Origin: Synechococcus sp. CC9902
GTDB taxonomy: Bacteria > Cyanobacteriota > Cyanobacteriia > PCC-6307 > Cyanobiaceae
Reading direction: 5' to 3'
Assembly (NCBI RefSeq): GCF_000012505.1
Contig: NC_007513.1
Span: 248,001 to 312,000, forward strand
Length of the DNA stretch: 64,000 bases
The notes beneath the pieces were generated by a model that was not told the origin of the DNA, ran no database searches, and saw only the letters and a program-made list of their open reading frames with translations. The position numbers were made by a program, and so were the translations under genes. Shown here in pieces: positions 1 through 64,000 of this stretch (the stretch's first letter is position 1; the number at the start of each line of letters is the position of its first letter).

Positions 1-2
1 AG

Positions 3-386
3 TTGTTGACACAAGCCAAAGCTGAGAAGTTGATCCCGAATGCGGCGGCTTCGATGGAGCAGATCGATGAAACCGCAAAGTCCTTTGAAGCCCTGACGGT
101 TCAGCTGCAAGCAGAGTTATTAAAAGTGGATCCGGTATTGCGCAATCTCCAAGCAGCGACGGCCCACGCCAACAACATTGTGGCTTCGTTGGATAACCCA
201 GAAACCTTGACGAGCTTGCAACAGACGGCGACAAATGCGGCAGAGCTCACCGCCAAATTGGATGCCGTGGGAGGTGACGTAGAAACTCTTACGTCCGATC
301 CAGCGTTTATGGACGGCCTGCGGAATGTGACTATTGGCCTTGGAGCTCTGTTCTCAGAGGTGTACCCCGCCCAAACAAGCCGGTAA
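3..386 (+). CDS. MCE/MlaD-family protein, C-terminal part (5' truncated by window)
   Basis: Only the last 127 residues are in the window; the reading frame is open to the left edge, so the true start lies outside. What remains is an alpha-helical, Ala/Leu/Thr-rich segment with no catalytic motif, of the kind that follows the MCE domain in cyanobacterial and chloroplast (TGD2-like) substrate-binding subunits of lipid ABC transporters. A role in envelope lipid trafficking is inferred from this resemblance only, because the diagnostic MCE domain itself is not visible. The stop codon TAA lies inside the left arm of a strong hairpin shared with the convergent chlD gene. Confidence 0.55.
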   Translation: MLTQAKAEKLIPNAAASMEQIDETAKSFEALTVQLQAELLKVDPVLRNLQAATAHANNIVASLDNPETLTSLQQTATNAAELTAKLDAVGGDVETLTSDPAFMDGLRNVTIGLGALFSEVYPAQTSR

Positions 387-413
387 TCACGATATTCGCG
401 CAATATCGTGATT
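385..413. terminator. Bidirectional hairpin between MCE gene and chlD
   Basis: A perfect 12-bp inverted repeat (AATCACGATATT at 385-396, loop CGCGC, AATATCGTGATT at 402-413) sits between two convergent genes. It is followed by a T-rich stretch (GTTTAGTGTTTA) on the plus strand. It overlaps the MCE stop codon and ends 10 bases before the chlD stop. It most likely ends transcription from both sides, although the stem is AT-rich and lacks a long U tract. Confidence 0.6.
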
Positions 414-422
414 GTTTAGTGT

Positions 423-2534
423 TTAGATCGTGCCAATTGCCTCCATGGCGATCGAGGCAATCGCTTGATCGCTGGCCTTTGGTAGCTGGACGTATTTGCC
501 ACCGGCGGCTTCGGCGAGGTCTTTGCCCATGCCGCTACCGATGAATTTGCGTTCGGTGTCGATCACGAGCAACTTGATGCCGAGCATCCGATAACGGGCC
601 GCCACATCCAGCACCTCCTGCTTTAAATCGGGCTTCTCTTCTCCGTCCAGCTCGGGTTGGCCAAGCGATTTGCTGAGCGGTACGTTGCCCCGGCCGTCGG
701 TAATCGCCACCACCACGACTTGGCCGAGGTCGCCGGTGGCCAGAGCATTGGCTCCCACCCTGGCCGCTTGGGTGAGTCCGTGGGCGAGCGGTGAACCGCC
801 CCCGCAGGGCATGGATTCAAGCCGTCGCCGTGCGGCTGTGATTGAACGCGTTGGCGGCAATAACACCTCGGCTTGCTCGCCTCGGAAGGGAATCAACGCC
901 ACTTCATCGCGGTTTTCATAGGCCTCGGTGAGCAGTCGAATCACGGCTCCCTTGGCACTTTGCATGCGGTTGAGCGCCATCGAACCACTGGCATCCACCA
1001 GAAACACCACGAGGGCGCCAGCTTTGCGCTGCAAAAGCTTGGCGCGCAAATCGCCTTCCTCCACGATCACAGCGCGGCCGGGCTGTCGTTCACGCCGCGC
1101 TTTTTGGTACGGGGCCGCTGCCCGCAGCGTTGCATCCACTGCAATCCGGCGAACGGGGCCCCGGGGCAGCATCGGCTTGACGTAGCGGCCTCGGCTATCG
1201 CTTAACACCACCGAGCGACTGCCGCTGTTACCGGCTTTGCTCTTGGCTGCGTTGAACAGAAGGAGATCTGGATCCACATCAATCGCCTCTGGATCGAGCA
1301 TGAATTCTTCGGGTACCGACGGAGGGGCTTGGTCCTCCGGACTGTCGTCATCGGTGTTGTCGTCGTCGGAGTTGTCCTCGTCCGCGTTGCTGTCGTCTGG
1401 TGTGTCGTCCTCCTCTCCAGATCCCTCGGGTGGGGGAGGTGGATTGTCCTGTTGATCTTGCTGATCGCCTTGGGACGGAGGGGGTTCTTGCTCCTGTGGT
1501 GGTGGAGGCTCCATCTGCTGATCCGGTGGAGGCAGCTGCGATGCCCGTGGGGCGATCACCAGCGCGACCGCCACTTGTAGGTCGTCTGCTTCAACTTGGT
1601 CGCGACCGCTTAGGGCGGCATGGGCTCGAGCGACGCGGACGGCATACAACTCGGATCGGTGGCCTTCTACTCCGCCCCGAATCGCTTCGGTCACGAGATA
1701 TTCGATTTGTTCACGGCTGATTCGCACATCGGGCAGCCATTGCCGGGCCAGCAGCAGTTGGGTGGCTAGAGCGTCGGTTTCTTCGCTCCAGGTTTCGGCA
1801 AAGGTGCGGCTGCATTGGCCGTGGGCCAGTACGGCATTGGTGATTTCTACCCGTTGTTCGGTGCTCACCAGCTGATTGGCCGAAAGCGCGATGGCAAAGC
1901 GGTCCAGCAAGTGATCGCGAATGTTGCCTTCTTCGGGGTTGTAGGTAGCGATCAGCAGCGGTCGACAGGGGTGGCTGAGGCTGAGGCCTTCCCGTTCCAC
2001 ACGATTCTCGCCACTGCCAACGGCCGCCAGCATCAAATTCACGATGCCGTCATCGAGAAGATTCAGTTCATCTACGTACAGCACCCCCCGGTGCGCATCG
2101 GCCAGGAGGCCCGGCTGAAACACAGCACTGCCACTCGACAGCGAGGCGGCTACATCAACGGCCCCCACGAGACGGTCTTCGGTAATCCCGAGGGGGATTT
2201 GCACAAATGGTGCCGGAATCACCTTGGAGGGGGCATCGCCTGAGATTTGCTCATGGGTGGCGTTGTCCCACTCCTCTTCATTTTGAGGATCGAGGTTCCG
2301 TCCGACCCCTCCGTCAATGTCGAGGATGTCGATCGGAGGTAGCAGGGTGTGAAGCCCACGGGCCAACACGGATTTACCGGTGCCACGTCCTCCTGCTATT
2401 ACCACGCCCCCTAGGCCTGGATCGACTGCTGCCAACAGCAGCGCAAGCTTGAGCGTTCCATGGCCGGTGATCGCCGCCAGAGGAAAGGCACGGGTTGCTT
2501 GGTCGTTTTTTGCGACTACACCGCTTGCCACCAT
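423..2534 (-). CDS. chlD: Magnesium chelatase subunit D
   Basis: This is the 703-residue D subunit of Mg-chelatase, which with ChlI and ChlH inserts Mg2+ into protoporphyrin IX, the first committed step of chlorophyll synthesis. The N-terminal third is an AAA+ domain with a Walker A loop (GGRGTGKS, about residue 48). The middle carries the typical Pro/Gln-rich then Asp/Glu-rich linker (about 335-405). The C-terminal third is a von Willebrand A integrin-like domain with a MIDAS motif (DASGSM). Length and domain order match ChlD. The gene is divergent from folK with only 39 bases between the two starts, so their promoters must overlap. Confidence 0.97.
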
Positions 2535-2573
2535 GGAGGCTTCTCATCCCGCTCGTCCACGCCAGTCTCGCTG

Positions 2574-3065
2574 ATGCTCCGCAGTGACGATCTTCCCCTC
2601 GCGATTGCCCTCGGTGCGAACCTGCCGTATGCCGATGCTGGGTCGCGACAAACCCTGTTGATGGTGCGTCCGTTGTTGACCGTTGTGGTGAACGATTGGG
2701 CTGCGGTTCCACTGCGGTTCAGTTGGTCGCCGTTATTCGACACCACCCCGATCGGTGGTCCACCGGATCAGCCGCGCTATTGGAACGCTGTGGTGGTCGT
2801 GCATGGGCTCGTTGCAACTCCATCGAATGAGGCGGCGATGAGGTTGTTGGGCGAATTGCACCAGCTGGAATCGCAATTTGGGCGGCAGCGATCCTCGGAA
2901 CAACGTTGGGGGCCGCGCACCTTGGATCTCGATTTGTTGTTTTGGGGAGAGCACCGGATGGAGCATCCCAACTTGGTGCTCCCCCATCCGCGTCTTCATC
3001 TCCGCGGCTTTGTCCTTGAGCCGCTGTTGGCCGCCATGAATCAATCCTCCGACTGGATCGCCTGA
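2574..3065 (+). CDS. folK: 2-amino-4-hydroxy-6-hydroxymethyldihydropteridine pyrophosphokinase
   Basis: This 163-residue HPPK transfers pyrophosphate from ATP to 6-hydroxymethyl-7,8-dihydropterin in folate synthesis. The family signature is clear: the ALGAN start of the core fold and the RWGPRTLDLDLL motif that carries the Mg-binding Asp pair. I chose ATG 2574 because the longer frame from 2460 runs back into the divergent chlD gene and its first 38 residues look non-coding. The gene leads a plus-strand run with the Nudix hydrolase and photolyase genes. Confidence 0.93.
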   Translation: MLRSDDLPLAIALGANLPYADAGSRQTLLMVRPLLTVVVNDWAAVPLRFSWSPLFDTTPIGGPPDQPRYWNAVVVVHGLVATPSNEAAMRLLGELHQLESQFGRQRSSEQRWGPRTLDLDLLFWGEHRMEHPNLVLPHPRLHLRGFVLEPLLAAMNQSSDWIA

Positions 3066-3121
3066 CCCCAGCGGATGAATGCAATGACCCGCCATGCTGG
3101 TGACTCCTAAAGCCTGATCCG

Positions 3122-3682
3122 ATGGCACCGTTGCCGGCTCCGGAGCCTTTTGAGTTGCTCGAAACCGTCGAAACGGTGGATGTGCGCAAGCTTCGGTTCG
3201 AACGCAACAGGATCAGGTTGCCAATGGGTGTGGAAAGCACCTTCGGCATGGTTCGTCACCCCGGTGCCTCCTTGGCGGTACCGATCACCGATGACGGTCG
3301 GGTGGTGTTGTTGCGGCAATACCGCTTTGCGGTGCAGGCCCGCTTGTTGGAGTTCCCCGCCGGCACCCTTGAAGCTGGAGAGGATCCGCTTCAATCGATG
3401 CAGCGGGAGCTGGGGGAGGAAGCCGGCTTCAGCGCTGCCCGTTGGGATGCGCTTGGTCCGATGCTTCCTTGCCCTGGGTATTCCGATGAGGTGATCCATT
3501 GTTTTTTGGCCCGGGAGCTCACGGCTTTGGAGAATCCACCGGCTGGGGATGACGACGAGGATCTGGAGGTGGTCACGATGACCCCCGTTCAATTGGATGA
3601 CGTACTGGCGTCTGGAAATGAGTGGCTGGATGGCAAGTCCGTCACGGCTTGGTTCCGAGCCAAACAGCTGTTGGGTCTCTAA
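3122..3682 (+). CDS. Nudix hydrolase (ADP-ribose pyrophosphatase-like)
   Basis: This 186-residue protein has a complete Nudix box at about residues 81-103: Gly81, then Arg95-Glu96, Glu99-Glu100 and Gly102. The box binds the metal and cleaves nucleoside diphosphates linked to another moiety. The general layout, with an N-terminal beta domain before the Nudix fold, resembles ADP-ribose or ADP-sugar pyrophosphatases, but the substrate cannot be read from the sequence. Its stop codon overlaps the photolyase start by one base (TAATG), so the two are probably translationally coupled. Confidence 0.9.
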   Translation: MAPLPAPEPFELLETVETVDVRKLRFERNRIRLPMGVESTFGMVRHPGASLAVPITDDGRVVLLRQYRFAVQARLLEFPAGTLEAGEDPLQSMQRELGEEAGFSAARWDALGPMLPCPGYSDEVIHCFLARELTALENPPAGDDDEDLEVVTMTPVQLDDVLASGNEWLDGKSVTAWFRAKQLLGL

Positions 3683-5115
3683 TGACAGCCTCCCGCGTTC
3701 TCTTTTGGCATCGCCGCGATCTGCGCTTGGCCGACAACCTCGGCATTCAGGCCGCTGTTGAGATCAGTCCTGCGGTGACTGGGGTGTATGTGCTGGATCC
3801 AGCCCTGATCCAGCCTCCCCAGTCGTTGCCACCCATGGCACCGGCCCGGTTGTGGTTTTTGTTGGAGAGCCTGATCGAACTTCAGCAGCGTTGGCGTGCT
3901 GCTGGAAGCCGGTTGCTGATCTTGGAGGGTGATCCCGTGCAGGTGCTGCCGCCGTTGGCAGAACGGCTTGGTGCCGAAGCTGTGGTCTGGAACAGGGATG
4001 TGGAGCCTTACAGCCGTGAACGGGATCGGCAGGTGGCGAAGCGGTTGCAGGCTGATGGTCGAAAGGTGGTGGTGGATTGGGATCAGCTGCTGATCCCCCC
4101 GGAGTTACTCAAAACGGGTGCTGGCGATCCGTATCGCGTGTATGGACCTTTCTTGCGCAACTGGCGGGGCAAGGTGCAGGCTCAACAGCCCATCACCATT
4201 GAGGCTCCTTCAGGCCTTGTTGATCTGCATTCCGACTTGGTGCCGGATAGGGATCCCTTGGCTGCGCTACTCCATAGACATGGATTCCAAGGCACGGAGA
4301 TCTGCCCGTGTAGGCCTGGCGAATCGGCAGCCCTGGAGCAGCTCACCCTTTTTGCGGATGGGCCCCTCTCCGGCTACGAACCCGATCGGAATTTCCCCAG
4401 CGTGGTTGGTACGTCGTATCTCAGTGCGGCGTTGAGCGTTGGCACGTTGAGTCCCCGGCAAGCGTGGTGTGCGGCACAACAGGGTCGTGACCATGCCCGT
4501 AGCGATGAACAGCGCACGGCGATTGCTGTGTGGGAGCAAGAACTGGGCTGGCGTGAGTTTTACCAGCAAGCCTTGTTTCATTTTCCTGAGCTGGCGGATG
4601 GTCCTTACCGGGAGCAATGGCGTCGATTCCCTTGGGAGAACAACGAAGCGTGGTTTTCCTCTTGGCGGGAGGGGATGACGGGCATGCCGATCATTGATGC
4701 GGCGATGCGTCAGCTCAATGAGAGCGGTTGGATGCACAACCGTTGCCGCATGATCGTGGCGTCATTCCTGGTGAAGGATCTGATCTGTGATTGGCGTTGG
4801 GGCGAACGCGCCTTTATGGAACTGGAGGTGGATGGCGATTTGGCGGCGAACAACGGTGGTTGGCAGTGGAGTGCCAGCAGTGGCATGGACCCCAAGCCGC
4901 TGCGGATTTTTAACCCCGCCACCCAGGCCACAAAATTTGATGCCGATGGCGAGTACATCCGCCGTTGGGTGCCTGAACTACGGCACGTGAACACCAAAGA
5001 TCTACTTACCGGTGAAATTGGTGGTCTCGAGCGTCGTGGTTATCCCGAACCTTTGATCACTCACAAAACCCAGCAGGCACTGTTTAAGACGCTTTACGCC
5101 ACTATCCGGTCTTGA
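3682..5115 (+). CDS. phrA: Deoxyribodipyrimidine photolyase (class I CPD)
   Basis: This 477-residue flavoprotein uses blue/near-UV light to split cyclobutane pyrimidine dimers. It has the N-terminal Rossmann antenna-binding domain (VLFWHRRDLRLADN near the start) and the C-terminal FAD domain with GDPYRVYGPF, MHNRCRM and the DGDLAANNGGWQW signature. The ATG at 3682 overlaps the Nudix stop, and the frame upstream of it lies inside the Nudix gene. The last eight codons (5092-5115) recur in diverged form at 6313-6336 beyond the AT-rich islet. Confidence 0.95.
   Translation: MTASRVLFWHRRDLRLADNLGIQAAVEISPAVTGVYVLDPALIQPPQSLPPMAPARLWFLLESLIELQQRWRAAGSRLLILEGDPVQVLPPLAERLGAEAVVWNRDVEPYSRERDRQVAKRLQADGRKVVVDWDQLLIPPELLKTGAGDPYRVYGPFLRNWRGKVQAQQPITIEAPSGLVDLHSDLVPDRDPLAALLHRHGFQGTEICPCRPGESAALEQLTLFADGPLSGYEPDRNFPSVVGTSYLSAALSVGTLSPRQAWCAAQQGRDHARSDEQRTAIAVWEQELGWREFYQQALFHFPELADGPYREQWRRFPWENNEAWFSSWREGMTGMPIIDAAMRQLNESGWMHNRCRMIVASFLVKDLICDWRWGERAFMELEVDGDLAANNGGWQWSASSGMDPKPLRIFNPATQATKFDADGEYIRRWVPELRHVNTKDLLTGEIGGLERRGYPEPLITHKTQQALFKTLYATIRS
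5092..5115 (+). repeat. Direct repeat, copy A (photolyase 3' end)
   Basis: These 24 bases encode the photolyase C-terminus LYATIRS plus stop. They match copy B at 6313-6336 at 20 of 24 positions. All four differences are transitions, and three of them fall in third codon positions. The pair brackets the AT-rich cupin islet. Confidence 0.7.
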
Positions 5116-5186
5116 ATAACAAACAATGGATAAGTAATTTATGAATTTAGCAGGTGTGCTTTAATAAGTGTTTAAGACGATATTAA

Positions 5187-5765
5187 TTGGCAAGAATTTC
5201 ATCACTCTCTAAGTCGGACCAAAGGCTTTTACGCAGGATGTGGAAGGGGAAAGAAGTTCGACCCAAAAAGATAATCCGTTTGCATGACGAAATCCGATCA
5301 GATTTTTATGAACAAAGTGATTTAAGTCCTGAGGGTTTGGATTGGAAAAAGCCAACAAAGAAAATCAATGCCGAGGTGCCCAAGGGACGATTAAAGCCAA
5401 TGGAGGAAATTTCGGATGGTTTTATTGATGAAATCGTCAATTTTAAAGGGACTAAGCGTCATGTAATTGCAAATTTAGGAATTCGCAAGGCAGGCACGCG
5501 TGTTGGTATTCATGTTCATGAGAATGATGGAATTACATTTGTGCTCAAAGGTAAAGGAGAGATCACCGATTTTGTTGAAGGAAGCGAAAGGTCTTTGAAT
5601 AAGCAAGGCGATTATTATTTCATGCCTCGAAATGTGCCAATGTCTGCATCGAATTTATCGGGTAGTGACATGACTTTGTTGGACTTATTTGTCACTGATA
5701 TCTCAACTCCGCTCATCACAATCATAGAGCCTGGCTATCCTGGATACCGCAATCCAGTTTTGTAA
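5187..5765 (+). CDS. Cupin-domain protein in AT-rich islet
   Basis: This 192-residue protein has a single conserved beta-barrel (cupin) in its C-terminal half. Cupin motif 1 (GIHVHENDGITFVLKG, about residue 109 on) keeps the His-x-His pair but not the Glu at its usual place. In motif 2 (GDYYFMPRNVPMSASN) the usual His is Met, so metal binding may be incomplete or lost. The N-terminal 70 residues are basic and not recognised. The start is uncertain: TTG 5187 gives the longest frame, ATG 5238 (MWKGKE) is the first ATG. Codon use is much more AT-rich than in the flanking genes, which suggests transfer. Function unknown. Confidence 0.75.
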   Translation: MARISSLSKSDQRLLRRMWKGKEVRPKKIIRLHDEIRSDFYEQSDLSPEGLDWKKPTKKINAEVPKGRLKPMEEISDGFIDEIVNFKGTKRHVIANLGIRKAGTRVGIHVHENDGITFVLKGKGEITDFVEGSERSLNKQGDYYFMPRNVPMSASNLSGSDMTLLDLFVTDISTPLITIIEPGYPGYRNPVL

Positions 5766-6312
5766 TTGCACGGAACTTTAAGGAGTAGGGTGTTTTTTAA
5801 AGTATTGATAATTGACAGCTGTAGGAACAGCTATTTACTTGTAGGACTTTTCTAATAAGGCTGTGTTGGCCTGGTGCCAGTTCCTGAAGGCTGATAGGTG
5901 AAATTAATATCTAAGATTGTTGATCATTTTTAGGGTTGATGTGCAATTGTTTTGATAGCAGCTCAACTTCAAGGCGCTTTGAGCTTCGGTTTGTAATAGG
6001 AGAGATTAGTGTTTGATGAAATATTCGGAGGGTGCTTTGTATGTCCTGTTAAATCAGGTTGTCGGAAGTCCAGATAAAGAATGTGCCACTTGCTAATGTC
6101 TGATCAATCACGCCACCTGGGAAGTCTGTCAATGCTTTGACTCCCGCATCATTGTGGCGGCAATGCCGATTCATCGATGTTGGCTTTAGTAAATTGATTT
6201 GAACTAATCAGAATTTTGGCCGACTTACGATGTTTCTGATGAAAATCTCTTCCTGATTTTTGTCCAATTAGTTAAGACTATTGTGATCGCAAATTTCACG
6301 AATTTTGGTGCT
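5766..6312. other. AT-rich stretch with no convincing gene
   Basis: About 550 bases between the cupin gene and the aminotransferase 3' end. No frame is long enough to call with confidence. The only stretch that reads like protein is a 41-codon minus-strand frame at 6049-6174 (MNRHCRHNDAGVK... ending TSDNLI), open for about 12 further codons upstream of its ATG. It could be the remnant of a lost gene. I see no tRNA, terminator or IS ends here. Confidence 0.5.
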
Positions 6313-6336
6313 CTTTACGCCACCATTCGATTTTGA
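6313..6336 (+). repeat. Direct repeat, copy B (relic of a second photolyase 3' end)
   Basis: Read on the plus strand this gives LYATIRF followed by TGA, a near match to the end of the photolyase gene 1.2 kb upstream (20 of 24 bases, changes mostly synonymous). The frame is open for a few codons further upstream. It overlaps the last codons of the aminotransferase gene on the opposite strand. It looks like the end of a related strain's photolyase gene left behind after an insertion or recombination. Confidence 0.65.
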
Positions 6337-7541
6337 GTCACGTTTTTGACTAAAGGGTCGTGGCTGAGGAGATTCTCCAAAGCCTTCACGACTTGGTCTT
6401 GTTGCGTGGCCGTTAATTCAGGAAAGATCGGCAAGCTCAGGACCTCACTACACAATCGTTCTGTGACAGGAAAAGTGCCTTCTCCATGTCCGAGGTGGGC
6501 GTATGCCGGTTGGCGATGAATCGGAATTGGGTAATAAATAATCGTGCTCACCCCTGCATCCTGAAGCGCTTGCTTGAACCAATCCCGGCAACGGCTCTCG
6601 GGCAGGCCGTGGGTGGCGCTGGTGGCGGAGGTTGGGCAGCTACCTGCACAGAGTGGGGAAGCATTGGCACATGGACCCACGCGCACAACGAATTGATTCC
6701 AGCTGTGCCCGTTGTCTCCCTTGGGTAAAACGATGCCGGGTAATTCGGCCAGCCGCTCTAGGTAGCGGTTTGCAATGGTGCTGCGGTTCTTGATCCAACC
6801 CGCCAGTTTTGGCAATTTCACATTGAGCACCGCTGCCTGGATCGCGTCGAGGCGGCTGTTGTATCCGAGGGCCGTGTGGAGATAACGCTGTGGCATGCCA
6901 TGCACAGCAAGCTCTCGCATGGTTTGGGCGAGCCCAGCATCGTTGGTGGTGACGGCACCACCATCACCAGCCGCACCAAGGTTTTTGGTGGGGAAGAAAC
7001 TAAAGCAGCCCACATCACCGAAGCTTCCTACAGGCTGACCAGCCCAGGTGGCGCCAGTCGCCTGGGCGCAGTCTTCGACCACCTTGAGGTTGTGGGTGGT
7101 AGCAATGGCCATGCATCGGGTCATGTCCACCGGACGACCGAACAGATGCACTGGAATTAGTGCCTTACTGCGTGGTGTGATCACCGCTTCGATTTGATCG
7201 AAGTTGATGAGGTACGTGGTCGGGTCGACATCCACAAAAACGGGAGTGGCGCCAACGGCACTGATCGCTTCCGCTGTGGCGAAAAAACTAAAAGAGCAGG
7301 TAATCACCTCATCACCAGCCCCCACCCCTAGGGCTCGCAGCGCCAGGATCAGGGCATCAGTGCCGCTATTGCAGCCCACAGCAAAATCCACACCCGTGGC
7401 AGCAGCAAATGCTGTTTCGAAGTGTTGGATTTGAGCGCCGCCTATGTATTGGCCGCTCTGCAGCACAGATAGCACTGCCCTCTCGAGATCGGCACTCAGA
7501 TCATTGATCTGTTGGCTGAGGCTGAACGGAGGAACCTGCAT
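6315..7541 (-). CDS. DegT/DnrJ/EryC1/StrS family sugar aminotransferase
   Basis: This PLP-dependent enzyme (408 residues from ATG 7541) transfers an amino group to a nucleotide-activated keto-sugar, typically for surface polysaccharide. Family motifs are clear: GCNSGTDAL (PLP phosphate site), VEDCAQATGA, and SFFPTKNLGAAGDGG with the Schiff-base Lys. I prefer ATG 7541 over a TTG at 7568 that would overlap the upstream redoxin gene. A Cys/Ser/Ala/Pro-rich stretch of about 30 residues (6588-6677) interrupts the usual NQFVVRV...RDWFKQAL region and is not typical. The last codons lie inside direct repeat copy B. Confidence 0.9.
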   Translation of the reverse strand: MQVPPFSLSQQINDLSADLERAVLSVLQSGQYIGGAQIQHFETAFAAATGVDFAVGCNSGTDALILALRALGVGAGDEVITCSFSFFATAEAISAVGATPVFVDVDPTTYLINFDQIEAVITPRSKALIPVHLFGRPVDMTRCMAIATTHNLKVVEDCAQATGATWAGQPVGSFGDVGCFSFFPTKNLGAAGDGGAVTTNDAGLAQTMRELAVHGMPQRYLHTALGYNSRLDAIQAAVLNVKLPKLAGWIKNRSTIANRYLERLAELPGIVLPKGDNGHSWNQFVVRVGPCANASPLCAGSCPTSATSATHGLPESRCRDWFKQALQDAGVSTIIYYPIPIHRQPAYAHLGHGEGTFPVTERLCSEVLSLPIFPELTATQQDQVVKALENLLSHDPLVKNVTQNRMVA

Positions 7542-7560
7542 GAAGGAAATCTTAAGCGGT

Positions 7561-8178
7561 TTAGCCAAACCACTCGGGCTCTTGGCCGGGGTTCCACTTC
7601 ACGTTGCATCCCACTGAGGCCACCTGTTTTTGGCTAACTGATGTTCCTGTCAGCACCGCATTGAGCGCGGCTCGGAGGTCGGATCCATTCAAGGGTTGGT
7701 TGTTGCCGGGCCTACTGGAATCCAGCTGACCCCGATATTGCAGGGTTGGACTGCTGTCCTTGCTGTCCTGGCTGAACAGATAAAACTCTGGTGTACAGGC
7801 GGCTTGGAGGGATTTTGCGAGCACCTGTTGATCGTCCAATAGATACGGAAATGCCCAGCCATGGCGTTGAGCCTGCTCTGCCAGTTGTGCTGGTCCGTCC
7901 TGGGGATGGGTGATCAAGCTGTTGCTGCTGAGGCCAACGAATTGCACCTGAGAAGCGAAGTCGTTCTCCAGGCGAGTGATCTCAGGTTCGATGTGCTTTA
8001 CGAAGGGGCAATGGGCACAAAGCACCATGAGCAGGATTGGCTTTTGCTCAAAGTCCGTTGAGGCGAACGTGTCAGCTTTGACCTGGACGCCGTTGACCTT
8101 GTCTCCGTTGACCCTGGCCAAACGAAATGCTGGCAAAGGTGTTCCAAGGGCCAGCATTGTTGAAGCTGTACGAGCCAT
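7561..8178 (-). CDS. Thioredoxin-fold redoxin (AhpC/TSA-like)
   Basis: This protein of about 205 residues has a thioredoxin fold with the active-site segment VLCAHCPFVKH, a CxxC motif common in the redoxin/AhpC-TSA group that includes many cyanobacterial peroxiredoxin-like proteins. It is probably a thiol oxidoreductase acting in the cytoplasm; the substrate is unknown. I chose ATG 8178 (MARTASTML) because the longer frame to 8229 adds residues unlike the family and nearly reaches the divergent lipoprotein gene. The next minus-strand gene (aminotransferase) begins 20 bases after this stop. Confidence 0.82.
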   Translation of the reverse strand: MARTASTMLALGTPLPAFRLARVNGDKVNGVQVKADTFASTDFEQKPILLMVLCAHCPFVKHIEPEITRLENDFASQVQFVGLSSNSLITHPQDGPAQLAEQAQRHGWAFPYLLDDQQVLAKSLQAACTPEFYLFSQDSKDSSPTLQYRGQLDSSRPGNNQPLNGSDLRAALNAVLTGTSVSQKQVASVGCNVKWNPGQEPEWFG

Positions 8179-8235
8179 CGCAGCACTGCAGATCCAAACG
8201 GTCTCCATCAGGATGGCGCCAGATGGCATGGATGG

Positions 8236-8790
8236 ATGCGGCGGGTCTTGTTGCTCTCAGGCCTCGTCATCGGCCTGGTGAGCTGCGGTGTTTCGTCTGA
8301 ACCCCCAAGTTGGCGGATCTTTGCGTTGCAGCGGCATGGTGCCCATGACGGCCTCGCAGTGGTGAACCAGCCGGATGGCTACGGCATCCACATTGTCTTA
8401 GAAACCGACACCAGTAATCCGGAGGTTTGTCAGCCCCGTTGGTTGCCGGACGCGGCTCGTTTGTTTAATGGCAACGGATCAACCCCATTTAGCTCTGGCC
8501 TCGCCAGCCGCACGGAATTTTTTCAGTCCGTTGCCCGCCGCGACGTCTTGCGGGCGCTTCAGGGTGAGCTCCAGCAACTGTGTGCTCTGCGTGCACCCCA
8601 AGCGCGGTGGACCTGGACCAAGCCTCCGCGGTCAGAAGCGGAGGTGATCCCGGTGGAGTTACCGGCTTTGGAGGAGGAGGACCTCCTGACAAATCCCTTG
8701 GAGGAGCTGAAACGGCTCAAACAACTGATGAAGAATCAATCCGACGGCTTGAAGAGCTCCCAGACCACCGGCTCTGCTTCGCGCCAATAG
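8236..8790 (+). CDS. Putative lipoprotein, function unknown
   Basis: This 184-residue protein begins with a short basic n-region, a hydrophobic stretch and a lipobox-like LVSC (Cys about residue 17), so it is probably lipid-anchored to a membrane. The mature part has no motif I recognise. It ends in a charged tail rich in Glu, Lys and Gln that may be helical. The 3' end overlaps the convergent split-photolyase gene by 55 bases. The start is ATG at 8236, close to the divergent redoxin gene. Confidence 0.7.
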   Translation: MRRVLLLSGLVIGLVSCGVSSEPPSWRIFALQRHGAHDGLAVVNQPDGYGIHIVLETDTSNPEVCQPRWLPDAARLFNGNGSTPFSSGLASRTEFFQSVARRDVLRALQGELQQLCALRAPQARWTWTKPPRSEAEVIPVELPALEEEDLLTNPLEELKRLKQLMKNQSDGLKSSQTTGSASRQ

Positions 8791-9176
8791 CGACTGAATC
8801 GCCCGAGACGAGGAGGACGCGGTAAGTCAACAAAGGGCTCCCCATCAAGAATCCAAAGGGGGCAATCACGGTTGATGGCTGCCCCATGGCGTTGCAATCG
8901 CGGCTCAATGGCACCACTACTGATCACGCCATCAGCTCCATGACGTTCGGCAAACGCCAGCACCTCCGCGACAACATCGCCTTTACGAAGGGTGACCGGG
9001 AGATCTAAACAGCATTCGTAGAGAAAGCCCAGGCGCTTGCGGCTGATGTGCTTCGTACGAATCCAGTCTTGATCGAAAACAAACAGAGCCGGGGCGTCTG
9101 GGTAATCCTCGAGGGCTGGGTTGGTGCTGCCGAGCGACTCCTCATGCACCCAAACAATCGGTCGTTTTAGATCCAT
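8736..9176 (-). CDS. Photolyase/cryptochrome N-terminal (antenna) domain as a separate protein
   Basis: This 146-residue protein resembles the Rossmann-like N-terminal domain of photolyases and cryptochromes (IVWVHEESLGSTNPAL, then ALFVFDQDW, then ADGVISSG and a C-terminal WILDGEPFV). On its own it lacks the FAD-binding domain. That domain is encoded by the gene just upstream, whose stop overlaps this start (TGATG), so the two chains are probably made together and associate. The order is inverted relative to a normal photolyase gene, with the C-terminal domain translated first. Function beyond light-driven DNA repair or light sensing cannot be read. Confidence 0.7.
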   Translation of the reverse strand: MDLKRPIVWVHEESLGSTNPALEDYPDAPALFVFDQDWIRTKHISRKRLGFLYECCLDLPVTLRKGDVVAEVLAFAERHGADGVISSGAIEPRLQRHGAAINRDCPLWILDGEPFVDLPRPPRLGRFSRYWREAEPVVWELFKPSD

Positions 9177-10072
9177 CAGAAGCGCTGGGTGCTGGGGTTT
9201 GGACGAGCCGTCGACTTGTTGCGGTGGTTTTGTCGACGGGCCGGAATGTCACGTATTGGTGCCCGCTGAGTGAACAGGGTGGTCTCGAGCTGTTCGTAGC
9301 TGGCATCGAAGGGGCACTGATTTGCGCTGGAACAGGTCTTGCAGAAACGCCCTTCGCTGTAGCGCTCAAGATTGTCGCGATTGAAAAAGTAGGGCTTGTG
9401 GCTGAAGGTGCTGGCGATCCATTGCCAACTCAAATGGTTGCTGGCGGGATCTCCATCAAGCAAGTGCTCGAGGAACCAATCCGCGCCGGCTTTCCAATGC
9501 ACATGTCGCCAGTGCACCAGCCATGCGGCCATCCACATCCGGGCGTGGTTATGGAGCCAGCCCGTGCTGACCAGTTCCTCCCGAAATCCATCCATGCAGG
9601 CCAATCCTGTGCAGCCATCACGGACGTCGTCTGGGAGCTCTCGGCTGTAGCTGGCCGCGCTGTGGCCGGTTTTGAATGCTTCTTGGTCGTCGTCGATGCG
9701 ATCACCGAGGTCTTGCCACATGCGTTGCCAAAAGTCGCGCCAGCCCAACTCATTGATCAACTTGCTCCCGTCATCGCGTTTGCTGATGCCTTGAAACACC
9801 GCATCACGCACCTCCGCAAGAGTGAAAACACCGTGGCGAATGTAAGGAGACAGACGGGTTACGGCGCCGTTGACGTGATTGCGGCTGCGGGCGTACCGCT
9901 TTACATCCATTTTTCGGATTTGCTTTTCGGCTGCTCTCCGACCGCCACGGATCGGGCTGATCGCACCACTTGCTTCTGGAAACTCTTGTTCCAGCAAGGT
10001 ATTTAGAGCTTCTCGAGAACTTATATCTCTTGGCAAATCACCGGCGATTGGAGGCGAAGCAGGGGCTGGCAC
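9176..10072 (-). CDS. FAD-binding domain of photolyase/cryptochrome family
   Basis: This 298-residue protein consists almost entirely of the helical FAD domain: LINELGWRDFW, TGWLHNHARMWMAAWLV, and DGDPASNHLSWQWIAS, the standard flavin-pocket signatures. Near the C-terminus a Cys cluster (FCKTCSSANQC) could bind metal or an Fe-S cluster, as some prokaryotic photolyases do; this is not proven by sequence alone. The start used is GTG 10072; no ATG is available nearby. It is divergent from fabI and coupled to the downstream antenna-domain gene by a one-base TGATG overlap. Confidence 0.85.
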   Translation of the reverse strand: MPAPASPPIAGDLPRDISSREALNTLLEQEFPEASGAISPIRGGRRAAEKQIRKMDVKRYARSRNHVNGAVTRLSPYIRHGVFTLAEVRDAVFQGISKRDDGSKLINELGWRDFWQRMWQDLGDRIDDDQEAFKTGHSAASYSRELPDDVRDGCTGLACMDGFREELVSTGWLHNHARMWMAAWLVHWRHVHWKAGADWFLEHLLDGDPASNHLSWQWIASTFSHKPYFFNRDNLERYSEGRFCKTCSSANQCPFDASYEQLETTLFTQRAPIRDIPARRQNHRNKSTARPNPSTQRF

Positions 10073-10156
10073 CGGCTTTCTGAAGCATCGGGCGTTTGAT
10101 CTTGGCGGGGGATGGGGGAGAATCGCGCGAATTCAACCCTGTTCCGGTTCGTTCTG

Positions 10157-10939
10157 ATGCTGCTCGATCTCACCGGCAAAAAAATCTTGGTTACCGGCAT
10201 TGCCAACAACCGCTCGATTGCCTGGGGCATCGCTCAGCAACTCAAAGCGGCAGGTGCTGACCTTGGCATCACCTACCTCCCCGACGACAAAGGCCGTTTT
10301 GAATCCAAGGTGCGTGAGCTCACCGCTCCTTTGGAGCCCAGCTTGTTCTTGCCCCTGAATGTCCAAGATCCAGAACAGATGGCGAGTGTGTTCGCCGAGA
10401 TCAAAGAAAAGTGGGGCGTCCTTGATGGTTTGGTCCACTGCCTGGCTTTCGCCGGCAAAGAGGAATTGATTGGTGATTACAGCGCCACCACGGCGGAAGG
10501 TTTTGCGCGCTCCTTGGATATCAGCGCCTATTCCTTGGCTCCACTCTGTGCCCATGCCAAGCCGCTGTTCAGCGAGAAGGCTGGTGTGATCACCCTCTCC
10601 TACCTGGGCGCTGACCGCGCGATCCCGAACTACAACGTCATGGGTGTTGCTAAGGCAGCCCTAGAAGCGTCAGTTCGCTACTTGGCTGCCGAGCTCGGTC
10701 CGGACAAGCAGGTTCGCGTCAATGCCATCAGTGCCGGCCCCATCCGCACGCTGGCCAGTTCAGCCATCGGCGGCATCCTCGACATGATTCACCACGTTGA
10801 GGAAAGAGCTCCTTTGCGTCGCACCGTCACTCAGATGGAAGTGGGAGGCACTGCTGCGTTTCTCTTGAGCGACCTGGCTAGCGGGATTTCGGGGCAAACC
10901 ATTTATGTGGATGCCGGCTACTGCGTGACTGGGATGTGA
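10157..10939 (+). CDS. fabI: Enoyl-[acyl-carrier-protein] reductase (NADH)
   Basis: This 260-residue short-chain dehydrogenase performs the last reduction of each fatty-acid elongation cycle. The FabI pattern is clear: LVTGIANNRSIAWGIA at the cofactor site, the catalytic Tyr-x6-Lys in NYNVMGVAKAA, and ISAGPIRTLA after it. I chose ATG 10157 because it gives the standard N-terminus (MLLDLTGKK); the longer frame from 10112 adds 15 residues unlike the family. It is divergent from the FAD-domain gene. Confidence 0.96.
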   Translation: MLLDLTGKKILVTGIANNRSIAWGIAQQLKAAGADLGITYLPDDKGRFESKVRELTAPLEPSLFLPLNVQDPEQMASVFAEIKEKWGVLDGLVHCLAFAGKEELIGDYSATTAEGFARSLDISAYSLAPLCAHAKPLFSEKAGVITLSYLGADRAIPNYNVMGVAKAALEASVRYLAAELGPDKQVRVNAISAGPIRTLASSAIGGILDMIHHVEERAPLRRTVTQMEVGGTAAFLLSDLASGISGQTIYVDAGYCVTGM

Positions 10940-10943
10940 TTCC

Positions 10944-10966
10944 CGATCCCTAGCCCATGGGGATCG
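10944..10966 (+). terminator. Weak hairpin after fabI
   Basis: A 7-bp inverted repeat (CGATCCC ... GGGATCG, 10944-10950 and 10960-10966) with a 9-base loop lies just after the fabI stop and is followed by TTGG. There is no real U tract, so it is only a possible terminator or attenuator before hisB. Confidence 0.3.
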
Positions 10967-11106
10967 TTGGCTTGGCTGTTGAACCACAACAGATTGGTCC
11001 GAGCGAAACATCCCCTCTTGCCGGGGTTTGGGTTGAGTGGTTTGGCGAATGGGCCAATGCTTCGCCATGATCAGCGCACAGCAACGGTCGATGGGAATTC
11101 AGGAGC

Positions 11107-11712
11107 ATGCGCACGGGTGAAGTTCACCGCCATACCGGCGAGACCGACGTCAAGGTCAAGCTCGACCTCGATGGAAGTGGTTGTTGCGAGGCTTCTACCG
11201 GTGTGCCCTTCCTCGATCACATGCTGAATCAAATCAGCAGCCATGGATTAATCGATCTGACGATTACTGCGGTGGGTGATACCCACATCGATGATCACCA
11301 CACCAACGAAGACGTGGGCATCGCGGTGGGTCAGGCCCTCAGTCAAGCCTTAGGTGATCGAAAGGGGATCCATCGGTTTGGTCATTTTGTGGCGCCCCTC
11401 GATGAAGCCCTTGTGCAAGTGGCATTGGATTGCTCTGGTCGGCCTCATATCAGCTATGGGCTAACCATTCCTACCCAAAAGATTGGCAGTTACGACACAG
11501 AATTGGTCAAAGAATTTTTCGTCGCAGTTGCGAATAACAGTGGGCTCACCCTGCATATCCGCCAGTTGGATGGTGTGAATTCCCATCACATCGTGGAGGC
11601 CTGCTTTAAGGCTTTTGCCCGTGCTCTGCGTATGGCCACTGAAATTGATCCCCGTCGAGCCGGCGCGATCCCGAGCAGTAAAGGTGTTTTAGAGCAGGCT
11701 GGCGCCAACTAA
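11107..11712 (+). CDS. hisB: Imidazoleglycerol-phosphate dehydratase
   Basis: This 201-residue enzyme dehydrates imidazole-glycerol phosphate in histidine synthesis. It has both metal-binding repeats: DHHTNED in the first half and NSHHIVEA in the second, plus FLDHML. It is the monofunctional type, without the phosphatase domain seen in enterobacteria. ATG 11107 gives the expected length, although the AGGAG-like sequence sits almost against the ATG, so a slightly different start is possible. Confidence 0.95.
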
Positions 11713-11779
11713 ATCACCTGTCATTGGCCGCGTTTCATGGCCGATTACGAGATGATGGTTTGTATCAGAGTCGTTATTC

Positions 11780-13249
11780 GTGACTGTTGCACCCACCCGT
11801 CCATACAGCCGCGAGGACTGGTCGAGTGCCTTCGTCAATGTGGATGAAGAGCTCACCGATGTGGCGCTCATCCCTGTGCGTGGCACCATTCCCTCCGAAC
11901 TCAAGGGCACGCTCTATCGCAATGGTCCTGGCCGCCTAGAACGCAATGGCCATCGGGTTCACCACCCCTTCGATGGCGACGGAATGATCGCCGCGATGCG
12001 GTTTGAGAATGGCGCTGTTTCCCTCACCAATCGTTTTGTCCGCACGGAAGGTTGGCTCGCCGAGGAAAAGGCCAATAAGGTTCTTTATCGCGGTGTCTTT
12101 GGGAGTCAGAAGCCCGGTGGGCGCCTCGCCAATGCCTTCGATTTACGGCTGAAAAACATCGCCAATACCAATGTGGTGCGGCTTGGGGATCAGCTTCTAG
12201 CTCTCTGGGAGGCTGCAGAGCCCCATGCCCTTGACCCCGTCAGTTTGGAAACGCGTGGCTTGTCACGGATGGATGGTGTGTTGAAAAAGGGAGAGGCGTT
12301 TAGTGCTCACCCGCGCTTCGATGCTGGGCACCACGACCGCCCGAGGATGGTCACATTTGGGGTGAAAGCTGGCCCCCGCAGCACCATCCGCTTAATGGAG
12401 TTCGCCACCGATGGCCCAGATGCTGGTGTGCTTTTGAACGACCGATCCGACAGCTTTCCGGGCTTCGCGTTCTTGCACGACTTTGCGATAACACCCAACT
12501 GGGCGGTGTTTCTTCAAAACGCTATTTCCTTCAATCCGCTGCCGTTTGTCACTGGAGAAAAGGGCGCTGCGCAATGTTTGGCGTCCCAGCCGGGTGGGAA
12601 AGGACGCTTCTGGTTGATTCCTCGAGATTGTGGTCGTTTCGCTGGTCAAAAACCGCGCATCCTTGAAGCTCCAGATGGATTTGTGTTCCATCACCTCAAT
12701 GCCTTTGAGGATGGAGATCACGTGGTGGTGGAGAGCATCGTTTACGACGACTTTCCATCGATTGGTCCAGACGATGATTTTGCCCAGGTCGATTTCGACA
12801 GCATTCCAGAGGGGATCCTGCATCGTTGCCGGCTTGATTTGAGTCGTGAGATGGTTCAAACCGAGCGGATTGCCAACCGCACCTGCGAGTTCGCCATGGT
12901 GAATCCTCAGCGCCAGGGACTTTCAGCGCAATATGCCTGGATGGCGGTGGCCGAACGGGATATCGGTAATGATCCGCTGCAGGCTATCCAGAAGCTGGAT
13001 CTGAGCTCTGGCGACACCAGCACATGGAGTGCTGCGCCCCGTGGTTTCGTTAGCGAGCCCTTGATGGTTGCTCGCCCTGGTGCTTCCGCAGAGGATGATG
13101 GTTGGGTGCTGGATTTGGTCTGGAACGGAGCGCGCGGAGCGTCCGACCTGGTGATCCTCAATGCGGCTGACTTATCTGAAGCGGCCGTACTCGAATTGCC
13201 CTTGGCGATTCCCCATGGACTGCATGGCAGCTGGGCAGCATCGGTCTGA
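11780..13249 (+). CDS. Carotenoid cleavage oxygenase (apocarotenoid 15,15'-oxygenase type)
   Basis: This 489-residue non-haem iron dioxygenase has the seven-bladed propeller fold of the RPE65/ACO family. The four iron-ligating His positions are recognisable in GHHDRPRM, FLHDFAI, FHHLNAFEDGD and IPHGLHGSW, and the N-terminal GTLYRNGPG and HHPFDGDGM signatures are present. It probably cleaves apocarotenals to retinal-type products. The start is GTG 11780 (TVAPTRPYSREDW). It begins 67 bases after hisB and may share its transcript. Confidence 0.9.
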   Translation: MTVAPTRPYSREDWSSAFVNVDEELTDVALIPVRGTIPSELKGTLYRNGPGRLERNGHRVHHPFDGDGMIAAMRFENGAVSLTNRFVRTEGWLAEEKANKVLYRGVFGSQKPGGRLANAFDLRLKNIANTNVVRLGDQLLALWEAAEPHALDPVSLETRGLSRMDGVLKKGEAFSAHPRFDAGHHDRPRMVTFGVKAGPRSTIRLMEFATDGPDAGVLLNDRSDSFPGFAFLHDFAITPNWAVFLQNAISFNPLPFVTGEKGAAQCLASQPGGKGRFWLIPRDCGRFAGQKPRILEAPDGFVFHHLNAFEDGDHVVVESIVYDDFPSIGPDDDFAQVDFDSIPEGILHRCRLDLSREMVQTERIANRTCEFAMVNPQRQGLSAQYAWMAVAERDIGNDPLQAIQKLDLSSGDTSTWSAAPRGFVSEPLMVARPGASAEDDGWVLDLVWNGARGASDLVILNAADLSEAAVLELPLAIPHGLHGSWAASV

Positions 13250-13346
13250 TTCGGTTCAGTCACATCTAGGCAGATTTCAGTTCGCGTCTGGTTGCTGATT
13301 GCAATCCGTTCAGTCTCAAGCTGGTGGAACTGAACGGTGAGTTTTG

Positions 13347-14027
13347 ATGCGGAGTTTTAGAGCTGTTGTGATCGTTGGCTTGCTGTTGGGAGCGGCAACT
13401 CCGATGCATGCGCACGAGGTGAGGTGTGACGGAACTCTGTTGGAGCTTGCCGTCGTCGAGGAGGGCACCAGCCACACAGATCGTTTTCAATTCGCCTTGC
13501 GTTTGGAAGCGAAAGCCAGTTCGAAGAACGATGCTTTGAACGAATTGAATCGTCGGCTCGGCACGGTTCGCCGAAAGATTTCTGGCTTGGCGATGGGGGG
13601 ACTCATCGTGTCGGCCCCACGCACTTATACGGTTGGCAGCACAACTGCAACTCAGCAGCGTCATCAGGCCACCTCCAGCATCACCGGTGAGGTGAGCCGT
13701 TCCAACTACGACCCCTTGATTCAGCAGGCTGGACGTTTGCCCGGCGTCAGTCTTCAGGGGATGACGTCGCTGTCCTCCACGGATGGTGCACGTTCTCTGC
13801 AACAGCAATTGCTTGAGAGAGCCTTAGCCACAGGGCGGCGACAAGCGGAGTCCACACAGCAGCTGTTGGGACTACGCCAACTTCGGTTGATCCGGATTGA
13901 TCAGCGCAGTGGGGGAGGTGCTCTACGCATGAGTGCCCTGTCTCGCAAGGAAAGGAGTTTTGACCCAGCTGAAGCGCCCAAACCCCGTCAATCCATTCGA
14001 CTCAATCTCGACTATTGCTTGAATTGA
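13347..14027 (+). CDS. SIMPL-domain (DUF541-like) exported protein
   Basis: This 226-residue protein has an N-terminal signal peptide (basic start, hydrophobic core, cleavage probably after MHA). It then has the SIMPL pattern: an amphipathic beta segment (FQFALRLEAKA), a helix with repeated Leu (ALNELNRRLGTVRRKISGL), and a late ALATGRRQAESTQQLLGL helix. Such proteins are periplasmic and often linked to stress, but the function is not established. I start at ATG 13347 rather than the TTG just before it. Confidence 0.72.
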   Translation: MRSFRAVVIVGLLLGAATPMHAHEVRCDGTLLELAVVEEGTSHTDRFQFALRLEAKASSKNDALNELNRRLGTVRRKISGLAMGGLIVSAPRTYTVGSTTATQQRHQATSSITGEVSRSNYDPLIQQAGRLPGVSLQGMTSLSSTDGARSLQQQLLERALATGRRQAESTQQLLGLRQLRLIRIDQRSGGGALRMSALSRKERSFDPAEAPKPRQSIRLNLDYCLN

Positions 14028-14122
14028 TCCCTATGCCGTTGTTGTGACTGTTGAGCGGAAGTGAATTCGTTGGTAAGACCATATTTCTAGCGTGATAATT
14101 TGATGATCATCGTTGATCCTTT

Positions 14123-15187
14123 GTGCCCACTTCATTTGCTCTTCCGCAGATCAATAGCGATGAGCGGATGTTGTGGATTCATGCTGGGCCTCATAAGGCA
14201 GCCAGCAGTTATGTAACTGAACGGTTGCGTAAAAATCGCAGCACCTTGGCGGCACAAAGAGTATTAATGGATGGAGATAATAATCTCCTCGCTAATTCTA
14301 TTGCCGAGAAAAATTATCAGCCTTTGGAACAGGCCCTTTCAGGATTGCCGAGTGATTTTCAACGTATTTTAATTAGCAGTTCATCCCTTGATACGCGAAT
14401 TCTGAAACGGAGTGTTCTGACTATTCTCCGTGATATGGCATCATCATATGGATTTAAACTTGGCATTAGTTATTTTATTAGAGACCAGCAATCCTGGCTG
14501 AATTCGGTATATTGTCATCGTGTCCGACGCTTTCGTTCAACGCAAGATTTTCCTGATTATTGTCGATATATTATGAATAATCCAAGCTCTTGGGATATTA
14601 GTTATCCGTCAAAATTTAGCCCCCTGAAGGATTATCCAGAGATTGTAAAAATGTTTCTGCCTTTGTCCCGGCAAGTGGAAATAACAGATCCTTTTCTTGC
14701 CTTGACGTCCGCTTTAGGCTTAAAGGAGCCCCCTGGAATTGGCTGGCTAAAGGGAGAGCCTTCGAAAAAGAATATTCAGCCCGGTGCCAAAGGGATTTGG
14801 ATGTCTCGGGTTTGTTATCAGCTTATGGAATCTCTAGGTTTTGATCCGGATGTGTTGAATCGCAAGGGGAAAGTGATTCGTGATCTTGCGATTGAGCGAG
14901 GTTGGGATCAGGAGAAGTTTGATGGTTTTGATCAGCCACTTCTGGATCGCGTGGCCGGTTTTTATGCGTCATCCAATGATGCCTTTTCGCGTGAGCATTG
15001 GGGTGTTTCTTGGAATGAATTGTTTCCGGTGAAGGCGGCTTCTCAATTTGTTTATTCGGGGCCGGACTCTGAACAGGAGAAGAAAGAAATGCGTCGTTTG
15101 ATGGTTCGTGTGTTGCGAGAGCTTCACTTCCCTTGGCCTTTGCGCAAGAGATTTTTTAAGGGCTATGACTCCATCGTTGCTGGATGA
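14123..15187 (+). CDS. Sulfotransferase-like P-loop protein in AT-rich DNA
   Basis: This 354-residue protein begins with a degenerate sulfotransferase 5'-PSB-like loop (LWIHAGPHKAASSYVTERL, about residues 17-35). It carries a later FIRDQQSWLNSVYCHRVRRF segment like the 3'-PB region of polysaccharide sulfotransferases. The canonical Lys-x-Gly-Thr-Thr is changed to KAASS, so activity is uncertain. It may modify a surface glycan. The start is GTG 14123; ATG 14168 just before the loop is an alternative. Base composition is clearly more AT-rich than the neighbours, suggesting transfer, and the flanking bases (14028-14122, 15188-15368) are AT-rich and non-coding. Confidence 0.6.
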   Translation: MPTSFALPQINSDERMLWIHAGPHKAASSYVTERLRKNRSTLAAQRVLMDGDNNLLANSIAEKNYQPLEQALSGLPSDFQRILISSSSLDTRILKRSVLTILRDMASSYGFKLGISYFIRDQQSWLNSVYCHRVRRFRSTQDFPDYCRYIMNNPSSWDISYPSKFSPLKDYPEIVKMFLPLSRQVEITDPFLALTSALGLKEPPGIGWLKGEPSKKNIQPGAKGIWMSRVCYQLMESLGFDPDVLNRKGKVIRDLAIERGWDQEKFDGFDQPLLDRVAGFYASSNDAFSREHWGVSWNELFPVKAASQFVYSGPDSEQEKKEMRRLMVRVLRELHFPWPLRKRFFKGYDSIVAG

Positions 15188-15368
15188 GCTAATTCTCATA
15201 TCATCCAGATGTCATTTATGCATAAAATGTTAATTGATTCAAAAATGAATAGTGTTAATAGCCTTCTATATTCTCTAGTTTCGGGAATTATCCGAAGCTG
15301 GTATTTTCATGTTTTGCAAATAGCTTTTTAAATTATATTTTATTGAGCTAGTTAAATATATGTTTGGA

Positions 15369-16919
15369 TTAATTTGATCTGTTTTGCTTTAAGGATTCTT
15401 TCCAGGCGAGGCGCGGTGCACTCCAAAGCGTGAACAGCACTAAGGGTGTTACCGGAACAGCTGTAATCACGATGAAGGCTTGCAGGGCATCGATCGAGGT
15501 GCTGTCACCAAGCCCGGTTCCGATGCGCAGCAGCACCAGGGTGAGGCTGCCGATCATTAGGGCCCAGAACAGGCGCAGGGCTGGAGGTGGCTCGTTGCGG
15601 CCACTCACCACCATGGCCGCGGCATAACTCATTGAATCGGCACTGGTGCACATAAACAGCACCACAAGAATGAGTCCGACAGGGATGAGTAGGCCAGAGA
15701 GTGGAAGCGCGCTGAGAATTGCGAGCAAGGCTGCTGCTGCTCCGTTCTGTGCAAGGGCGTCCGTAATCCCAGCGCCGGCAAGCTCAAGATGCATGCCAGT
15801 TCCACCGAGCAACGTGAACCAAAGGTTGGTCACGATCGGGCAGAAGATTGCGACGGCCAACACGAGTTCTCGCAGGCTGCGTCCACGGCTCACTCCCGCC
15901 GTAAATAAGCCCATGAGTGGTGCGTAACCAAGAAACCAACCCCAATAGAACACCGTCCAACCATTGACCCAATTGTTCGCAGAATCGTTCTGAGCCAGGG
16001 CCATCTGGGGGAGATGGATCAAGTAGGTGAGGAAGCCGCTGAAAAAATGCTGAATCAACCAGAGGCCAGGGCCAAGCAGGAGTAGTGCTGCTGCCATCCC
16101 GATGGTGAGCCACACATTGAGCTCAGAGAGCCATTTGATGCCCTTTTGTATTCCGCTAACTGTCGATGTAGCGAACACAGCTGTAAGCATGAGCACCACG
16201 ACAGATTGCAATCCAGCGCTATCGCTTAACCAGGGGAGCTGACCGGCGGCATTGCTCAGTTGGAGGGATAGGAAGCCCAAGGGGCCCACAGTTCCTGCAA
16301 TGGCAGCCACCACTGATAGGCCATCTGCCAAGTCACCCAGCGGACCATCAACGAGTTGTCTCGGCAGGATATTGACCAGCAGGGTGCGAGGGCGGAGTGG
16401 TTCTCCACGTCGTTCCAAAATGGAATAGGTAATGGTCGTGGTGGTTGCCACCAACGCCCAAGCCAAAAAGCCCCAGTGCAGGAAGCTCACGGCTAATGCT
16501 GGGTCGACCGCTGCGGCAGTTCCTCCCGTTACCCCCTCGAAGGTTGGTGATGGTGTTTGGAAGTGAAAGAGCGGCTCAGCTGCCGACCAAAACACCCCAC
16601 CTCCTGCCAACAGCGTGCAGATCAAAACTGCACACCAGTCAAAGAATTTCAGGCTTGGCTTCGCATCTTCTCCGCCGAGGCGGAGGCGGCCAACCGGACT
16701 GATGGCAATCGCGATTGCGATCAGAAACAGCAGCAACACCATCCATTGCCAGATTCCTCCAAGCGCATTGCTCACAATCGCCTTGCCTGTTTCGGTGAAG
16801 TGCTTTGCCAGAGCTAAATCGATAGCGGAGACCACCAGGAAGATCAGCAGTGGTCCAGCACCCACCCAGAGCGGGGGTTGTTTCCACCAGGAGCGAGACG
16901 TTGTTGGAATTTCAGACAC
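15369..16919 (-). CDS. BCCT family transporter (betaine/carnitine/choline type)
   Basis: This 516-residue inner-membrane transporter of the BCCT fold has about 12 hydrophobic helices. Signature segments include FWSAAEPLFHF, LHWGFLAWAL, NWVNGWTVFYWGWFLGYAPLMGLF (shortened here) and SADSMSYAAA, as in sodium- or proton-driven glycine betaine uptake systems. It lacks the long C-terminal osmosensor tail of BetP. The substrate is probably a quaternary or methylated amine. It follows the flavin oxidase gene (start 16919, upstream stop 16952, gap 32 bases), so it is probably the last gene of the accessory operon. Confidence 0.88.
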   Translation of the reverse strand: MSEIPTTSRSWWKQPPLWVGAGPLLIFLVVSAIDLALAKHFTETGKAIVSNALGGIWQWMVLLLFLIAIAIAISPVGRLRLGGEDAKPSLKFFDWCAVLICTLLAGGGVFWSAAEPLFHFQTPSPTFEGVTGGTAAAVDPALAVSFLHWGFLAWALVATTTTITYSILERRGEPLRPRTLLVNILPRQLVDGPLGDLADGLSVVAAIAGTVGPLGFLSLQLSNAAGQLPWLSDSAGLQSVVVLMLTAVFATSTVSGIQKGIKWLSELNVWLTIGMAAALLLLGPGLWLIQHFFSGFLTYLIHLPQMALAQNDSANNWVNGWTVFYWGWFLGYAPLMGLFTAGVSRGRSLRELVLAVAIFCPIVTNLWFTLLGGTGMHLELAGAGITDALAQNGAAAALLAILSALPLSGLLIPVGLILVVLFMCTSADSMSYAAAMVVSGRNEPPPALRLFWALMIGSLTLVLLRIGTGLGDSTSIDALQAFIVITAVPVTPLVLFTLWSAPRLAWKESLKQNRSN

Positions 16920-16951
16920 AGTTCAAAAACGATGGATTCTTCGGTGCGGAC

Positions 16952-18145
16952 TTAGGCGCAGACGGCAGAACGCTTGTGGTTCCAGCAGGAAATATCGACG
17001 GCGGGTGATTCTCCTCTGGCTAAGCGTGCGAGGGAGTCGCCAATCAAGGGTGCGAATTTGAACGATTGCCCAGATCCGCCGCAGAACAAACTCAACTTGG
17101 GGCTGAGGCGATCAAGAACGAAGTTCACATCGCTGGTCATCGAATACGGGCTGATGACAGTTTCGACGCGCTCCTGAATCCCACTCACGTTGTTGAACAG
17201 AAAATGGTCGAGCAATTCGACTAGCCGTGCCGGTGGTTCGCTGCACATGGCATTGGGTTCTTTCACCCGCAACTCTTTGGGGGCCCAATCGATGCCAGCT
17301 TTGATGCGAGGACGTCCATCGCTGGTGGTGCTGAGGACAGGAAAGCCGTAGTACAAGCCACCGTCATCACCCCGTTCCTTCTGGAAGCAGAACCACTGGG
17401 GATACCGATCGGCAAGGGCTGGATCCACGGTGTAATGTGCCCAAAGCATTGGCCACACCTCAAGTTTGGGCGCTAACCCCAAAGGTGCCAAGAGCAACTG
17501 GCTCCAAACGCCGCAAGCCACAACAACTTGATCGGCGGCAATGTGCTGACCGGATTCCAGGAGAACACCACCGCCATCGTCATCCAAGCTGCGCACCGGA
17601 GCATGTTCAACCAGCCGGTGGCCGGCTTGTTCAGCCGTTTTTCGCCAATGGGCAATGACTTTGTCACTGCGAACCGCACCGGCAGTGGGTTCAAACAGGC
17701 CAGTGAAGTCTGCTTTTGGCTTTAAGGGGAACCGCGCTGAGATCTCCCCAGCATTCAGAGCTTCATATGGGATGCCTTGGTCGTCCATGACGCGCCGGGC
17801 GCCAGGAATTGATCCTTCAATGGTTTCTTCATCCCAGCTTTCTCCATAAAAGAGCAAGCCATGGGTTTCACGCAGGGTCTCACCGGCGTGAACTTCCTCT
17901 TCCCTCCAGAGCCGATTGGCTTCTTGGGCCAGCTTGCAGAGCACTGGGTCGGAGTACATCTCCCGGAACATTCGGGTTTCGCCAAAGCTGCTGGCTTGGG
18001 CGTGAGCCAGAGTTTTGGCCTCTAACAGCACAACATCAGAAACGCCCTGCCGGGCGAGCGATGCGGCGCAACTCAAGCCGGCCATTCCTCCGCCGATGAT
18101 CACCACGGAGGCTTGATCGGGGAGGGATGAAAGGTTGTTGCTCAT
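16952..18145 (-). CDS. FAD-dependent amine oxidase, sarcosine oxidase/N-methyltryptophan oxidase-like
   Basis: This 397-residue flavoprotein has an N-terminal dinucleotide-binding motif (VVIIGGGMAGLSCA, about 14-27) and the C-terminal GGSGQSFKFAPLIGDSLA that matches the monomeric sarcosine oxidase family. This family oxidises N-methyl or secondary amines. The Cys that binds FAD covalently in that family (CMYT context) is Ser332 here (ISPYSMT), so the flavin is probably not covalently attached and the substrate may differ. The ATG overlaps the dehydrogenase stop by 4 bases (ATGA). The BCCT gene follows. Confidence 0.82.
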   Translation of the reverse strand: MSNNLSSLPDQASVVIIGGGMAGLSCAASLARQGVSDVVLLEAKTLAHAQASSFGETRMFREMYSDPVLCKLAQEANRLWREEEVHAGETLRETHGLLFYGESWDEETIEGSIPGARRVMDDQGIPYEALNAGEISARFPLKPKADFTGLFEPTAGAVRSDKVIAHWRKTAEQAGHRLVEHAPVRSLDDDGGGVLLESGQHIAADQVVVACGVWSQLLLAPLGLAPKLEVWPMLWAHYTVDPALADRYPQWFCFQKERGDDGGLYYGFPVLSTTSDGRPRIKAGIDWAPKELRVKEPNAMCSEPPARLVELLDHFLFNNVSGIQERVETVISPYSMTSDVNFVLDRLSPKLSLFCGGSGQSFKFAPLIGDSLARLARGESPAVDISCWNHKRSAVCA

Positions 18146-19197
18146 GGGGTGTCTTTAAAGCTCAGGCCGATGGGATCGGTGGCGGTATCTGCTGCGACTT
18201 CGGTGAGCGCATCTCCTACTGATAGCCCTTGTTCGCGTTGCGACAAGTATTCGGTTGCCCTTCGGCGCACTTCGCTACGAACGAAGGCGTAAACGTCTTC
18301 AGCGCCGGCACCTTTCCAGGCTTGTGGTGAAAAACGCTCGATCGAGTCGGCAATCACCGCACCAGCATTCACCAGAGGATCGGGGAGAACGGGGATCCCA
18401 CGCTGGCGAAGTTCGTCGGCGAGTTGAGGGTTCTGGAAGGGAGCATTGGCCGCCGGCACCACGGCCTTTGTTCGCATTCCTTCAGCAATCTCGGAGTTGA
18501 TCAATCCGGAGATTGAGCAAGGAAGCATCAGATCCACTTTCACTTCCCACCAGGGGCAGCTGGGAGGCAGAGGAGTGGCACCGGCCAAGCCAGCACGCTC
18601 CCGGTTGAGATCCACGGTGAAGACTGTCCAGCCTTCCTCCACCAGAGTTTTTGCGACGGTTCCCCCAACGGCTCCACAACCATGGACGAGGGCTCGTCCG
18701 GGGGTGGCATCTTTAAGGTCGCTGCTCAGTACGGCTTCGACGGCTCCGAGGGTGCCGTGGGCCGTGGCTGCACTCGCATCGACGGGGCTCCCAACGGCTG
18801 CAAGAACATGGGGTGTGAGCGACATCAGCCGCTCCATGTCTTCCAAGCTTGTGTTCAGGTCACATCCTGTGATCATCGAGCCATCCAGCGACTCCAGCAG
18901 ACCTGCGGTCACGCTGATCAGTTCGTCTTTAACCGCAGCGGGCTCTTGCGCGCGTGCCACGATTTTGCCGCCGGCGAAACCGGTGCCATAAAGGTCGTGC
19001 TTGTGGGTCATTAAACCCGCCAACCGTTGACCATCAGCGATGCAGGCTTCATCGCTTGGGTAATTCAAAAGTCTTAATCCACCATTGGCTGGTCGTTTCG
19101 AGTCGGTGTTTTCTGCGACGACAAAAACTGAAAGATGCGCTGAGACGTGTTGAGCCAGAACCGACACGCTCGGCTCTGGCTTGGTTGCATTGGCCAT
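18142..19197 (-). CDS. Glu/Leu/Phe/Val dehydrogenase family protein
   Basis: This 351-residue NAD(P)-dependent oxidoreductase interconverts an amino acid and its 2-keto acid, releasing or fixing ammonium. It has two conserved catalytic Lys contexts (MTHKHD Lys66, AGGKIV Lys78), MITGCDLNTS as in leucine dehydrogenases, and the Rossmann motif HGCGAVGG. The exact amino acid is not readable; it is nearer to Leu/Val than to hexameric glutamate dehydrogenases by length. ATG 19197 overlaps the methyltransferase stop (TGATG) and its own stop overlaps the oxidase start, so it is tightly coupled on both sides. Confidence 0.85.
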   Translation of the reverse strand: MANATKPEPSVSVLAQHVSAHLSVFVVAENTDSKRPANGGLRLLNYPSDEACIADGQRLAGLMTHKHDLYGTGFAGGKIVARAQEPAAVKDELISVTAGLLESLDGSMITGCDLNTSLEDMERLMSLTPHVLAAVGSPVDASAATAHGTLGAVEAVLSSDLKDATPGRALVHGCGAVGGTVAKTLVEEGWTVFTVDLNRERAGLAGATPLPPSCPWWEVKVDLMLPCSISGLINSEIAEGMRTKAVVPAANAPFQNPQLADELRQRGIPVLPDPLVNAGAVIADSIERFSPQAWKGAGAEDVYAFVRSEVRRRATEYLSQREQGLSVGDALTEVAADTATDPIGLSFKDTP

Positions 19198-19874
19198 CAA
19201 GCAACTTTCTCCATCATCTGGTGATGCTCCACGTAATCCAGGCTCCACTCATCCGGGGCAGCGGCGATGCGCTGTTCAAGACGGTCATACACCTGATCCG
19301 CGATCGTGTCCCCAGCGACGGATGCAAAGCTGTGGCGGCTCCAACTCCGGATGGTGGCCATGAGGCCAGCCGCGAAGGTTGCCGTGTCGCCGTCCTCATT
19401 CCAACGGCGGCGGTATGGGCACTTCACATACACCGTGCGTTCATCCACCAAACGGAGTCCGTTGCGGTATGCCGCTGAATTGGTGTCTTTCAGCGGTGTC
19501 ATGAATTCTTCAGGGGATTTGTAGAAATTCAGGACAGTTCCTTTTTTATAAATCTCCTCAGTAATGACGCCTTCATCGGCAAGGCCACGCCAGATCTGAT
19601 GCAGTTGGTCGTGCACATTGCGAGTTTCGCCTCCGTTGTGGCCCAAATAGCGACCTTCCTCATCCCGGGAGAGGTTCACCGTGAGGAGTCGGCCGCCAAC
19701 TTTGAGCTCCAAACTGCGCAGTTCGAGGACGTAAGCCCAATCCTTCAGTGCTTGGGTTGTGAATCGCGTCAGAGCCTCTGAATCTCCAGATGCCAACACG
19801 TGCGTGTGGGTTTCAAGGGGACCAGGGGATTCACTCAGCCAGTGCATTGCAGTGGCTGAGAAGCCAAAACTCAC
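19197..19874 (-). CDS. SABATH-type SAM methyltransferase, C-terminal part
   Basis: These 225 residues correspond to the larger C-terminal part of a SABATH carboxyl/N-methyltransferase (Methyltransf_7). SFGFSATAMHWLS matches the family's substrate-pocket segment, and the rest is the helical cap and core. The frame is open upstream of the GTG start and reads SFYEPSVAPDTV, the segment that normally comes just before. So this part and the 119-residue frame at 19871-20230 look like one gene broken by a -1 or +2 shift near 19893-19900. The GTG lies in a GTGA overlap with the first part's stop, so coupled expression of two chains is also possible. The substrate is unknown. Confidence 0.68.
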   Translation of the reverse strand: MSFGFSATAMHWLSESPGPLETHTHVLASGDSEALTRFTTQALKDWAYVLELRSLELKVGGRLLTVNLSRDEEGRYLGHNGGETRNVHDQLHQIWRGLADEGVITEEIYKKGTVLNFYKSPEEFMTPLKDTNSAAYRNGLRLVDERTVYVKCPYRRRWNEDGDTATFAAGLMATIRSWSRHSFASVAGDTIADQVYDRLEQRIAAAPDEWSLDYVEHHQMMEKVA

Positions 19875-20230
19875 CGTGTCTGGCGCGACGGAGGGTTCAT
19901 AGAAGCTGCGCTCACCAAAACAGTTGGTTTTGGTGTTCGTGCAATTTGTTGGGCCAAGTTTTCAGCCAGAGCCACGTTGTCGTTGCTCGGCAGGTCGTTG
20001 CCGATCAGCGTGAGGTGGGCCTTGGGTTGATTGGCGTGCAACCGGTCCAGCACCTGGCTCCAGAGACCGACTGCAGTGCCTCCATCAGCAGCGCCGTAAT
20101 CGATCAGCACGTAGCTGGATTGGGCAGGAAGTTGGTCTACACAAGTCAGGGCCCAGTCCGAGGCGGCGTTGATGCAGAGCAGTGCGCCTTCGGTCTGTGC
20201 GCTGTAACCCGTGGTCATGGCGATGGCCAT
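19871..20230 (-). CDS. SABATH-type SAM methyltransferase, N-terminal (SAM-binding) part
   Basis: This 119-residue frame carries the SAM-binding motif of SABATH enzymes (YVLIDYGAADGGTAVGLW) and the following NDLPSND loop. It ends VLVSAASMNPPSRQTR, where the last ten residues are unlike the family and look like out-of-frame reading. The matching continuation (SFYEPS...) is in the next frame. Together with 19197-19874 it would make about 340 residues, the normal SABATH length. ATG 20230 is the first of two ATGs (MAIAM). It is probably the first gene of the accessory operon, 72 bases after rdgB. Confidence 0.65.
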   Translation of the reverse strand: MAIAMTTGYSAQTEGALLCINAASDWALTCVDQLPAQSSYVLIDYGAADGGTAVGLWSQVLDRLHANQPKAHLTLIGNDLPSNDNVALAENLAQQIARTPKPTVLVSAASMNPPSRQTR

Positions 20231-20302
20231 TGACCTCGTCAGCGTCAGATCGCACCGTACAGGGTTTAACCCTTGCCGTCTTGAACTGATGTGCGCTCGT
20301 TG

Positions 20303-20893
20303 TTAATCAACGGCAATCAGGTTTTTTAGCAGTGGTTCCAGGAGAGCGAAGGCTCGCCCTCGGTGGCCGTAGCTCTTTTTTTCAGCCAGGGACATTTCTG
20401 CAAATGTGCGCCCAGTGTTGTTGACCTCAAAAATGGGGTCGTATCCAAAGCCTTGATCGCCGCGGGGGGTCTTCGTGATTTGGCCTTCACAACGGCCTTC
20501 CACTTCGAGCAACACTGCACCATCAGGAGCGGCAACACAGAGCGCTGCACTGAAGTGAGCGGAGCGCTCGTTGCACTGGAGCAAAGCTGCGAGCAATTTC
20601 TCGATGCGCTCAGGATCCGTTGGTGCGTAACGCGCCGAGTGCACTCCTGGGGCGCCATTCAAGGCTGAAACGCTCAGGCCCGAGTCGTCGGCGAGGGCCC
20701 AATGTCCTGTGGTTTGCGCCACAGCAAGGGCTTTGATTCGAGCATTCGCAGCGAATGTGGCGCCGGTTTCTTCCACGTCGAGGCCTTCTGGCTGTGGTTT
20801 TACCTCCAGAGGTAATCCGCTCAAGAGCCCTTGAAATTCATGAATTTTGCCTTGATTGCCACTGGCGATCACGAGCACCCGGTTCTCTGTCAT
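20303..20893 (-). CDS. rdgB: XTP/dITP diphosphatase (RdgB/Ham1 family)
   Basis: This 196-residue enzyme hydrolyses non-canonical purine NTPs (ITP, dITP, XTP) to keep them out of DNA and RNA. The family pattern is clear: VIASGNQGKIHEF at the N-terminus, ALADDSGL and GFGYDPIF, and FAEMSLAEKKSYGHRGRA at the C-terminus. The ATG overlaps the pgm stop by 4 bases (ATGA), so the two are translated from one transcript. Confidence 0.95.
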   Translation of the reverse strand: MTENRVLVIASGNQGKIHEFQGLLSGLPLEVKPQPEGLDVEETGATFAANARIKALAVAQTTGHWALADDSGLSVSALNGAPGVHSARYAPTDPERIEKLLAALLQCNERSAHFSAALCVAAPDGAVLLEVEGRCEGQITKTPRGDQGFGYDPIFEVNNTGRTFAEMSLAEKKSYGHRGRAFALLEPLLKNLIAVD

Positions 20894-22353
20894 GCCGCCT
20901 CAGCAAAGTGTTGTGCCCAGGCCAATACGGCGTGCACGCGATCGACGTCGGGTGCTTCGCAATACAAGCGAAGCAACGGTTCTGTTCCTGAGAAACGCAG
21001 CATCAGCCAGTGGCTTGGTCCCATACGAAGTTTGATGCCGTCAGTCCGAATCACCTCTCGTACATCTTCGCCAGCCACTGTCTTTGGAGTGGCTGTCGCA
21101 AGGGTCTGCTCGAGGCGTTCGCGGGCCTCCATATTTGCGAGTCGTAAATCCAGGCGGTCGTAATGACTAGCCCCACCGTGTTGGTCTTGAAGTGCGGTCA
21201 GTCGAGCGCCAAGTGGTTGTCCGCCTTCCACTAAAGCTTCCAAAACAAGAACGGCTGCATACAGCGCATCCCGTTCGGGCAGGTGCATGCCAAAGCCCAC
21301 TCCTCCCGATTCTTCGCCTCCGATCAACACATCTCCCGCGAGCATTTCCGCCGCGATGTATTTGAAACCCACAGCTAGTTCCAAAACGTCTCGACCTTGC
21401 GCCTCGGCCACCAATCGCATGAGGTCCGATCCGCTGACGGTTTTCACGATTGAACCGGGCAGCGCACGGGCGCGGGCCAGATGATCGATGAGGAGGGGCA
21501 TCAAGAGCTGGGTGCTGCAAAACTCACCGGCCTCGTCAATGGCGGCAATGCGATCCCCATCGCCATCGAACACGAGCCCGACCGCTGGCGTGCCAGCAGC
21601 CGTGGAGGCGCGCACCGCTGTAATTAACTCCTGCAGGTAAGGCGCAAGAGGTTCCGGAGGATTCCCTCCGAAGAGTGGGTTGCGCTCACTACGGATTTCT
21701 TCGATCCATCCAGTGCCAGCGGGTCCGAATAAATCCGAGATGCAGCCCGCCGCGGAGCCGTGCATGGGATCAACGATCACCTTGAGGTTCATTGCTTTCA
21801 GCCCCGCCATGATTGGGGCCAGATCCAGTTTTCTGCGCAGCCCATTGAGGTGTTCGTCCCGCCCTGGGAACCGTGCAACCTCGGTTTGGATTGGCGTTGT
21901 GATTCCGCCGGCAGCAAGCCGGCGTTCCACTGCTGCGGTGAAATCCCCTTCCACGGAGCCTCCGAAGGGGCCTTTGATCTTCAGCCCGAGCCATTCCGGG
22001 GGGTTATGGCTCGCAGTGATCACGAGGGCTCCAAGGGCCTGACGCTCGACGACGGCCCAGCTACAGGCTGGGGTTGGGACGGGTGTGTCCGTTAACAGGG
22101 GCTCTAACTCGCATCCACGTACAGCGGCGGCGATGGATTCCGCTAGCTCAGGGGCAAGAAAACGGCGGTCATAGCCGATTACCACTGTGCGGCTTTCAAG
22201 GCCTTCTGGGGCGCGGTGTGCGAGTTCTTGGGCGGCGGCGGCAGCCACGGGAAGAAGACGCTCCACTGTGATGTCGACCCCCAGCACTCCGCGCCAACCA
22301 TCCGTGCCGAATTGAATTGGAGCTGGGCCGAGCGGTAATGGAGCCGATGCCAT
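20890..22353 (-). CDS. Phosphoglucomutase/phosphomannomutase family protein
   Basis: This 487-residue hexose-phosphate mutase has the phosphoserine loop (VITASHNPPEW), the metal loop DGDGDR and the GEESGG sugar-binding motif; the phosphate-binding motif near the C-terminus reads RFSGTEPLLRLY. It interconverts glucose-1- and 6-phosphate or the mannose equivalents. The start is ATG 22353 (MASAPLPLGPAPIQFGTDGWRG), since the longer frame to 22533 lacks family sequence and overlaps the divergent nuclease gene. rdgB is coupled behind it. Confidence 0.92.
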   Translation of the reverse strand: MASAPLPLGPAPIQFGTDGWRGVLGVDITVERLLPVAAAAAQELAHRAPEGLESRTVVIGYDRRFLAPELAESIAAAVRGCELEPLLTDTPVPTPACSWAVVERQALGALVITASHNPPEWLGLKIKGPFGGSVEGDFTAAVERRLAAGGITTPIQTEVARFPGRDEHLNGLRRKLDLAPIMAGLKAMNLKVIVDPMHGSAAGCISDLFGPAGTGWIEEIRSERNPLFGGNPPEPLAPYLQELITAVRASTAAGTPAVGLVFDGDGDRIAAIDEAGEFCSTQLLMPLLIDHLARARALPGSIVKTVSGSDLMRLVAEAQGRDVLELAVGFKYIAAEMLAGDVLIGGEESGGVGFGMHLPERDALYAAVLVLEALVEGGQPLGARLTALQDQHGGASHYDRLDLRLANMEARERLEQTLATATPKTVAGEDVREVIRTDGIKLRMGPSHWLMLRFSGTEPLLRLYCEAPDVDRVHAVLAWAQHFAEAA

Positions 22354-22407
22354 GGGGACACCCTGCAGTGAAATTGATCTAGCAGCCCATGGCCGTAAGG
22401 TCAGCGG

Positions 22408-23916
22408 ATGGGTGCCACCCCGCTCGCCGACAACGTCCTGACGGATCGGCTGCTGCGCAGCTGGTTGCGTTGCCGCCGAAAGGCATGGCTGGATCGCCAT
22501 GGAGATGCAAATCAGCGGCGATGGACCGCGCATCGCAACCTGCTGCTTGACGATCAGCAGAGATCATTTGTTGCGTTGCTTCCCCATAAGCCAGGTCATG
22601 GCCTAGCGGCCTGTGCTGCTGGTGATGAAGGGGTGGTGGGGTTGCGTTTTAAAGGGGAAGGTCCTTCCGGTGAGCCCGTGGAGGCGCATCCACCGCTGTT
22701 GCTTCGGGTGGCGGGTCAAAGCCGCTGGGGCCCGTTTGCTTACCAACCTGTGTTGGCGCGCCAGGGGAGGCGGATCACGAGGGAACATCAACTGCCCCTT
22801 GCCCTAATGGGCCATTTGTTAGAGGCCTATCAAGCTGGCCCTGTACCTGAGCTTTTGGTATTGGGTGGCGGTGGGCGTCGCCTGGAGCGGGAACGGATCA
22901 GGCTGACGAGTGGGCTGCGAAAACAGCTCAGCGAAGCGCTTCGGAAACTCAATGCAGATTTAGAACGGCCTCAACCACCAGCCTTGGCGGCGGATCGTCG
23001 CAAGTGCACGCTGTGTAGTTGGCGTGAAAGCTGTAGCCGTGTTGCTTCGGCGGATGGCCATCTCAGTGAGGTGAGTGGCATCGGCGCAAAGCGGCGAGAG
23101 ATGCTTCAGGAGCTTGGGGTCCATGGCCTCAACGACCTCGCGTCGGCCAATCCAGAACGTTTAGCCGTTGAGATGGAACGGTTTGGCGAACAACATGGGG
23201 ACGTCGCTCGAGTTCTCGTTGCCCAGGCCGTTGCCCAGCGCGATGGCCTGGTGGAACGGTTGGATAGCACCTTCGCTTTGCCTGAACTGCAGGGGGCGCC
23301 TGGGGTTCTGCTCTACGACATCGAGTCCGACCCCGATGCGCGACACGATTTTCTCCATGGTTTTCTGCGTTTGCCGCGTCAGAGCGATGGTCGTTGGGAT
23401 CTTGCGGCCGCCACCTATCACCCGCTTCTTGTCATGGCTGAGCATGGAGAACAGCGCAGTTGGCTTCGACTGCAACGTCTGTTGAGTCGGTACGACGGTT
23501 GGCCGATTTTGCATTACGGCGAAACAGAAACCCTGTCCCTTCGTCGCCTGGCCCAACGGCAGGGCGCGTCAGATGCGCAGTTGCGTCGATTGAAGCGACG
23601 TTTAGTGGATGTGCACGCCAGGATTCGGAGCCACTGGCGATTGCCACTCAGCAGCTATGGGCTCAAGTCGGTTGCGGCTTGGCGCGGGTTCCGTTGGAGC
23701 CAGTCCGGTGTGGATGGTGCGCGGGCTTTGCTCTGGTGGCGCCAATGGTTGGGGGAAGGGCCGAAGCGTCGAGGCTCGCGTCATGGTTTGGCGTGGATTT
23801 TCCGGTACAACCAAGACGATTGCCGAGCCACTTGGGCTGTGGCGGAATGGCTTCTTAAAGAAGATGATCGGCTCAAAACAGGGTCGGATACGGATCAACC
23901 GACCGCTGGGCCCTGA
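22408..23916 (+). CDS. TM0106-type RecB-like nuclease
   Basis: This 502-residue protein has an N-terminal RecB-like nuclease segment with Cys residues (WLRCRRKAWLD, and CTLCSWRESC at about 204) of the kind that holds a 4Fe-4S cluster. A helix-hairpin-helix (SEVSGIGAKRREML) follows, and then an RNase H-like/DEDD domain (LLYDIESDPD, and WIFRYNQDDCRATW near the end). This matches the TM0106 family of predicted nucleases found next to repair genes. The role is unknown. Its 3' end overlaps ygfZ by 22 bases. Confidence 0.85.
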   Translation: MGATPLADNVLTDRLLRSWLRCRRKAWLDRHGDANQRRWTAHRNLLLDDQQRSFVALLPHKPGHGLAACAAGDEGVVGLRFKGEGPSGEPVEAHPPLLLRVAGQSRWGPFAYQPVLARQGRRITREHQLPLALMGHLLEAYQAGPVPELLVLGGGGRRLERERIRLTSGLRKQLSEALRKLNADLERPQPPALAADRRKCTLCSWRESCSRVASADGHLSEVSGIGAKRREMLQELGVHGLNDLASANPERLAVEMERFGEQHGDVARVLVAQAVAQRDGLVERLDSTFALPELQGAPGVLLYDIESDPDARHDFLHGFLRLPRQSDGRWDLAAATYHPLLVMAEHGEQRSWLRLQRLLSRYDGWPILHYGETETLSLRRLAQRQGASDAQLRRLKRRLVDVHARIRSHWRLPLSSYGLKSVAAWRGFRWSQSGVDGARALLWWRQWLGEGPKRRGSRHGLAWIFRYNQDDCRATWAVAEWLLKEDDRLKTGSDTDQPTAGP

Positions 23917-24692
23917 TCAGCGGGCAGGAGGTTCATTTGCACGGTCTCGCCGTCTGAGCCATCCAGGGTTTCCGCTGAAAGATGTCGACGACGCACCAAG
24001 GCAAGGCCGATGGAACCTTCCGAGGTGTCGAGCACGCTGGTGATCGTTCCTGCTCGTTCGCCGTTGGCGCGCAAGGTGTCGCCCACAGACAGCACCTGGT
24101 TGCAGATCCATCCCCTGAGTTCCTGCTTGGCTCCGCCGAGGTTGGCGAGTTTGGCCACGGTTTCCTGGCCGAGATAACACCCCTTGCTCAGGCTCACGTG
24201 ATCAGACAACCCCAGCTCTAGTGGATTGGCATCAGCGTTCAACTCTCCAGGGCCAAAGACCAGTCTTTGTTCAATCCGCCAGCGCTCAAATTGCTTTGGG
24301 TTAGCAGGATTGCTGGTCCAGTTCGGCGGCAATTGGGAATCATCGTCGAGCCACAGCGCGGCACTGGATGTGCTGAGGCGTTGAACACGGCGTTGTTCCG
24401 CTATGGGTTGCAAGCGCACTCGGTCTGCCGGAAAAATCACTTGATCGAATCCCCTCGCCACGGCCGTCGCGTCGCCAGCCAGAACGAGCACATCCGCACC
24501 GTTGGCCCGTAGGCGAAGTTCCAACAGGGCTCGCAATCGACCCGTCGCGGTGAGCCAGCAGGTTTGAACCAAATTTCCCTCAGGGGTATCGGCCACATCT
24601 GCGCTGGTTTGGCCCTGCAGAAAGTTGCGGGTTCCTTCTCCCTCGAGCTTTAGCAATGGGAAGGTTGCATCCCAGTGAAGAGCCCCATTCAT
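23895..24692 (-). CDS. ygfZ: Folate-binding protein YgfZ (Fe-S maturation)
   Basis: This 265-residue protein of the GcvT fold carries the hallmark KGCYLGQE motif around the redox-active Cys. YgfZ uses folate to help repair or assemble Fe-S clusters in enzymes such as MiaB. The ATG overlaps the pyrE stop by 4 bases (ATGA), so both belong to one transcript. It is convergent with the nuclease gene. Confidence 0.92.
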
Positions 24693-25273
24693 TGGTTGAG
24701 TTCGGCTGCAAAGGCTGAAATCTCGGATAAACGGAACAGGCTGATGAGCTCGAGTTCCGCGGCGTCCATGGCTGCCGCTCCTCCCTCTTCGCGATCCACG
24801 ATCGTGATCACACGGTTCACGACGTAGCCAGCTTCGCGCAGTTGGTTCACGGCTTTGAGGGATGAACCCCCGGTCGTCACAACGTCTTCCAGCACCGTGA
24901 TCAGAGCACCGGGCTGCGGGAGAGGTCCCTCAAGCCAGGCCCCTGTTCCATGCCCTTTCGCGGCTTTGCGCACGATCAATGCGTCCAGGTCGCGGTGGGC
25001 CAAGGAGCCCGCCACAGCCACTCCGCTTACGAGAGGGTCCGCCCCAAGGGTGAGGCCAGCCACGGCAACGGACTGATCCTCCACGTGGCTGAGCATTGCC
25101 GTGCTGATCAGGAGTAGCCCTGTCCCACTGAGGCTCACCGGCTTGCAATTCACGTAGTGCTCGCTCTGGCGTCCAGAGGCGAGGGTGAAATTGCCGCGTT
25201 TGTAGGCCGATGTGGCCAAGCGCCGCATCAAGTCGCTGCGCTGCTCCTCGGTGAGTCCGGGCGAGGTGGGCAT
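24689..25273 (-). CDS. pyrE: Orotate phosphoribosyltransferase
   Basis: This 194-residue enzyme joins orotate and PRPP to give OMP in pyrimidine synthesis. It has the PRPP motif [12 protein letters not shown] and the N-terminal [14 protein letters not shown]. It is coupled to ygfZ by an ATGA overlap. The start at 25273 ([12 protein letters not shown]) gives the family length. Confidence 0.95.
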
Positions 25274-25342
25274 GGGACTGGCCAGTGGTCACAGATGTCC
25301 TTAGTTTGCGCTGAGAAGGGACAGACGTTTGCCTCGCCGGGT

Positions 25343-25861
25343 ATGAGGAAATTTTCAGCGTTGCTGACGGCCTGCATGGCCACGGCGGTTTCGGAGATGG
25401 CGCTTTCCCAGATGGCTGTCCCTGTCATGGCTGGTCCGGTGATGTGTACGACCACCCTTGAAGCGCCGGATCCTTCTGCCGGTTCTGGCTTGGTGCCTGT
25501 GGAAGTCACCACCTGTGGCCCTACCGAAACGACATCCGCATTGCTCAACCGGCGGATGTTCACCTGGACAGCGCCCTTTGTTCGGGGCATTGATGTGACC
25601 CATCAAATCACCGACCTTTTGGGAATTGCGGTGGCTGGCACGGGTGGTAACCAGCTGATGGGCTTTGGTTTCCCTGATCAAACGATTGTTTGGGACGCTT
25701 CCGCGATTGAGAACACCGTTGAGGCGTTGATCGAAGAGCAGAGCCCCCTGAGCGCATGGCGAACCCAAGACATTTCCAATGGCTTTGGCTCCAGCCTTTC
25801 AATGGAGCAGGGGCAACCTCCGGCACAAATGGAGATTCCATTGGTGACACCCCTGTGGTAA
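25343..25861 (+). CDS. Exported protein of unknown function
   Basis: This 172-residue protein starts with a signal peptide (MRKFSALLTACMATAVSEMA, then a Met/Ala/Val-rich run). The mature part is Pro/Thr/Gly-rich early (CTTTLEAPDPSAGSG) and contains three Cys residues, two of them near CTTT and TTCGPT, that could form a disulfide. No family is recognised. I use ATG 25343; the longer frame from 25157 reads through the pyrE gene on the other strand. It ends 12 bases before the tRNA gene. Confidence 0.65.
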   Translation: MRKFSALLTACMATAVSEMALSQMAVPVMAGPVMCTTTLEAPDPSAGSGLVPVEVTTCGPTETTSALLNRRMFTWTAPFVRGIDVTHQITDLLGIAVAGTGGNQLMGFGFPDQTIVWDASAIENTVEALIEEQSPLSAWRTQDISNGFGSSLSMEQGQPPAQMEIPLVTPLW

Positions 25862-25873
25862 CACTCCTGGGAG

Positions 25874-25946
25874 GGGGGTCTAGCAATCTGGTGAATGCAG
25901 CGAACTCATAATTCGCCTAAGGCGGGTTCGATCCCCGCGACCCCCA
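25874..25946 (+). tRNA. tRNA with CAU anticodon (Met elongator or Ile2)
   Basis: A complete cloverleaf of 73 bases. The acceptor stem is GGGGGTC/GACCCCC, the anticodon stem GCGAA/TTCGC with loop CTCATAA (anticodon CAT at 25907-25909), and the T arm GCGGG-TTCGATC-CCCGC. The discriminator is A, and CCA is not encoded. G1-C72 excludes the initiator tRNA. CAU could be elongator Met, or Ile2 once its C34 is changed to lysidine; the sequence alone does not settle this. The D stem has only three clear pairs (GCA/TGC). It lies 13 bases upstream of the next gene. Confidence 0.9.
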
Positions 25947-25959
25947 TTGACGTCACTTG

Positions 25960-27243
25960 ATGCGGCTTTTCTTACTAGCTGTTTTGTTGGTTTTGCCGGC
26001 ATTCTTCGCTGCGGCGGAGGTTTCGCTGCTGCGCTTACGGCCGAGTCGGGTCGAGTTGCTCGTTGAAGAAGGCCATGCAGGGGCCCAGGCGATCCAGCGA
26101 TTGCAGAGAAGGCTGCGGCGGGCGCTCATGGTGTCTCAGCTTGGAGCCACCTTGGCTTTGGTCTCTCTTGGCTGGGCCGGTCGAGGTTTGGGTGGGCGTC
26201 TTTGGTCCGATGGATCGCTCGGTGTGGCTTGGCGGGACGCCTCGTTGTTTGTGCTGATTGTGTTGCTGGCCACATTCCTCGGGGGGCTGTTGCCAAAGGC
26301 GTGGGTGCTGAATCGTCCGGAAAAAGCAGCTTTGCGTCTGGCGCCGTTGCTCGAAGTGGTGATGCGCTGTCTGGCGCCGTTGCTCAATCTGCTGGAGGCT
26401 GTTGCTGGCTTGCTGATGCGGCTTTTAGGACTAGCGCCCCAATGGGATGTGTTAGTGCCAGCCCTATCAGCTGGTGAGTTGGAAACCCTCGTCGAGTCCG
26501 GCCGGGTAACGGGATTGTTCCCTGATGAGCGCAACATTCTTGAGGGGGTTTTTGCGCTTCGGGATACTCAGGTGCGAGAAGTGATGGTGCCGCGTTCCGG
26601 CATGGTGACGCTGCCCGCTAGCGTTTGCTTTGCCGAGCTGATGGAGGCGGTGCACCACACTCGTCACGCTCGTTTCCCTGTGATCGGTGAATCTCTCGAC
26701 GATGTGCGTGGGGTGCTGGACCTGCGGCAGATGGCTGAACCGATTGCGCGGGGACAGCTCGAGTCCAATTCGCCCTTGGAGCCCTATCTCCAACCCGCCG
26801 TCCGGGTTTTGGAAACCTCAACCCTGGCCGAGTTGCTTCCCATGATTCGCAGCGGTCAGCCCCTGCTTTTAGTGGTGGATGAGCATGGCGGCACCGAAGG
26901 GCTTGTGACCGCCGCTGATCTCACGGGGGAAATTGTTGGCGATGACGTTCAAGACGAAACCGATGAACCGGAATTGCAGGCCGAAGAGGGTCGATCTGGT
27001 TCCTGGTTGGTGGCTGGAGAACTTGAGATCTTTGAGTTGAATCGGCAGCTCGACTTAGACCTGCCTGAAGCCGATGACCATCACACCTTGGCGGGCTTTC
27101 TGTTGGAACGGCTCCAGCACATTCCTGCACCAGGAGAGGCCTTGAGTTTTCAGGGTCTGCAGTTTGAGATCACCGTGATGGCAGGACCACGGATTGATCG
27201 TGTTCGCTTGATTCTGCCGAACTTGGACGAGGTTTCTGACTGA
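25960..27243 (+). CDS. CNNM/CorC-type membrane protein (DUF21, CBS, CorC_HlyC)
   Basis: This 427-residue protein has an N-terminal membrane domain of about 4 helices (AVLLVLPAFFAAAEVSLLRL, then two further blocks to about residue 150). A CBS pair follows (VREVMVPRSG, then VVDEHGGTEGLVTAADLTGEIVG shortened), then a C-terminal CorC_HlyC domain. This is the HlyC/CorC ('hemolysin-like') family linked to divalent cation transport or tolerance. I use ATG 25960 rather than the TTG three bases earlier. Confidence 0.88.
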   Translation: MRLFLLAVLLVLPAFFAAAEVSLLRLRPSRVELLVEEGHAGAQAIQRLQRRLRRALMVSQLGATLALVSLGWAGRGLGGRLWSDGSLGVAWRDASLFVLIVLLATFLGGLLPKAWVLNRPEKAALRLAPLLEVVMRCLAPLLNLLEAVAGLLMRLLGLAPQWDVLVPALSAGELETLVESGRVTGLFPDERNILEGVFALRDTQVREVMVPRSGMVTLPASVCFAELMEAVHHTRHARFPVIGESLDDVRGVLDLRQMAEPIARGQLESNSPLEPYLQPAVRVLETSTLAELLPMIRSGQPLLLVVDEHGGTEGLVTAADLTGEIVGDDVQDETDEPELQAEEGRSGSWLVAGELEIFELNRQLDLDLPEADDHHTLAGFLLERLQHIPAPGEALSFQGLQFEITVMAGPRIDRVRLILPNLDEVSD

Positions 27244-27280
27244 AGGCCGATAGTCTTCCCACATCTTTCTTGGCTAGCCG

Positions 27281-28288
27281 ATGTCTGCCGACCCCATCGT
27301 TCCGGTAAAGGTCGGGGTGATCGGCATCGGCAACATGGGCTGGCATCACGCCAGGGTGCTCAGCCTTCTTCGCGACGCTGACCTCATTGGTGTTGCTGAT
27401 CCAGACCCTGAACGTGGCCACATGGCCACCGAACAATTCGGTTGCCGTTGGTTTGCGGATTACCGCGAGATGTTGTCTGAGGTTGAAGCGGTCTGTATTG
27501 CAGTGCCGACATTGCTGCATCACCCGGTTGGTTTGGCCTGTCTCCAAGCCGGGCTGCACGTTTTGATCGAAAAACCGATCGCCGCCAGCCAAGACGAAGC
27601 CACGGCACTGATCAATGCGGCCCATCAAGCCCATCGCCTCTTACAGGTGGGGCATATCGAACGGTTTAACCCCGCCTTCCGAGAACTCATCAAGGTGGTG
27701 GCGAATGAAGAGGTCGTGGTCTTGGAAGGCCGTCGTCATAGCCCCCATTCCGATCGGGCTAACGATGTGTCGGTGGTGCTCGATTTAATGATTCACGACA
27801 TTGATTTGGTCTTGGAGCTGGCCCAAGCTCCAGTGGTGCGATTAGCGGCTGCTGGAGGTCGTAGTGCCGAGGGGCCTATTGATTACGTGAATGCCACGCT
27901 TGGTTTTGAGAACGGGGTGGTGGCAAGCCTGACGGCTAGCAAGATGAGTCATCGCAAGATCCGCAGTTTGAGTGCGCACTGCCGTTCGAGCTTGGTGGAA
28001 ACGGATTTTCTCAATCACACCTTGCACATTCACCGTCGTGCCCATGAGTGGGTCTCTGCCGATCACGGAGAGCTGCTGTATCGAAACGATGGATTCATTG
28101 AAGAGGTCAGCACCACGTCGATCGAACCTTTGTATGCCGAACTGGAACATTTCCTCCAGTGCGTGCGAGGACGGGAAACTCCAGCGGTGGATGGTCTTCA
28201 GGCTTCAAGAGCGCTCAAGTTGGCTGATTTGATCGAGCAGGCTGTCGAACACCCCGACTCTGGTCATCCGCTTGCCGCACCGATTTAA
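27281..28288 (+). CDS. Gfo/Idh/MocA family oxidoreductase
   Basis: This 335-residue NAD(P)-dependent sugar or polyol dehydrogenase has the N-terminal Rossmann motif GVIGIGNMGWHHA, the family signature EKPIAAS with its catalytic-site Lys, and MIHDIDLVLEL in the C-terminal domain. The substrate is not readable; in this context a nucleotide-sugar or inositol-like compound is plausible. It starts 37 bases after the CNNM gene, probably co-transcribed. Its 3' end is 22 bases from the convergent GH15 gene. Confidence 0.87.
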   Translation: MSADPIVPVKVGVIGIGNMGWHHARVLSLLRDADLIGVADPDPERGHMATEQFGCRWFADYREMLSEVEAVCIAVPTLLHHPVGLACLQAGLHVLIEKPIAASQDEATALINAAHQAHRLLQVGHIERFNPAFRELIKVVANEEVVVLEGRRHSPHSDRANDVSVVLDLMIHDIDLVLELAQAPVVRLAAAGGRSAEGPIDYVNATLGFENGVVASLTASKMSHRKIRSLSAHCRSSLVETDFLNHTLHIHRRAHEWVSADHGELLYRNDGFIEEVSTTSIEPLYAELEHFLQCVRGRETPAVDGLQASRALKLADLIEQAVEHPDSGHPLAAPI

Positions 28289-28310
28289 TGCGGACTTGAT
28301 CGGCCCCGAA

Positions 28311-31300
28311 TCAGACCAGGCTGTTTTGCTCAGTGAGCTCCTTGAGGGCAATCACCTGCCAGCGTCGACAATCTCCAGGTGAGGCCAGGTAGAACTGATC
28401 CCAGGCTTGAGCTTTGTGCTTCGCATATTCATCGACATCCATCGATGGATGTGAGTGTTGCCATCCCACCCGCACCGCATGGCCAATCACCACATCGAGT
28501 GCCAGATCATCATCGAAGCGCACGTCAGCGTTGGCTTCCACGAAAGCCATGAGCGACAGCAAACATTCACAGCACAATTGGCGGTATTCCGGAGCCTCGA
28601 TTCGGCTTAAGAGGTGATCGACCAGGGTTGCGAAATTACGTTCCCCTGCCGTCTTTTCAAGAACAAGACGGCTATTCAGTCGGTTGCGGCGTTCCAATTT
28701 GTCGCCGATCACGAGGCCGCGGCAGTGCTGCAGCAAGGACCAAATCCCCGCGTAGAAATCGCGCGGCACTTTTTGGAGTGAGCCGAGACGAATTCGATGT
28801 TGCAGCCAATCACCGTTGCCAGGACGGCGTTCCAGGGGATCGGGCACCGTCCATTGCACACGCCCGCTCACATGGAGCTGCTCACTGCGTTTGAGAGCGG
28901 CTTTGGCATGGTCGACATCGGTGAGCACGGAGCGAAGACGGCTGCGAATCCTGTGGGGCGGTTCGCAGCAGAGGATCTCAAAAGCCTCGTCCTGACTCAG
29001 GCTTTGTTCCCCTGAAAGTTCGGATGTGAGCAGCAACAGGAGTTGTCCGAGCTGCAGGGTGAGGCTCCCGTCGAGCAGCGTTGGCTCGCGTCGGACCATG
29101 CTGTCCAGGGCGAGCAAGAGCTCTTGCTCCAGCATTCGCTCGCGGGCATCAATGCCGCTGGTGCGTTCGATTCGTTCCGCGATCGCGGTGCTGTCTTGCG
29201 GTTGGCTTAGACGGGACTCTCCTGTGTAATTGCGACCAACCACGACTTGTTTTTGGCGAACAAGCAAATCGGTGAGGGCATCTTCGAGTTGGGGGTGCAC
29301 CATGCCCATGGCGCCCGCACAACGACGCACCACATTCCAGTCTTGGCAGCGCAGGCCGTGTTGATACACCTCCGCCAGTAGCTGCCGCAGCTCGATCGGG
29401 CGCTCTCCAGGACGGAGCTGCACTTTTTGTGAGCCCAGACGGCGTTGGAGAAGTTCCAGCACCTCCGCTTGTTCATGCAACAAGGAACTTCTCGATAGCC
29501 GCTTCGTGAGCTGCTCAATCGAGGTGTCATCGAGTTCTTGCTCTTCTGCTGCGGTGAGGTCGCGAAGGTCCGTGGCATCGCGGAGCACGATGGATGGAGT
29601 GATGTTTGTCGAATTAAGGGGGGCTTGGTTGTTTGGCAAATCGACCCATTGCCCCTGTGCTGCTAGTCGACTGAGGCAGTCGCATTGCACTGAGATGGTC
29701 TCGAGGGAGCCGCTCTCAAGCTTTTGACAAAGTTGGAGGTAGATCTCGGGATCTTGGTGGAAGAGTGCGCTATTGACGGGAATCACAAGCAGAGGCAATC
29801 CGCTCCCTCTCCAGTGGCGTTGCAGTAAGTGCAGCTCATCGACAACGCTCTCGAGTAGTTGCTGCGTGTCATCCGCGAGGTAGCTGTTGCTGTCTTCTAA
29901 AACAGTCGGCGTGAACACTAGTTGTTGGCCGTTGTGTCGGTAAAACCGAGCGGTCTCTTCGGTTTCGACTCGATGTCCTGGGCGGCCGCTGAGGCCGAGG
30001 CGTTGGTTGTTGCCCGCTGATTTCAGGTGGTTTTTGAGGGCGGAGGAGGAATGGATGCTGATTGTTTCCTCCGCATCGACGGGACAGCCAGCGGCGATCA
30101 GCGCCTCCCGCACGTCGGCTGTTTGAGGCGCAAAGGCCACCAGCACTGAATCCGCACCGAGCGCTGCGGGTGTGCGTCGGTTGCAGGGATCGATATCAGC
30201 GGGGGTGATTAAGCGTTCCAGCAGCATTTCTCCGAGCCAGGCCAAGCTCTGGGTCCAGATCAAGGGAAGGTTGGTGTTGGCGATACGGCGTTGGCTGCCG
30301 GGGGTGCGGCGCTCGTCTTCGATGGCACTCCTCTCCACCAGATAAAGCTCGGGATACAACGCGTCTCCGTTTGTTTGAACGGCCAGCGTTTTTAACTTGG
30401 CGTGCCAGGTTTGCGCGTCATCCCAACGCTGTTCACAGCAGGCTGTGACCAGTTCGAAGGCGAGGAACAGGGGCCATTCCGACTCAATTCCTTCGAACTC
30501 GGAAAGCTCTTCAGGCTCGTAGTGCAGTCGGCTCGCATCTTCCACGACGGTTTGATGGCCGTCTCTGAGAAAGCGTTTGTAGCCGTAATGGCCTCCAAGT
30601 TCCCGCCGGATCCGCCGCAGGGTTCGATCCACCAGGTCCGAGTCCTCCACGGCCCATGCCGGATAGCCCACCACCGATAAGCAGGCGCTATCGGCTTCTT
30701 TGCTGGCGGATTCCCTTGGCAGCAAGCCCACCAAGGCCCGCCGTAGACGCACGATCGCCCCTTGTGGAACCAGAACGCGGCAAGATCCATTTCCATGGGG
30801 TCCATAAAGATCAAGCCCATCGAGGGCTTCCAGGGCGGCTTTTGCCATGCCGATCGAGCTGGCATTGCGCTCGGGGCAACCATGGTTGGCCTTATCACCC
30901 CGCTCCCAAATGCCGTAATCCGGGATGCGGTACGCCCGAGCGATGTAGTGGATCAAGTTTTGAATGAAATCGGCTTCGTCCCGACTCCGGATCACGGCAC
31001 ATCCGCTCCGCGTCAGCTGAGCCAGCTGGAGAAGAAACAGCGATGTGGCATCGAGCTGCAAGTGACCCCAAGCGTCGTCGACGACGACGGGATCCCCCGA
31101 GCATCCGTCGTATTTCGCATGGAGTGCATCCAGCGGATTCAGGCTTGTTTTGAAGCGTTCAACCTTGTTCGCCTGGCGCAGCATGGAGCGCAACAGACCG
31201 CGCATGAGAGCAACGACGTGCTGCTCCAATTCCCAGGCTCTGGGGCTACTGCTCCCATCACGCCGACGGTGGGCGAGGGTGAGTCCCCAGACGCACTGGA

Positions 31301-31493
31301 TGGAGTACACACAGTCGCGCACCCAGGCATCGCCGTAGTTGCCATGGATGGTGTGTGCCGTACTGGCGGGCAACAAGCCACTAATGGGATCCTGTCGTTC
31401 AAGGACCACCCTCTCGATCGCTCGATCGAGTCGTTCAAGAACCTCATCGCGACGGCTGTTGTCTTGGGGGAGTTCCGTCGTCGACAAAACCAT
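28311..31493 (-). CDS. GH15/phosphorylase kinase alpha-beta-like protein (very large)
   Basis: This protein of about 1060 residues has, at its N-terminus, an alpha/alpha toroid like glucoamylase/phosphorylase kinase alpha (IHGNYGDAWVRDCVYSIQCVWG near residue 50). A long C-terminal region of helical repeats rich in Leu, Gln and Arg follows. Proteins of this kind occur in cyanobacteria and proteobacteria with unknown substrate; some may regulate glycogen metabolism. The start is uncertain: ATG 31493 is chosen, and TTG 31526 would extend it 11 residues to just 9 bases from the divergent glycosyltransferase frame. No signal peptide, so probably cytoplasmic. Confidence 0.78.
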   Translation of the reverse strand: MVLSTTELPQDNSRRDEVLERLDRAIERVVLERQDPISGLLPASTAHTIHGNYGDAWVRDCVYSIQCVWGLTLAHRRRDGSSSPRAWELEQHVVALMRGLLRSMLRQANKVERFKTSLNPLDALHAKYDGCSGDPVVVDDAWGHLQLDATSLFLLQLAQLTRSGCAVIRSRDEADFIQNLIHYIARAYRIPDYGIWERGDKANHGCPERNASSIGMAKAALEALDGLDLYGPHGNGSCRVLVPQGAIVRLRRALVGLLPRESASKEADSACLSVVGYPAWAVEDSDLVDRTLRRIRRELGGHYGYKRFLRDGHQTVVEDASRLHYEPEELSEFEGIESEWPLFLAFELVTACCEQRWDDAQTWHAKLKTLAVQTNGDALYPELYLVERSAIEDERRTPGSQRRIANTNLPLIWTQSLAWLGEMLLERLITPADIDPCNRRTPAALGADSVLVAFAPQTADVREALIAAGCPVDAEETISIHSSSALKNHLKSAGNNQRLGLSGRPGHRVETEETARFYRHNGQQLVFTPTVLEDSNSYLADDTQQLLESVVDELHLLQRHWRGSGLPLLVIPVNSALFHQDPEIYLQLCQKLESGSLETISVQCDCLSRLAAQGQWVDLPNNQAPLNSTNITPSIVLRDATDLRDLTAAEEQELDDTSIEQLTKRLSRSSLLHEQAEVLELLQRRLGSQKVQLRPGERPIELRQLLAEVYQHGLRCQDWNVVRRCAGAMGMVHPQLEDALTDLLVRQKQVVVGRNYTGESRLSQPQDSTAIAERIERTSGIDARERMLEQELLLALDSMVRREPTLLDGSLTLQLGQLLLLLTSELSGEQSLSQDEAFEILCCEPPHRIRSRLRSVLTDVDHAKAALKRSEQLHVSGRVQWTVPDPLERRPGNGDWLQHRIRLGSLQKVPRDFYAGIWSLLQHCRGLVIGDKLERRNRLNSRLVLEKTAGERNFATLVDHLLSRIEAPEYRQLCCECLLSLMAFVEANADVRFDDDLALDVVIGHAVRVGWQHSHPSMDVDEYAKHKAQAWDQFYLASPGDCRRWQVIALKELTEQNSLV

Positions 31494-31541
31494 GCCTGGC
31501 TCGATCACCACTTCTAAATTCTCCAACGCGGAAGGATGACC

Positions 31542-32276
31542 ATGGATTCAGTCACGACAAGTCCTTATGACCATCGGCGCTGTCACGTGCTTGGTGTTCC
31601 AGTGGATGCTTGCCGCGATGTGCAAGCGGCTGCCTTAGGTCTCCATGCCAATGGAGGCGGACGCATTGTCACGCTCAATGCGGAGATGACGATGGCAGCC
31701 AGGGATGATCAGCAGCTTGGTGCTGCGATTCAAACGGCTCAGCTCGTGATTCCTGATGGCGCAGGCGTTGTTTGGGCCCTCTCCAAACAACGCGTGCATG
31801 TGGTGAAAAGTGCAGGGATTGAATTGGCTTGGAGCCTGTTGAGCTATGCGGCCTCCCATGGCTGGCGCGTGGCCTTAATCGGTGCATCCCCCGCGGTGAT
31901 GGAGTCGCTCAGAATGTCCTTGCCTCAGAAGTTTCCGGGCCTCAACCTGGTTTTCGCCGTTGATGGTTATCAATCGGATCAGGCATGGCCCGGTTTGGAA
32001 TCAGAGCTCAAGATTCTGCAAGCCGATTTGGTCTTAATTGCTCTGGGCGTGCCTCGCCAAGAAACCTGGTCACAACGGGTCCAGCAAGGACAATCCGGGT
32101 TGTGGATGGGAGTTGGTGGAAGCTTTGATGTTTGGGCCGGTACCAAAAAAAGAGCACCCAACTGGATGTGTCGGATGCAAATCGAGTGGCTTTATCGACT
32201 GCTCCAAGAGCCAAGCCGATGGAAACGCATGTTGGCGTTACCGGCCTTCGTTTGGCAGGTCGTCAAAACTGGCTGA
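31542..32276 (+). CDS. WecG/TagA/CpsF family glycosyltransferase
   Basis: This protein of about 244 residues belongs to the family that adds N-acetylmannosaminuronic acid or a related sugar to a lipid-linked precursor for surface polymers. It has TLNAEMTMAARDD, IPDGAGVVWAL, GVPRQETW and VGGSFDVWAGTKKRAP (shortened), as in TagA/WecG. ATG 31542 is better placed than ATG 31536 for the GGAAGG ribosome-binding site at 31530-31535. It is divergent from the GH15-like gene. Confidence 0.9.
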   Translation: MDSVTTSPYDHRRCHVLGVPVDACRDVQAAALGLHANGGGRIVTLNAEMTMAARDDQQLGAAIQTAQLVIPDGAGVVWALSKQRVHVVKSAGIELAWSLLSYAASHGWRVALIGASPAVMESLRMSLPQKFPGLNLVFAVDGYQSDQAWPGLESELKILQADLVLIALGVPRQETWSQRVQQGQSGLWMGVGGSFDVWAGTKKRAPNWMCRMQIEWLYRLLQEPSRWKRMLALPAFVWQVVKTG

Positions 32277-32281
32277 AGAAT

Positions 32282-32425
32282 TCAGCGGAAACCAACGGAT
32301 GCTTGCCACACAAAGGCAAGCAGCAGGAAAAACACCGGGATCAAGGGAAGGATGTCGATCAGCGGTGAGAAGGCTTGATAGGCCTCGGGCAGCTGAGCCA
32401 TCAAATCGAGGGTAAAGGCGGCCAT
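32282..32425 (-). CDS. psbK: Photosystem II reaction center protein K
   Basis: A 47-residue precursor. The mature part begins LPEAYQAF after a short leader, then [21 protein letters not shown] as one transmembrane helix with the conserved C-terminal Trp-Gln-Ala-x-Val-x-Phe-Arg. PsbK sits at the edge of the PSII dimer near CP43. I chose ATG 32425 ([11 protein letters not shown]) for the normal precursor length; the longer frame from 32464 overlaps the tgt stop. It lies 32 bases downstream of tgt on the same strand, a common arrangement in picocyanobacteria. Confidence 0.93.
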
Positions 32426-32457
32426 CCCTAGCGTTAAACAGGCATTGAGGTTGGACG

Positions 32458-33585
32458 CTACCACGTGTGATGGGCTGGTGAGTCCTCTTGCCAGGGAGCG
32501 AAATCCTCTGAAAAACAGCCGTCTTGGATGGCTTGAGCCATGGCATTGGTGAATCGCACCAGATGCGTGATGTTGTGCAGGCTCAGCAGTGTGAGTCCCA
32601 GGAGCTCGTCGCTGCGAATTAGATGGTGGATGTAAGCGCGGCTATGGCCCGTACAGGCCAAACACGAACAGCTGGAATCAAGGGGCGTGTGGTCATTCCT
32701 GAAGCGGGCATTGCGGAGGTTCCAGCGTTCTCCACCCACCAGTGCTGTGCCATGGCGGCCCAGGCGAGTGGGGAGTACGCAATCGAATAAATCGATGCCG
32801 TTGGCGACGGCAACGGCCATCTCACGCAACGTGCCAATCCCCATGAGGTAACGGGGTCGATCCAGCGGTAAGAGCGGACCGATGTCGCGCACGATTCGAT
32901 GCATGTCGTCCGTCGGTTCGCCCACGCTGACGCCGCCGATGGCGATGCCAGGAAGGTCGAAGGCGGCGACGGCTCGAGCGCTTTCGCGACGGAGGTGGGG
33001 GAAGCAGCCACCTTGAACGATGCCGAACAGGGCTTGGTCGGATCGGGTATGGGCATTGACGCAGCGTTCAAGCCAGGCGTGGGTGCGTCGACAGGCATCT
33101 TTCACATCGTTTTCTGTTGCTGGGTAGGGCGGACATTGGTCAAAGGCCATCGCCACATCAGCGCCAAGGGCCATTTGAATGTTGGTGGCATGCTCTGGCG
33201 TCATGTCGATAGTGCGCCCATCTCGCGGGTTGCGAAACACCACCCCTCGTTCATCAATCTTGTTCAGATTCCCGAGGCTGAAAACTTGGAATCCCCCTGA
33301 ATCGGTGAGCATGGGTCCATCCCACCCCATAAACCGGTGAAGGCCTCCAGCCTCTGCGACGACTTGTTCGCCGGGTTGAAGATGCAGGTGATATGTGTTT
33401 GACAGCACCATCTGGGCTCCCGTGCGGGCCAGTTGCTCTGTGCTGATCCCTTTCACTGTGGCCAGGGTGCCCACAGGCATGAACCGCGGGGTCTGCACCG
33501 GGCCATGCGGGGTGTGGAAGCAGCCACATCGCCCCTTCGTGTGGGGGCAATGGGCGCTGATCTCGAAGTTGAACACGGCGGTCAT
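32458..33585 (-). CDS. tgt: Queuine tRNA-ribosyltransferase
   Basis: This 375-residue enzyme exchanges G34 for preQ1 in GUN-anticodon tRNAs (Asp, Asn, His, Tyr). Catalytic regions are clear: DSGGFQVFS with one Asp, and [17 protein letters not shown] with the nucleophilic Asp. The zinc site is [16 protein letters not shown] (Cys-x-Cys-x2-Cys then His). It is probably co-transcribed with psbK downstream and is divergent from cobS with 113 bases between. Confidence 0.96.
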
Positions 33586-33698
33586 CCCGCTTTTGCTGAA
33601 CCTAAGGTTCAGCCGATCCAGGCTTACCGCTAAACGTCATGGCAGATCGGTGGTTTTCTGGTGTCGACGAAGCGGCTGATTAAATTTTTTGGAATCGC

Positions 33699-34454
33699 AT
33701 GAAGGCTGGGATCGTCAGGATTGTTTTCCCTTGGTTGTCGGATTTGGCGGGAGCCTGGATTTTTTATTCGGTGTTGCCGGCCTGGCCTTGGCCACGGCCT
33801 CGTTTTGAACGCATTGCCCGTTTTGCTCCATGGATTGGTCTGTGGATCGGGGTGCTGCAGGCCTTGCTGTGGTGGGGCCTGAGTGGACTGGGTTGGAGTG
33901 ATGTCGCCTTGGCGCCAGTCGTGATGGCAGTGGGGATTTGGCTGGGGGGTGGTCTGCATCAAGACGGCTTGATGGATACCGCCGATGGCTTGGCTGCTGG
34001 GGCCGCGAGACGCCTTGAAGCCATGGAAGACAGCCGGGTGGGAGCAAGTGGTGCGTTGGCCTTAGCTGTTGTGTTGTTGCTTCAGCTCGCTGCCTTGTTC
34101 CAGCTCCAGGAACAAGCGCCTTTGGCTTTGCTCTTGGCGGGATTTTGGGGGCGCGTTTCGCCCCTATGGGCGATGGCACGATTCGACTATCTCCGCTCCG
34201 ATGGCACGGCGGGTTTTCATCGGCGTTATGGACAACCGTTGTGGGATGTGGTGCCAACGGTGGTTGCTTGTTTGGCATTCGTTCCTTTTGTCGCTCCCCT
34301 GCCCCTGCTGATCGGTGCTCCGGTGGCCGTCGGCGTTGCAGAGCGTTTGGGACGACGTCTTGGCGGCCATACCGGCGATAGCTATGGCGCCGTGGTGGTG
34401 GTAAGTGAGGCGATCACGCTGTTGCTGCTGGCAGGGCTGGCTGCGGCCAACTGA
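33699..34454 (+). CDS. cobS: Adenosylcobinamide-GDP ribazoletransferase
   Basis: This 251-residue integral membrane enzyme joins adenosylcobinamide-GDP and alpha-ribazole in the last steps of cobalamin (here probably pseudocobalamin) synthesis. It has the family motif GGGLHQDGLMDTADGLAAG (shortened) and several hydrophobic helices. The C-terminus reads RLGGHTGDSYGAVVVVSEAITLL, typical of CobS. Its 3' end overlaps the histidine kinase gene by 41 bases. Confidence 0.93.
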   Translation: MKAGIVRIVFPWLSDLAGAWIFYSVLPAWPWPRPRFERIARFAPWIGLWIGVLQALLWWGLSGLGWSDVALAPVVMAVGIWLGGGLHQDGLMDTADGLAAGAARRLEAMEDSRVGASGALALAVVLLLQLAALFQLQEQAPLALLLAGFWGRVSPLWAMARFDYLRSDGTAGFHRRYGQPLWDVVPTVVACLAFVPFVAPLPLLIGAPVAVGVAERLGRRLGGHTGDSYGAVVVVSEAITLLLLAGLAAAN

Positions 34455-35538
34455 GTTGAAATGCATTGCCCTGTGCCGGCAGGTTGGTTTGGATCCGCCA
34501 TGGCTCAACGCTCAGGGTGAGATGGCCACCATTGCGCTCAGCCAAGGCTCGAGCCAGGGCCAATCCAAGGCCGGTGCCAGGTCGATCGCGGCTGCTGGTG
34601 CCCCGTTCGCCGCGGTGGAAAATCAGCTCTCGTTCTTCGCTTGAAATTGGCGGGCCGTCATCCCAAACGCAAAGACCATCGGGAAGTAACGCGAGGCCAA
34701 TGGCACGTCCTGGCGGGCTGTAGCGGAAGGCGTTCTCGAGCAGGTTGGCAACGATCTCAGCTGTGCTGCCATCTCCAGCGGAGTGGGTGCTCCATGCAGG
34801 CCACTGCGAGGGGCCATGCCAGGGACGGCCCTGAAGGCTGGCTGTTGCGCTGGCCCGCTCGATGAGGGGAAGCAGGAGTTCCTTCAGGCTTTCCCGCTGT
34901 GGAGCAGCGCCAGGAGGGAGCAAGTAAGCCGTTGAAGGATCAGGACCATTCGGGAGGCTTTGTCGCCCTAGGTTTTCGAGCGCATCGATGTAACGCCCCA
35001 GTTGATGCTGCTCCGTCAGGATTCCATCGACGAGGGAGAGATGGGCGCTATCCGGTTCCAGGCGGCGCATCATCAGCTGGGCATAGGTGCGCAGAGCCGC
35101 TAGGGGGTTGCGGAGCTGATGCACCAGGGTTTTGAGCTGATTGCGTTGCTGGTGGAGCTCCTCCTGCAGCTGAATGCACTCCAGATCGCGTCCGAGGGCG
35201 TGGCTAATCGCTAAGGCGCATCGCCGCATCTCTTCTTCGAGGTCTGCGGTCCAGCTGAGGCCTGGCTCGAGTTCGACGCGCAGGGCACCAAGAATCAACC
35301 CAGCATCCTGAAGCGGGTACCAGCGGCGCTCTTCACTGGCTTGCCTGAGCTCTGGATCCACATCTGCGGCGGGTAAGGCACGGTTCGTTGACGACCATTG
35401 CTTGATCAGGATCAGCGGAGGTCCTTCTTGGCCTGGTGGCGCGCTTAGGTACAGCCCGAGGTGGGTAAAACCCATGAGCGACACCACAGGAGTCAGCTGC
35501 TGGTCTGCAAAGTCGAGGAACCGATCAGTTAGTTGCAT
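34414..35538 (-). CDS. Sensor histidine kinase (GAF-like sensor, HisKA, HATPase)
   Basis: This 374-residue soluble kinase has an N-terminal GAF-like sensor domain (about 20-120), a dimerisation helix with the phospho-accepting His140 in LVHQLRNPLAAL, then the ATPase with ANLLENAFRYSPPG (N box), VWDDGPPIS and PGTGLGLALARALAERNGG (shortened G2). No membrane segment, so it probably senses an intracellular signal. No response regulator is adjacent. The 391 bases upstream lead to the DUF3155 gene on the other strand. Confidence 0.9.
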   Translation of the reverse strand: MQLTDRFLDFADQQLTPVVSLMGFTHLGLYLSAPPGQEGPPLILIKQWSSTNRALPAADVDPELRQASEERRWYPLQDAGLILGALRVELEPGLSWTADLEEEMRRCALAISHALGRDLECIQLQEELHQQRNQLKTLVHQLRNPLAALRTYAQLMMRRLEPDSAHLSLVDGILTEQHQLGRYIDALENLGRQSLPNGPDPSTAYLLPPGAAPQRESLKELLLPLIERASATASLQGRPWHGPSQWPAWSTHSAGDGSTAEIVANLLENAFRYSPPGRAIGLALLPDGLCVWDDGPPISSEERELIFHRGERGTSSRDRPGTGLGLALARALAERNGGHLTLSVEPWRIQTNLPAQGNAFQLSWPQPALPAATA

Positions 35539-35929
35539 GGGCTTCTGACGGTGAAGTGGGTCAGGCCCATCGCGCTGGCCGACTTGATAAATCTGAGAAA
35601 AGTCTTAAGATCTTGGTATCGACCGAGGCGCAGCTCGTCAAGAGCGAATGCCCGCCAACGCGCATAAAAGTTGCATTCTTGATGCAATCGCGGCTACAGC
35701 AGAGACAGATGAGTTCTCCGCTGGATATCCACTTTGGCATTGCTGAGGTGTTGGTGTCCTTTTGACGGTTGGGGCTTTGCCTCTCTGTCCTGATGCGGTC
35801 CACCCCCAGCGTCCGACGTTTTCCGTCGACCCACTTGCGGCGAAGAGATCGAAACAGTGATTTCACTTCTTTGATTTCCGGCTGCCATTGCGTCCATCCC
35901 TAAATCGTTCTCCTTGAGGGGATTTCTCT
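35539..35929. other. 391-base gap between histidine kinase and DUF3155 gene
   Basis: No convincing gene. A 69-codon plus frame (35556-35765) and short minus frames have no family features. A small hairpin (CGACG-TTTTC-CGTCG) occurs near 35815-35829, and a purine-rich ribosome-binding site (GAGGGGA) lies just before ATG 35930. The stretch must hold two divergent promoters and could hold a long leader or a small RNA, but I see no known ncRNA signature. Confidence 0.4.
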
Positions 35930-36298
35930 ATGTCCAAGAAAAGAAAGCGCATTAGCCGTCGCAGGCTTGCTGGACAACGCGTTCTTGCGCATGTTCAAAC
36001 GCATCATTTAGAGACTGGCGAATACAAACCTGTTACCGCCGCACGCCGTTATATCGCTGAAGGCGGTCTCGTACCACCTGCTCTGTTGAATGTGCGCCGT
36101 AATGAGCACACCACAGACCGTTTCTTCTGGGGTGAGAAAGGTTTGTTTAGTGCTCAGTACGCAGAAGAGAACCACTTTCTCTTCCCCTCTTTAAGAATTA
36201 TCGTCGACTCTGTTGGTGAGGACACCCTGTTTGAGGGTCTGGATCTCACCTCCGATGACTGGGAGGAAATGGAGGAATATGAATACGCCTTCGTCTGA
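35930..36298 (+). CDS. DUF3155-type conserved cyanobacterial protein
   Basis: This 122-residue protein has a strongly basic N-terminus (KKRKRISRRRLAGQR), the segment GEYKPVTAARRYIAE, and an acidic C-terminus (TSDDWEEMEEYEYAFV). This pattern matches the DUF3155 family, present across cyanobacteria. Function unknown; the basic start suggests nucleic acid or ribosome contact. Its stop is directly followed by the convergent esterase stop. Confidence 0.85.
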   Translation: MSKKRKRISRRRLAGQRVLAHVQTHHLETGEYKPVTAARRYIAEGGLVPPALLNVRRNEHTTDRFFWGEKGLFSAQYAEENHFLFPSLRIIVDSVGEDTLFEGLDLTSDDWEEMEEYEYAFV

Positions 36299-36868
36299 TC
36301 AAGGCAACTTCAACATTGTTTGAAGTGTGACGTTTAACGGTTGCATCATCTCCAAAGGGATGGTGTGGCCGTTTTTGAATAGGAGGGCTTCGCAGCGCTC
36401 AGAATCAAGACGTCCCTTGATCAACTCGAGTGCACCGGGTGGCACAATTTCATCCTCACTCCCATGCATGGCGAGAACGGGGGGATGGTTGAGCGGTGGC
36501 TGCCAATCGGGATGAGGGTAGCCACTGCAACTAATGACGCCAGCGAGCGGGAGGCTGCAGCCGCAGCTCAGGGCCATCGCTCCACCTTGGGAAAAGCCAA
36601 ATAAAACGGTGCGCTCGAGCGGAATGCCATCCCTTGAGAGGCCGAGTAAGCGAGTCGTGAGCTGTTGAACAGCGTTGGGGACTGCATCCCAGTCCGATGG
36701 AAAGAGTCCGTACCACTGGCGCCCCCCCGGTTGTGGATGTGGTTCTGGTGCTTCGAGGCAAACAATGTCCAGTGGCTCTGGGTGTTGGGCTGCTAACTGC
36801 TCGCCTAGGGGTTGTAGGTCAGCTGCTGTTGCGCCCCATCCATGCAGCAGCACAAGGCGTTGAGGCAT
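36299..36868 (-). CDS. Alpha/beta hydrolase (carboxylesterase/phospholipase-like)
   Basis: This 189-residue hydrolase carries the full catalytic triad: the nucleophile elbow GFSQGGAM, the Asp in HGSEDEIVP and the His in NGHTIPLE. The oxyanion strand LLHGWGATAADL is at the N-terminus. It resembles the small carboxylesterases/acyl-protein thioesterases. The substrate is unknown. It is divergent from purH (56 bases). Confidence 0.9.
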   Translation of the reverse strand: MPQRLVLLHGWGATAADLQPLGEQLAAQHPEPLDIVCLEAPEPHPQPGGRQWYGLFPSDWDAVPNAVQQLTTRLLGLSRDGIPLERTVLFGFSQGGAMALSCGCSLPLAGVISCSGYPHPDWQPPLNHPPVLAMHGSEDEIVPPGALELIKGRLDSERCEALLFKNGHTIPLEMMQPLNVTLQTMLKLP

Positions 36869-36924
36869 CCGGATGTTTGGTCAACTCATGCGTAGGTTGG
36901 CTCAAGACTTAGTCATGTCGCCTG

Positions 36925-38487
36925 ATGGCTCCTGTCGCTCTGCTGAGTGTGTCCGACAAATCTGGGCTTTTGCCGTTGGCCGAGGCTCTGCATCGAATCC
37001 ATGGCTATCAATTGCTCTCCAGTGGTGGCACCGCCAAGGTGCTTGAGCAGGCTGGCCTTCCGGTAACCCGTGTTTCCGAGTACACCGGGGCCCCTGAGAT
37101 TTTGGGTGGCCGCGTCAAAACGCTGCATCCCCGTGTTCACGGTGGAATTTTGGCCAAGCGTGGTGATGCGGCCCATCAGAACGACCTTGAACAACAGAAC
37201 ATCAACTTCATTGATGTGGTGGTCGTGAATCTGTATCCCTTCCGGGAAACAGTTGCCAAGGCTGATGTCACTTGGGATCAAGCGATTGAAAACATTGATA
37301 TTGGTGGGCCCACCATGGTGCGCTCTGCCGCGAAAAATCATGCCGACGTTGCTGTTCTGACCAGTCCAGATCAGTACGACCGTTTGCTTGAAGCGATGGC
37401 TCAAGCCGGTGGTGAGGTGCCGGCGGCATTACGCCGTCAGCTTGCTCTTGAAGCCTTCCAGCACACTGCGGCCTACGACACCGCCATTAGCCGCTGGATG
37501 GACCAGGCGGTGGCCGCAGATGGATCCCCTTGGCTTGAGGCGGTTCCTCTGCGTCAAACCTTGCGCTACGGCGAGAACCCTCATCAGAAAGCCCGTTGGT
37601 ATAGCCATGCCCAGCAGGGATGGGGCGGTGCGGTTCAACTGCAAGGCAAGGAACTGAGTACGAACAATCTGTTGGATCTCGAAGCTGCTCTCGCCATGGT
37701 TCGGGAGTTTGGCTACGGCTCTGATGGCGCTGAGCCGGCTGTTCAGCCAGCCGCGGTGGTGGTGAAACACACCAATCCCTGTGGTGTTGCCATCGGATCG
37801 GATGTGTCAACTGCACTCACGAGGGCCTTGGATGCTGATCGAGTCAGTGCCTTTGGGGGAATCGTCGCCATCAATGGCGTGGTGAGCGCCGCAGCGGCAG
37901 GGGAACTGAAAAGCTTGTTTTTGGAATGCGTCGTGGCGCCAAGCTTTTCTCCAGAAGCCAGAGAGATTCTTGCGGCCAAAGCGAATCTGCGTTTGCTGGA
38001 GCTCCAGCCTGCCGCGATCGATGCGGCGGGCCCCGACCACGTCCGCAGCATTCTTGGTGGATTGTTGGTTCAAGACCTAGACGATCAAGCGATCACACCA
38101 AGCGAGTGGACAGTGGCAAGTCAGCGGCCTCCCTCATCCCAGGAACAGCAGGATTTGGAGTTCGCTTGGCGATTGGTGCGTCACGTGCGTTCCAACGCCA
38201 TCGTGGTCGCCTCCAAGGGGCAGAGCTTGGGCATAGGGGCCGGTCAAATGAACCGGGTTGGCTCGGCTCGCCTCGCGCTTGATGCGGCTGGGGATCAAGC
38301 CACAGGGGCTGTGCTGGCCAGTGATGGATTTTTCCCGTTTGACGACACCGTGCGTCTTGCGGCGAGCCACGGAATTACAGCTGTAATTCATCCAGGTGGC
38401 AGCTTGCGCGATGCGGATTCGATCAAGGCCTGTGACGAACTGGGGCTCGCAATGCTGTTAACAGGCCGTCGACACTTCCTTCATTGA
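36925..38487 (+). CDS. purH: Bifunctional AICAR transformylase/IMP cyclohydrolase
   Basis: This 520-residue enzyme performs the last two steps of purine synthesis. The N-terminal MGS-like cyclohydrolase domain begins [15 protein letters not shown] and has the STGGTAK-type loop (here [10 protein letters not shown]) and [17 protein letters not shown] (shortened). The C-terminal transformylase has [19 protein letters not shown] and the SNAIV...GAGQMNRV region. The gene is complete. Confidence 0.97.
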
Positions 38488-38494
38488 GATGGGG

Positions 38495-38510
38495 GGGGTC
38501 CATGGACCCC
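38495..38510. terminator. Palindrome after purH
   Basis: A perfect 16-base palindrome (GGGGTCCATGGACCCC) begins 7 bases after the purH stop. It can form a short hairpin with almost no loop, but no U tract follows, so it is only a weak candidate terminator or a protein-binding site upstream of the DUF4079 gene. Confidence 0.3.
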
Positions 38511-38540
38511 TAGCCTCGCGGCAGAGCCGTTACACCTCCA

Positions 38541-38999
38541 ATGCTGGCCACCCTTCCTTTCACGCTGAATTTCGCCCACCCATTGATGGAGTGGAGTTTG
38601 TTGGCAACCGGTGGTTGGGCGCTTTATCTCGGCATCAAGGTCAAACGAACTCGAACGGGAACTCCTGAGCAGCGCAAGCTTCTCGTGCCCAAGAAGTTTG
38701 CTCAGCGCCACTACCTCTGGGGAAGCATTTTGTTGGCGTTGATGACGCTGGGAACCCTGGGTGGCATGGCGGTCACGTATCTCAACAACGACAAGTTGTT
38801 TGTTGGCCCTCATCTCCTGGTCGGCTTAGGGATGACAGGAATGCTGGCGGTCGCGGCTTCGCTTTCCCCCCTGATGCAGCGGGGAAATGTGATTGCTCGC
38901 AAGGTCCACGTCGGCCTGAACATGGGAATGCTCACCCTGTTTCTTTGGCAGGCCTTCAGTGGCATGGAGATCGTCAACAAGATTTGGACGAGCCGTTAA
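38541..38999 (+). CDS. DUF4079-type membrane protein
   Basis: This 152-residue protein has about four transmembrane helices: PLMEWSLLATGGWALYLG, LWGSILLALMTLGTLGGMAV (shortened), LLVGLGMTGMLAVAASL and VGLNMGMLTLFLWQAF. The repeated His residues (AHPLMEW, QRHYLWG, GPHLLVG, RKVHVGLN) suggest haem or quinone contact, as in DUF4079 proteins of cyanobacteria and plastids. Function unknown. Confidence 0.82.
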   Translation: MLATLPFTLNFAHPLMEWSLLATGGWALYLGIKVKRTRTGTPEQRKLLVPKKFAQRHYLWGSILLALMTLGTLGGMAVTYLNNDKLFVGPHLLVGLGMTGMLAVAASLSPLMQRGNVIARKVHVGLNMGMLTLFLWQAFSGMEIVNKIWTSR

Positions 39000-39031
39000 A
39001 CAACCTGGCCTTGGTTGAGTCCCCTCTCTAG

Positions 39032-39673
39032 TTAGAAGGCTGCTCGTCGTCGAGGCGGGCAGTCCAAGTCGTGGGACGCGTGGAAGTCTTCTTGCACTTT
39101 CCAGGTCAGCCGTCGCGAGATCTGACGCACGATCTGCTTGAGCAAATGGTCTCCGCTGGACTGGACAAGATTGTCCGGAAGCATGGTGATGACTTTTGGC
39201 AGACGAATCCAAACGGATAAATCAAGATCCCATTGAACCGACGTGCCGACTTGCCCCTTGGGATTGGGTTCATCACCACTCTCCTGCATGGGAATGAGGT
39301 GCATGCTTGCTTGAAAGTCGACGTCGTAGTGCTCCCTCAGGTCTTGCGCTTTGGGGGTTGATGGGATGGTTTCGATTCGATAAATGCCCTTGTGTTGGGG
39401 GAGGAGTCGTAAGGCAATGGTGGGTTCAACTTCAAACCCGAAGTTCCCAAATTTTCCGAGGGTGAGGTCATAGGACTGGGCGTCGATCGGATGCACTCGC
39501 ATCGGAGCGGCACAGCGTTCGAACCAACCCTGATGGCGATCTAAGTACTCCTCGACTTGATCGCTTGCCAACATCATCTCCATCTGATCGGAGAACTGAC
39601 TCCGGTAGCAGCGCACCTGAGGGTCATTTTCATGACGCAAATTAGCGGTGTCGGTGCGCGACAAGAGCAACAA
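39032..39673 (-). CDS. DUF1997-type protein
   Basis: This 213-residue protein matches the DUF1997 family shared by cyanobacteria and chloroplasts: LGKFGNFGFEVEPTIALRL (shortened), YRIETIPST, and DLDLSVWIRLPKVITMLP (shortened) before a C-terminal basic segment. No catalytic residue is evident. The fold may bind a lipid or pigment. The first residues (MLLLSRTD) may be extra, with a later start possible. Confidence 0.8.
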   Translation of the reverse strand: MLLLSRTDTANLRHENDPQVRCYRSQFSDQMEMMLASDQVEEYLDRHQGWFERCAAPMRVHPIDAQSYDLTLGKFGNFGFEVEPTIALRLLPQHKGIYRIETIPSTPKAQDLREHYDVDFQASMHLIPMQESGDEPNPKGQVGTSVQWDLDLSVWIRLPKVITMLPDNLVQSSGDHLLKQIVRQISRRLTWKVQEDFHASHDLDCPPRRRAAF

Positions 39674-39733
39674 AATCGGGAGTTGGCTGGTGCAAGACCA
39701 GGGAAAGATGAACCAATGTAAAGCTGATTGGCG

Positions 39734-40933
39734 TCAGTTTTCGCTGAGGCGCATCAACTTTTCGATCACAGCTTCCACGGCTCGATCTGGAGTGGATGCT
39801 CCAGACGTAATTCCTACGGTGACAGGCCCAGCTGGCAGAAAGACCTGATCGCGTTTCAAGTCCTCGGACAGAGGTTTGTGTTCAATTGAGTTGGTCGTTT
39901 CGTCGATCCTGTCGGGTGTATCGATGTGGAACGATCGGATGCCGCGACTGACGGCTATTTCCTGCAGATGGGTGGTGTTGGAAGAATTGAAGCCCCCAAT
40001 TACCACCAACAGGTCTAAGGGCTCGTCAACGAGGGAGAACATGGCGTCTTGACGTTCTTGTGTGGCATCACAAATGGTGTTGTACGCCAAGAAATGCTCG
40101 TTCAGATCAGCGGGGCCGTACTTGCTCAGCATGGTGCGCTCGAACATTCGGCCGATTTCTTCGGTTTCACTCTTCAACATGGTGGTCTGGTTGGCGACAC
40201 CGAGACGCTCCAGGTCTCGGTCTGGATCAAATCCTTCTGAACATGCTTTGGCGAAACGCTGCATGAATGCTTCTCGATCCCCTTTGCCAAGGATGTAATC
40301 AACGACGATCTGGGCTTCTTCGAGATCCAAAACCACAAGGTAGGTTCCGGCAAATGAGCTCGTCGCCAGGGTTTCTTCGTGTTTCACCTTGCCGTGGATC
40401 ACGGAAGTGAAGGTGTGCTTTTTGTGTTTCTCCACGGTGTTCCATACCTTGGAGACCCATGGACAAGTGGTGTCCACGATGTGGCAACCCCTCTCATTGA
40501 GCAGTTGCATTTCCTGAACGGTGGCCCCGAAGGCGGGAAGAATCACAACGTCGCCGGATGTGACTCCTGAAAAATCCTTCACCCCCTCCTCAACCGGAAT
40601 AAACAAAACGTCCATCTCGCGCAGATGATCGTTGACGGAGGGGTTGTGGATGATTTCGTTGGTGATCCACAACCGCTCGCTGGGGTAATGACGTCGCGTC
40701 TCGTAGGCCATCGCGACGGCACGTTCGACACCCCAGCAGAAGCCAAACGCTTCGGCTAGATGAACATTGAGGCGTCCATGCGTGAGCTTGTAGCCGTTAT
40801 CGCGAATCGTGCCGATGAGCCCGCTTTGATAGGCCTGCTCAAGATTTTCGGCCACTTCTTCGGCTCGCCCGAACCCGCGCCGGTTGTATCGCTCTGAGTG
40901 GTGGAGGGAGCGCTTGAAGGCGTGGGTGTCCAT
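39734..40933 (-). CDS. ispH: 4-hydroxy-3-methylbut-2-enyl diphosphate reductase
   Basis: This 399-residue 4Fe-4S enzyme makes IPP and DMAPP in the MEP pathway that feeds carotenoids, chlorophyll phytyl and quinones. The three cluster Cys contexts are visible: [19 protein letters not shown] and [10 protein letters not shown]. The length is the longer cyanobacterial/plant type with an N-terminal extension ([22 protein letters not shown], shortened). It is upstream of the amt terminator. Confidence 0.95.
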
Positions 40934-40991
40934 GACGTGCGCTTTGATGTACTAACTCTATGGGGCCTGCGGAGGAAGCAGGGCATAAAAA

Positions 40992-41013
40992 AGCCCGGCC
41001 GGTGGGCCGGGCT
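40992..41013 (-). terminator. Rho-independent terminator of amt
   Basis: A perfect 9-bp GC-rich stem (AGCCCGGCC / GGCCGGGCT) with loop GGTG. Read on the minus strand the stem is followed by a TTTTT run. It lies 23 bases after the amt stop (41036), a textbook intrinsic terminator. Confidence 0.88.
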
Positions 41014-41035
41014 GAAGGAAAGCGTCCTTGAGGAC

Positions 41036-42505
41036 TTAATTCGTAGTGGAGAAACCGGCGTAGGCCTCCATTCCATGTTCGCCGATGTCGAGACCTTCGG
41101 TTTCTTCTTGTTCGGTGACACGAATGCCGCCGAAGAGTGCGCCGATGATTTTCCAAGCAACGAAGCAGGTCACCACGGTCCAGATGGCGTAAGCACCAGC
41201 GCCCAAGGCTTGGATGCCGAGCTGCTCAATTCCACCACCAACGAGAAGGCCGAGGGGGGAGCCGTCGCCCTGAACATCAAAGCCCCAAAGGCCGATCACA
41301 ACGGTGCCCCATACGCCACAAACGCCGTGAACTGAGAAGGCACCAACAGGATCATCAATCCCTGCATTGTCGAGCGCCGAAACAGCGAACACCACGATGA
41401 TGCCGCCTACCAATCCAGCCACCCAAGAGCCTGGAAGGGTGAGGTTGCCGCAACCGGCGGTCACGCTCACCAGTCCGGCCAAAATGCCGTTGATGATCAT
41501 GGTGAGATCAGGCTTTTTGGAAGTGATCGTGGAGATCACCGTCGCGCCAATGGCGCCACCAGCTGCACCAAGAGTTGTGGTGACAGCGACGTAGGGCACC
41601 CACTGGTCCATCGCGAGTTGGGAGCCTGGGTTGAAGCCATACCAGCCAATCCAAAGGATCAGGCAACCAAGGGTGGCAATCGACATGTTGTGGCCAGGGA
41701 TGGCCTGGGCCTTGCCGCCTACGTATTTACCGATGCGGGGGCCAAGCAGCATGGCGCCGACGAGACCAGCCCAGGCACCAACGGAGTGGACGATGGAAGA
41801 ACCAGCGAAATCGATGAACTCTTTGTTGCCAACGCTGTTGAGCCAACCACCATTCCATTCCCAGCTGCCGGCAACTGGGTAGATGAAAGCGGTCAGTACG
41901 AGGGCGAAAATCACAAACTCGCCAAATTTGATTCGCTCAGCTACGAGGCCGGAAACGATGGTGGCAGCTGTGCCAGCAAAGGCGGCTTGGAAGAGGAAAT
42001 CAACCGTTGGCACAAGGCCAGCTTCACTAATGGTTTCAGCAGTAACGGCTGGATCGAAGAAAAATCCTGCGAAGTACAGCCAGCCGTCGATCGCAGCATC
42101 GCCATACATGAAGGAGTAGCCAACAAACCAATAGGCGGTCACCGCGAGGGCAAACACGAAGAGGTTTTTGGCAAGAATATTGACGGCGTTTTTCTGACGG
42201 CACATGCCGGCTTCGACCATGGCGAAGCCGGCATTCATGAAGATCACCAGGATCGTGGCGACCAGCAGCCAAAGGTTGTTGGCAAGGAAAGCGGCTGATA
42301 GCTCGGGAAGCTCTTCAGCCTTGGCCGACAACGTAAAGATGCCAAGACCAAGCAATGCCAGCGGTGCGCAAGCGAGCCAGATGGCGGCGCGGTTGGAGCT
42401 GAATCCCCTGATGCTGTTGAGCAGCAACATGGGGCCGTTTAAAAGACTTGCTTCTTGAAGCGTTTTACGCCTTCGCAACGGTGGCGATTGATAGGCAGTT
42501 GTCAT
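41036..42505 (-). CDS. amt: Ammonium transporter
   Basis: This 489-residue Amt/MEP channel-type transporter has about 11 transmembrane helices. Signature segments are present: AGFAMVEAGMCRQKN, FAGSSIVHSVGAWAGL, GWYGFNPGS and the second pore His in FSVHGVCGVWGT. An N-terminal leader (SLLNGPMLLLNSIRG) precedes a signal-like segment ending SAKAEELPELS, so it is probably processed. ATG 42505 is the family-like start; the frame upstream to 42676 is the spacer after sfsA. Nitrogen control through NtcA is expected from knowledge of the family. Confidence 0.95.
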   Translation of the reverse strand: MTTAYQSPPLRRRKTLQEASLLNGPMLLLNSIRGFSSNRAAIWLACAPLALLGLGIFTLSAKAEELPELSAAFLANNLWLLVATILVIFMNAGFAMVEAGMCRQKNAVNILAKNLFVFALAVTAYWFVGYSFMYGDAAIDGWLYFAGFFFDPAVTAETISEAGLVPTVDFLFQAAFAGTAATIVSGLVAERIKFGEFVIFALVLTAFIYPVAGSWEWNGGWLNSVGNKEFIDFAGSSIVHSVGAWAGLVGAMLLGPRIGKYVGGKAQAIPGHNMSIATLGCLILWIGWYGFNPGSQLAMDQWVPYVAVTTTLGAAGGAIGATVISTITSKKPDLTMIINGILAGLVSVTAGCGNLTLPGSWVAGLVGGIIVVFAVSALDNAGIDDPVGAFSVHGVCGVWGTVVIGLWGFDVQGDGSPLGLLVGGGIEQLGIQALGAGAYAIWTVVTCFVAWKIIGALFGGIRVTEQEETEGLDIGEHGMEAYAGFSTTN

Positions 42506-42553
42506 GAGCGAGAGAGCAGAACTGCAAAAAACGCGTGAGGATGTATCCCCACG

Positions 42554-42567
42554 AACTTGTACAAGTT
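42554..42567. promoter_or_regulatory. Perfect 14-bp palindrome in the amt upstream region
   Basis: AACTTGTACAAGTT is exactly self-complementary and lies 49-62 bases upstream of the amt ATG. It could be a binding site for a dimeric regulator. It does not fit the spaced NtcA consensus GTA-N8-TAC. On the same strand, further upstream, GTA-N8-AAC is only a partial NtcA-like match. Confidence 0.35.
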
Positions 42568-42600
42568 GTCGCCTGCCTTTGCCATCAAATGTTTCTATTG

Positions 42601-43374
42601 CTACAGATTTTGAAATTTCTTGAGCGGACGTAACCCTTGCCAGCTGATTTCGTTGGATTGGTAACGAAAACAGCATGGAAGAACTTCAACGCCTGCCTCT
42701 AATGCGTCGCGAAATAGCGACCCGTAGCGCGGGTCTGCTTCGTCGCCCGGAGCGAAATCCATAACATCAGGACGACTCAGGCAAGGAACTAAAACGGCTC
42801 GTGCCTCTGGAAGCACGCCCATTAATTCAATTAGATGCTTCTGCCCTCGCTCCGTCACGGTGTCTGGGAACAGTGCCGTGGTTCCGTCGGTCCAGGTTGT
42901 GTTTTTCACTTCGAGGTAAATCAAGCGCTGATCGGGATTGCTCTCCCCTGGAGTCAGCAATAAGTCAATGCGGCTTCGACGGTTTGTTCCATAGGCGACC
43001 TCAGCACGAATGTTGCTGATGGCTCCCAACTGCTCCGATAGGCATCCAGCTTCGATGGTGGCTCGAATGAGTCGATTCGGAAGGGCTGTATTAATGCCTG
43101 CCCAGCACGGCTGACCATCAGCACCAGGGACTTCTGCTTGCTCCCAGGTCCAGGCCAGTTTTCGTTTGGGTGAAGGCGCATGCCGCAGGCGAACCCGTTG
43201 GCCTGGGATCAGAACACCTGTCATCGGGCCTGTATTGGCACAGTGCGCTGTGACGACCTCTCCATTGCTGAGCTCAATATCTGCCAGAAAACGTTTGTAT
43301 CGCTTGATGAGGACGCCCTCTTGCAGCGGTTCAAACTCCAGCAAGGGCATGTCCAGGGGGGGAAGGCCGGTCAT
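42601..43374 (-). CDS. sfsA: DNA/RNA nuclease SfsA family protein
   Basis: This 257-residue protein matches SfsA: FEPLQEGVLIKRYKRFLADI (shortened) at the N-terminus, VTAHCANTGPM, and the nuclease core RIDLLLTP...YLEVKNTTW with the PD-(D/E)xK-like Asp and Glu-x-Lys. Originally named for sugar-fermentation stimulation in E. coli, it is now regarded as a nuclease family. It ends 95 bases before amt. ATG 43374 is used; MPLLEFEPL eight residues later is an alternative. Confidence 0.92.
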   Translation of the reverse strand: MTGLPPLDMPLLEFEPLQEGVLIKRYKRFLADIELSNGEVVTAHCANTGPMTGVLIPGQRVRLRHAPSPKRKLAWTWEQAEVPGADGQPCWAGINTALPNRLIRATIEAGCLSEQLGAISNIRAEVAYGTNRRSRIDLLLTPGESNPDQRLIYLEVKNTTWTDGTTALFPDTVTERGQKHLIELMGVLPEARAVLVPCLSRPDVMDFAPGDEADPRYGSLFRDALEAGVEVLPCCFRYQSNEISWQGLRPLKKFQNL

Positions 43375-43441
43375 GGCGCTAGCCGATGGCTCCCCATGCT
43401 GACCCGCTGTGCCCCCACAATGCGGCCATCGCTAGAGCCCC

Positions 43442-45049
43442 ATGGCACGTTCACTGAAGGGCATTGCAGTGGTTGTCACCCTTGGCACCCTGCTTAGCAA
43501 GATCGGTGGGTTGGCCAGGCAGCTTGTGATTGCAGCCGCTTTTGGGGTGGGTGCTGCCTACGACGCTTACAACTACGCCTACGTCTTGCCGGGCTTTTTG
43601 TTGATCCTCCTAGGGGGCATCAATGGGCCGTTTCATAGCGCCATGGTGAGTGTTCTTAGTCGGCGACCACGGGAGGAGGGGGCCCACATTCTTGCTGCGC
43701 TGAACACCACCGTTAGTGCTCTGCTTCTTGTGGTCACTGTGTTGTTGGTGCTCGCAGCGGATCCGTTGATCTCGTTGGTCGGCCCCGGACTGAATCCGCA
43801 ATTGCATGCGATTGCGGTGGTGCAGTTGCAAGTCATGGCACCGATGGCGCTCTTGGCCGGGCTGATTGGCCTTGGTTTTGGTTCGCTCAATGCCGCCGAT
43901 GAGTTTTGGATCCCGGCGATTTCGCCGCTGATGTCGAGCCTTGCGCTGATGGTTGGTGTTGGCCTCCTCTGGTGGCAACTCGGAGGAGAGATCGGTGCAC
44001 CGTCCTCCGCCATGGTTGGTGGTCTTGTGTTGGCTGCTGCAACGCTGGTAGGAGCCCTCGCGCAATGGCTCATCCAGCTGCCGGCGTTGATGCGGCAAGG
44101 ATTGGCTCGGTTCAAGTTGGTGTGGGACTGGACCCATCCGGGCGTTCGTGAGGTTTGGCGGGTCATGGGGCCTGCAACGTTGTCGTCTGGGATGTTGCAA
44201 ATCAATGTGTTCACCGATCTTTTCTTTGCCTCAGGCATCGTTGGTGCGGCCGCGGGTCTCGGTTACGCGAACCTGCTGGTGCAGACACCACTTGGCTTGA
44301 TCTCCAACGCGTTGTTGGTGCCCTTGCTGCCCACATTTGCGCGCTTGACTGCTCCAAAGGATCAGCCTCAGTTGCTGGCCCGTATTCGACAGGGGTTGAT
44401 GCTTTCGACCGCTTCGATGGTCCCGATCGCAGCGTTGTTCATCGCTCTGGGTACTCCAATCGTGGCCTTGGTGTACGAACGCGGCGCGTTTGATTCAGCC
44501 GCCGCACAATTGGTGGCGGCATTGCTGATGGCCTACGGCCTTGGGATGCCCGCCTATCTCGGGCGCGATGTTTTGGTTCGAGTGTTCTATGCCCTTGGAG
44601 ATGGCACAACACCATTTCGCCTGTCTTTGGCGGGAATCGGTCTCAATGTGATTTTTGATTGGCTGTTGGTGGGAGGGCCTACTCCATGGGGGAATCAGTC
44701 GCCCTTCAATTTCGGCGCCTCAGGCTTGGTGCTGGCCACCGTTGCCATCAACGTTCTGACCTGCTTGGCGTTGTTGCTCGTGCTCAAACGCCGCATGCCA
44801 GCGATGACGCTGATCCCTTGGGGACTGGATACGACGCGTTTGCTTTTGGCGGGGGCTCTGACCGGTTGCATCGTTTGGGGGCTGTCCCTTTGGGTGGACT
44901 GGCCCTTGGGCTGGTTTGGTTTGCTGGCACGCGTCGGGATACCAAGCCTGTTGGGTTTGGCCTTCTTTGGCCTGATCGGTTCGGCGTTAGGGGTTGCCGA
45001 GGTCCGGGAGATCGGAACGATGGTGCTCCGTCGCATGCGATTGCGTTGA
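43442..45049 (+). CDS. murJ: Lipid II flippase MurJ (MviN family)
   Basis: This 535-residue membrane protein has about 14 helices of the MOP fold: TLLSKIGGLARQLVIAAAFG (shortened), AYDAYNYAYVLPGFLLILLGG (shortened), and YGLGMPAYLGRDVLVRVFYALGDGTTPF (shortened). It moves lipid II across the inner membrane for peptidoglycan synthesis. The ATG is at 43442, 67 bases from the divergent sfsA start. Confidence 0.94.
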   Translation: MARSLKGIAVVVTLGTLLSKIGGLARQLVIAAAFGVGAAYDAYNYAYVLPGFLLILLGGINGPFHSAMVSVLSRRPREEGAHILAALNTTVSALLLVVTVLLVLAADPLISLVGPGLNPQLHAIAVVQLQVMAPMALLAGLIGLGFGSLNAADEFWIPAISPLMSSLALMVGVGLLWWQLGGEIGAPSSAMVGGLVLAAATLVGALAQWLIQLPALMRQGLARFKLVWDWTHPGVREVWRVMGPATLSSGMLQINVFTDLFFASGIVGAAAGLGYANLLVQTPLGLISNALLVPLLPTFARLTAPKDQPQLLARIRQGLMLSTASMVPIAALFIALGTPIVALVYERGAFDSAAAQLVAALLMAYGLGMPAYLGRDVLVRVFYALGDGTTPFRLSLAGIGLNVIFDWLLVGGPTPWGNQSPFNFGASGLVLATVAINVLTCLALLLVLKRRMPAMTLIPWGLDTTRLLLAGALTGCIVWGLSLWVDWPLGWFGLLARVGIPSLLGLAFFGLIGSALGVAEVREIGTMVLRRMRLR

Positions 45050-45158
45050 GCTCTCAGTTTGGATCTGGCCTGTGGGTTAGGCCATTGGGGGGATGGGTCT
45101 CGACAGATTCAGGGCCTTCGATCTCTCCGCTTAAGTTGCCTGTAGTGGCATCGAGGCG

Positions 45159-46349
45159 TTGGCTCAGCAGCAAGGTGGCGACCTTCGTCATGCGCGGACT
45201 GGAATCGAATTGAGGCCTGGTTTGGATGGCGTGCCCGCCACCAAGTCTGCGATTTGCGATATCGATGGTGATCAGGGGCTTCTCACCTACCGCGGCTATC
45301 CGATGGAGGATTTGGCCGTTAACAGCAGTTTTTTAGAGACGGCGTACTTACTCATTTGGGGTGAGTTGCCCACCGATGACCAGCTTCAAGCCTTTGAGCA
45401 TGAAGTTCAAATGCATCGAAGAGTGAGCTTCCGGGTGCGAGACATGATGAAGTGCTTCCCGGCCAGTGGTCATCCCATGGATGCCTTGCAGTCCAGTGCT
45501 GCATCCCTGGGGCTGTTTTATTCCAGGCGGGCCATCGATGACCCCGGATACATCTACAAAGCTGTTGTTCGGTTAATCGCCAAAATCCCGACGATGGTGG
45601 CGGCGTTTCAGTTGATTCGCAAGGGTCAGGATCCGATTCAGCCTCGCGATGATTTGGCCTATTCGGCCAATTTTCTCTACATGCTCACCGAGCGTGAGCC
45701 TGACCCTCGCGCGGCACGGATTTTTGATCGGTGCTTGATGCTCCATGCGGAGCACAGCTTGAATGCCAGCACGTTTAGTGCTCGGGTGACTGCCAGTACC
45801 CTCACTGATCCTTATGCGGTGATTGCATCTGCCGTTGGCACCTTGGCGGGTCCATTGCACGGTGGAGCGAATGAGGATGTGTTGGCCATGCTCGAGGAGG
45901 TGGGCTCCCCCGCGCAGGCTGGCGCTTTCCTTGATGAGGCAATTGCTGCCAAGCGCAAGATCATGGGCTTTGGTCACCGCGAATACAAGGTGAAAGATCC
46001 TCGGGCGGTGATCCTTCAGTCGCTTGTGGAGGAAATGTTTAACGACTTCGGCCACGACGACTTGTACGACGTTGCACGAGCGATTGAACATGAAGCGATG
46101 GCTCGCCTGGGGCCTAAGGGCATTTACCCAAATGTGGATTTCTATTCCGGTTTGGTGTACCGAAAACTCGGTATTCCGCGCGATCTATTCACGCCCGTGT
46201 TTGCGATCGCTCGTGTGGCTGGTTGGCTTGCTCATTGGCGAGAACAACTGGGAGCGAACCGCATATTTCGCCCATCACAGATCTATTCAGGAGCTCAACC
46301 GCGTCGTTGGACTCCGATGGAGAAGCGAGCTGTGTCTACGGCCGATTAA
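45159..46349 (+). CDS. gltA: Citrate synthase
   Basis: This 396-residue enzyme condenses acetyl-CoA and oxaloacetate. It begins RPGLDGVPATKSAICDIDG (after a short variable start), with LTYRGYPMEDLA, the catalytic His in GPLHGGANEDV and GFGHREYK, and the C-terminal NVDFYSGLVYRKLGIP (shortened). The start is TTG 45159 in the longest frame; no ATG is close, so the exact N-terminus is uncertain. It lies 24 bases upstream of ndhA, a common cyanobacterial order. Confidence 0.93.
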   Translation: MAQQQGGDLRHARTGIELRPGLDGVPATKSAICDIDGDQGLLTYRGYPMEDLAVNSSFLETAYLLIWGELPTDDQLQAFEHEVQMHRRVSFRVRDMMKCFPASGHPMDALQSSAASLGLFYSRRAIDDPGYIYKAVVRLIAKIPTMVAAFQLIRKGQDPIQPRDDLAYSANFLYMLTEREPDPRAARIFDRCLMLHAEHSLNASTFSARVTASTLTDPYAVIASAVGTLAGPLHGGANEDVLAMLEEVGSPAQAGAFLDEAIAAKRKIMGFGHREYKVKDPRAVILQSLVEEMFNDFGHDDLYDVARAIEHEAMARLGPKGIYPNVDFYSGLVYRKLGIPRDLFTPVFAIARVAGWLAHWREQLGANRIFRPSQIYSGAQPRRWTPMEKRAVSTAD

Positions 46350-46373
46350 GTTGATGAGACTTCAGTCGACACC

Positions 46374-47495
46374 ATGGTGAGCCCAGGACTGGACCTGGAA
46401 CTGAGTTTTAGCCAAGCAATGCAGGGTTTTGGCCTCTCCCCAGAGGTGGCTCGGTTGCTCTGGTTGCCCCTGCCAATGCTGCTCGTCCTTGTGGCGGCGG
46501 TTGTTGGTGTGTTGGTGTCGGTGTGGCTGGAACGAAAGATTTCTGCTGCCGTTCAGCAGCGTGTTGGTCCTGAATATGCCGGCGCTCTTGGCGTTCTTCA
46601 GCCTTTGGCCGATGGCCTGAAGCTGCTCGTCAAGGAAGACATCATTCCTGCGCGAGCCGACAGTATTTTGTTCACTCTTGGTCCGATCCTCGTGGTCGTT
46701 CCGGTGATCGTGTCCTGGCTGATTATTCCTTTCGGTCAGAACCTTCTAATCAGCAACGTTGGTGTTGGGATCTTTCTTTGGATCGCCTTCAGCAGTGTGC
46801 AGCCGATTGGTCTATTGATGAGTGGGTATGCCTCCAATAACAAGTATTCGCTCTTAGGGGGGCTGCGCGCTGCAGCGCAGTCGATCAGCTACGAAATCCC
46901 TCTGGCCTTGGCTGTGCTGGCCATCGTGATGATGAGCAATTCCCTCAGCACGGTCGACATCGTCAACCAGCAAACCGGAGCCGGCATTCTGAGTTGGAAT
47001 ATTTGGCGTCAACCCGTTGGTTTTCTGATCTTTTGGATCTGTGCCTTAGCCGAATGTGAGCGTCTTCCCTTTGATCTTCCGGAGGCAGAGGAAGAGCTTG
47101 TAGCGGGCTACCAAACCGAATACGCCGGGATGAAGTTTGCCCTGTTTTACCTGGCGGGCTACATCAACTTGGTGCTCTCGGCCGTCTTGGTATCGGTGCT
47201 TTATCTGGGAGGTTGGGGTTTCCCAATCCCTGTGGAGTGGTTGGCGGACTGGCTCCATCAACCCATTGATGCCCCTGTTGTTCAGGTGATCACAGGATCT
47301 GTTGGCATCATGATGACGATCCTGAAGGCCTACCTCCTGGTTTTCATTGCGATCCTGCTCCGGTGGACCACGCCTCGGGTTCGGATCGACCAGCTGCTGG
47401 ACCTGGGCTGGAAGTTCCTGCTTCCACTTGCGCTTGTGAATCTGCTGGTTACGGCAGCTCTCAAGTTGGCTTTCCCTGTGGCATTCGGCGGCTGA
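46374..47495 (+). CDS. ndhA: NAD(P)H-quinone oxidoreductase subunit A (subunit 1)
   Basis: This 373-residue membrane subunit sits at the joint of the NDH-1 arms near the quinone site. Signature segments are [21 protein letters not shown] (shortened), [15 protein letters not shown] and [20 protein letters not shown] (shortened), plus about eight helices. It heads the ndhA-I-G-E cluster. Cyanobacterial NDH-1 acts in respiration, cyclic electron flow and CO2 uptake, using ferredoxin as donor. Confidence 0.96.
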
Positions 47496-47568
47496 ATCCG
47501 CCTTCTATGCCTCGACTCCGCCATCATGGGGTTGAGGACTGTTTTCACACTTCCCCTGGTTCCTGTCG

Positions 47569-48201
47569 ATGTTCGGATTCCTCAAACAGGTTGGTGACTA
47601 CACCCGGGATGCTGTGGATGCAGCCCGGAATCTGGCGCAGGGATTTGCGGTCACCTTCGACCACATGCAGCGCCGTCCCGTCACGGTGCAATATCCCTAC
47701 GAAAAGCTCATCCCTTCAGAGCGTTACAGGGGCAGGATTCACTACGAGTTCGATAAATGCATTGCCTGTGAAGTGTGTGTAAGGGTTTGCCCGATCAACC
47801 TTCCTGTGGTCGATTGGGTGATGAATAAAGCAACGAAAAAGAAAGAATTAAGGAATTACTCCATCGACTTTGGTGTTTGCATTTTTTGTGGAAATTGTGT
47901 CGAGTACTGCCCGACCAATTGCTTGTCGATGACTGAAGAATATGAGTTGGCAGCCTTCGATCGCCACAGTCTCAACTACGACAACGTTGCGCTTGGTCGT
48001 TTGCCCACGAGCGTGACGACCGACCCATCGGTTCAGCCTTTGCGGGAGCTTGTGTACCTGCCCGCTGGGGAAATGGATCCCCACACTGTTTCAGCTGATC
48101 GTCCCCGTGCTGGCAAGCTTCCGGCTGAAGTGTTGGAAACCCTTGCTCCAGTTAAGGATGAGGGACAATCCTCCAAGGCTGTCTTGAAGGAGGACGCATG
48201 A
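47569..48201 (+). CDS. ndhI: NAD(P)H-quinone oxidoreductase subunit I
   Basis: This 210-residue peripheral-arm subunit holds two 4Fe-4S clusters through [12 protein letters not shown] and [12 protein letters not shown], which pass electrons to the quinone site. The C-terminal extension is low-conserved and charged. Its stop overlaps the ndhG ATG (ATGA), so the two are translationally coupled. Confidence 0.97.
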
Positions 48202-48800
48202 CTATTGCGACAAGCACGGAACTGATTTGTTTTCTAGTGCTGTCCGCTGTCGTCGTGACCGGCGCGCTTGGTGTTGTCCTTCTCAGCAACATTGTTTATT
48301 CAGCCTTCCTCCTTGGTGGAGTGTTTATGGCAGTGGCTGGTCTTTATCTGCTTTTGAACGCCAGCTTCGTTGCGGCGGCACAAGTGATGATCTACGTCGG
48401 GGCTATCAACGTTTTGATCTTGTTCGCGATCATGCTCGTGAACAAGCGGGAAGATCTCAAAGCGATCGCCAACCTCACCACCCGTCGGATTGTGTCGGGT
48501 GGAGTTTGTTTAGGACTTCTAGCTCTCTTAGTGCGCGTGGTGGTCACGACACCCTGGTCCCTGCCTGGACCAGCTGCGGTGGGGGAAGAAGCCACTGCGC
48601 GCATTGGTGAACACCTCTTCACGGATTACTTGCTCCCGTTTGAGTTGGCGTCTGTGCTGTTGCTCATGGCCATGATTGGAGCCATTGTTTTGGCCCGTCG
48701 TGATGTGTTGGCGAACGACGTGGTCACTGGTGAAGCGGCCGATCAGGGCTTGATCGAAAAAGCACGAACTCCCCTCCTCCTAGAGCGGCGCTCCTCTTGA
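48198..48800 (+). CDS. ndhG: NAD(P)H-quinone oxidoreductase subunit J-type (NdhG)
   Basis: This 200-residue membrane subunit (NuoJ homolog) has five hydrophobic helices. Family segments include [29 protein letters not shown] (shortened) and [18 protein letters not shown]. The start overlaps the ndhI stop (ATGA) and the end is 11 bases before ndhE. Confidence 0.95.
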
Positions 48801-48811
48801 TTGCCATACCC

Positions 48812-49141
48812 ATGAACGATCTTCTTTCCACACTTCCTTCTCTTCAGGCCTACCTCTTGGTGGCGGCGATGCTGTTTTGCATCGGTGTTTGGGGGTTAAT
48901 TAACAGCCGAAACGCCGTGAGGGTGTTGATGAGCATTGAGCTCATGCTCAATGGGGTGAACATCAATTTGATGGCGTTCTCCTCCTATGTCGATGGTGAT
49001 CTCATCCGCGGCCAGGTGTTTGCGGTTTTTGTGATCACTGTTGCAGCTGCAGAGGCTGCCGTTGGTTTGGCCATCTTGCTGTCGCTTTACCGCAACCGAG
49101 TTACCGTCGATATGGAGCAGTTCAATCTGCTGCGCTGGTAG
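48812..49141 (+). CDS. ndhE: NAD(P)H-quinone oxidoreductase subunit K-type (NdhE)
   Basis: This 109-residue three-helix subunit (NuoK homolog) has [19 protein letters not shown] (shortened) with its conserved Glu residues in the membrane, and [22 protein letters not shown] 48812 gives the standard N-terminus (MNDLLSTLP); the longer frame from 48797 starts with TTG inside the ndhG end. Confidence 0.96.
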
Positions 49142-49159
49142 TTGCTCCCCTAAAGGGTC

Positions 49160-50110
49160 ATGCGTCTCGACCGGGTCTGGGTGATCTATCGGGCTGACAG
49201 TCCACCGGCCCAACGTGAAGCCCGCCACTGTGCAAAACAGTTAGAGGCCTTAGGTGCCAAGGTCGTTTCGGCGATGTCTGGTCCCCGTGCCAATCCTTTC
49301 CCAGGGCTTCTCGCGGTAGAGGGGGAACTTCCCAATTTGGCGGTTGTATTAGGAGGGGACGGCACGGTTCTTGGTGCTGCCCGCCACCTAGCCGTCCACG
49401 ACATTCCCCTCCTCAGCATCAATGTGGGTGGTCATCTTGGCTTCCTCACCCATGACCGACTGGTGTTGCAGGGGGCTGAGGTTTGGCAGCGTTTGCTCGA
49501 CGATCAATTTGCGATTGAGCGGCGGATGATGTTGCAGGCGATGGTGGACCGTCGTTGTGCTGCGGAGCGTGCTGAGGGCCCGGCGCTGTTACAGCAGCCC
49601 GATGTTGAAGACGATGAGGAACACCATTGGGCTCTGAATGATTTCTATCTGCGGGCTTATCGCGATGAAATTTCTCCGACTTGCACGCTTGAGCTTGAGA
49701 TTGATGGAGAGGTGGTGGATCAGGTGCGGGGCGATGGACTGATCCTGGCGACCCCAACAGGCTCGACGGGTTATGTGATGGCAGCTGGAGGACCGATCTT
49801 GCATCCAGGTATTGACGCCATCATTGTCACGCCGATTTGTCCGATGAGCCTCTCAAGCCGCACCGTGGTGGTGCCACCCCGTTCCAGGCTTGTGCTTTGG
49901 CCCTTAGGGGATGCAGGCCATCAAATCAAGCTTTGGAAAGACGGAGTGGGATGCACGGTTTTGCAACCGGGAGAGTGCTGTGTGGTTCAACAGGCACGCC
50001 ATCACGCGCAGATGGTGTTACTGAATCAAAGTCCGTCGTATTACCGAACTTTGACCCACAAACTCCATTGGGCTGGAAGCCTGACGGCCAGTCAGCCTTC
50101 GCCCAATTAA
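49160..50110 (+). CDS. nadK: NAD kinase
   Basis: This 316-residue enzyme phosphorylates NAD+ to NADP+. Motifs: [13 protein letters not shown] with the catalytic Gly-Gly-Asp-Gly, [20 protein letters not shown] and [15 protein letters not shown]. It starts 18 bases after ndhE and is probably in the same transcript. Picocyanobacteria usually carry two NAD kinases; which this one is cannot be told. Confidence 0.94.
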
Positions 50111-50117
50111 CGGATCT

Positions 50118-50624
50118 ATGGCTCTCGAGATAGAGCGTCGCTTCTTGGTGTCTGGGGAGGCCTGGCGAGCTCATGCCGGGTGTGCTCAGCCTTTGCGGCA
50201 GGGTTACTTGGCTGCAAGTGCTGAAGGGGTCACGGTGCGCTTGCGCATCCAGGACAACAACCAGGCCTGGCTCACCCTGAAAGCTCCCGCTGGTGTCAGC
50301 GGCTTGGTGCGGCATGAGTTCGAATACGTCATTCCTGTGGAGGACGCCGAGGCCATGTGGAAACTGGCACCGCATCGCTTGGAGAAGACCCGCTGGCTTC
50401 TTGATCTCCCTGGGGGCGAATGGGTTGTGGATTGTTTTGCTGGGACGAATGCTCCTTTGGTGTTGGCGGAAGTGGAGCTCCCTCAGGTGGATCAATCCGT
50501 AGTGATACCGCCATGGTGTGGCCTTGAGATCACCGGAGAATCACTCTGGTCGAATGCTGTCCTGGCTCAACATCCTGTGCAGTCATGGCCTCTGCAGGAA
50601 CGGGTGCGGCACGGACTGGCTTGA
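50118..50624 (+). CDS. CYTH-domain protein (inorganic triphosphatase-like)
   Basis: This 168-residue CYTH protein has the N-terminal ExExK-like EIERRFLV, VTVRLRIQ, ALTLKAP-type LTLKAPAG, RHEFEY and AEVELPQVDQ strands that line the tunnel holding triphosphate and metal ions. It probably hydrolyses tripolyphosphate or a related substrate. It starts 7 bases after nadK and overlaps the next frame by 40 bases. Confidence 0.9.
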   Translation: MALEIERRFLVSGEAWRAHAGCAQPLRQGYLAASAEGVTVRLRIQDNNQAWLTLKAPAGVSGLVRHEFEYVIPVEDAEAMWKLAPHRLEKTRWLLDLPGGEWVVDCFAGTNAPLVLAEVELPQVDQSVVIPPWCGLEITGESLWSNAVLAQHPVQSWPLQERVRHGLA

Positions 50625-50869
50625 CCCCTGGACCAATTTATAGATTTCCTTTAGATTCGGGCCAGGCGAGCGGTGCTCTGACAGTGGTTGGTCTATACGA
50701 CGCAACAGGAATGCTTCGCTTCGTTGGAAGCAGTATCGAAGCCTGTATGGAATACGCCAATTTGTTTGAGCTTGCGTTACTTCCGTCCTCGCTTCAAGCC
50801 TTGCCGGAACCCGTCGTTCCTTCGATCAAGGTTCGTGGGGATCGGCATCTGGAAGAGCGCAGCAGTTAA
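50585..50869 (+). CDS. Small conserved-looking protein, function unknown
   Basis: This 94-residue protein has a central segment GLYDATGMLRFVGSSIEACMEYANLFEL (given in parts) that looks like a real folded domain: a beta turn (LYDATGMLRFVG) then an amphipathic helix, reminiscent of small GIY-YIG-like or adaptor proteins but not enough to assign. It overlaps the CYTH gene by 40 bases at its start and the convergent pedR-like gene by 44 bases at its end. A later start is possible. Confidence 0.55.
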   Translation: MASAGTGAARTGLTPGPIYRFPLDSGQASGALTVVGLYDATGMLRFVGSSIEACMEYANLFELALLPSSLQALPEPVVPSIKVRGDRHLEERSS

Positions 50870-51104
50870 AACCGTCACGACAAATCTTTCCGTTGTCCAT
50901 AGCCCAATTCAGCAAAGCCACCCGGTTTTTTGAACCTGTTTTGGTGAACACATTGCTCACATGGTTGTCCACGGTTCGTTTGCTGATGGTCAAACGATCG
51001 GCGATTTCTTGATTGGTGAGACCCTCTGCCACCAACTGAATGATCTCGATCTCCCTGGCAGACAGAGAAATGTCCAAGGGATCAGTTGTATCGACGGATG
51101 ACAT
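50826..51104 (-). CDS. pedR: LuxR-type regulator, PedR-like
   Basis: This 92-residue protein is a stand-alone GerE/LuxR helix-turn-helix (LSAREIEIIQLVAEGLTNQEIADRL, given in parts, then KRTVDNHVSNVF). It has the Cys-bearing tail GKICRDGFNCC that I recall from PedR, a small redox-responsive regulator linked to photosynthetic electron transport in cyanobacteria. The match is from memory of the family, not a search. ATG 51104 (MSSVDTTD) is used; ATG 51125 would add seven residues. It is divergent from the metF-like gene. Confidence 0.78.
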   Translation of the reverse strand: MSSVDTTDPLDISLSAREIEIIQLVAEGLTNQEIADRLTISKRTVDNHVSNVFTKTGSKNRVALLNWAMDNGKICRDGFNCCALPDADPHEP

Positions 51105-51182
51105 AGTCAACCCCTTTGAAAACATGTTAGTCCCGACCCAAGTCCAATCCTGCATAGTGGTGCGTTGAAGCGATAAAAGGCT

Positions 51183-52076
51183 TTGAAGACGGCGCTCCAG
51201 TGCGCAATTGAGGCCGGCAAGCAGGCACTCACGGCAGAGGTCATGCCGCCAAGAGGTGCTGATCCTGCTCACATGCTTGCTATGGCGGCTCATTTGCAGG
51301 GGCGCGTGCACGCTTTGAACGTCACGGATGGCAGCCGTGCTGTCATGCGAATGAGCAGTGTGGCCGCCTGCAAACTCCTGATCGAGGCAGGTGCTGAACC
51401 TGTGTTGCAGTTGGCCTGCCGTGATCGCAATCGGATTGCTTTGCAGGCGGATTTGCTCGGTGCCCATGCTTTGGGGATTCGCAATCTCCTTTGTCTTACG
51501 GGCGATCCCGTTCGCAGTGGGGATCAGCCTTCGGTGCGGCCGGTAAACGAGTTGGAGTCTGTGAAATTGCTGCAGCAAGTGGAGGCTTTGAACCGAGGTG
51601 AGGATCCCGTGAAGGGCAGTCTTCCTGATGGTGCTACTGCTCTTTTTCCAGGGTGTGCAGCCGACCCTCACTCGCGGAGTTGGAGTGGTTTACAACGTCG
51701 ATTGCAGCGGAAGGCTGGAGCCGGTGCTCGATTCGTGCAAACCCAAATGGTGATGGACCCGCAGGTGTTGGACCGGTTTCAGCGGGAGCTGGCGGGGCCG
51801 CTTCAGCTTCCAGTTTTGGCAGGGGTGTTTTTGTTGAAATCGGCCAAAAATGCCCTGTTTATTAACCGTGTGGTGCCAGGGGCATGCATTCCCGAGCACT
51901 TGATCGAGCGTCTTGAAGGCGCATCAAATCCCGCGATGGAAGGCGTTTCCATTGCCGCTGAGCAGGTGCGGCAATACCTCGGCATTGTTCAGGGTGTGCA
52001 TCTCATGGCGATTAAGGCAGAGGAGCGAATCCCCTTAATCCTTGATCAAGCGAACATCAGTTCACCGACGACATGA
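51183..52076 (+). CDS. Methylenetetrahydrofolate reductase-like protein
   Basis: This protein of about 297 residues has the MTHFR barrel pattern: AEVMPPRGADPAHML, HALNVTDGSRAVMRMSS, CRDRNRIALQADLLGAHALGIRNLLCLTGDP (shortened) and the late GARFVQTQMVMDP. It reduces 5,10-methylene-THF to 5-methyl-THF for methionine synthesis. The start is TTG 51183 in a frame with no near ATG; the first ATG (at MPPRGAD) would remove the first strand. Its 3' end overlaps the convergent pyrophosphorylase gene by 20 bases. Confidence 0.85.
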   Translation: MKTALQCAIEAGKQALTAEVMPPRGADPAHMLAMAAHLQGRVHALNVTDGSRAVMRMSSVAACKLLIEAGAEPVLQLACRDRNRIALQADLLGAHALGIRNLLCLTGDPVRSGDQPSVRPVNELESVKLLQQVEALNRGEDPVKGSLPDGATALFPGCAADPHSRSWSGLQRRLQRKAGAGARFVQTQMVMDPQVLDRFQRELAGPLQLPVLAGVFLLKSAKNALFINRVVPGACIPEHLIERLEGASNPAMEGVSIAAEQVRQYLGIVQGVHLMAIKAEERIPLILDQANISSPTT

Positions 52077-53235
52077 GATCTGTGCCAAGCAGCTCGGCCA
52101 TCGCTTTTTGTTGAGGTGATGGTTCCACAAGGTCTTGGCGTCGTGCATCGGTGATCAACCAATCCAGGGAGGCTTCTTGAAGATCGAAGTGGTCGCCATC
52201 TTTGCCAACGCAATAACGGCCAAACACAAGTTTTTCAACAAGTTGAACGCCCGCTCCAATTCGGGAGTAGTCGAAAATAATCGAATTATCAACCGTGGCT
52301 CCTTCGCAAATATGACAACTAGGCCCAATCATTGTGGGACCAATAATCGTTGCACCGTCTTCGATTTTGGTCATCCCTCCGACATATACGGGCCCAGTCA
52401 CATTGATTTTGTCCCAATTAGCGGCCACGTTCAGGCCGGTGTAGACGCCTGGACGGATCTCTTTGCCAGGAATACCCACTTGGCGAACATCACCAGATAA
52501 AACGCTACGAATGGCCTGCCAATAGTCGGGAACTTTGCCAATATCAACCCACTCAAAATCCATTGGTATGGCATAGAAGGGAGCTCCAGAGGCCGCCAGC
52601 TTTGGAAACAAATCTGAGCCGATATCGAAGGACACTCCTGAAGGGATGTGGTCAAATATTTCAGGCTCAAAAATGTAAATGCCAGTATTAATCGTGTCGC
52701 TCAGGGCCTCATCGATACTGGGCTTTTCTTGGAACGAGGAAATCCGACCTTCGTCATCAGTCACGACAACGCCGTAGCTGCTCACCTGATCTTTGGGAAC
52801 GCGTTTGGTGACCAAGCTGGCGATGGCCCCTTTTTCTCGGTGCCGCTTCAGCGCTTCGGTGAGATCGAGGTCGATCAGTGCATCACCGCAGAGCACAACA
52901 AAGGTGTCATCAAAAAAATGTTGAAAATCTTGGATTTTCTTCAGGCCACCGGCAGAACCCATCGCACTGCCAATGAGTTCTCCATCTTCAATGCGTCCTT
53001 CGAAGCTGTAGGCCAGTTCAACGCCAAAACGTTGACCATCTCGGAAATAGTTTTCAATTTCTTCTGCTAGGTGCGACACGTTCACCATCACTTCGGTGAA
53101 ACCGTGCTCCTTCAAAAGTTCCAGCAGGAATTCCATCACTGGCTTTTGCAGGATTGGAATCATCGGCTTGGGGATCACATGTGTGATCGGCTGCACCCTT
53201 GTCCCCTTGCCAGCCGCCAGAATCATCGCCTTCAT
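52057..53235 (-). CDS. Nucleotide-sugar pyrophosphorylase (possible CugP-type UGPase)
   Basis: This 392-residue enzyme joins a sugar-1-phosphate to an NTP. The N-terminal nucleotidyltransferase has MILAAGKGTRVQPITH and IPKPMIPILQKPVMEFLLELL (shortened), LCGDALIDLDL, and FEWVDIGKVPDYW. The C-terminal left-handed beta-helix repeats (GATIIGPTMIGPSCHICEGATVDNSIIF, shortened) resemble mannose-1-phosphate guanylyltransferases and the cyanobacterial non-GalU UDP-glucose pyrophosphorylase CugP. Substrate not decidable here. ATG 53235 (MKAMILAAGKG) is the standard start. Confidence 0.85.
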   Translation of the reverse strand: MKAMILAAGKGTRVQPITHVIPKPMIPILQKPVMEFLLELLKEHGFTEVMVNVSHLAEEIENYFRDGQRFGVELAYSFEGRIEDGELIGSAMGSAGGLKKIQDFQHFFDDTFVVLCGDALIDLDLTEALKRHREKGAIASLVTKRVPKDQVSSYGVVVTDDEGRISSFQEKPSIDEALSDTINTGIYIFEPEIFDHIPSGVSFDIGSDLFPKLAASGAPFYAIPMDFEWVDIGKVPDYWQAIRSVLSGDVRQVGIPGKEIRPGVYTGLNVAANWDKINVTGPVYVGGMTKIEDGATIIGPTMIGPSCHICEGATVDNSIIFDYSRIGAGVQLVEKLVFGRYCVGKDGDHFDLQEASLDWLITDARRQDLVEPSPQQKAMAELLGTDLMSSVN

Positions 53236-53277
53236 TGGCGTTTCGGGCTCCTGAATTGGCAGCACATTAGACCAAAT

Positions 53278-54201
53278 TTAGGCAGCAACGGCTGTTGGCG
53301 CTGGTATTGGGGTCGCAACCTGAAGGCTGCTGATCGGCAATTGCGTTGGGATGCCAGCTGCTGGGATCCGTTTGAGCCGAAGTGGTCCGTGCAGCCATTG
53401 CGATTGTTCGAGCTCCACACTGCCTTGTGAGGACAGAAATAGAAGGGCCCAGAACACGCCCACCCTGTCTTGATCAAGATCAGCTGCAGCCACCTGGCCC
53501 CAGCGTTGGACGAGGCCTTCAAAATCTACCCAATCCAGGGCGTCTTCCCAGCCGTTTAGAAACACGCCGAGGGCTGCGGTGGTTTCCGGTAACTTTTCGC
53601 GGTGCGCCAAGTTGGCAACTTGGTTGATGGCGTCACGGGTACTGAACCGCTTGCGGCGTTGACGGCGGCGCATCTCCAGTTCGTCGGACTCGAGCTGTCC
53701 GGCAATGCTTTCGAGCTGTTCAATGAGTTCTCCGAGCGTTACCGGCCGACGGAGTGGTGGAGGTGCCACTGGACGCCGAAGCAGATGACGTTCAGGTCGT
53801 CGGGGTAAATCGAAGCTGGGATCCAGCCATCCCTGATCATCAAAGTCGGTGTCGAAATACTCCTCCACTTCTGGGGGCGGTGGAAGCATGCTGGCTTCGA
53901 GAACTTCTGCTTTTAGACCCACAAGCACTGAAGCGGCCAAAAAGGCTTCACTGCTCTCTGCAAGATCACGTTCGTAGCTGCCACCGCGTCCTGCCAAAGC
54001 CGCTGCAATTTGACGCGGAACTTCGATGCGTTGCCTGAGTTGATCAAGAAAACCGTCTACGACGGCAATCACATCCACGTCCCAAGGATCGAGATCGCCC
54101 CGCTCGGCAGCATCTTGCAGAAGTCGGATCGCAAGGCGGGCACCGGCATCAGCACCTTCGTTGGGGACCGCCTGATGCAATGGACTCCCTCTTCTAGTCA
54201 A
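53278..54201 (-). CDS. scpA: Segregation and condensation protein A
   Basis: This 307-residue kleisin-like protein bridges SMC arms with ScpB for chromosome condensation. It has ARLAIRLLQDAAERGDLDPWDVDVIAVVDGFLDQLRQ (given in parts), typical of cyanobacterial ScpA, and a Pro/Arg-rich middle. The start is TTG 54201 in the longest frame; no ATG lies near the conserved region. It is next to the LapA-type gene on the same strand. Confidence 0.85.
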   Translation of the reverse strand: MTRRGSPLHQAVPNEGADAGARLAIRLLQDAAERGDLDPWDVDVIAVVDGFLDQLRQRIEVPRQIAAALAGRGGSYERDLAESSEAFLAASVLVGLKAEVLEASMLPPPPEVEEYFDTDFDDQGWLDPSFDLPRRPERHLLRRPVAPPPLRRPVTLGELIEQLESIAGQLESDELEMRRRQRRKRFSTRDAINQVANLAHREKLPETTAALGVFLNGWEDALDWVDFEGLVQRWGQVAAADLDQDRVGVFWALLFLSSQGSVELEQSQWLHGPLRLKRIPAAGIPTQLPISSLQVATPIPAPTAVAA

Positions 54202-54250
54202 AAGGTATCGACCCCATCGCTGGTCGGCTAGCCCCGCATCACGATCGTCT

Positions 54251-54634
54251 TCAGGTGCTGCTTATGGGTGAGTCGACTTCGCTGGTGCTCACGGTCGTGC
54301 TCACGGTGGTGGCAGGGAGAAGGCCAAGCTGCGTTTCGACCGTGGAACGATATCGATTGAGATCGGTTTCCAGCTCTTGAATGCGAACCTGTTGTGCCTC
54401 AAATTCAGTCGCTTTGCTCAGTTGATCCACGTTGTTCAGCATTCCTGTCCATGTGGCGAAAAACCAGGCGGATGCCGCACCGATTCCGGCGACAAATAGA
54501 AGAAGGCCAGCCAAGGGCAAGGTGTATTGCATCCCTGGTAAGACGTGGACTGTTGTAGCTGCCGTATTTTCAAGCGTGAAAAAAACGGTAACGAGTCCAA
54601 AGCCGAAGATCAGTCCGAAATTGATCTGGCGCAT
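54251..54634 (-). CDS. LapA-domain (DUF1049-type) membrane protein
   Basis: This 127-residue protein has two transmembrane helices near the N-terminus (INFGLIFGFGLVTVFFTLEN, and LPLAGLLLFVAGIGAASAWFF, shortened), then a coiled-coil-like tail (ATEFEAQQVRIQELETDLNRYRSTVETQL, given in parts). This is the LapA domain layout, linked in E. coli to LPS assembly control. Role in cyanobacteria unknown. Confidence 0.82.
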   Translation of the reverse strand: MRQINFGLIFGFGLVTVFFTLENTAATTVHVLPGMQYTLPLAGLLLFVAGIGAASAWFFATWTGMLNNVDQLSKATEFEAQQVRIQELETDLNRYRSTVETQLGLLPATTVSTTVSTSEVDSPISST

Positions 54635-54698
54635 AGATGTGGCGTCTCAGCGGCACGAACTTAAGAAGTTTCAGCCCCAAGACCACCGCATCGATACG

Positions 54699-56345
54699 TC
54701 ACTTAGGAGTTGGCGTGCCGAGGTTCGGAGCGCGCAAGATGGCTGGAACCGTTGATTGACCTCGAATTAAAGGGGCGGTGGGTTTCGTGAGTTGCTCCAT
54801 AGCGGTCACATCACGGCTCACCAAAGCCTCGATGGAGCTGCTGAAGCTATCGGTCATCAGGCGTGGATACAAACCGATGCCGATAATCGGAACCAGTAAG
54901 CAGCCAATGATGTAAACCTCGCGAGGCTCGGCATCCACCAGGTTGGTGTGGGAAGCCAGCTCAGCTTTCTCTTTGCCAAAGAATATTTCTCGCAGCATTG
55001 AGAGCAGGTAAACCGGTGTGAGCACAACGCCTACAGCGGCTAGACCGCAAATCACCACGCGGAAAGGAAGGGTATAGGCCTCGTCTGTGGCGAACCCTGC
55101 AAAAATCATCAGCTCGCTCACAAAACCGCTCATCCCTGGCAGGGCAAGGGAGGCAAGGGCGCAAACGGTCCAAAGGGCGAACATGATTCGCATTTTTTGG
55201 CCAATGCCGCCCATCTCATCCAGTAGCAACGTGTGGGTGCGGTCGTAGGTCGCTCCCACGAGGAAGAACAGGCTGGCACCGATCAATCCATGGCTGATCA
55301 TCTGCAACATCGCGCCGCTGCTTCCAAGAACACTGAAGCTGCCGATGCCAATCAGCACAAAGCCCATATGGCTGATGGAGCTGTAGGCAATTTTTCGTTT
55401 GAGATTGCGTTGGGCGAAGGATGTGAGGGCGGCATAAATGATATTGACCACTCCTAAAACGATGAGCAGTGGTGCGAACTGGGCATGGGCCGCTGGCAGT
55501 AGCTCACAGTTGAATCGCAGTAGGGCGTAGCCACCCATCTTCAGAAGGATGCCAGCCAGCAGCATGTGCACGGGCGCTGTGGCTTCTCCATGGGCATCCG
55601 GTAGCCAGGTATGCAGGGGCACAATCGGCAGCTTGACCCCGAAGGCGATGAGTAGTCCCGCGTAACACAGCAACTGGAAGCCACTGCCAAAGTCTTTCGC
55701 AGCCAGTGCTGTGTATTCGAAGCTTGGCGTTCCTCCTCCGAAAAACCCCATGGCAAGAGCAGCCAAGAGGATGAACAGGGAGCTCCCTGCGGTGTAGAGA
55801 ATGAATTTGGTGGCAGCGTATTGGCGTTTTTTGCCGCCCCAGATGGCAAGTAGCAGGTAAACCGGGAGAAGTTCGAGCTCCCATGCCAAGAAAAACAGCA
55901 GCATGTCTTGCACGGCAAAAACGGCGATTTGGCCGCCATCCATTGCCAGTAACAGGAAGAAGAACAAACGCGGTTTGAACGTCACCGGCCAGGCCGCTAA
56001 GCAGGCCAGGCTGGTGATGAAGCTTGTTAGCAGGATGAGGGGCATTGATAGCCCGTCGGCTCCGACGGTCCAGGTCAGACCGATCTCTGGCAGCCAACTA
56101 ACGCGTTCAAAGAGCTGCAGACCGCTAAGGCTGGGGTCATACCCCGTCAGATACGCCGCAACCGTGATCAGAAAGGTGATCAGGGTGACGATCAGGGCGT
56201 ACCAGCGAATTTGCTTTCCTTCTCCCTGGTCGGGAATGAAAGGGATGAGCAGCGCTCCGCCAATGGGCACCAAAATCGACAGGCTCAACCACGGAACTGT
56301 CGCTTGCACGGGGTCGCTCAGCCCGGCGACTGCAAACTCGATCAC
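54699..56345 (-). CDS. ndhD: NAD(P)H-quinone oxidoreductase subunit D (chain 4)
   Basis: This 548-residue proton-pumping antiporter-like subunit has about 14 helices. Motifs: [23 protein letters not shown] (shortened), [33 protein letters not shown] (shortened), and [10 protein letters not shown]. With ndhF downstream of the same block it probably makes the NDH-1 type with NdhD1/F1 (respiration/cyclic flow), but the isoform cannot be fixed from sequence alone. Start GTG 56345 ([10 protein letters not shown]). Confidence 0.94.
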
Positions 56346-56435
56346 GGACTACCCAGCTCTCCACTGGCTGGATCGTAGAAATCACTGGGCCTGTGTCATC
56401 ACCTCGATAGGCGATGACACACATGCCGATCTTGA

Positions 56436-58445
56436 TCAGCTGATCGGTCCGCCGATCACACCGAATAAAACAACCATCGCAATGACGCCGCCAAACACGA
56501 TCAAGGCATAGAACTGAGCACGGCCAGTCTCCAGGTATTTCAAGCCTTCTCCGCTACCGAGGGTGAGCAAACCGGTGAGGTTCACCACCCCATCCACCAC
56601 CTTTGCGTCCACCTCAAGAACCTCTCTAGCGAGCTTCCGACTACCGCGAACAAATAATTTTTCGTTGATCGAATCGAGATACCACTTGTTCGCCAGGAAG
56701 GCGTTGATCGTGGGGAAGCGACCAGCGACCAGCTGACCTAGATCGATCCGGCGCAGGGCGTAAGCGAGAACGGCAAGGGTGATGCCCACCAGTGAAATGG
56801 CAACTGAGGCTCCTGCGAGAGGTAGGAACTCCGCCCAGCTGAAATGTTCGGCCATTTCCGCTGCTTCTTCAGGGTTCAACAAACCGGCAAAGCGACTATT
56901 CCAAGGCGTTCCTAGCAAACCAATCAGCACGGATGGAACAGCCAAAACAGCCAGGGGAACTGTCATGGGCCAGGCCGACTCATGCACGCTGGTGGCGTGG
57001 TCGCCATGCTCCTTGTTCTCTTTTCCCACGGCGGCAAGCAGCGATGTTTGCATCGCCTTGTCGTTGCCACGGAACTCCCCTTCGAAGGTTAGGAAGTAAA
57101 GCCGGAACATGTAGAAGGCCGTCATGCCGGCGGTGAGGAACCCGACAAGCCACAGCACTGGGAAGGCATTGAAGGCTTGGCCCAGGATTTCATCTTTGCT
57201 CCAGAAACCTGCCAAAGGAGGGATTCCGCTGATCGCGATGCAACCGATAAAAAAGGTGATGGCGGTAATCGGCATCTTTTGGCGCAAGCCACCCATGAGG
57301 CGCATGTCCTGAGCCAAGACGGGTTCGTGACCCACCACTTCTTCCATGGCATGGATGACGGACCCTGAGCCCAAAAACAGCATTGCTTTGAAAAAAGCGT
57401 GCGTCACCAGATGGAACATTCCGGCAACCGGAGCACCGCAGCCCATGGCCAACATCATGTAACCGAGTTGCGACACGGTGCTGTAGGCCAAACCTTTTTT
57501 GAGGTCCATCTGGGTTAGGGCGATGGAGGCTCCAAGGAAGCAGGTGATCGTTCCAACCACTGCAATAACGGTTTGAACAACTGGGAATTGGGTATAAAGC
57601 GGATCCAAACGCGCGACGAGAAAAACCCCAGCCGCCACCATCGTTGCGGCGTGAATGAGAGCTGAGATGGGCGTTGGTCCCTCCATGGCATCGGGTAGCC
57701 AAACGTGGAGGGGGAATTGAGCCGATTTCGCCATCGGACCCATAAACACCAGGAGGCAAAGCAGTAGTGCAGCCCATGGAGCGACGCTGCCATTGGCTAA
57801 CCCTTGCTGCAAACCATCGGCAATGCCTTGGAAATCAAAGCTTCCAGTGGCCCAAAACAGGCCAAGGATTCCCAAGAGAAGTCCGAAGTCGCCAACGCGG
57901 TTGACTACAAATGCTTTTTGGGCCGCGTGGGCAGCGCCGTCTCTGTCGTACCAGAAACCAACGAGTAGATAGGAACACATCCCCACCAGCTCCCAGAACA
58001 CGTAGATCTCGAGCAGATTGGGACTAATAATCAGCCCAAGCATCGAGCTGCTGAAGAGGGCGAGATAAGTGAAAAACCGAACGTAACCCTTGTCGTGGGC
58101 CATGTACCCGTGGGAGTACACCATCACCAATAAGGCAATGGTGGTGACCAGCGACAACATCACTGCGCCCAACGGGTCAACGACATACCCCATGGGCAAT
58201 GTGAAGTCGCCTGCACTTGCCCAGATGAAGAGATGCTCAACCGGCGGAGAACCAGCTAGTTGACTCGCCAAAATGGCGTAACTCAACACAGCAGCTGCGC
58301 CAACGCAGGTGATGAGAAGCAGTGCAACGGGCTTGCGCAACCGATTCACTGTTCGGTTAAAGCTGATCAGCCCAAGCCCGGTTATTACAGCCCCAAACAG
58401 GGGAAGAACAGGAATCAGCCAGGCCAGTTCCGCTGCCGAGGGCAT
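56436..58445 (-). CDS. ndhF: NAD(P)H-quinone oxidoreductase subunit F (chain 5)
   Basis: This 669-residue antiporter-like subunit has about 16 helices and the long lateral helix. Motifs: VYSHGYMAHDKGYVRFFTYLALFSSSMLGL (shortened), WELVGMCSYLLVGFWY, PLHVWLPDAMEGPTPISALIHAATMVAAG (shortened). ATG 58445 (MPSAAELAW) is preferred over a TTG at 58454. It lies upstream of ndhD on the same strand with 90 bases between. Confidence 0.95.
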   Translation of the reverse strand: MPSAAELAWLIPVLPLFGAVITGLGLISFNRTVNRLRKPVALLLITCVGAAAVLSYAILASQLAGSPPVEHLFIWASAGDFTLPMGYVVDPLGAVMLSLVTTIALLVMVYSHGYMAHDKGYVRFFTYLALFSSSMLGLIISPNLLEIYVFWELVGMCSYLLVGFWYDRDGAAHAAQKAFVVNRVGDFGLLLGILGLFWATGSFDFQGIADGLQQGLANGSVAPWAALLLCLLVFMGPMAKSAQFPLHVWLPDAMEGPTPISALIHAATMVAAGVFLVARLDPLYTQFPVVQTVIAVVGTITCFLGASIALTQMDLKKGLAYSTVSQLGYMMLAMGCGAPVAGMFHLVTHAFFKAMLFLGSGSVIHAMEEVVGHEPVLAQDMRLMGGLRQKMPITAITFFIGCIAISGIPPLAGFWSKDEILGQAFNAFPVLWLVGFLTAGMTAFYMFRLYFLTFEGEFRGNDKAMQTSLLAAVGKENKEHGDHATSVHESAWPMTVPLAVLAVPSVLIGLLGTPWNSRFAGLLNPEEAAEMAEHFSWAEFLPLAGASVAISLVGITLAVLAYALRRIDLGQLVAGRFPTINAFLANKWYLDSINEKLFVRGSRKLAREVLEVDAKVVDGVVNLTGLLTLGSGEGLKYLETGRAQFYALIVFGGVIAMVVLFGVIGGPIS

Positions 58446-58479
58446 CCACTTCAAGCCAATTGAGATGAGTGTAGGCAGC

Positions 58480-59211
58480 TCAGCTGAACAGGGACTCGAG
58501 TGCGGAGTTGCGCACCAACTCGCCGGCTTGGGGAATAAAGCGATGGGCCCACCAAAACACGCCTACTGCGATGGCAATTCCCAGTTGTGCCGGACGGACA
58601 AACTCGCGCCAATCCAGGTTCTGGCGACCATCGAGTACGGCGACAAAGGGCACCGATGAGGTGGAGTTTTTGAGTTCATCGAAGGCATCTCCAAAGCGCA
58701 ACTTCAGGCGGCGATCCCCATGCCAAACAGCGAAAAGGTGGTGGGCAATAAGTCCTGCGCAGGTCACCAGCATGAAACTGCTCCCTATCCACAGAGCATG
58801 GGTGAAGCACCACAGAATTTGCCCAACTGCCTGTGGATGGCGGCTGATCCTGATAATTCCTGTGGCATAAAGGCGCACCTGAGGCTTCAACACTGCAGGG
58901 ATTTCCAGCAAGTTGTAAGTGGCTGGGTAGAGAAAAAGAAAACTGATCGCGGTGCCAACCCACACCATTGGCACCATCCCAGGAACGCCTTGCAGGTTCC
59001 AAAGCCGGAGACCGTCGTAGCGGTGGGCCAGAAAGTAGCCAATCACCACCACCGCTGAAGGAATGCTGAGGGCAGCAAAGATCAAACGCCACGCTCGTGC
59101 TCCGATGACGGCTTCAGCTCGAACGCGTAGGGCTGCACCTCCGCTGTGAATCACCGCGAAGAGCACCAGCAACACCAGCATGACCAAGCTGCTGTGGTGG
59201 GTGGTTGCCAT
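58480..59211 (-). CDS. NnrU-family membrane protein (Z-ISO-like)
   Basis: This 243-residue protein has about six transmembrane helices and the NnrU pattern: VLFAVIHSGGAALR with an N-terminal His, GIIRISRHPQAVGQILWCFTHALWIGSSF (shortened) with more His, and GLIAHHLFAVWHGDRRL. The plant 15-cis-zeta-carotene isomerase Z-ISO belongs to this family and holds haem b through such His. In a window with crtP and crtB this role is plausible but unproven. It is divergent from rbcR with 80 bases between. Confidence 0.8.
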   Translation of the reverse strand: MATTHHSSLVMLVLLVLFAVIHSGGAALRVRAEAVIGARAWRLIFAALSIPSAVVVIGYFLAHRYDGLRLWNLQGVPGMVPMVWVGTAISFLFLYPATYNLLEIPAVLKPQVRLYATGIIRISRHPQAVGQILWCFTHALWIGSSFMLVTCAGLIAHHLFAVWHGDRRLKLRFGDAFDELKNSTSSVPFVAVLDGRQNLDWREFVRPAQLGIAIAVGVFWWAHRFIPQAGELVRNSALESLFS

Positions 59212-59291
59212 GGAGGGGCCTCGTTAGGCCGTGATTCTGGCGGTCTGTCATCCCGGGCTTAGATTTCAGTTTTTCCGACGGGTGCATCGCG

Positions 59292-60287
59292 GTGGCTGAT
59301 CTGCCGTTCACCCTTGATCAGCTCCGCATCCTGCGAGCGATCGTGAGTGAGGGAAGCTTCAAGAAGGCTGCCGACAGCCTCTATGTCACGCAGCCTGCCG
59401 TCAGTCTTCAGATTCAAAATCTCGAGAAACAACTCGAGGTGTCCCTCTTCGATCGCGGTGGGCGGAAAGCGCAACTCACCGAAGCGGGACATCTGCTCTT
59501 GAGTTATTGCGACCGCATCCTCAGCCAGTGCGCAGAAGCCTGTCGTGCGCTGGATGACCTTCACAACCTCAAGGGCGGATCGTTGATTGTTGGTGCGAGT
59601 CAAACAACAGGCACTTATTTGATGCCGCGGATGATCGGATTATTTCGGCAGAAATATCCAGAAGTGGCCGTTCAGCTTCAAGTGCACAGCACCCGGCGAA
59701 CCGGTTGGAGTGTTGCGAATGGCCAGATTGATTTGGCCATCATTGGCGGGGAATTGCCACCGGAGCTGAACGAGCTCCTGCAAGTGGTTCCGTATGCCAG
59801 TGATGAACTTGCCCTGGTGCTTCCGGTGAAGCACCCGTTGGCTCGTTTGACCGAGCTAACGAAGGAAGATCTGTATCGGCTTGGTTTTGTTTGCTTGGAT
59901 GCCCAATCCACCACCCGAAAAATGGTGGACCAATTGCTCGCCCGCTCCGGGCTGGATGTGCAACGTTTGCGCATCGAGATGGAGCTCAACTCCCTTGAGG
60001 CGATCAAAAACGCTGTACAGGCCGGATTGGGAGCAGCCTTTGTGCCTGTGGTTTCGATTGATCGTGAGCTCGCTGCAGGCACGATCCATCGCCCCCAGGT
60101 GGCTGACTTGCAGGTGAAACGACAGTTGAAATTGATTACCCATCCAGCGCGGTACTGCTCGAGGGCATCCGCTGCGTTCCGCCAAGACGTATTGCCTGTT
60201 TTCGCGAGCCCCGACAGTCCGATCCGACAAAAAGTAGCGACGCCAGTGGTGCCGCTTTCATCAGCCGATCAGCTGACTCAGAATTGA
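59292..60287 (+). CDS. rbcR: LysR-type regulator RbcR/NdhR-like
   Basis: This 331-residue LysR protein has the N-terminal winged helix ([33 protein letters not shown], given in parts). The C-terminal effector domain ([28 protein letters not shown], shortened) matches the RbcR/CmpR/NdhR group that controls RuBisCO, carbon uptake or ndh genes. The position next to ndhF/ndhD and ndhM fits. The start is GTG 59292 ([10 protein letters not shown]). Its end overlaps the DUF3172 gene by 10 bases. Confidence 0.85.
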
Positions 60288-60898
60288 TCCGCTTCCGGGG
60301 TGATGCCCACGGTGTCGTCGGCGATTCCTTTCGTGAGGAAGCGATTTTCCGAAATGTCTGTTTGATAAACGCAGCGCACCACTGGTTTGTCTCGCACTGA
60401 TCCGATGTAGGCAAAGGTGTTCATGCGTTGCTTGCATTCCCGTTCCTGATCCCCTGTGATGGCGCCCTCTTTGCGCAGCACAGACCAGTTTTCCCGACGA
60501 ATGACGCAGCCTGGCTGAAGGGTTGGCTGGGTGACGAAGCTGCTGGAGGGATTCAGTGTTGTGTACATCTCGATATCCATCACAAAGGCGCTTGCACCCC
60601 ATTGCCGACAGAACTCGGGGTCTGGCACGGCCATGTCGAGTTGCTGTGAGCTAGCGATATTGCCTTGATCTCCCTGGGTGGTGCTGGTGACGGCACTCCC
60701 AATGCCAATACCCACCACAAGAACTCCTGCGAGCACCGCCACGGTGCGTGAACTGAAATTGAAATCAGGTCCGCCACCTTCTGGCGGTGGGCCTGGGGGG
60801 CGATTCCCACGACCGCTGTTACGCCGATCGTCGTAGCCGCGCTCATACCTTCCTCCACTTTGGGGGCGGTCATAGCTGTCGTAGCGGGAACGATTCAC
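60278..60898 (-). CDS. DUF3172-type membrane-anchored protein
   Basis: This 206-residue protein has an Arg/Gly/Tyr/Pro-rich disordered N-terminus (to about 48), one transmembrane helix ([18 protein letters not shown]), and a conserved C-terminal domain ([25 protein letters not shown], shortened) with several Cys residues that may form disulfides. This matches DUF3172 proteins of cyanobacteria. It starts with GTG in a GTGA overlap with the ndhM stop. Confidence 0.82.
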
Positions 60899-61242
60899 AG
60901 CAGTTCTGGTGTGCGCGGGAGACCCATCGAAAAGTTCTGAACGCGAGCCTCCGGGTTGTAGCTGAGCTCTCCCCGTTGAAGGAGTTGCCGGATGAACCCT
61001 TCCAGGTCCGTTCCAATTCGCCGCAAGGTGTAGTCGCTGAGTTCGCCGCCTGCGGCAGCGTCTACGAGTTGCTTGAAGCGTTGCTGCACTTGGGAAATGC
61101 AGCTTTCACTCCAGATGAATTCATTGTCTGGATCGAGGTCCAAGGTGAGCTCATTCGCACTTGGCACGAGGTCATCGTTGTCCACCCGAGCGGTGAACAG
61201 GCGTACATGCCGCGTTGTGCACTTCAGCAGGGTGTCGGCCAT
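60895..61242 (-). CDS. ndhM: NAD(P)H-quinone oxidoreductase subunit M
   Basis: This 115-residue soluble NDH-1 subunit is specific to cyanobacteria and chloroplasts. It begins [19 protein letters not shown], with [22 protein letters not shown] (shortened) and [22 protein letters not shown] 61242 is the standard start; the frame to 61311 lacks family sequence. Its stop overlaps the DUF3172 start (GTGA). It is divergent from crtP. Confidence 0.93.
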
Positions 61243-61299
61243 GTCGCACCGGAGACGTTTGCCGAGTTTAAGAAGCGGTCGGGGTGGTGGCTCTCTTAA

Positions 61300-62745
<1,446 letters not shown>

Positions 62746-62749
62746 AGCG

Positions 62750-63664
62750 ATGCCAATCGCATCTATGGCCACGGATCTAGACGAAGCTTTTGAAGCGTGT
62801 CGTCGCGAGACAGCTGAGTGGGCAAAAACGTTTTATCTCGGAACGCTGCTGTTGCCTCTTGAAAAACGTCGGGCGATCTGGGCGATTTACGTCTGGTGTC
62901 GCCGCACCGATGAACTAATGGACAGTGCCGAAGCACAATCACGTTCTGTAGAGGAACTAGCTGAGCGCTTGGATCATTGGGAGCAACAAACGCGAGATCT
63001 TTTTAATGGTCATGTTTCCAATGATCTCGATGCCGTGATGGCACACACGCTGGAGCGATTTCCGCAAGATATTCAGCCCTACTTAGACATGATCGAGGGT
63101 CAACGTATGGATCTCACGTGGACGCGATATCCCACGTTTGAAGATCTGAAGTTGTATTGCTATCGCGTCGCGGGGACGGTGGGTTTGATGACCCAAGGTG
63201 TGATGGGTGTGGATCAGGCCTATACCTCTGCTCCGTGGAGTGACAGTCCAGACACCTCGGATGCGGCGGTTGCCTTGGGGATCGCAAACCAGCTCACGAA
63301 TATTCTTCGAGATGTTGGTGAAGATCGTGGCCGTGGTCGTATTTATCTTCCTCAAGAAGATTTAGATCGCTTCGGTTATTCAGAATCCGATTTGATGGCT
63401 GGGAGACTGAATGAAGCTTGGCGTGAATTAATGGCTTTCCAGCTTGAACGGGCAAGAGAATGGTTTACTCGGTCTGAGTCCGGGGTGCGCTGGCTTTCGG
63501 GGGATGCCCGCTGGCCCGTGTGGACATCTTTGAGGTTGTATCGAGGCATCTTAGATGCCATTGAGCGCATCGATTACGACGTCTTTAATCGACGTGCTTA
63601 CGTCGGCAAGGTGAATAAATTGCTTGACTTACCTCGTTCCTATGCATTGGCACAATTTCGCTAA
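62750..63664 (+). CDS. crtB: Phytoene synthase
   Basis: This 304-residue prenyltransferase condenses two GGPP into 15-cis-phytoene, the first carotenoid step. It has both Asp-rich motifs, DELMDS and LTNILRDVGEDRGRGRIYLP (shortened), plus YVWCRRTDE and YCYRVAGTVGLM. It starts 4 bases after crtP and is in the same operon. Start at ATG 62750; ATG 62765 (MATDLDEAF) is an alternative. Confidence 0.96.
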   Translation: MPIASMATDLDEAFEACRRETAEWAKTFYLGTLLLPLEKRRAIWAIYVWCRRTDELMDSAEAQSRSVEELAERLDHWEQQTRDLFNGHVSNDLDAVMAHTLERFPQDIQPYLDMIEGQRMDLTWTRYPTFEDLKLYCYRVAGTVGLMTQGVMGVDQAYTSAPWSDSPDTSDAAVALGIANQLTNILRDVGEDRGRGRIYLPQEDLDRFGYSESDLMAGRLNEAWRELMAFQLERAREWFTRSESGVRWLSGDARWPVWTSLRLYRGILDAIERIDYDVFNRRAYVGKVNKLLDLPRSYALAQFR

Positions 63665-63692
63665 ATCGATCAATAGAAATTCCAATAAAAAA

Positions 63693-63717
63693 CCCTGTCA
63701 GGGTTTTCCTGACAGGG
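63693..63717 (-). terminator. Terminator between crtB and the RRM gene
   Basis: A perfect 10-bp stem (CCCTGTCAGG / CCTGACAGGG) with a 5-base loop. Read on the minus strand it is followed by TTTTTTATTGG, a strong U tract, so it terminates the RRM gene. Read on the plus strand the following CTTAAGTGCGTTTTT could also serve crtB. Confidence 0.88.
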
Positions 63718-63739
63718 CTTAAGTGCGTTTTTGATTGAT

Positions 63740-64000
63740 TCAAACGGCTGTTTTCTGATTGCCAAGTAAATCTTTCAACTTGGAGAGTTCTCCGGCCCAG
63801 CGTGGGTCGGGTGCGCCTTCTCCAGGAGCATCGCTGTGAACCACCTTGTTAACGGTTTTCCGTGCCACTTGAGGTTGCCCTGCACCCATGGGAGCGGGAG
63901 CTCCGCCACGACGGTTATTGCCACCAGATTCGCGGCGTTCGGAACGCTCAACACGAAGGGTGCTGCCGCCAAACTCCTTTCCATTGAGTTGCTCGATCAC
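63740..64000 (-). CDS. RRM RNA-binding protein, C-terminal part (5' truncated by window)
   Basis: The last 86 residues are present; the gene continues beyond the right edge. The first part (IEQLNGKEFGGSTLRVERSE) is the end of an RNA recognition motif, followed by an Arg/Gly/Asn/Pro/Ala-rich linker and an unusual charged C-terminus (WAGELSKLKDLLG). This matches the small glycine-rich RNA-binding proteins (Rbp) of cyanobacteria, many of them cold-induced. An intrinsic terminator follows. Confidence 0.88.
   Translation of the reverse strand: MIEQLNGKEFGGSTLRVERSERRESGGNNRRGGAPAPMGAGQPQVARKTVNKVVHSDAPGEGAPDPRWAGELSKLKDLLGNQKTAV

Follow-up and report, generated by a model that had tools for sequence, protein, structure and literature searches.

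Which compound is served by the cluster of minus-strand genes at positions 15369 to 20230 of this 64,000-nucleotide stretch of the Synechococcus sp. CC9902 genome (hereafter the window), and is that compound made or degraded by their products? An earlier note had proposed that the genes make, import or break down a methylated, betaine-like compound derived from an amino acid, leaving both the compound and the direction open. That general idea is supported by our analysis, and the two points left open now point to synthesis of homarine. We consider it rather probable, from sequence comparison, that the cluster is a biosynthetic operon for homarine from lysine, with a transporter included. It consists of the following features.

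19197..20230, minus strand: SABATH methyltransferase gene (MTase), split by a frameshift into 19871-20230 and 19197-19874 (Pfam Methyltransf_7, intact frames of relatives)
19907..19911, minus strand: site of a 4-base deletion inside MTase, one CGCA of a tandem pair (DNA alignment, three relatives)
18142..19197, minus strand: Leu/Glu-type amino-acid dehydrogenase (DH) (Pfam ELFV_dehydrog and its N domain)
16952..18145, minus strand: NikD-like flavoprotein of the monomeric sarcosine oxidase family (profile match to NikD, residue comparison)
15369..16919, minus strand: BCCT-family transporter (Pfam BCCT)

Five head-to-tail frames with overlapping junctions had been described, and all of these frames and junctions are present in the window. 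The two MTase frames overlap at GTGA, TGATG combines the MTase stop with the DH start (ATG at 19197), ATGA at 18142-18145 combines the DH stop with the flavoprotein start, and a 32-base gap (16920-16951) separates the flavoprotein gene from the BCCT gene. The real number of genes is four, however, because the frames of 119 and 225 amino acids are parts of one MTase gene; the GTGA overlap is thus a by-product of the frameshift and not operon architecture. Both parts lie within a single open frame of 345-346 codons, free of internal stops, in 18 of 18 fetched relatives, an observation that led us to reject programmed frameshifting. The nearest of these relatives (L021) has a CGCA-CGCA tandem in MTase where the window, in the DNA alignment with three relatives, is 4 bases short. 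The 225-residue frame matches Methyltransf_7 at 55.1 bits, above the curated cut-off, and the 119-residue frame taken alone matches no Pfam family; the intact MTase of Synechococcus WH7803 scores 77.7 bits (cut-off 29.8).

The four families travel together, so that the absence of co-conservation, which the earlier note had named as a refutation, did not occur. All 18 fetched relatives, 15 of which share the site, have MTase, DH, flavoprotein and BCCT genes adjacent and in the same order. So do 29 of 32 named loci, a set overlapping the 18; the other three loci stop at a contig end. When the MTase, flavoprotein and BCCT genes were searched for in 34 genomes of the genus, they were present together in 28 and absent together from the same six. 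A sample of 292 cyanobacterial genomes gave MTase in 13 (at E up to 1e-5), the flavoprotein in the same 13 plus one distant match, and DH in the same 13 plus three distant matches (both at E up to 1e-20). Relative to L021, dN/dS is 0.015-0.037 across the MTase C part, DH, flavoprotein and BCCT genes. With order kept and dN/dS low, the association of these genes is beyond chance.

Scanning for RNA families returned none, promoter-like sites numbered 0 (2.2 expected) and terminator-like sites 7 (7.3 expected). Carriage by phages was also considered; none of 35 pattern matches in viral contigs encodes a relative. A Rhizobium plasmid encodes a methyltransferase 33% identical to MTase and adjoining a flavoprotein, but we did not count this pair as the same pathway because its flavoprotein barely matches (best E = 0.018 over 25 residues). 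Two further plasmid matches, at 23.5% and 28% identity, were set aside: one is unannotated, and the other has no flavoprotein, DH and BCCT genes among its listed features.

The family names given earlier for the four products proved correct, with Pfam BCCT, DAO, ELFV_dehydrog and Methyltransf_7 all scoring above curated cut-offs. For the flavoprotein (DAO, 155.6 bits), the profile of alignment A4, which excludes the frameshifted L038 copy, gave NikD as its best PDB match (138.5 bits), followed by sarcosine oxidase 7exs (128.7), monomeric sarcosine oxidases (99.7-111.3) and N-methyltryptophan oxidase (91). The single-sequence search is a tie between NikD and 7exs (115.3 and 115.5 bits), identity is 31.5% to NikD and 34.3% to 7exs, and the fork joining NikD to the Synechococcus sequences has support of 92/89 under a long-branch warning. 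The profile scores thus place the flavoprotein nearer to NikD, which oxidises an imino acid to an aromatic ring, than to any solved sarcosine oxidase, while by single sequence it ties with one of these. It misses the curated NCBIfam cut-offs for soxA_mon (137 of 479.65 bits) and N-methyl-L-tryptophan oxidase (185.4 of 257 bits).

Residues were compared with NikD R53, E101, Y258, D276 and K358, which we take to be its active site; E101 and D276 were fixed before any alignment. The counterparts R61, E110, Y266, D286 and K363 are invariant in 18 flavoprotein sequences. E110 is found in two of ten family controls and D286 in one, a Paracoccus enzyme that carries both, whereas the matches at R61 and K363 (ten of ten controls) and Y266 (seven of ten) do not discriminate. 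Seven of the controls came from plasmid records matching the flavoprotein, among the matches listed (20 of 58). The stretches EG.I.G....MD and WF.FQ are common to the flavoprotein and NikD and complete in none of the controls. NikD presumably also relies on W355 and on FAD bound covalently to C321. The former is replaced by Q360 in the flavoprotein, and no Cys occurs within residues 320-345 in any of the 18 sequences, whereas NikD and all ten controls have the flavin-linking Cys.

The DH matches ELFV_dehydrog at 59.1 bits and its N domain at 29.1 bits (cut-offs 23.4 and 25.3), and by sequence its nearest solved structures are Leu, Trp and Phe dehydrogenases. Structure predictions drew on alignments A6 and A7, of 14 and 13 rows, from the window and named loci. 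The predicted DH model (pLDDT 74.4) finds its best fold matches in Leu and Phe dehydrogenases at TM-scores of about 0.5-0.66, a comparison of overall fold without residue-level superposition. The catalytic residues of leucine dehydrogenase (LeuDH), Lys68, Lys80 and Asp115, correspond to K67, K79 and D114 in all 19 enzymes, numbered from one codon upstream of the ATG. Pocket position 40, which is Leu in LeuDH and Met in the tryptophan dehydrogenase 5b37, is Asn (N39) in 19 of 19 operon enzymes and in all three MAFFT modes. D285 falls opposite LeuDH V294 in three of five HMMER alignments and one of three MAFFT modes, and we propose that an acidic residue at this pocket position would hold the lysine amino group. 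We put forward the DH as a candidate L-lysine 2-dehydrogenase, which we take to be EC 1.4.1.15, the substrate being a guess.

Methyltransf_7 is the sole Pfam match of MTase, both for the C part in the window and for the WH7803 copy. An HW motif, which we take as a mark of SABATH enzymes, is present as H131 W132 and invariant in the 18 sequences of the MTase alignment (A2), made without the broken copy of the window. Among solved SABATH proteins a fatty-acid O-methyltransferase comes nearest to MTase, and most of the near ones are carboxyl O-methyltransferases; the caffeine-type structure 2efj scores 20.6 bits against the MTase profile. The predicted MTase structure (pLDDT 47.7) was too low in confidence for inspection. 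Family assignment alone settles the substrate of neither DH nor MTase; for the latter we infer picolinate. The BCCT protein (429 bits, cut-off 27) has the trimethylamine transporter, DddT and BetP among its nearest solved structures and misses the cut-off of the glycine-betaine equivalog NF047988 (296.6 of 650 bits); it is proposed to be a homarine or betaine transporter.

Together, these assignments suggest a four-step scheme. The DH, with NAD+, would strip the 2-amino group from L-lysine, and the keto acid would cyclise to piperideine-2-carboxylate. By homology, the NikD-like flavoprotein would then carry out a four-electron oxidation of this compound to picolinate, a conversion that excerpts of PMC4021061 describe for NikD and a lysine-derived substrate. 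The SABATH enzyme would methylate the ring nitrogen, with SAM as donor, to yield homarine; coffee has SABATH N-methyltransferases that act on nicotinate and make trigonelline (excerpts of PMC8877179). Finally, the BCCT carrier would import homarine or recapture what has leaked. Direct support from our analysis consists of gene content, order, co-inheritance, selection, family membership and residue conservation.

Homarine (N-methylpicolinate) is a zwitterionic compatible solute, widespread in the sea and thought to protect against salt. Published amounts were corrected to 1/25 of the original values. After correction, homarine makes up as much as 0.25% of the particulate carbon of transect samples and, according to PMC8269262 and PMC10134881, was found in both Synechococcus strains tested, at up to 18 mM in WH8102 and about 0.2 mM in WH7803. 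It also occurs in diatoms and a haptophyte (excerpt of PMC8269262). The amount in WH7803 is some 90 times below that in WH8102 despite an intact operon. WH7803 (L046) has all four genes, with matches free of stops. WH8102 has a BetT-like gene, SYNW0229, within a predicted five-gene operon, SYNW0229-0233 (excerpt of PMC2874817); its size is as expected for BCCT, flavoprotein, DH, MTase and rdgB, a content suggested by the gene numbers. Of the two homarine-positive strains, then, WH7803 carries the operon and WH8102 probably does too. The same paper, a network study of WH8102, lists candidate betaine-transporter subunits, and we infer that this set corresponds to the operon. A partial literature search found no published genes for homarine synthesis, and it is about an even bet that the present set is the first proposed in any organism, so far as our searches show.

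Other products and directions have to be weighed. The gene content would also fit another N-methylated cyclic betaine made by the same logic, such as a derivative of pipecolate, proline or pyrrole built from lysine or ornithine: the substrates of DH and MTase are not fixed by family, and Q360 could signal a different product. We regard this as rather unlikely, since the flavoprotein resembles the aromatising NikD at E110, in the loop around it and at D286, and homarine was measured in the operon-bearing WH7803. The kinship of MTase with carboxyl O-methyltransferases would suit a methyl ester such as methyl picolinate, as a volatile or signal. This seems quite improbable given the betaine-type carrier in the operon and the homarine found in WH7803 and in WH8102, which probably has the operon as well. 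Glycine-betaine synthesis was rejected on the Methyltransf_7-only match, judged on the operon gene alone.

Catabolism of an imported methylated amine, with entry through BCCT, demethylation by the flavoprotein and deamination by the DH, appears very improbable. BCCT and sarcosine-oxidase-family genes do adjoin, beside a Rieske oxygenase, in a distant cyanobacterium (G338), as betaine breakdown predicts. However, the fetched G338 neighbourhood contains no match to MTase or DH, its enzyme has the sarcosine-oxidase Cys and His that the operon flavoprotein lacks, the operon has no gene for a Rieske-type demethylase, and a methyltransferase that spends SAM is not easily fitted into breakdown. Outside the family, G338 was the one cyanobacterium in the sample to have a related flavoprotein; as its neighbourhood is a different one, we did not retain betaine breakdown.

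If homarine is the product, the N-methylation step has probably been lost in the window's own genome by a recent frameshift, which would make the strain a natural mutant. The break looks recent because the rest of the MTase gene is conserved: relative to L021, dN/dS is 0.015 for the C part and 0.171 for the N part, with seven differences. Relaxed selection on the N part was rejected, as four of these differences are out-of-frame codons that directly follow the deletion, and the remaining three fall where the sequence is variable. It is unlikely, although the idea deserves some weight, that the two frames form a working split enzyme or that the frameshift is a sequencing error, either of which would leave the strain no mutant. 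The GTGA overlap would permit coupled translation, the C part is still strongly constrained, and operon breaks in other genes of two other genomes may be assembly errors too; against this, none of the 18 fetched relatives has a split MTase, and the lost bases are one copy of a 4-base tandem, a common kind of slippage event.

Should homarine synthesis be confirmed, lysine 2-dehydrogenase activity would gain a gene, antibiotic-type picolinate chemistry would serve an ocean solute, and the window strain would be a natural accumulator of picolinate. The operon would be a marker by which genomes, transcriptomes and metagenomes could be read for homarine production by Synechococcus. This reading would also explain the conserved gene set listed in the WH8102 network study (excerpt of PMC2874817), if the two are identical as we suppose, and it yields single-gene predictions testable in laboratory strains.

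Among known systems, ScyB tryptophan dehydrogenase and leucine dehydrogenases share family and catalytic residues with the DH, which nevertheless misses the curated ScyB cut-off (99 of 600 bits). GsmT/SdmT of WH8102 (SYNW1914/1913) likewise make a betaine solute with SAM and adjoin transporter genes, but at a separate locus (excerpt of PMC2874817), and the operon MTase is Methyltransf_7 only. A homarine catabolism pathway (Ferrer-Gonzalez et al. 2026, as cited in an excerpt of PMC13390433) concerns the same metabolite, but its degradation in environmental bacteria, with Mgd, rather than the synthesis proposed here. The coffee trigonelline synthases CTgS1/CTgS2, likened to MTase by family and reaction, are SABATH enzymes that N-methylate a pyridine carboxylate (excerpt of PMC8877179), with nicotinate as substrate and a plant as host where picolinate is proposed for MTase. 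The picolinate branch of nikkomycin synthesis (NikC/SanL lysine 2-aminotransferase and NikD) leads from lysine through piperideine-2-carboxylate to picolinate and has a NikD-like flavoprotein in common with the operon (excerpt of PMC4021061). It uses an aminotransferase where the operon would use a dehydrogenase, and its picolinate is CoA-activated for an antibiotic, whereas that of the operon would be N-methylated to form a compatible solute.

Five minus-strand frames and their junctions, as the earlier note gave them, are present in the window, and Pfam returns the families it named (BCCT, DAO flavoprotein, ELFV dehydrogenase and Methyltransf_7). The frames are real, but the 119-aa and 225-aa frames are one methyltransferase gene, so that the operon has four genes; with this one correction, the observation is real. 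The names rdgB, hisB and PGM are our presumptive assignments by eye. The locus, in a genome assembled as one contig of 2,234,828 bases, is arranged as follows.

11780-13249, carotenoid-oxygenase-type gene (Pfam RPE65), in the region on the other flank of the operon from rdgB
14123-15187, plus strand, 354-aa gene without a Pfam match, adjoining the operon
15369-16919, minus strand, BCCT transporter
16952-18145, minus strand, flavoprotein
18142-19197, minus strand, dehydrogenase
19197-20230, minus strand, methyltransferase (N part 19871-20230, C part 19197-19874)
20303-20893, rdgB, on one flank of the operon

The two methyltransferase parts lie in one open frame, with no internal stop, in 18/18 relatives searched with the window proteins by tblastn. 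Aligned DNA shows that, where the nearest fetched relative has a CGCA-CGCA tandem, the window gene is short of one unit, a loss of four bases. If the codons read out of frame immediately after the deletion are set aside, three differences from this relative remain in the N part, all at variable positions, and four in the C part (dN/dS 0.015); because the differences are so few and this ratio so low, the break looks recent. It may instead be a sequencing error. Among the 28 genomes of the 34-genome genus scan in which the methyltransferase was detected, one alone, the window's, was reported with a single gene in two pieces; G159 also yielded an additional piece, of 31 residues. At least two other genomes have broken operon genes as assembled, namely the G112 flavoprotein and the G153 BCCT gene. 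The former is frameshifted near codon 55 (locus L038, about 9990-10150), a second operon break or an assembly error, and the latter (G153:C1:2315331-2316863) contains one in-frame TGA.

The earlier note had treated the four families as a unit, and they do occur as one. Of 151 sampled family genomes, 19 carry the flavoprotein (5 of 59 genera; 17 of 95 near-complete genomes), and in all 18 carriers fetched, the window's genome aside, the methyltransferase, dehydrogenase, flavoprotein and BCCT genes are adjacent and in the same order. A named collection yielded 32 loci matched by methyltransferase alignment; 31 have Synechococcus in their titles, and the other is from Cyanobacteria bacterium TMED177. 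The four genes are in order in 29 of these (the BCCT gene of L044 being cut by the contig end), and the operon runs off the contig in L059, L069 and L070. Some named loci come from sampled genomes (RCC307, for one), so the two counts are not independent. Judging by strain names, we take the carriers to be marine.

Within the genus, the methyltransferase, flavoprotein and BCCT genes, the three searched, are each present in 28 of 34 genomes and missing from the same six (G155, G160, G162, G164, G170 and G174), two of which are near-complete and the others 53-79% complete. Across 292 sampled cyanobacteria, 13 genomes have the methyltransferase (threshold 1e-5). All 13 also have the flavoprotein and the dehydrogenase (both at 1e-20); beyond them, the flavoprotein occurs in G338, which belongs to another cyanobacterial family, and the dehydrogenase in three distant genomes.

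In 15 of the 18 fetched relatives, rdgB and the carotenoid-oxygenase gene flank the operon; the fetched stretch of L027 holds only rdgB of these flanks. Neither flank is present in the stretches fetched for L037 (G092, 6183-11072), where the operon has an epimerase-family gene on one side and a photosystem reaction-centre gene on the other, and L031 (G025, 6447-11296), and these sites therefore suggest movement of the operon within the group. In two family members with 1.7-1.8-Mb genomes, G039 and G010, 31 and 50 bases separate the rdgB match from the carotenoid-oxygenase match, and the operon is absent between them. G155, G009, G029 and G045 have the same neighbours, likewise without the operon, and the G174 stretch lacks both the operon and rdgB. 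The AT-rich stretch beside the window's operon (GC 0.466 for 14001-16000) includes the 354-aa gene, which is at the same spot in some relatives only, and also in the operon-less G155; this spot is a variable site.

We consider homarine synthesis (lysine to piperideine-2-carboxylate to picolinate to homarine) the most likely function of the operon, and hold this with moderate confidence, every chemical step being predicted. The nikkomycin pathway forms piperideine-2-carboxylate with a lysine 2-aminotransferase, and a sarcosine-oxidase-family enzyme then converts it to picolinate (PMC4021061, in part). By single-sequence comparison, the operon flavoprotein ties between sarcosine oxidase 7exs (115.5 bits) and the nikkomycin enzyme NikD (115.3 bits). 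A profile of 18 flavoproteins places NikD at the top with 138.5 bits, against 128.7 for the next, 99.7-111.3 for monomeric sarcosine oxidases and 91 for N-methyltryptophan oxidase. In a 17-row tree, NikD joins six Synechococcus rows with support of 92/89, under a long-branch warning.

As presumed key NikD positions we used E101, Y258, D276 and W355, fixed before any alignment, and R53, C321 and K358, added once the first alignment was known; all seven have the expected residue type in the NikD sequence. R53, E101, Y258, D276 and K358 are identical in the operon flavoprotein, where they are R61, E110, Y266, D286 and K363, and W355 is Gln; C321 is without a counterpart, residues 320-345 being free of Cys in 18/18 operon flavoproteins. 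Ten controls of the same family (seven plasmid proteins, 7exs, 1zov and G338) all carry R61 and K363, and seven carry Y266, so these matches say little. E110 occurs in two controls (Paracoccus and G338) and D286 in one (Paracoccus). Among positions beyond these seven, which were chosen after the alignment was seen, G111, F254 and Q255 occur in no control, M120 in one, and D121 and W251 in two each; against these controls, the full EG.I.G....MD and WF.FQ stretches are confined to NikD and the Synechococcus proteins.

The dehydrogenase is closest, by sequence and predicted fold, to leucine, tryptophan and phenylalanine dehydrogenases. It retains Lys68, Lys80 and Asp115, which have substrate or catalysis roles (PMC8766677, in part); in the operon enzyme these are K67, K79 and D114, by a numbering that begins one codon before the ATG. 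Specificity is set by L40, A113, V291 and V294, the first and fourth being Lys89 and Ser380 in glutamate dehydrogenase (PMC2723916, in part). The operon enzyme has Asn, Gly and Val at the first three, and Asp at V294 where the alignment is gapless (3/5 HMMER alignments, 1/3 MAFFT modes). A pocket that is polar, and perhaps acidic, would match lysine as substrate. For the methyltransferase (METHYLTRANSFERASE), the intact copy of Synechococcus WH7803 scores 77.7 bits against Methyltransf_7; the top solved relative is a fatty-acid O-methyltransferase (73.7 bits), followed by salicylate-type, iridoid-acid and caffeine-type enzymes (20.6-38.9 bits). Coffee SABATH enzymes N-methylate nicotinate (PMC8877179, in part). 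The BCCT protein falls far under the glycine-betaine equivalog cut-off; among its solved relatives are carriers for trimethylamine and choline, DddT and BetP.

Both Synechococcus strains examined by Heal et al. contained homarine (PMC8269262, in part). A correction cut all homarine values to 1/25 (PMC10134881), after which the maximum is 18 mM and the WH7803 value about 0.2 mM (PMC8269262, in part; PMC10134881); the higher value is therefore that of WH8102. WH7803 carries the operon. In WH8102, Mao et al. placed the BetT-like SYNW0229 in a predicted operon, SYNW0229-0233, with the other four genes as candidate betaine-transporter subunits (PMC2874817, in part); by number, these five genes fit the predicted BCCT, flavoprotein, dehydrogenase, methyltransferase and rdgB genes. 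Homarine increases with salinity in Emiliania huxleyi (PMC3721227, in part).

Two neighbourhoods elsewhere were also noted. On a Rhizobium sp. CB3171 plasmid (L121, 11944-14339), a 33%-identical methyltransferase adjoins an FAD-binding oxidoreductase that hardly matches the operon flavoprotein; upstream of the pair are an exporter-like frame and a 542-aa gene (both assigned by eye), and the stretch, which has transposase genes, is perhaps another small-molecule cluster. In G338 (L138, 4223-9191), Rieske oxygenase, BCCT and sarcosine-oxidase-type genes stand side by side in what looks like glycine-betaine breakdown. In the partial literature covered, which was judged largely by titles and abstract starts and has most subscription journals and preprints outside it, we recognised no paper naming a homarine synthesis gene. 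A 2021 paper says that such genes are lacking (PMC8269247, in part), and homarine catabolism is treated in a 2026 paper cited in PMC13390433 (in part). The parts of the operon are of known kinds, and their combination is, as far as we searched, new.
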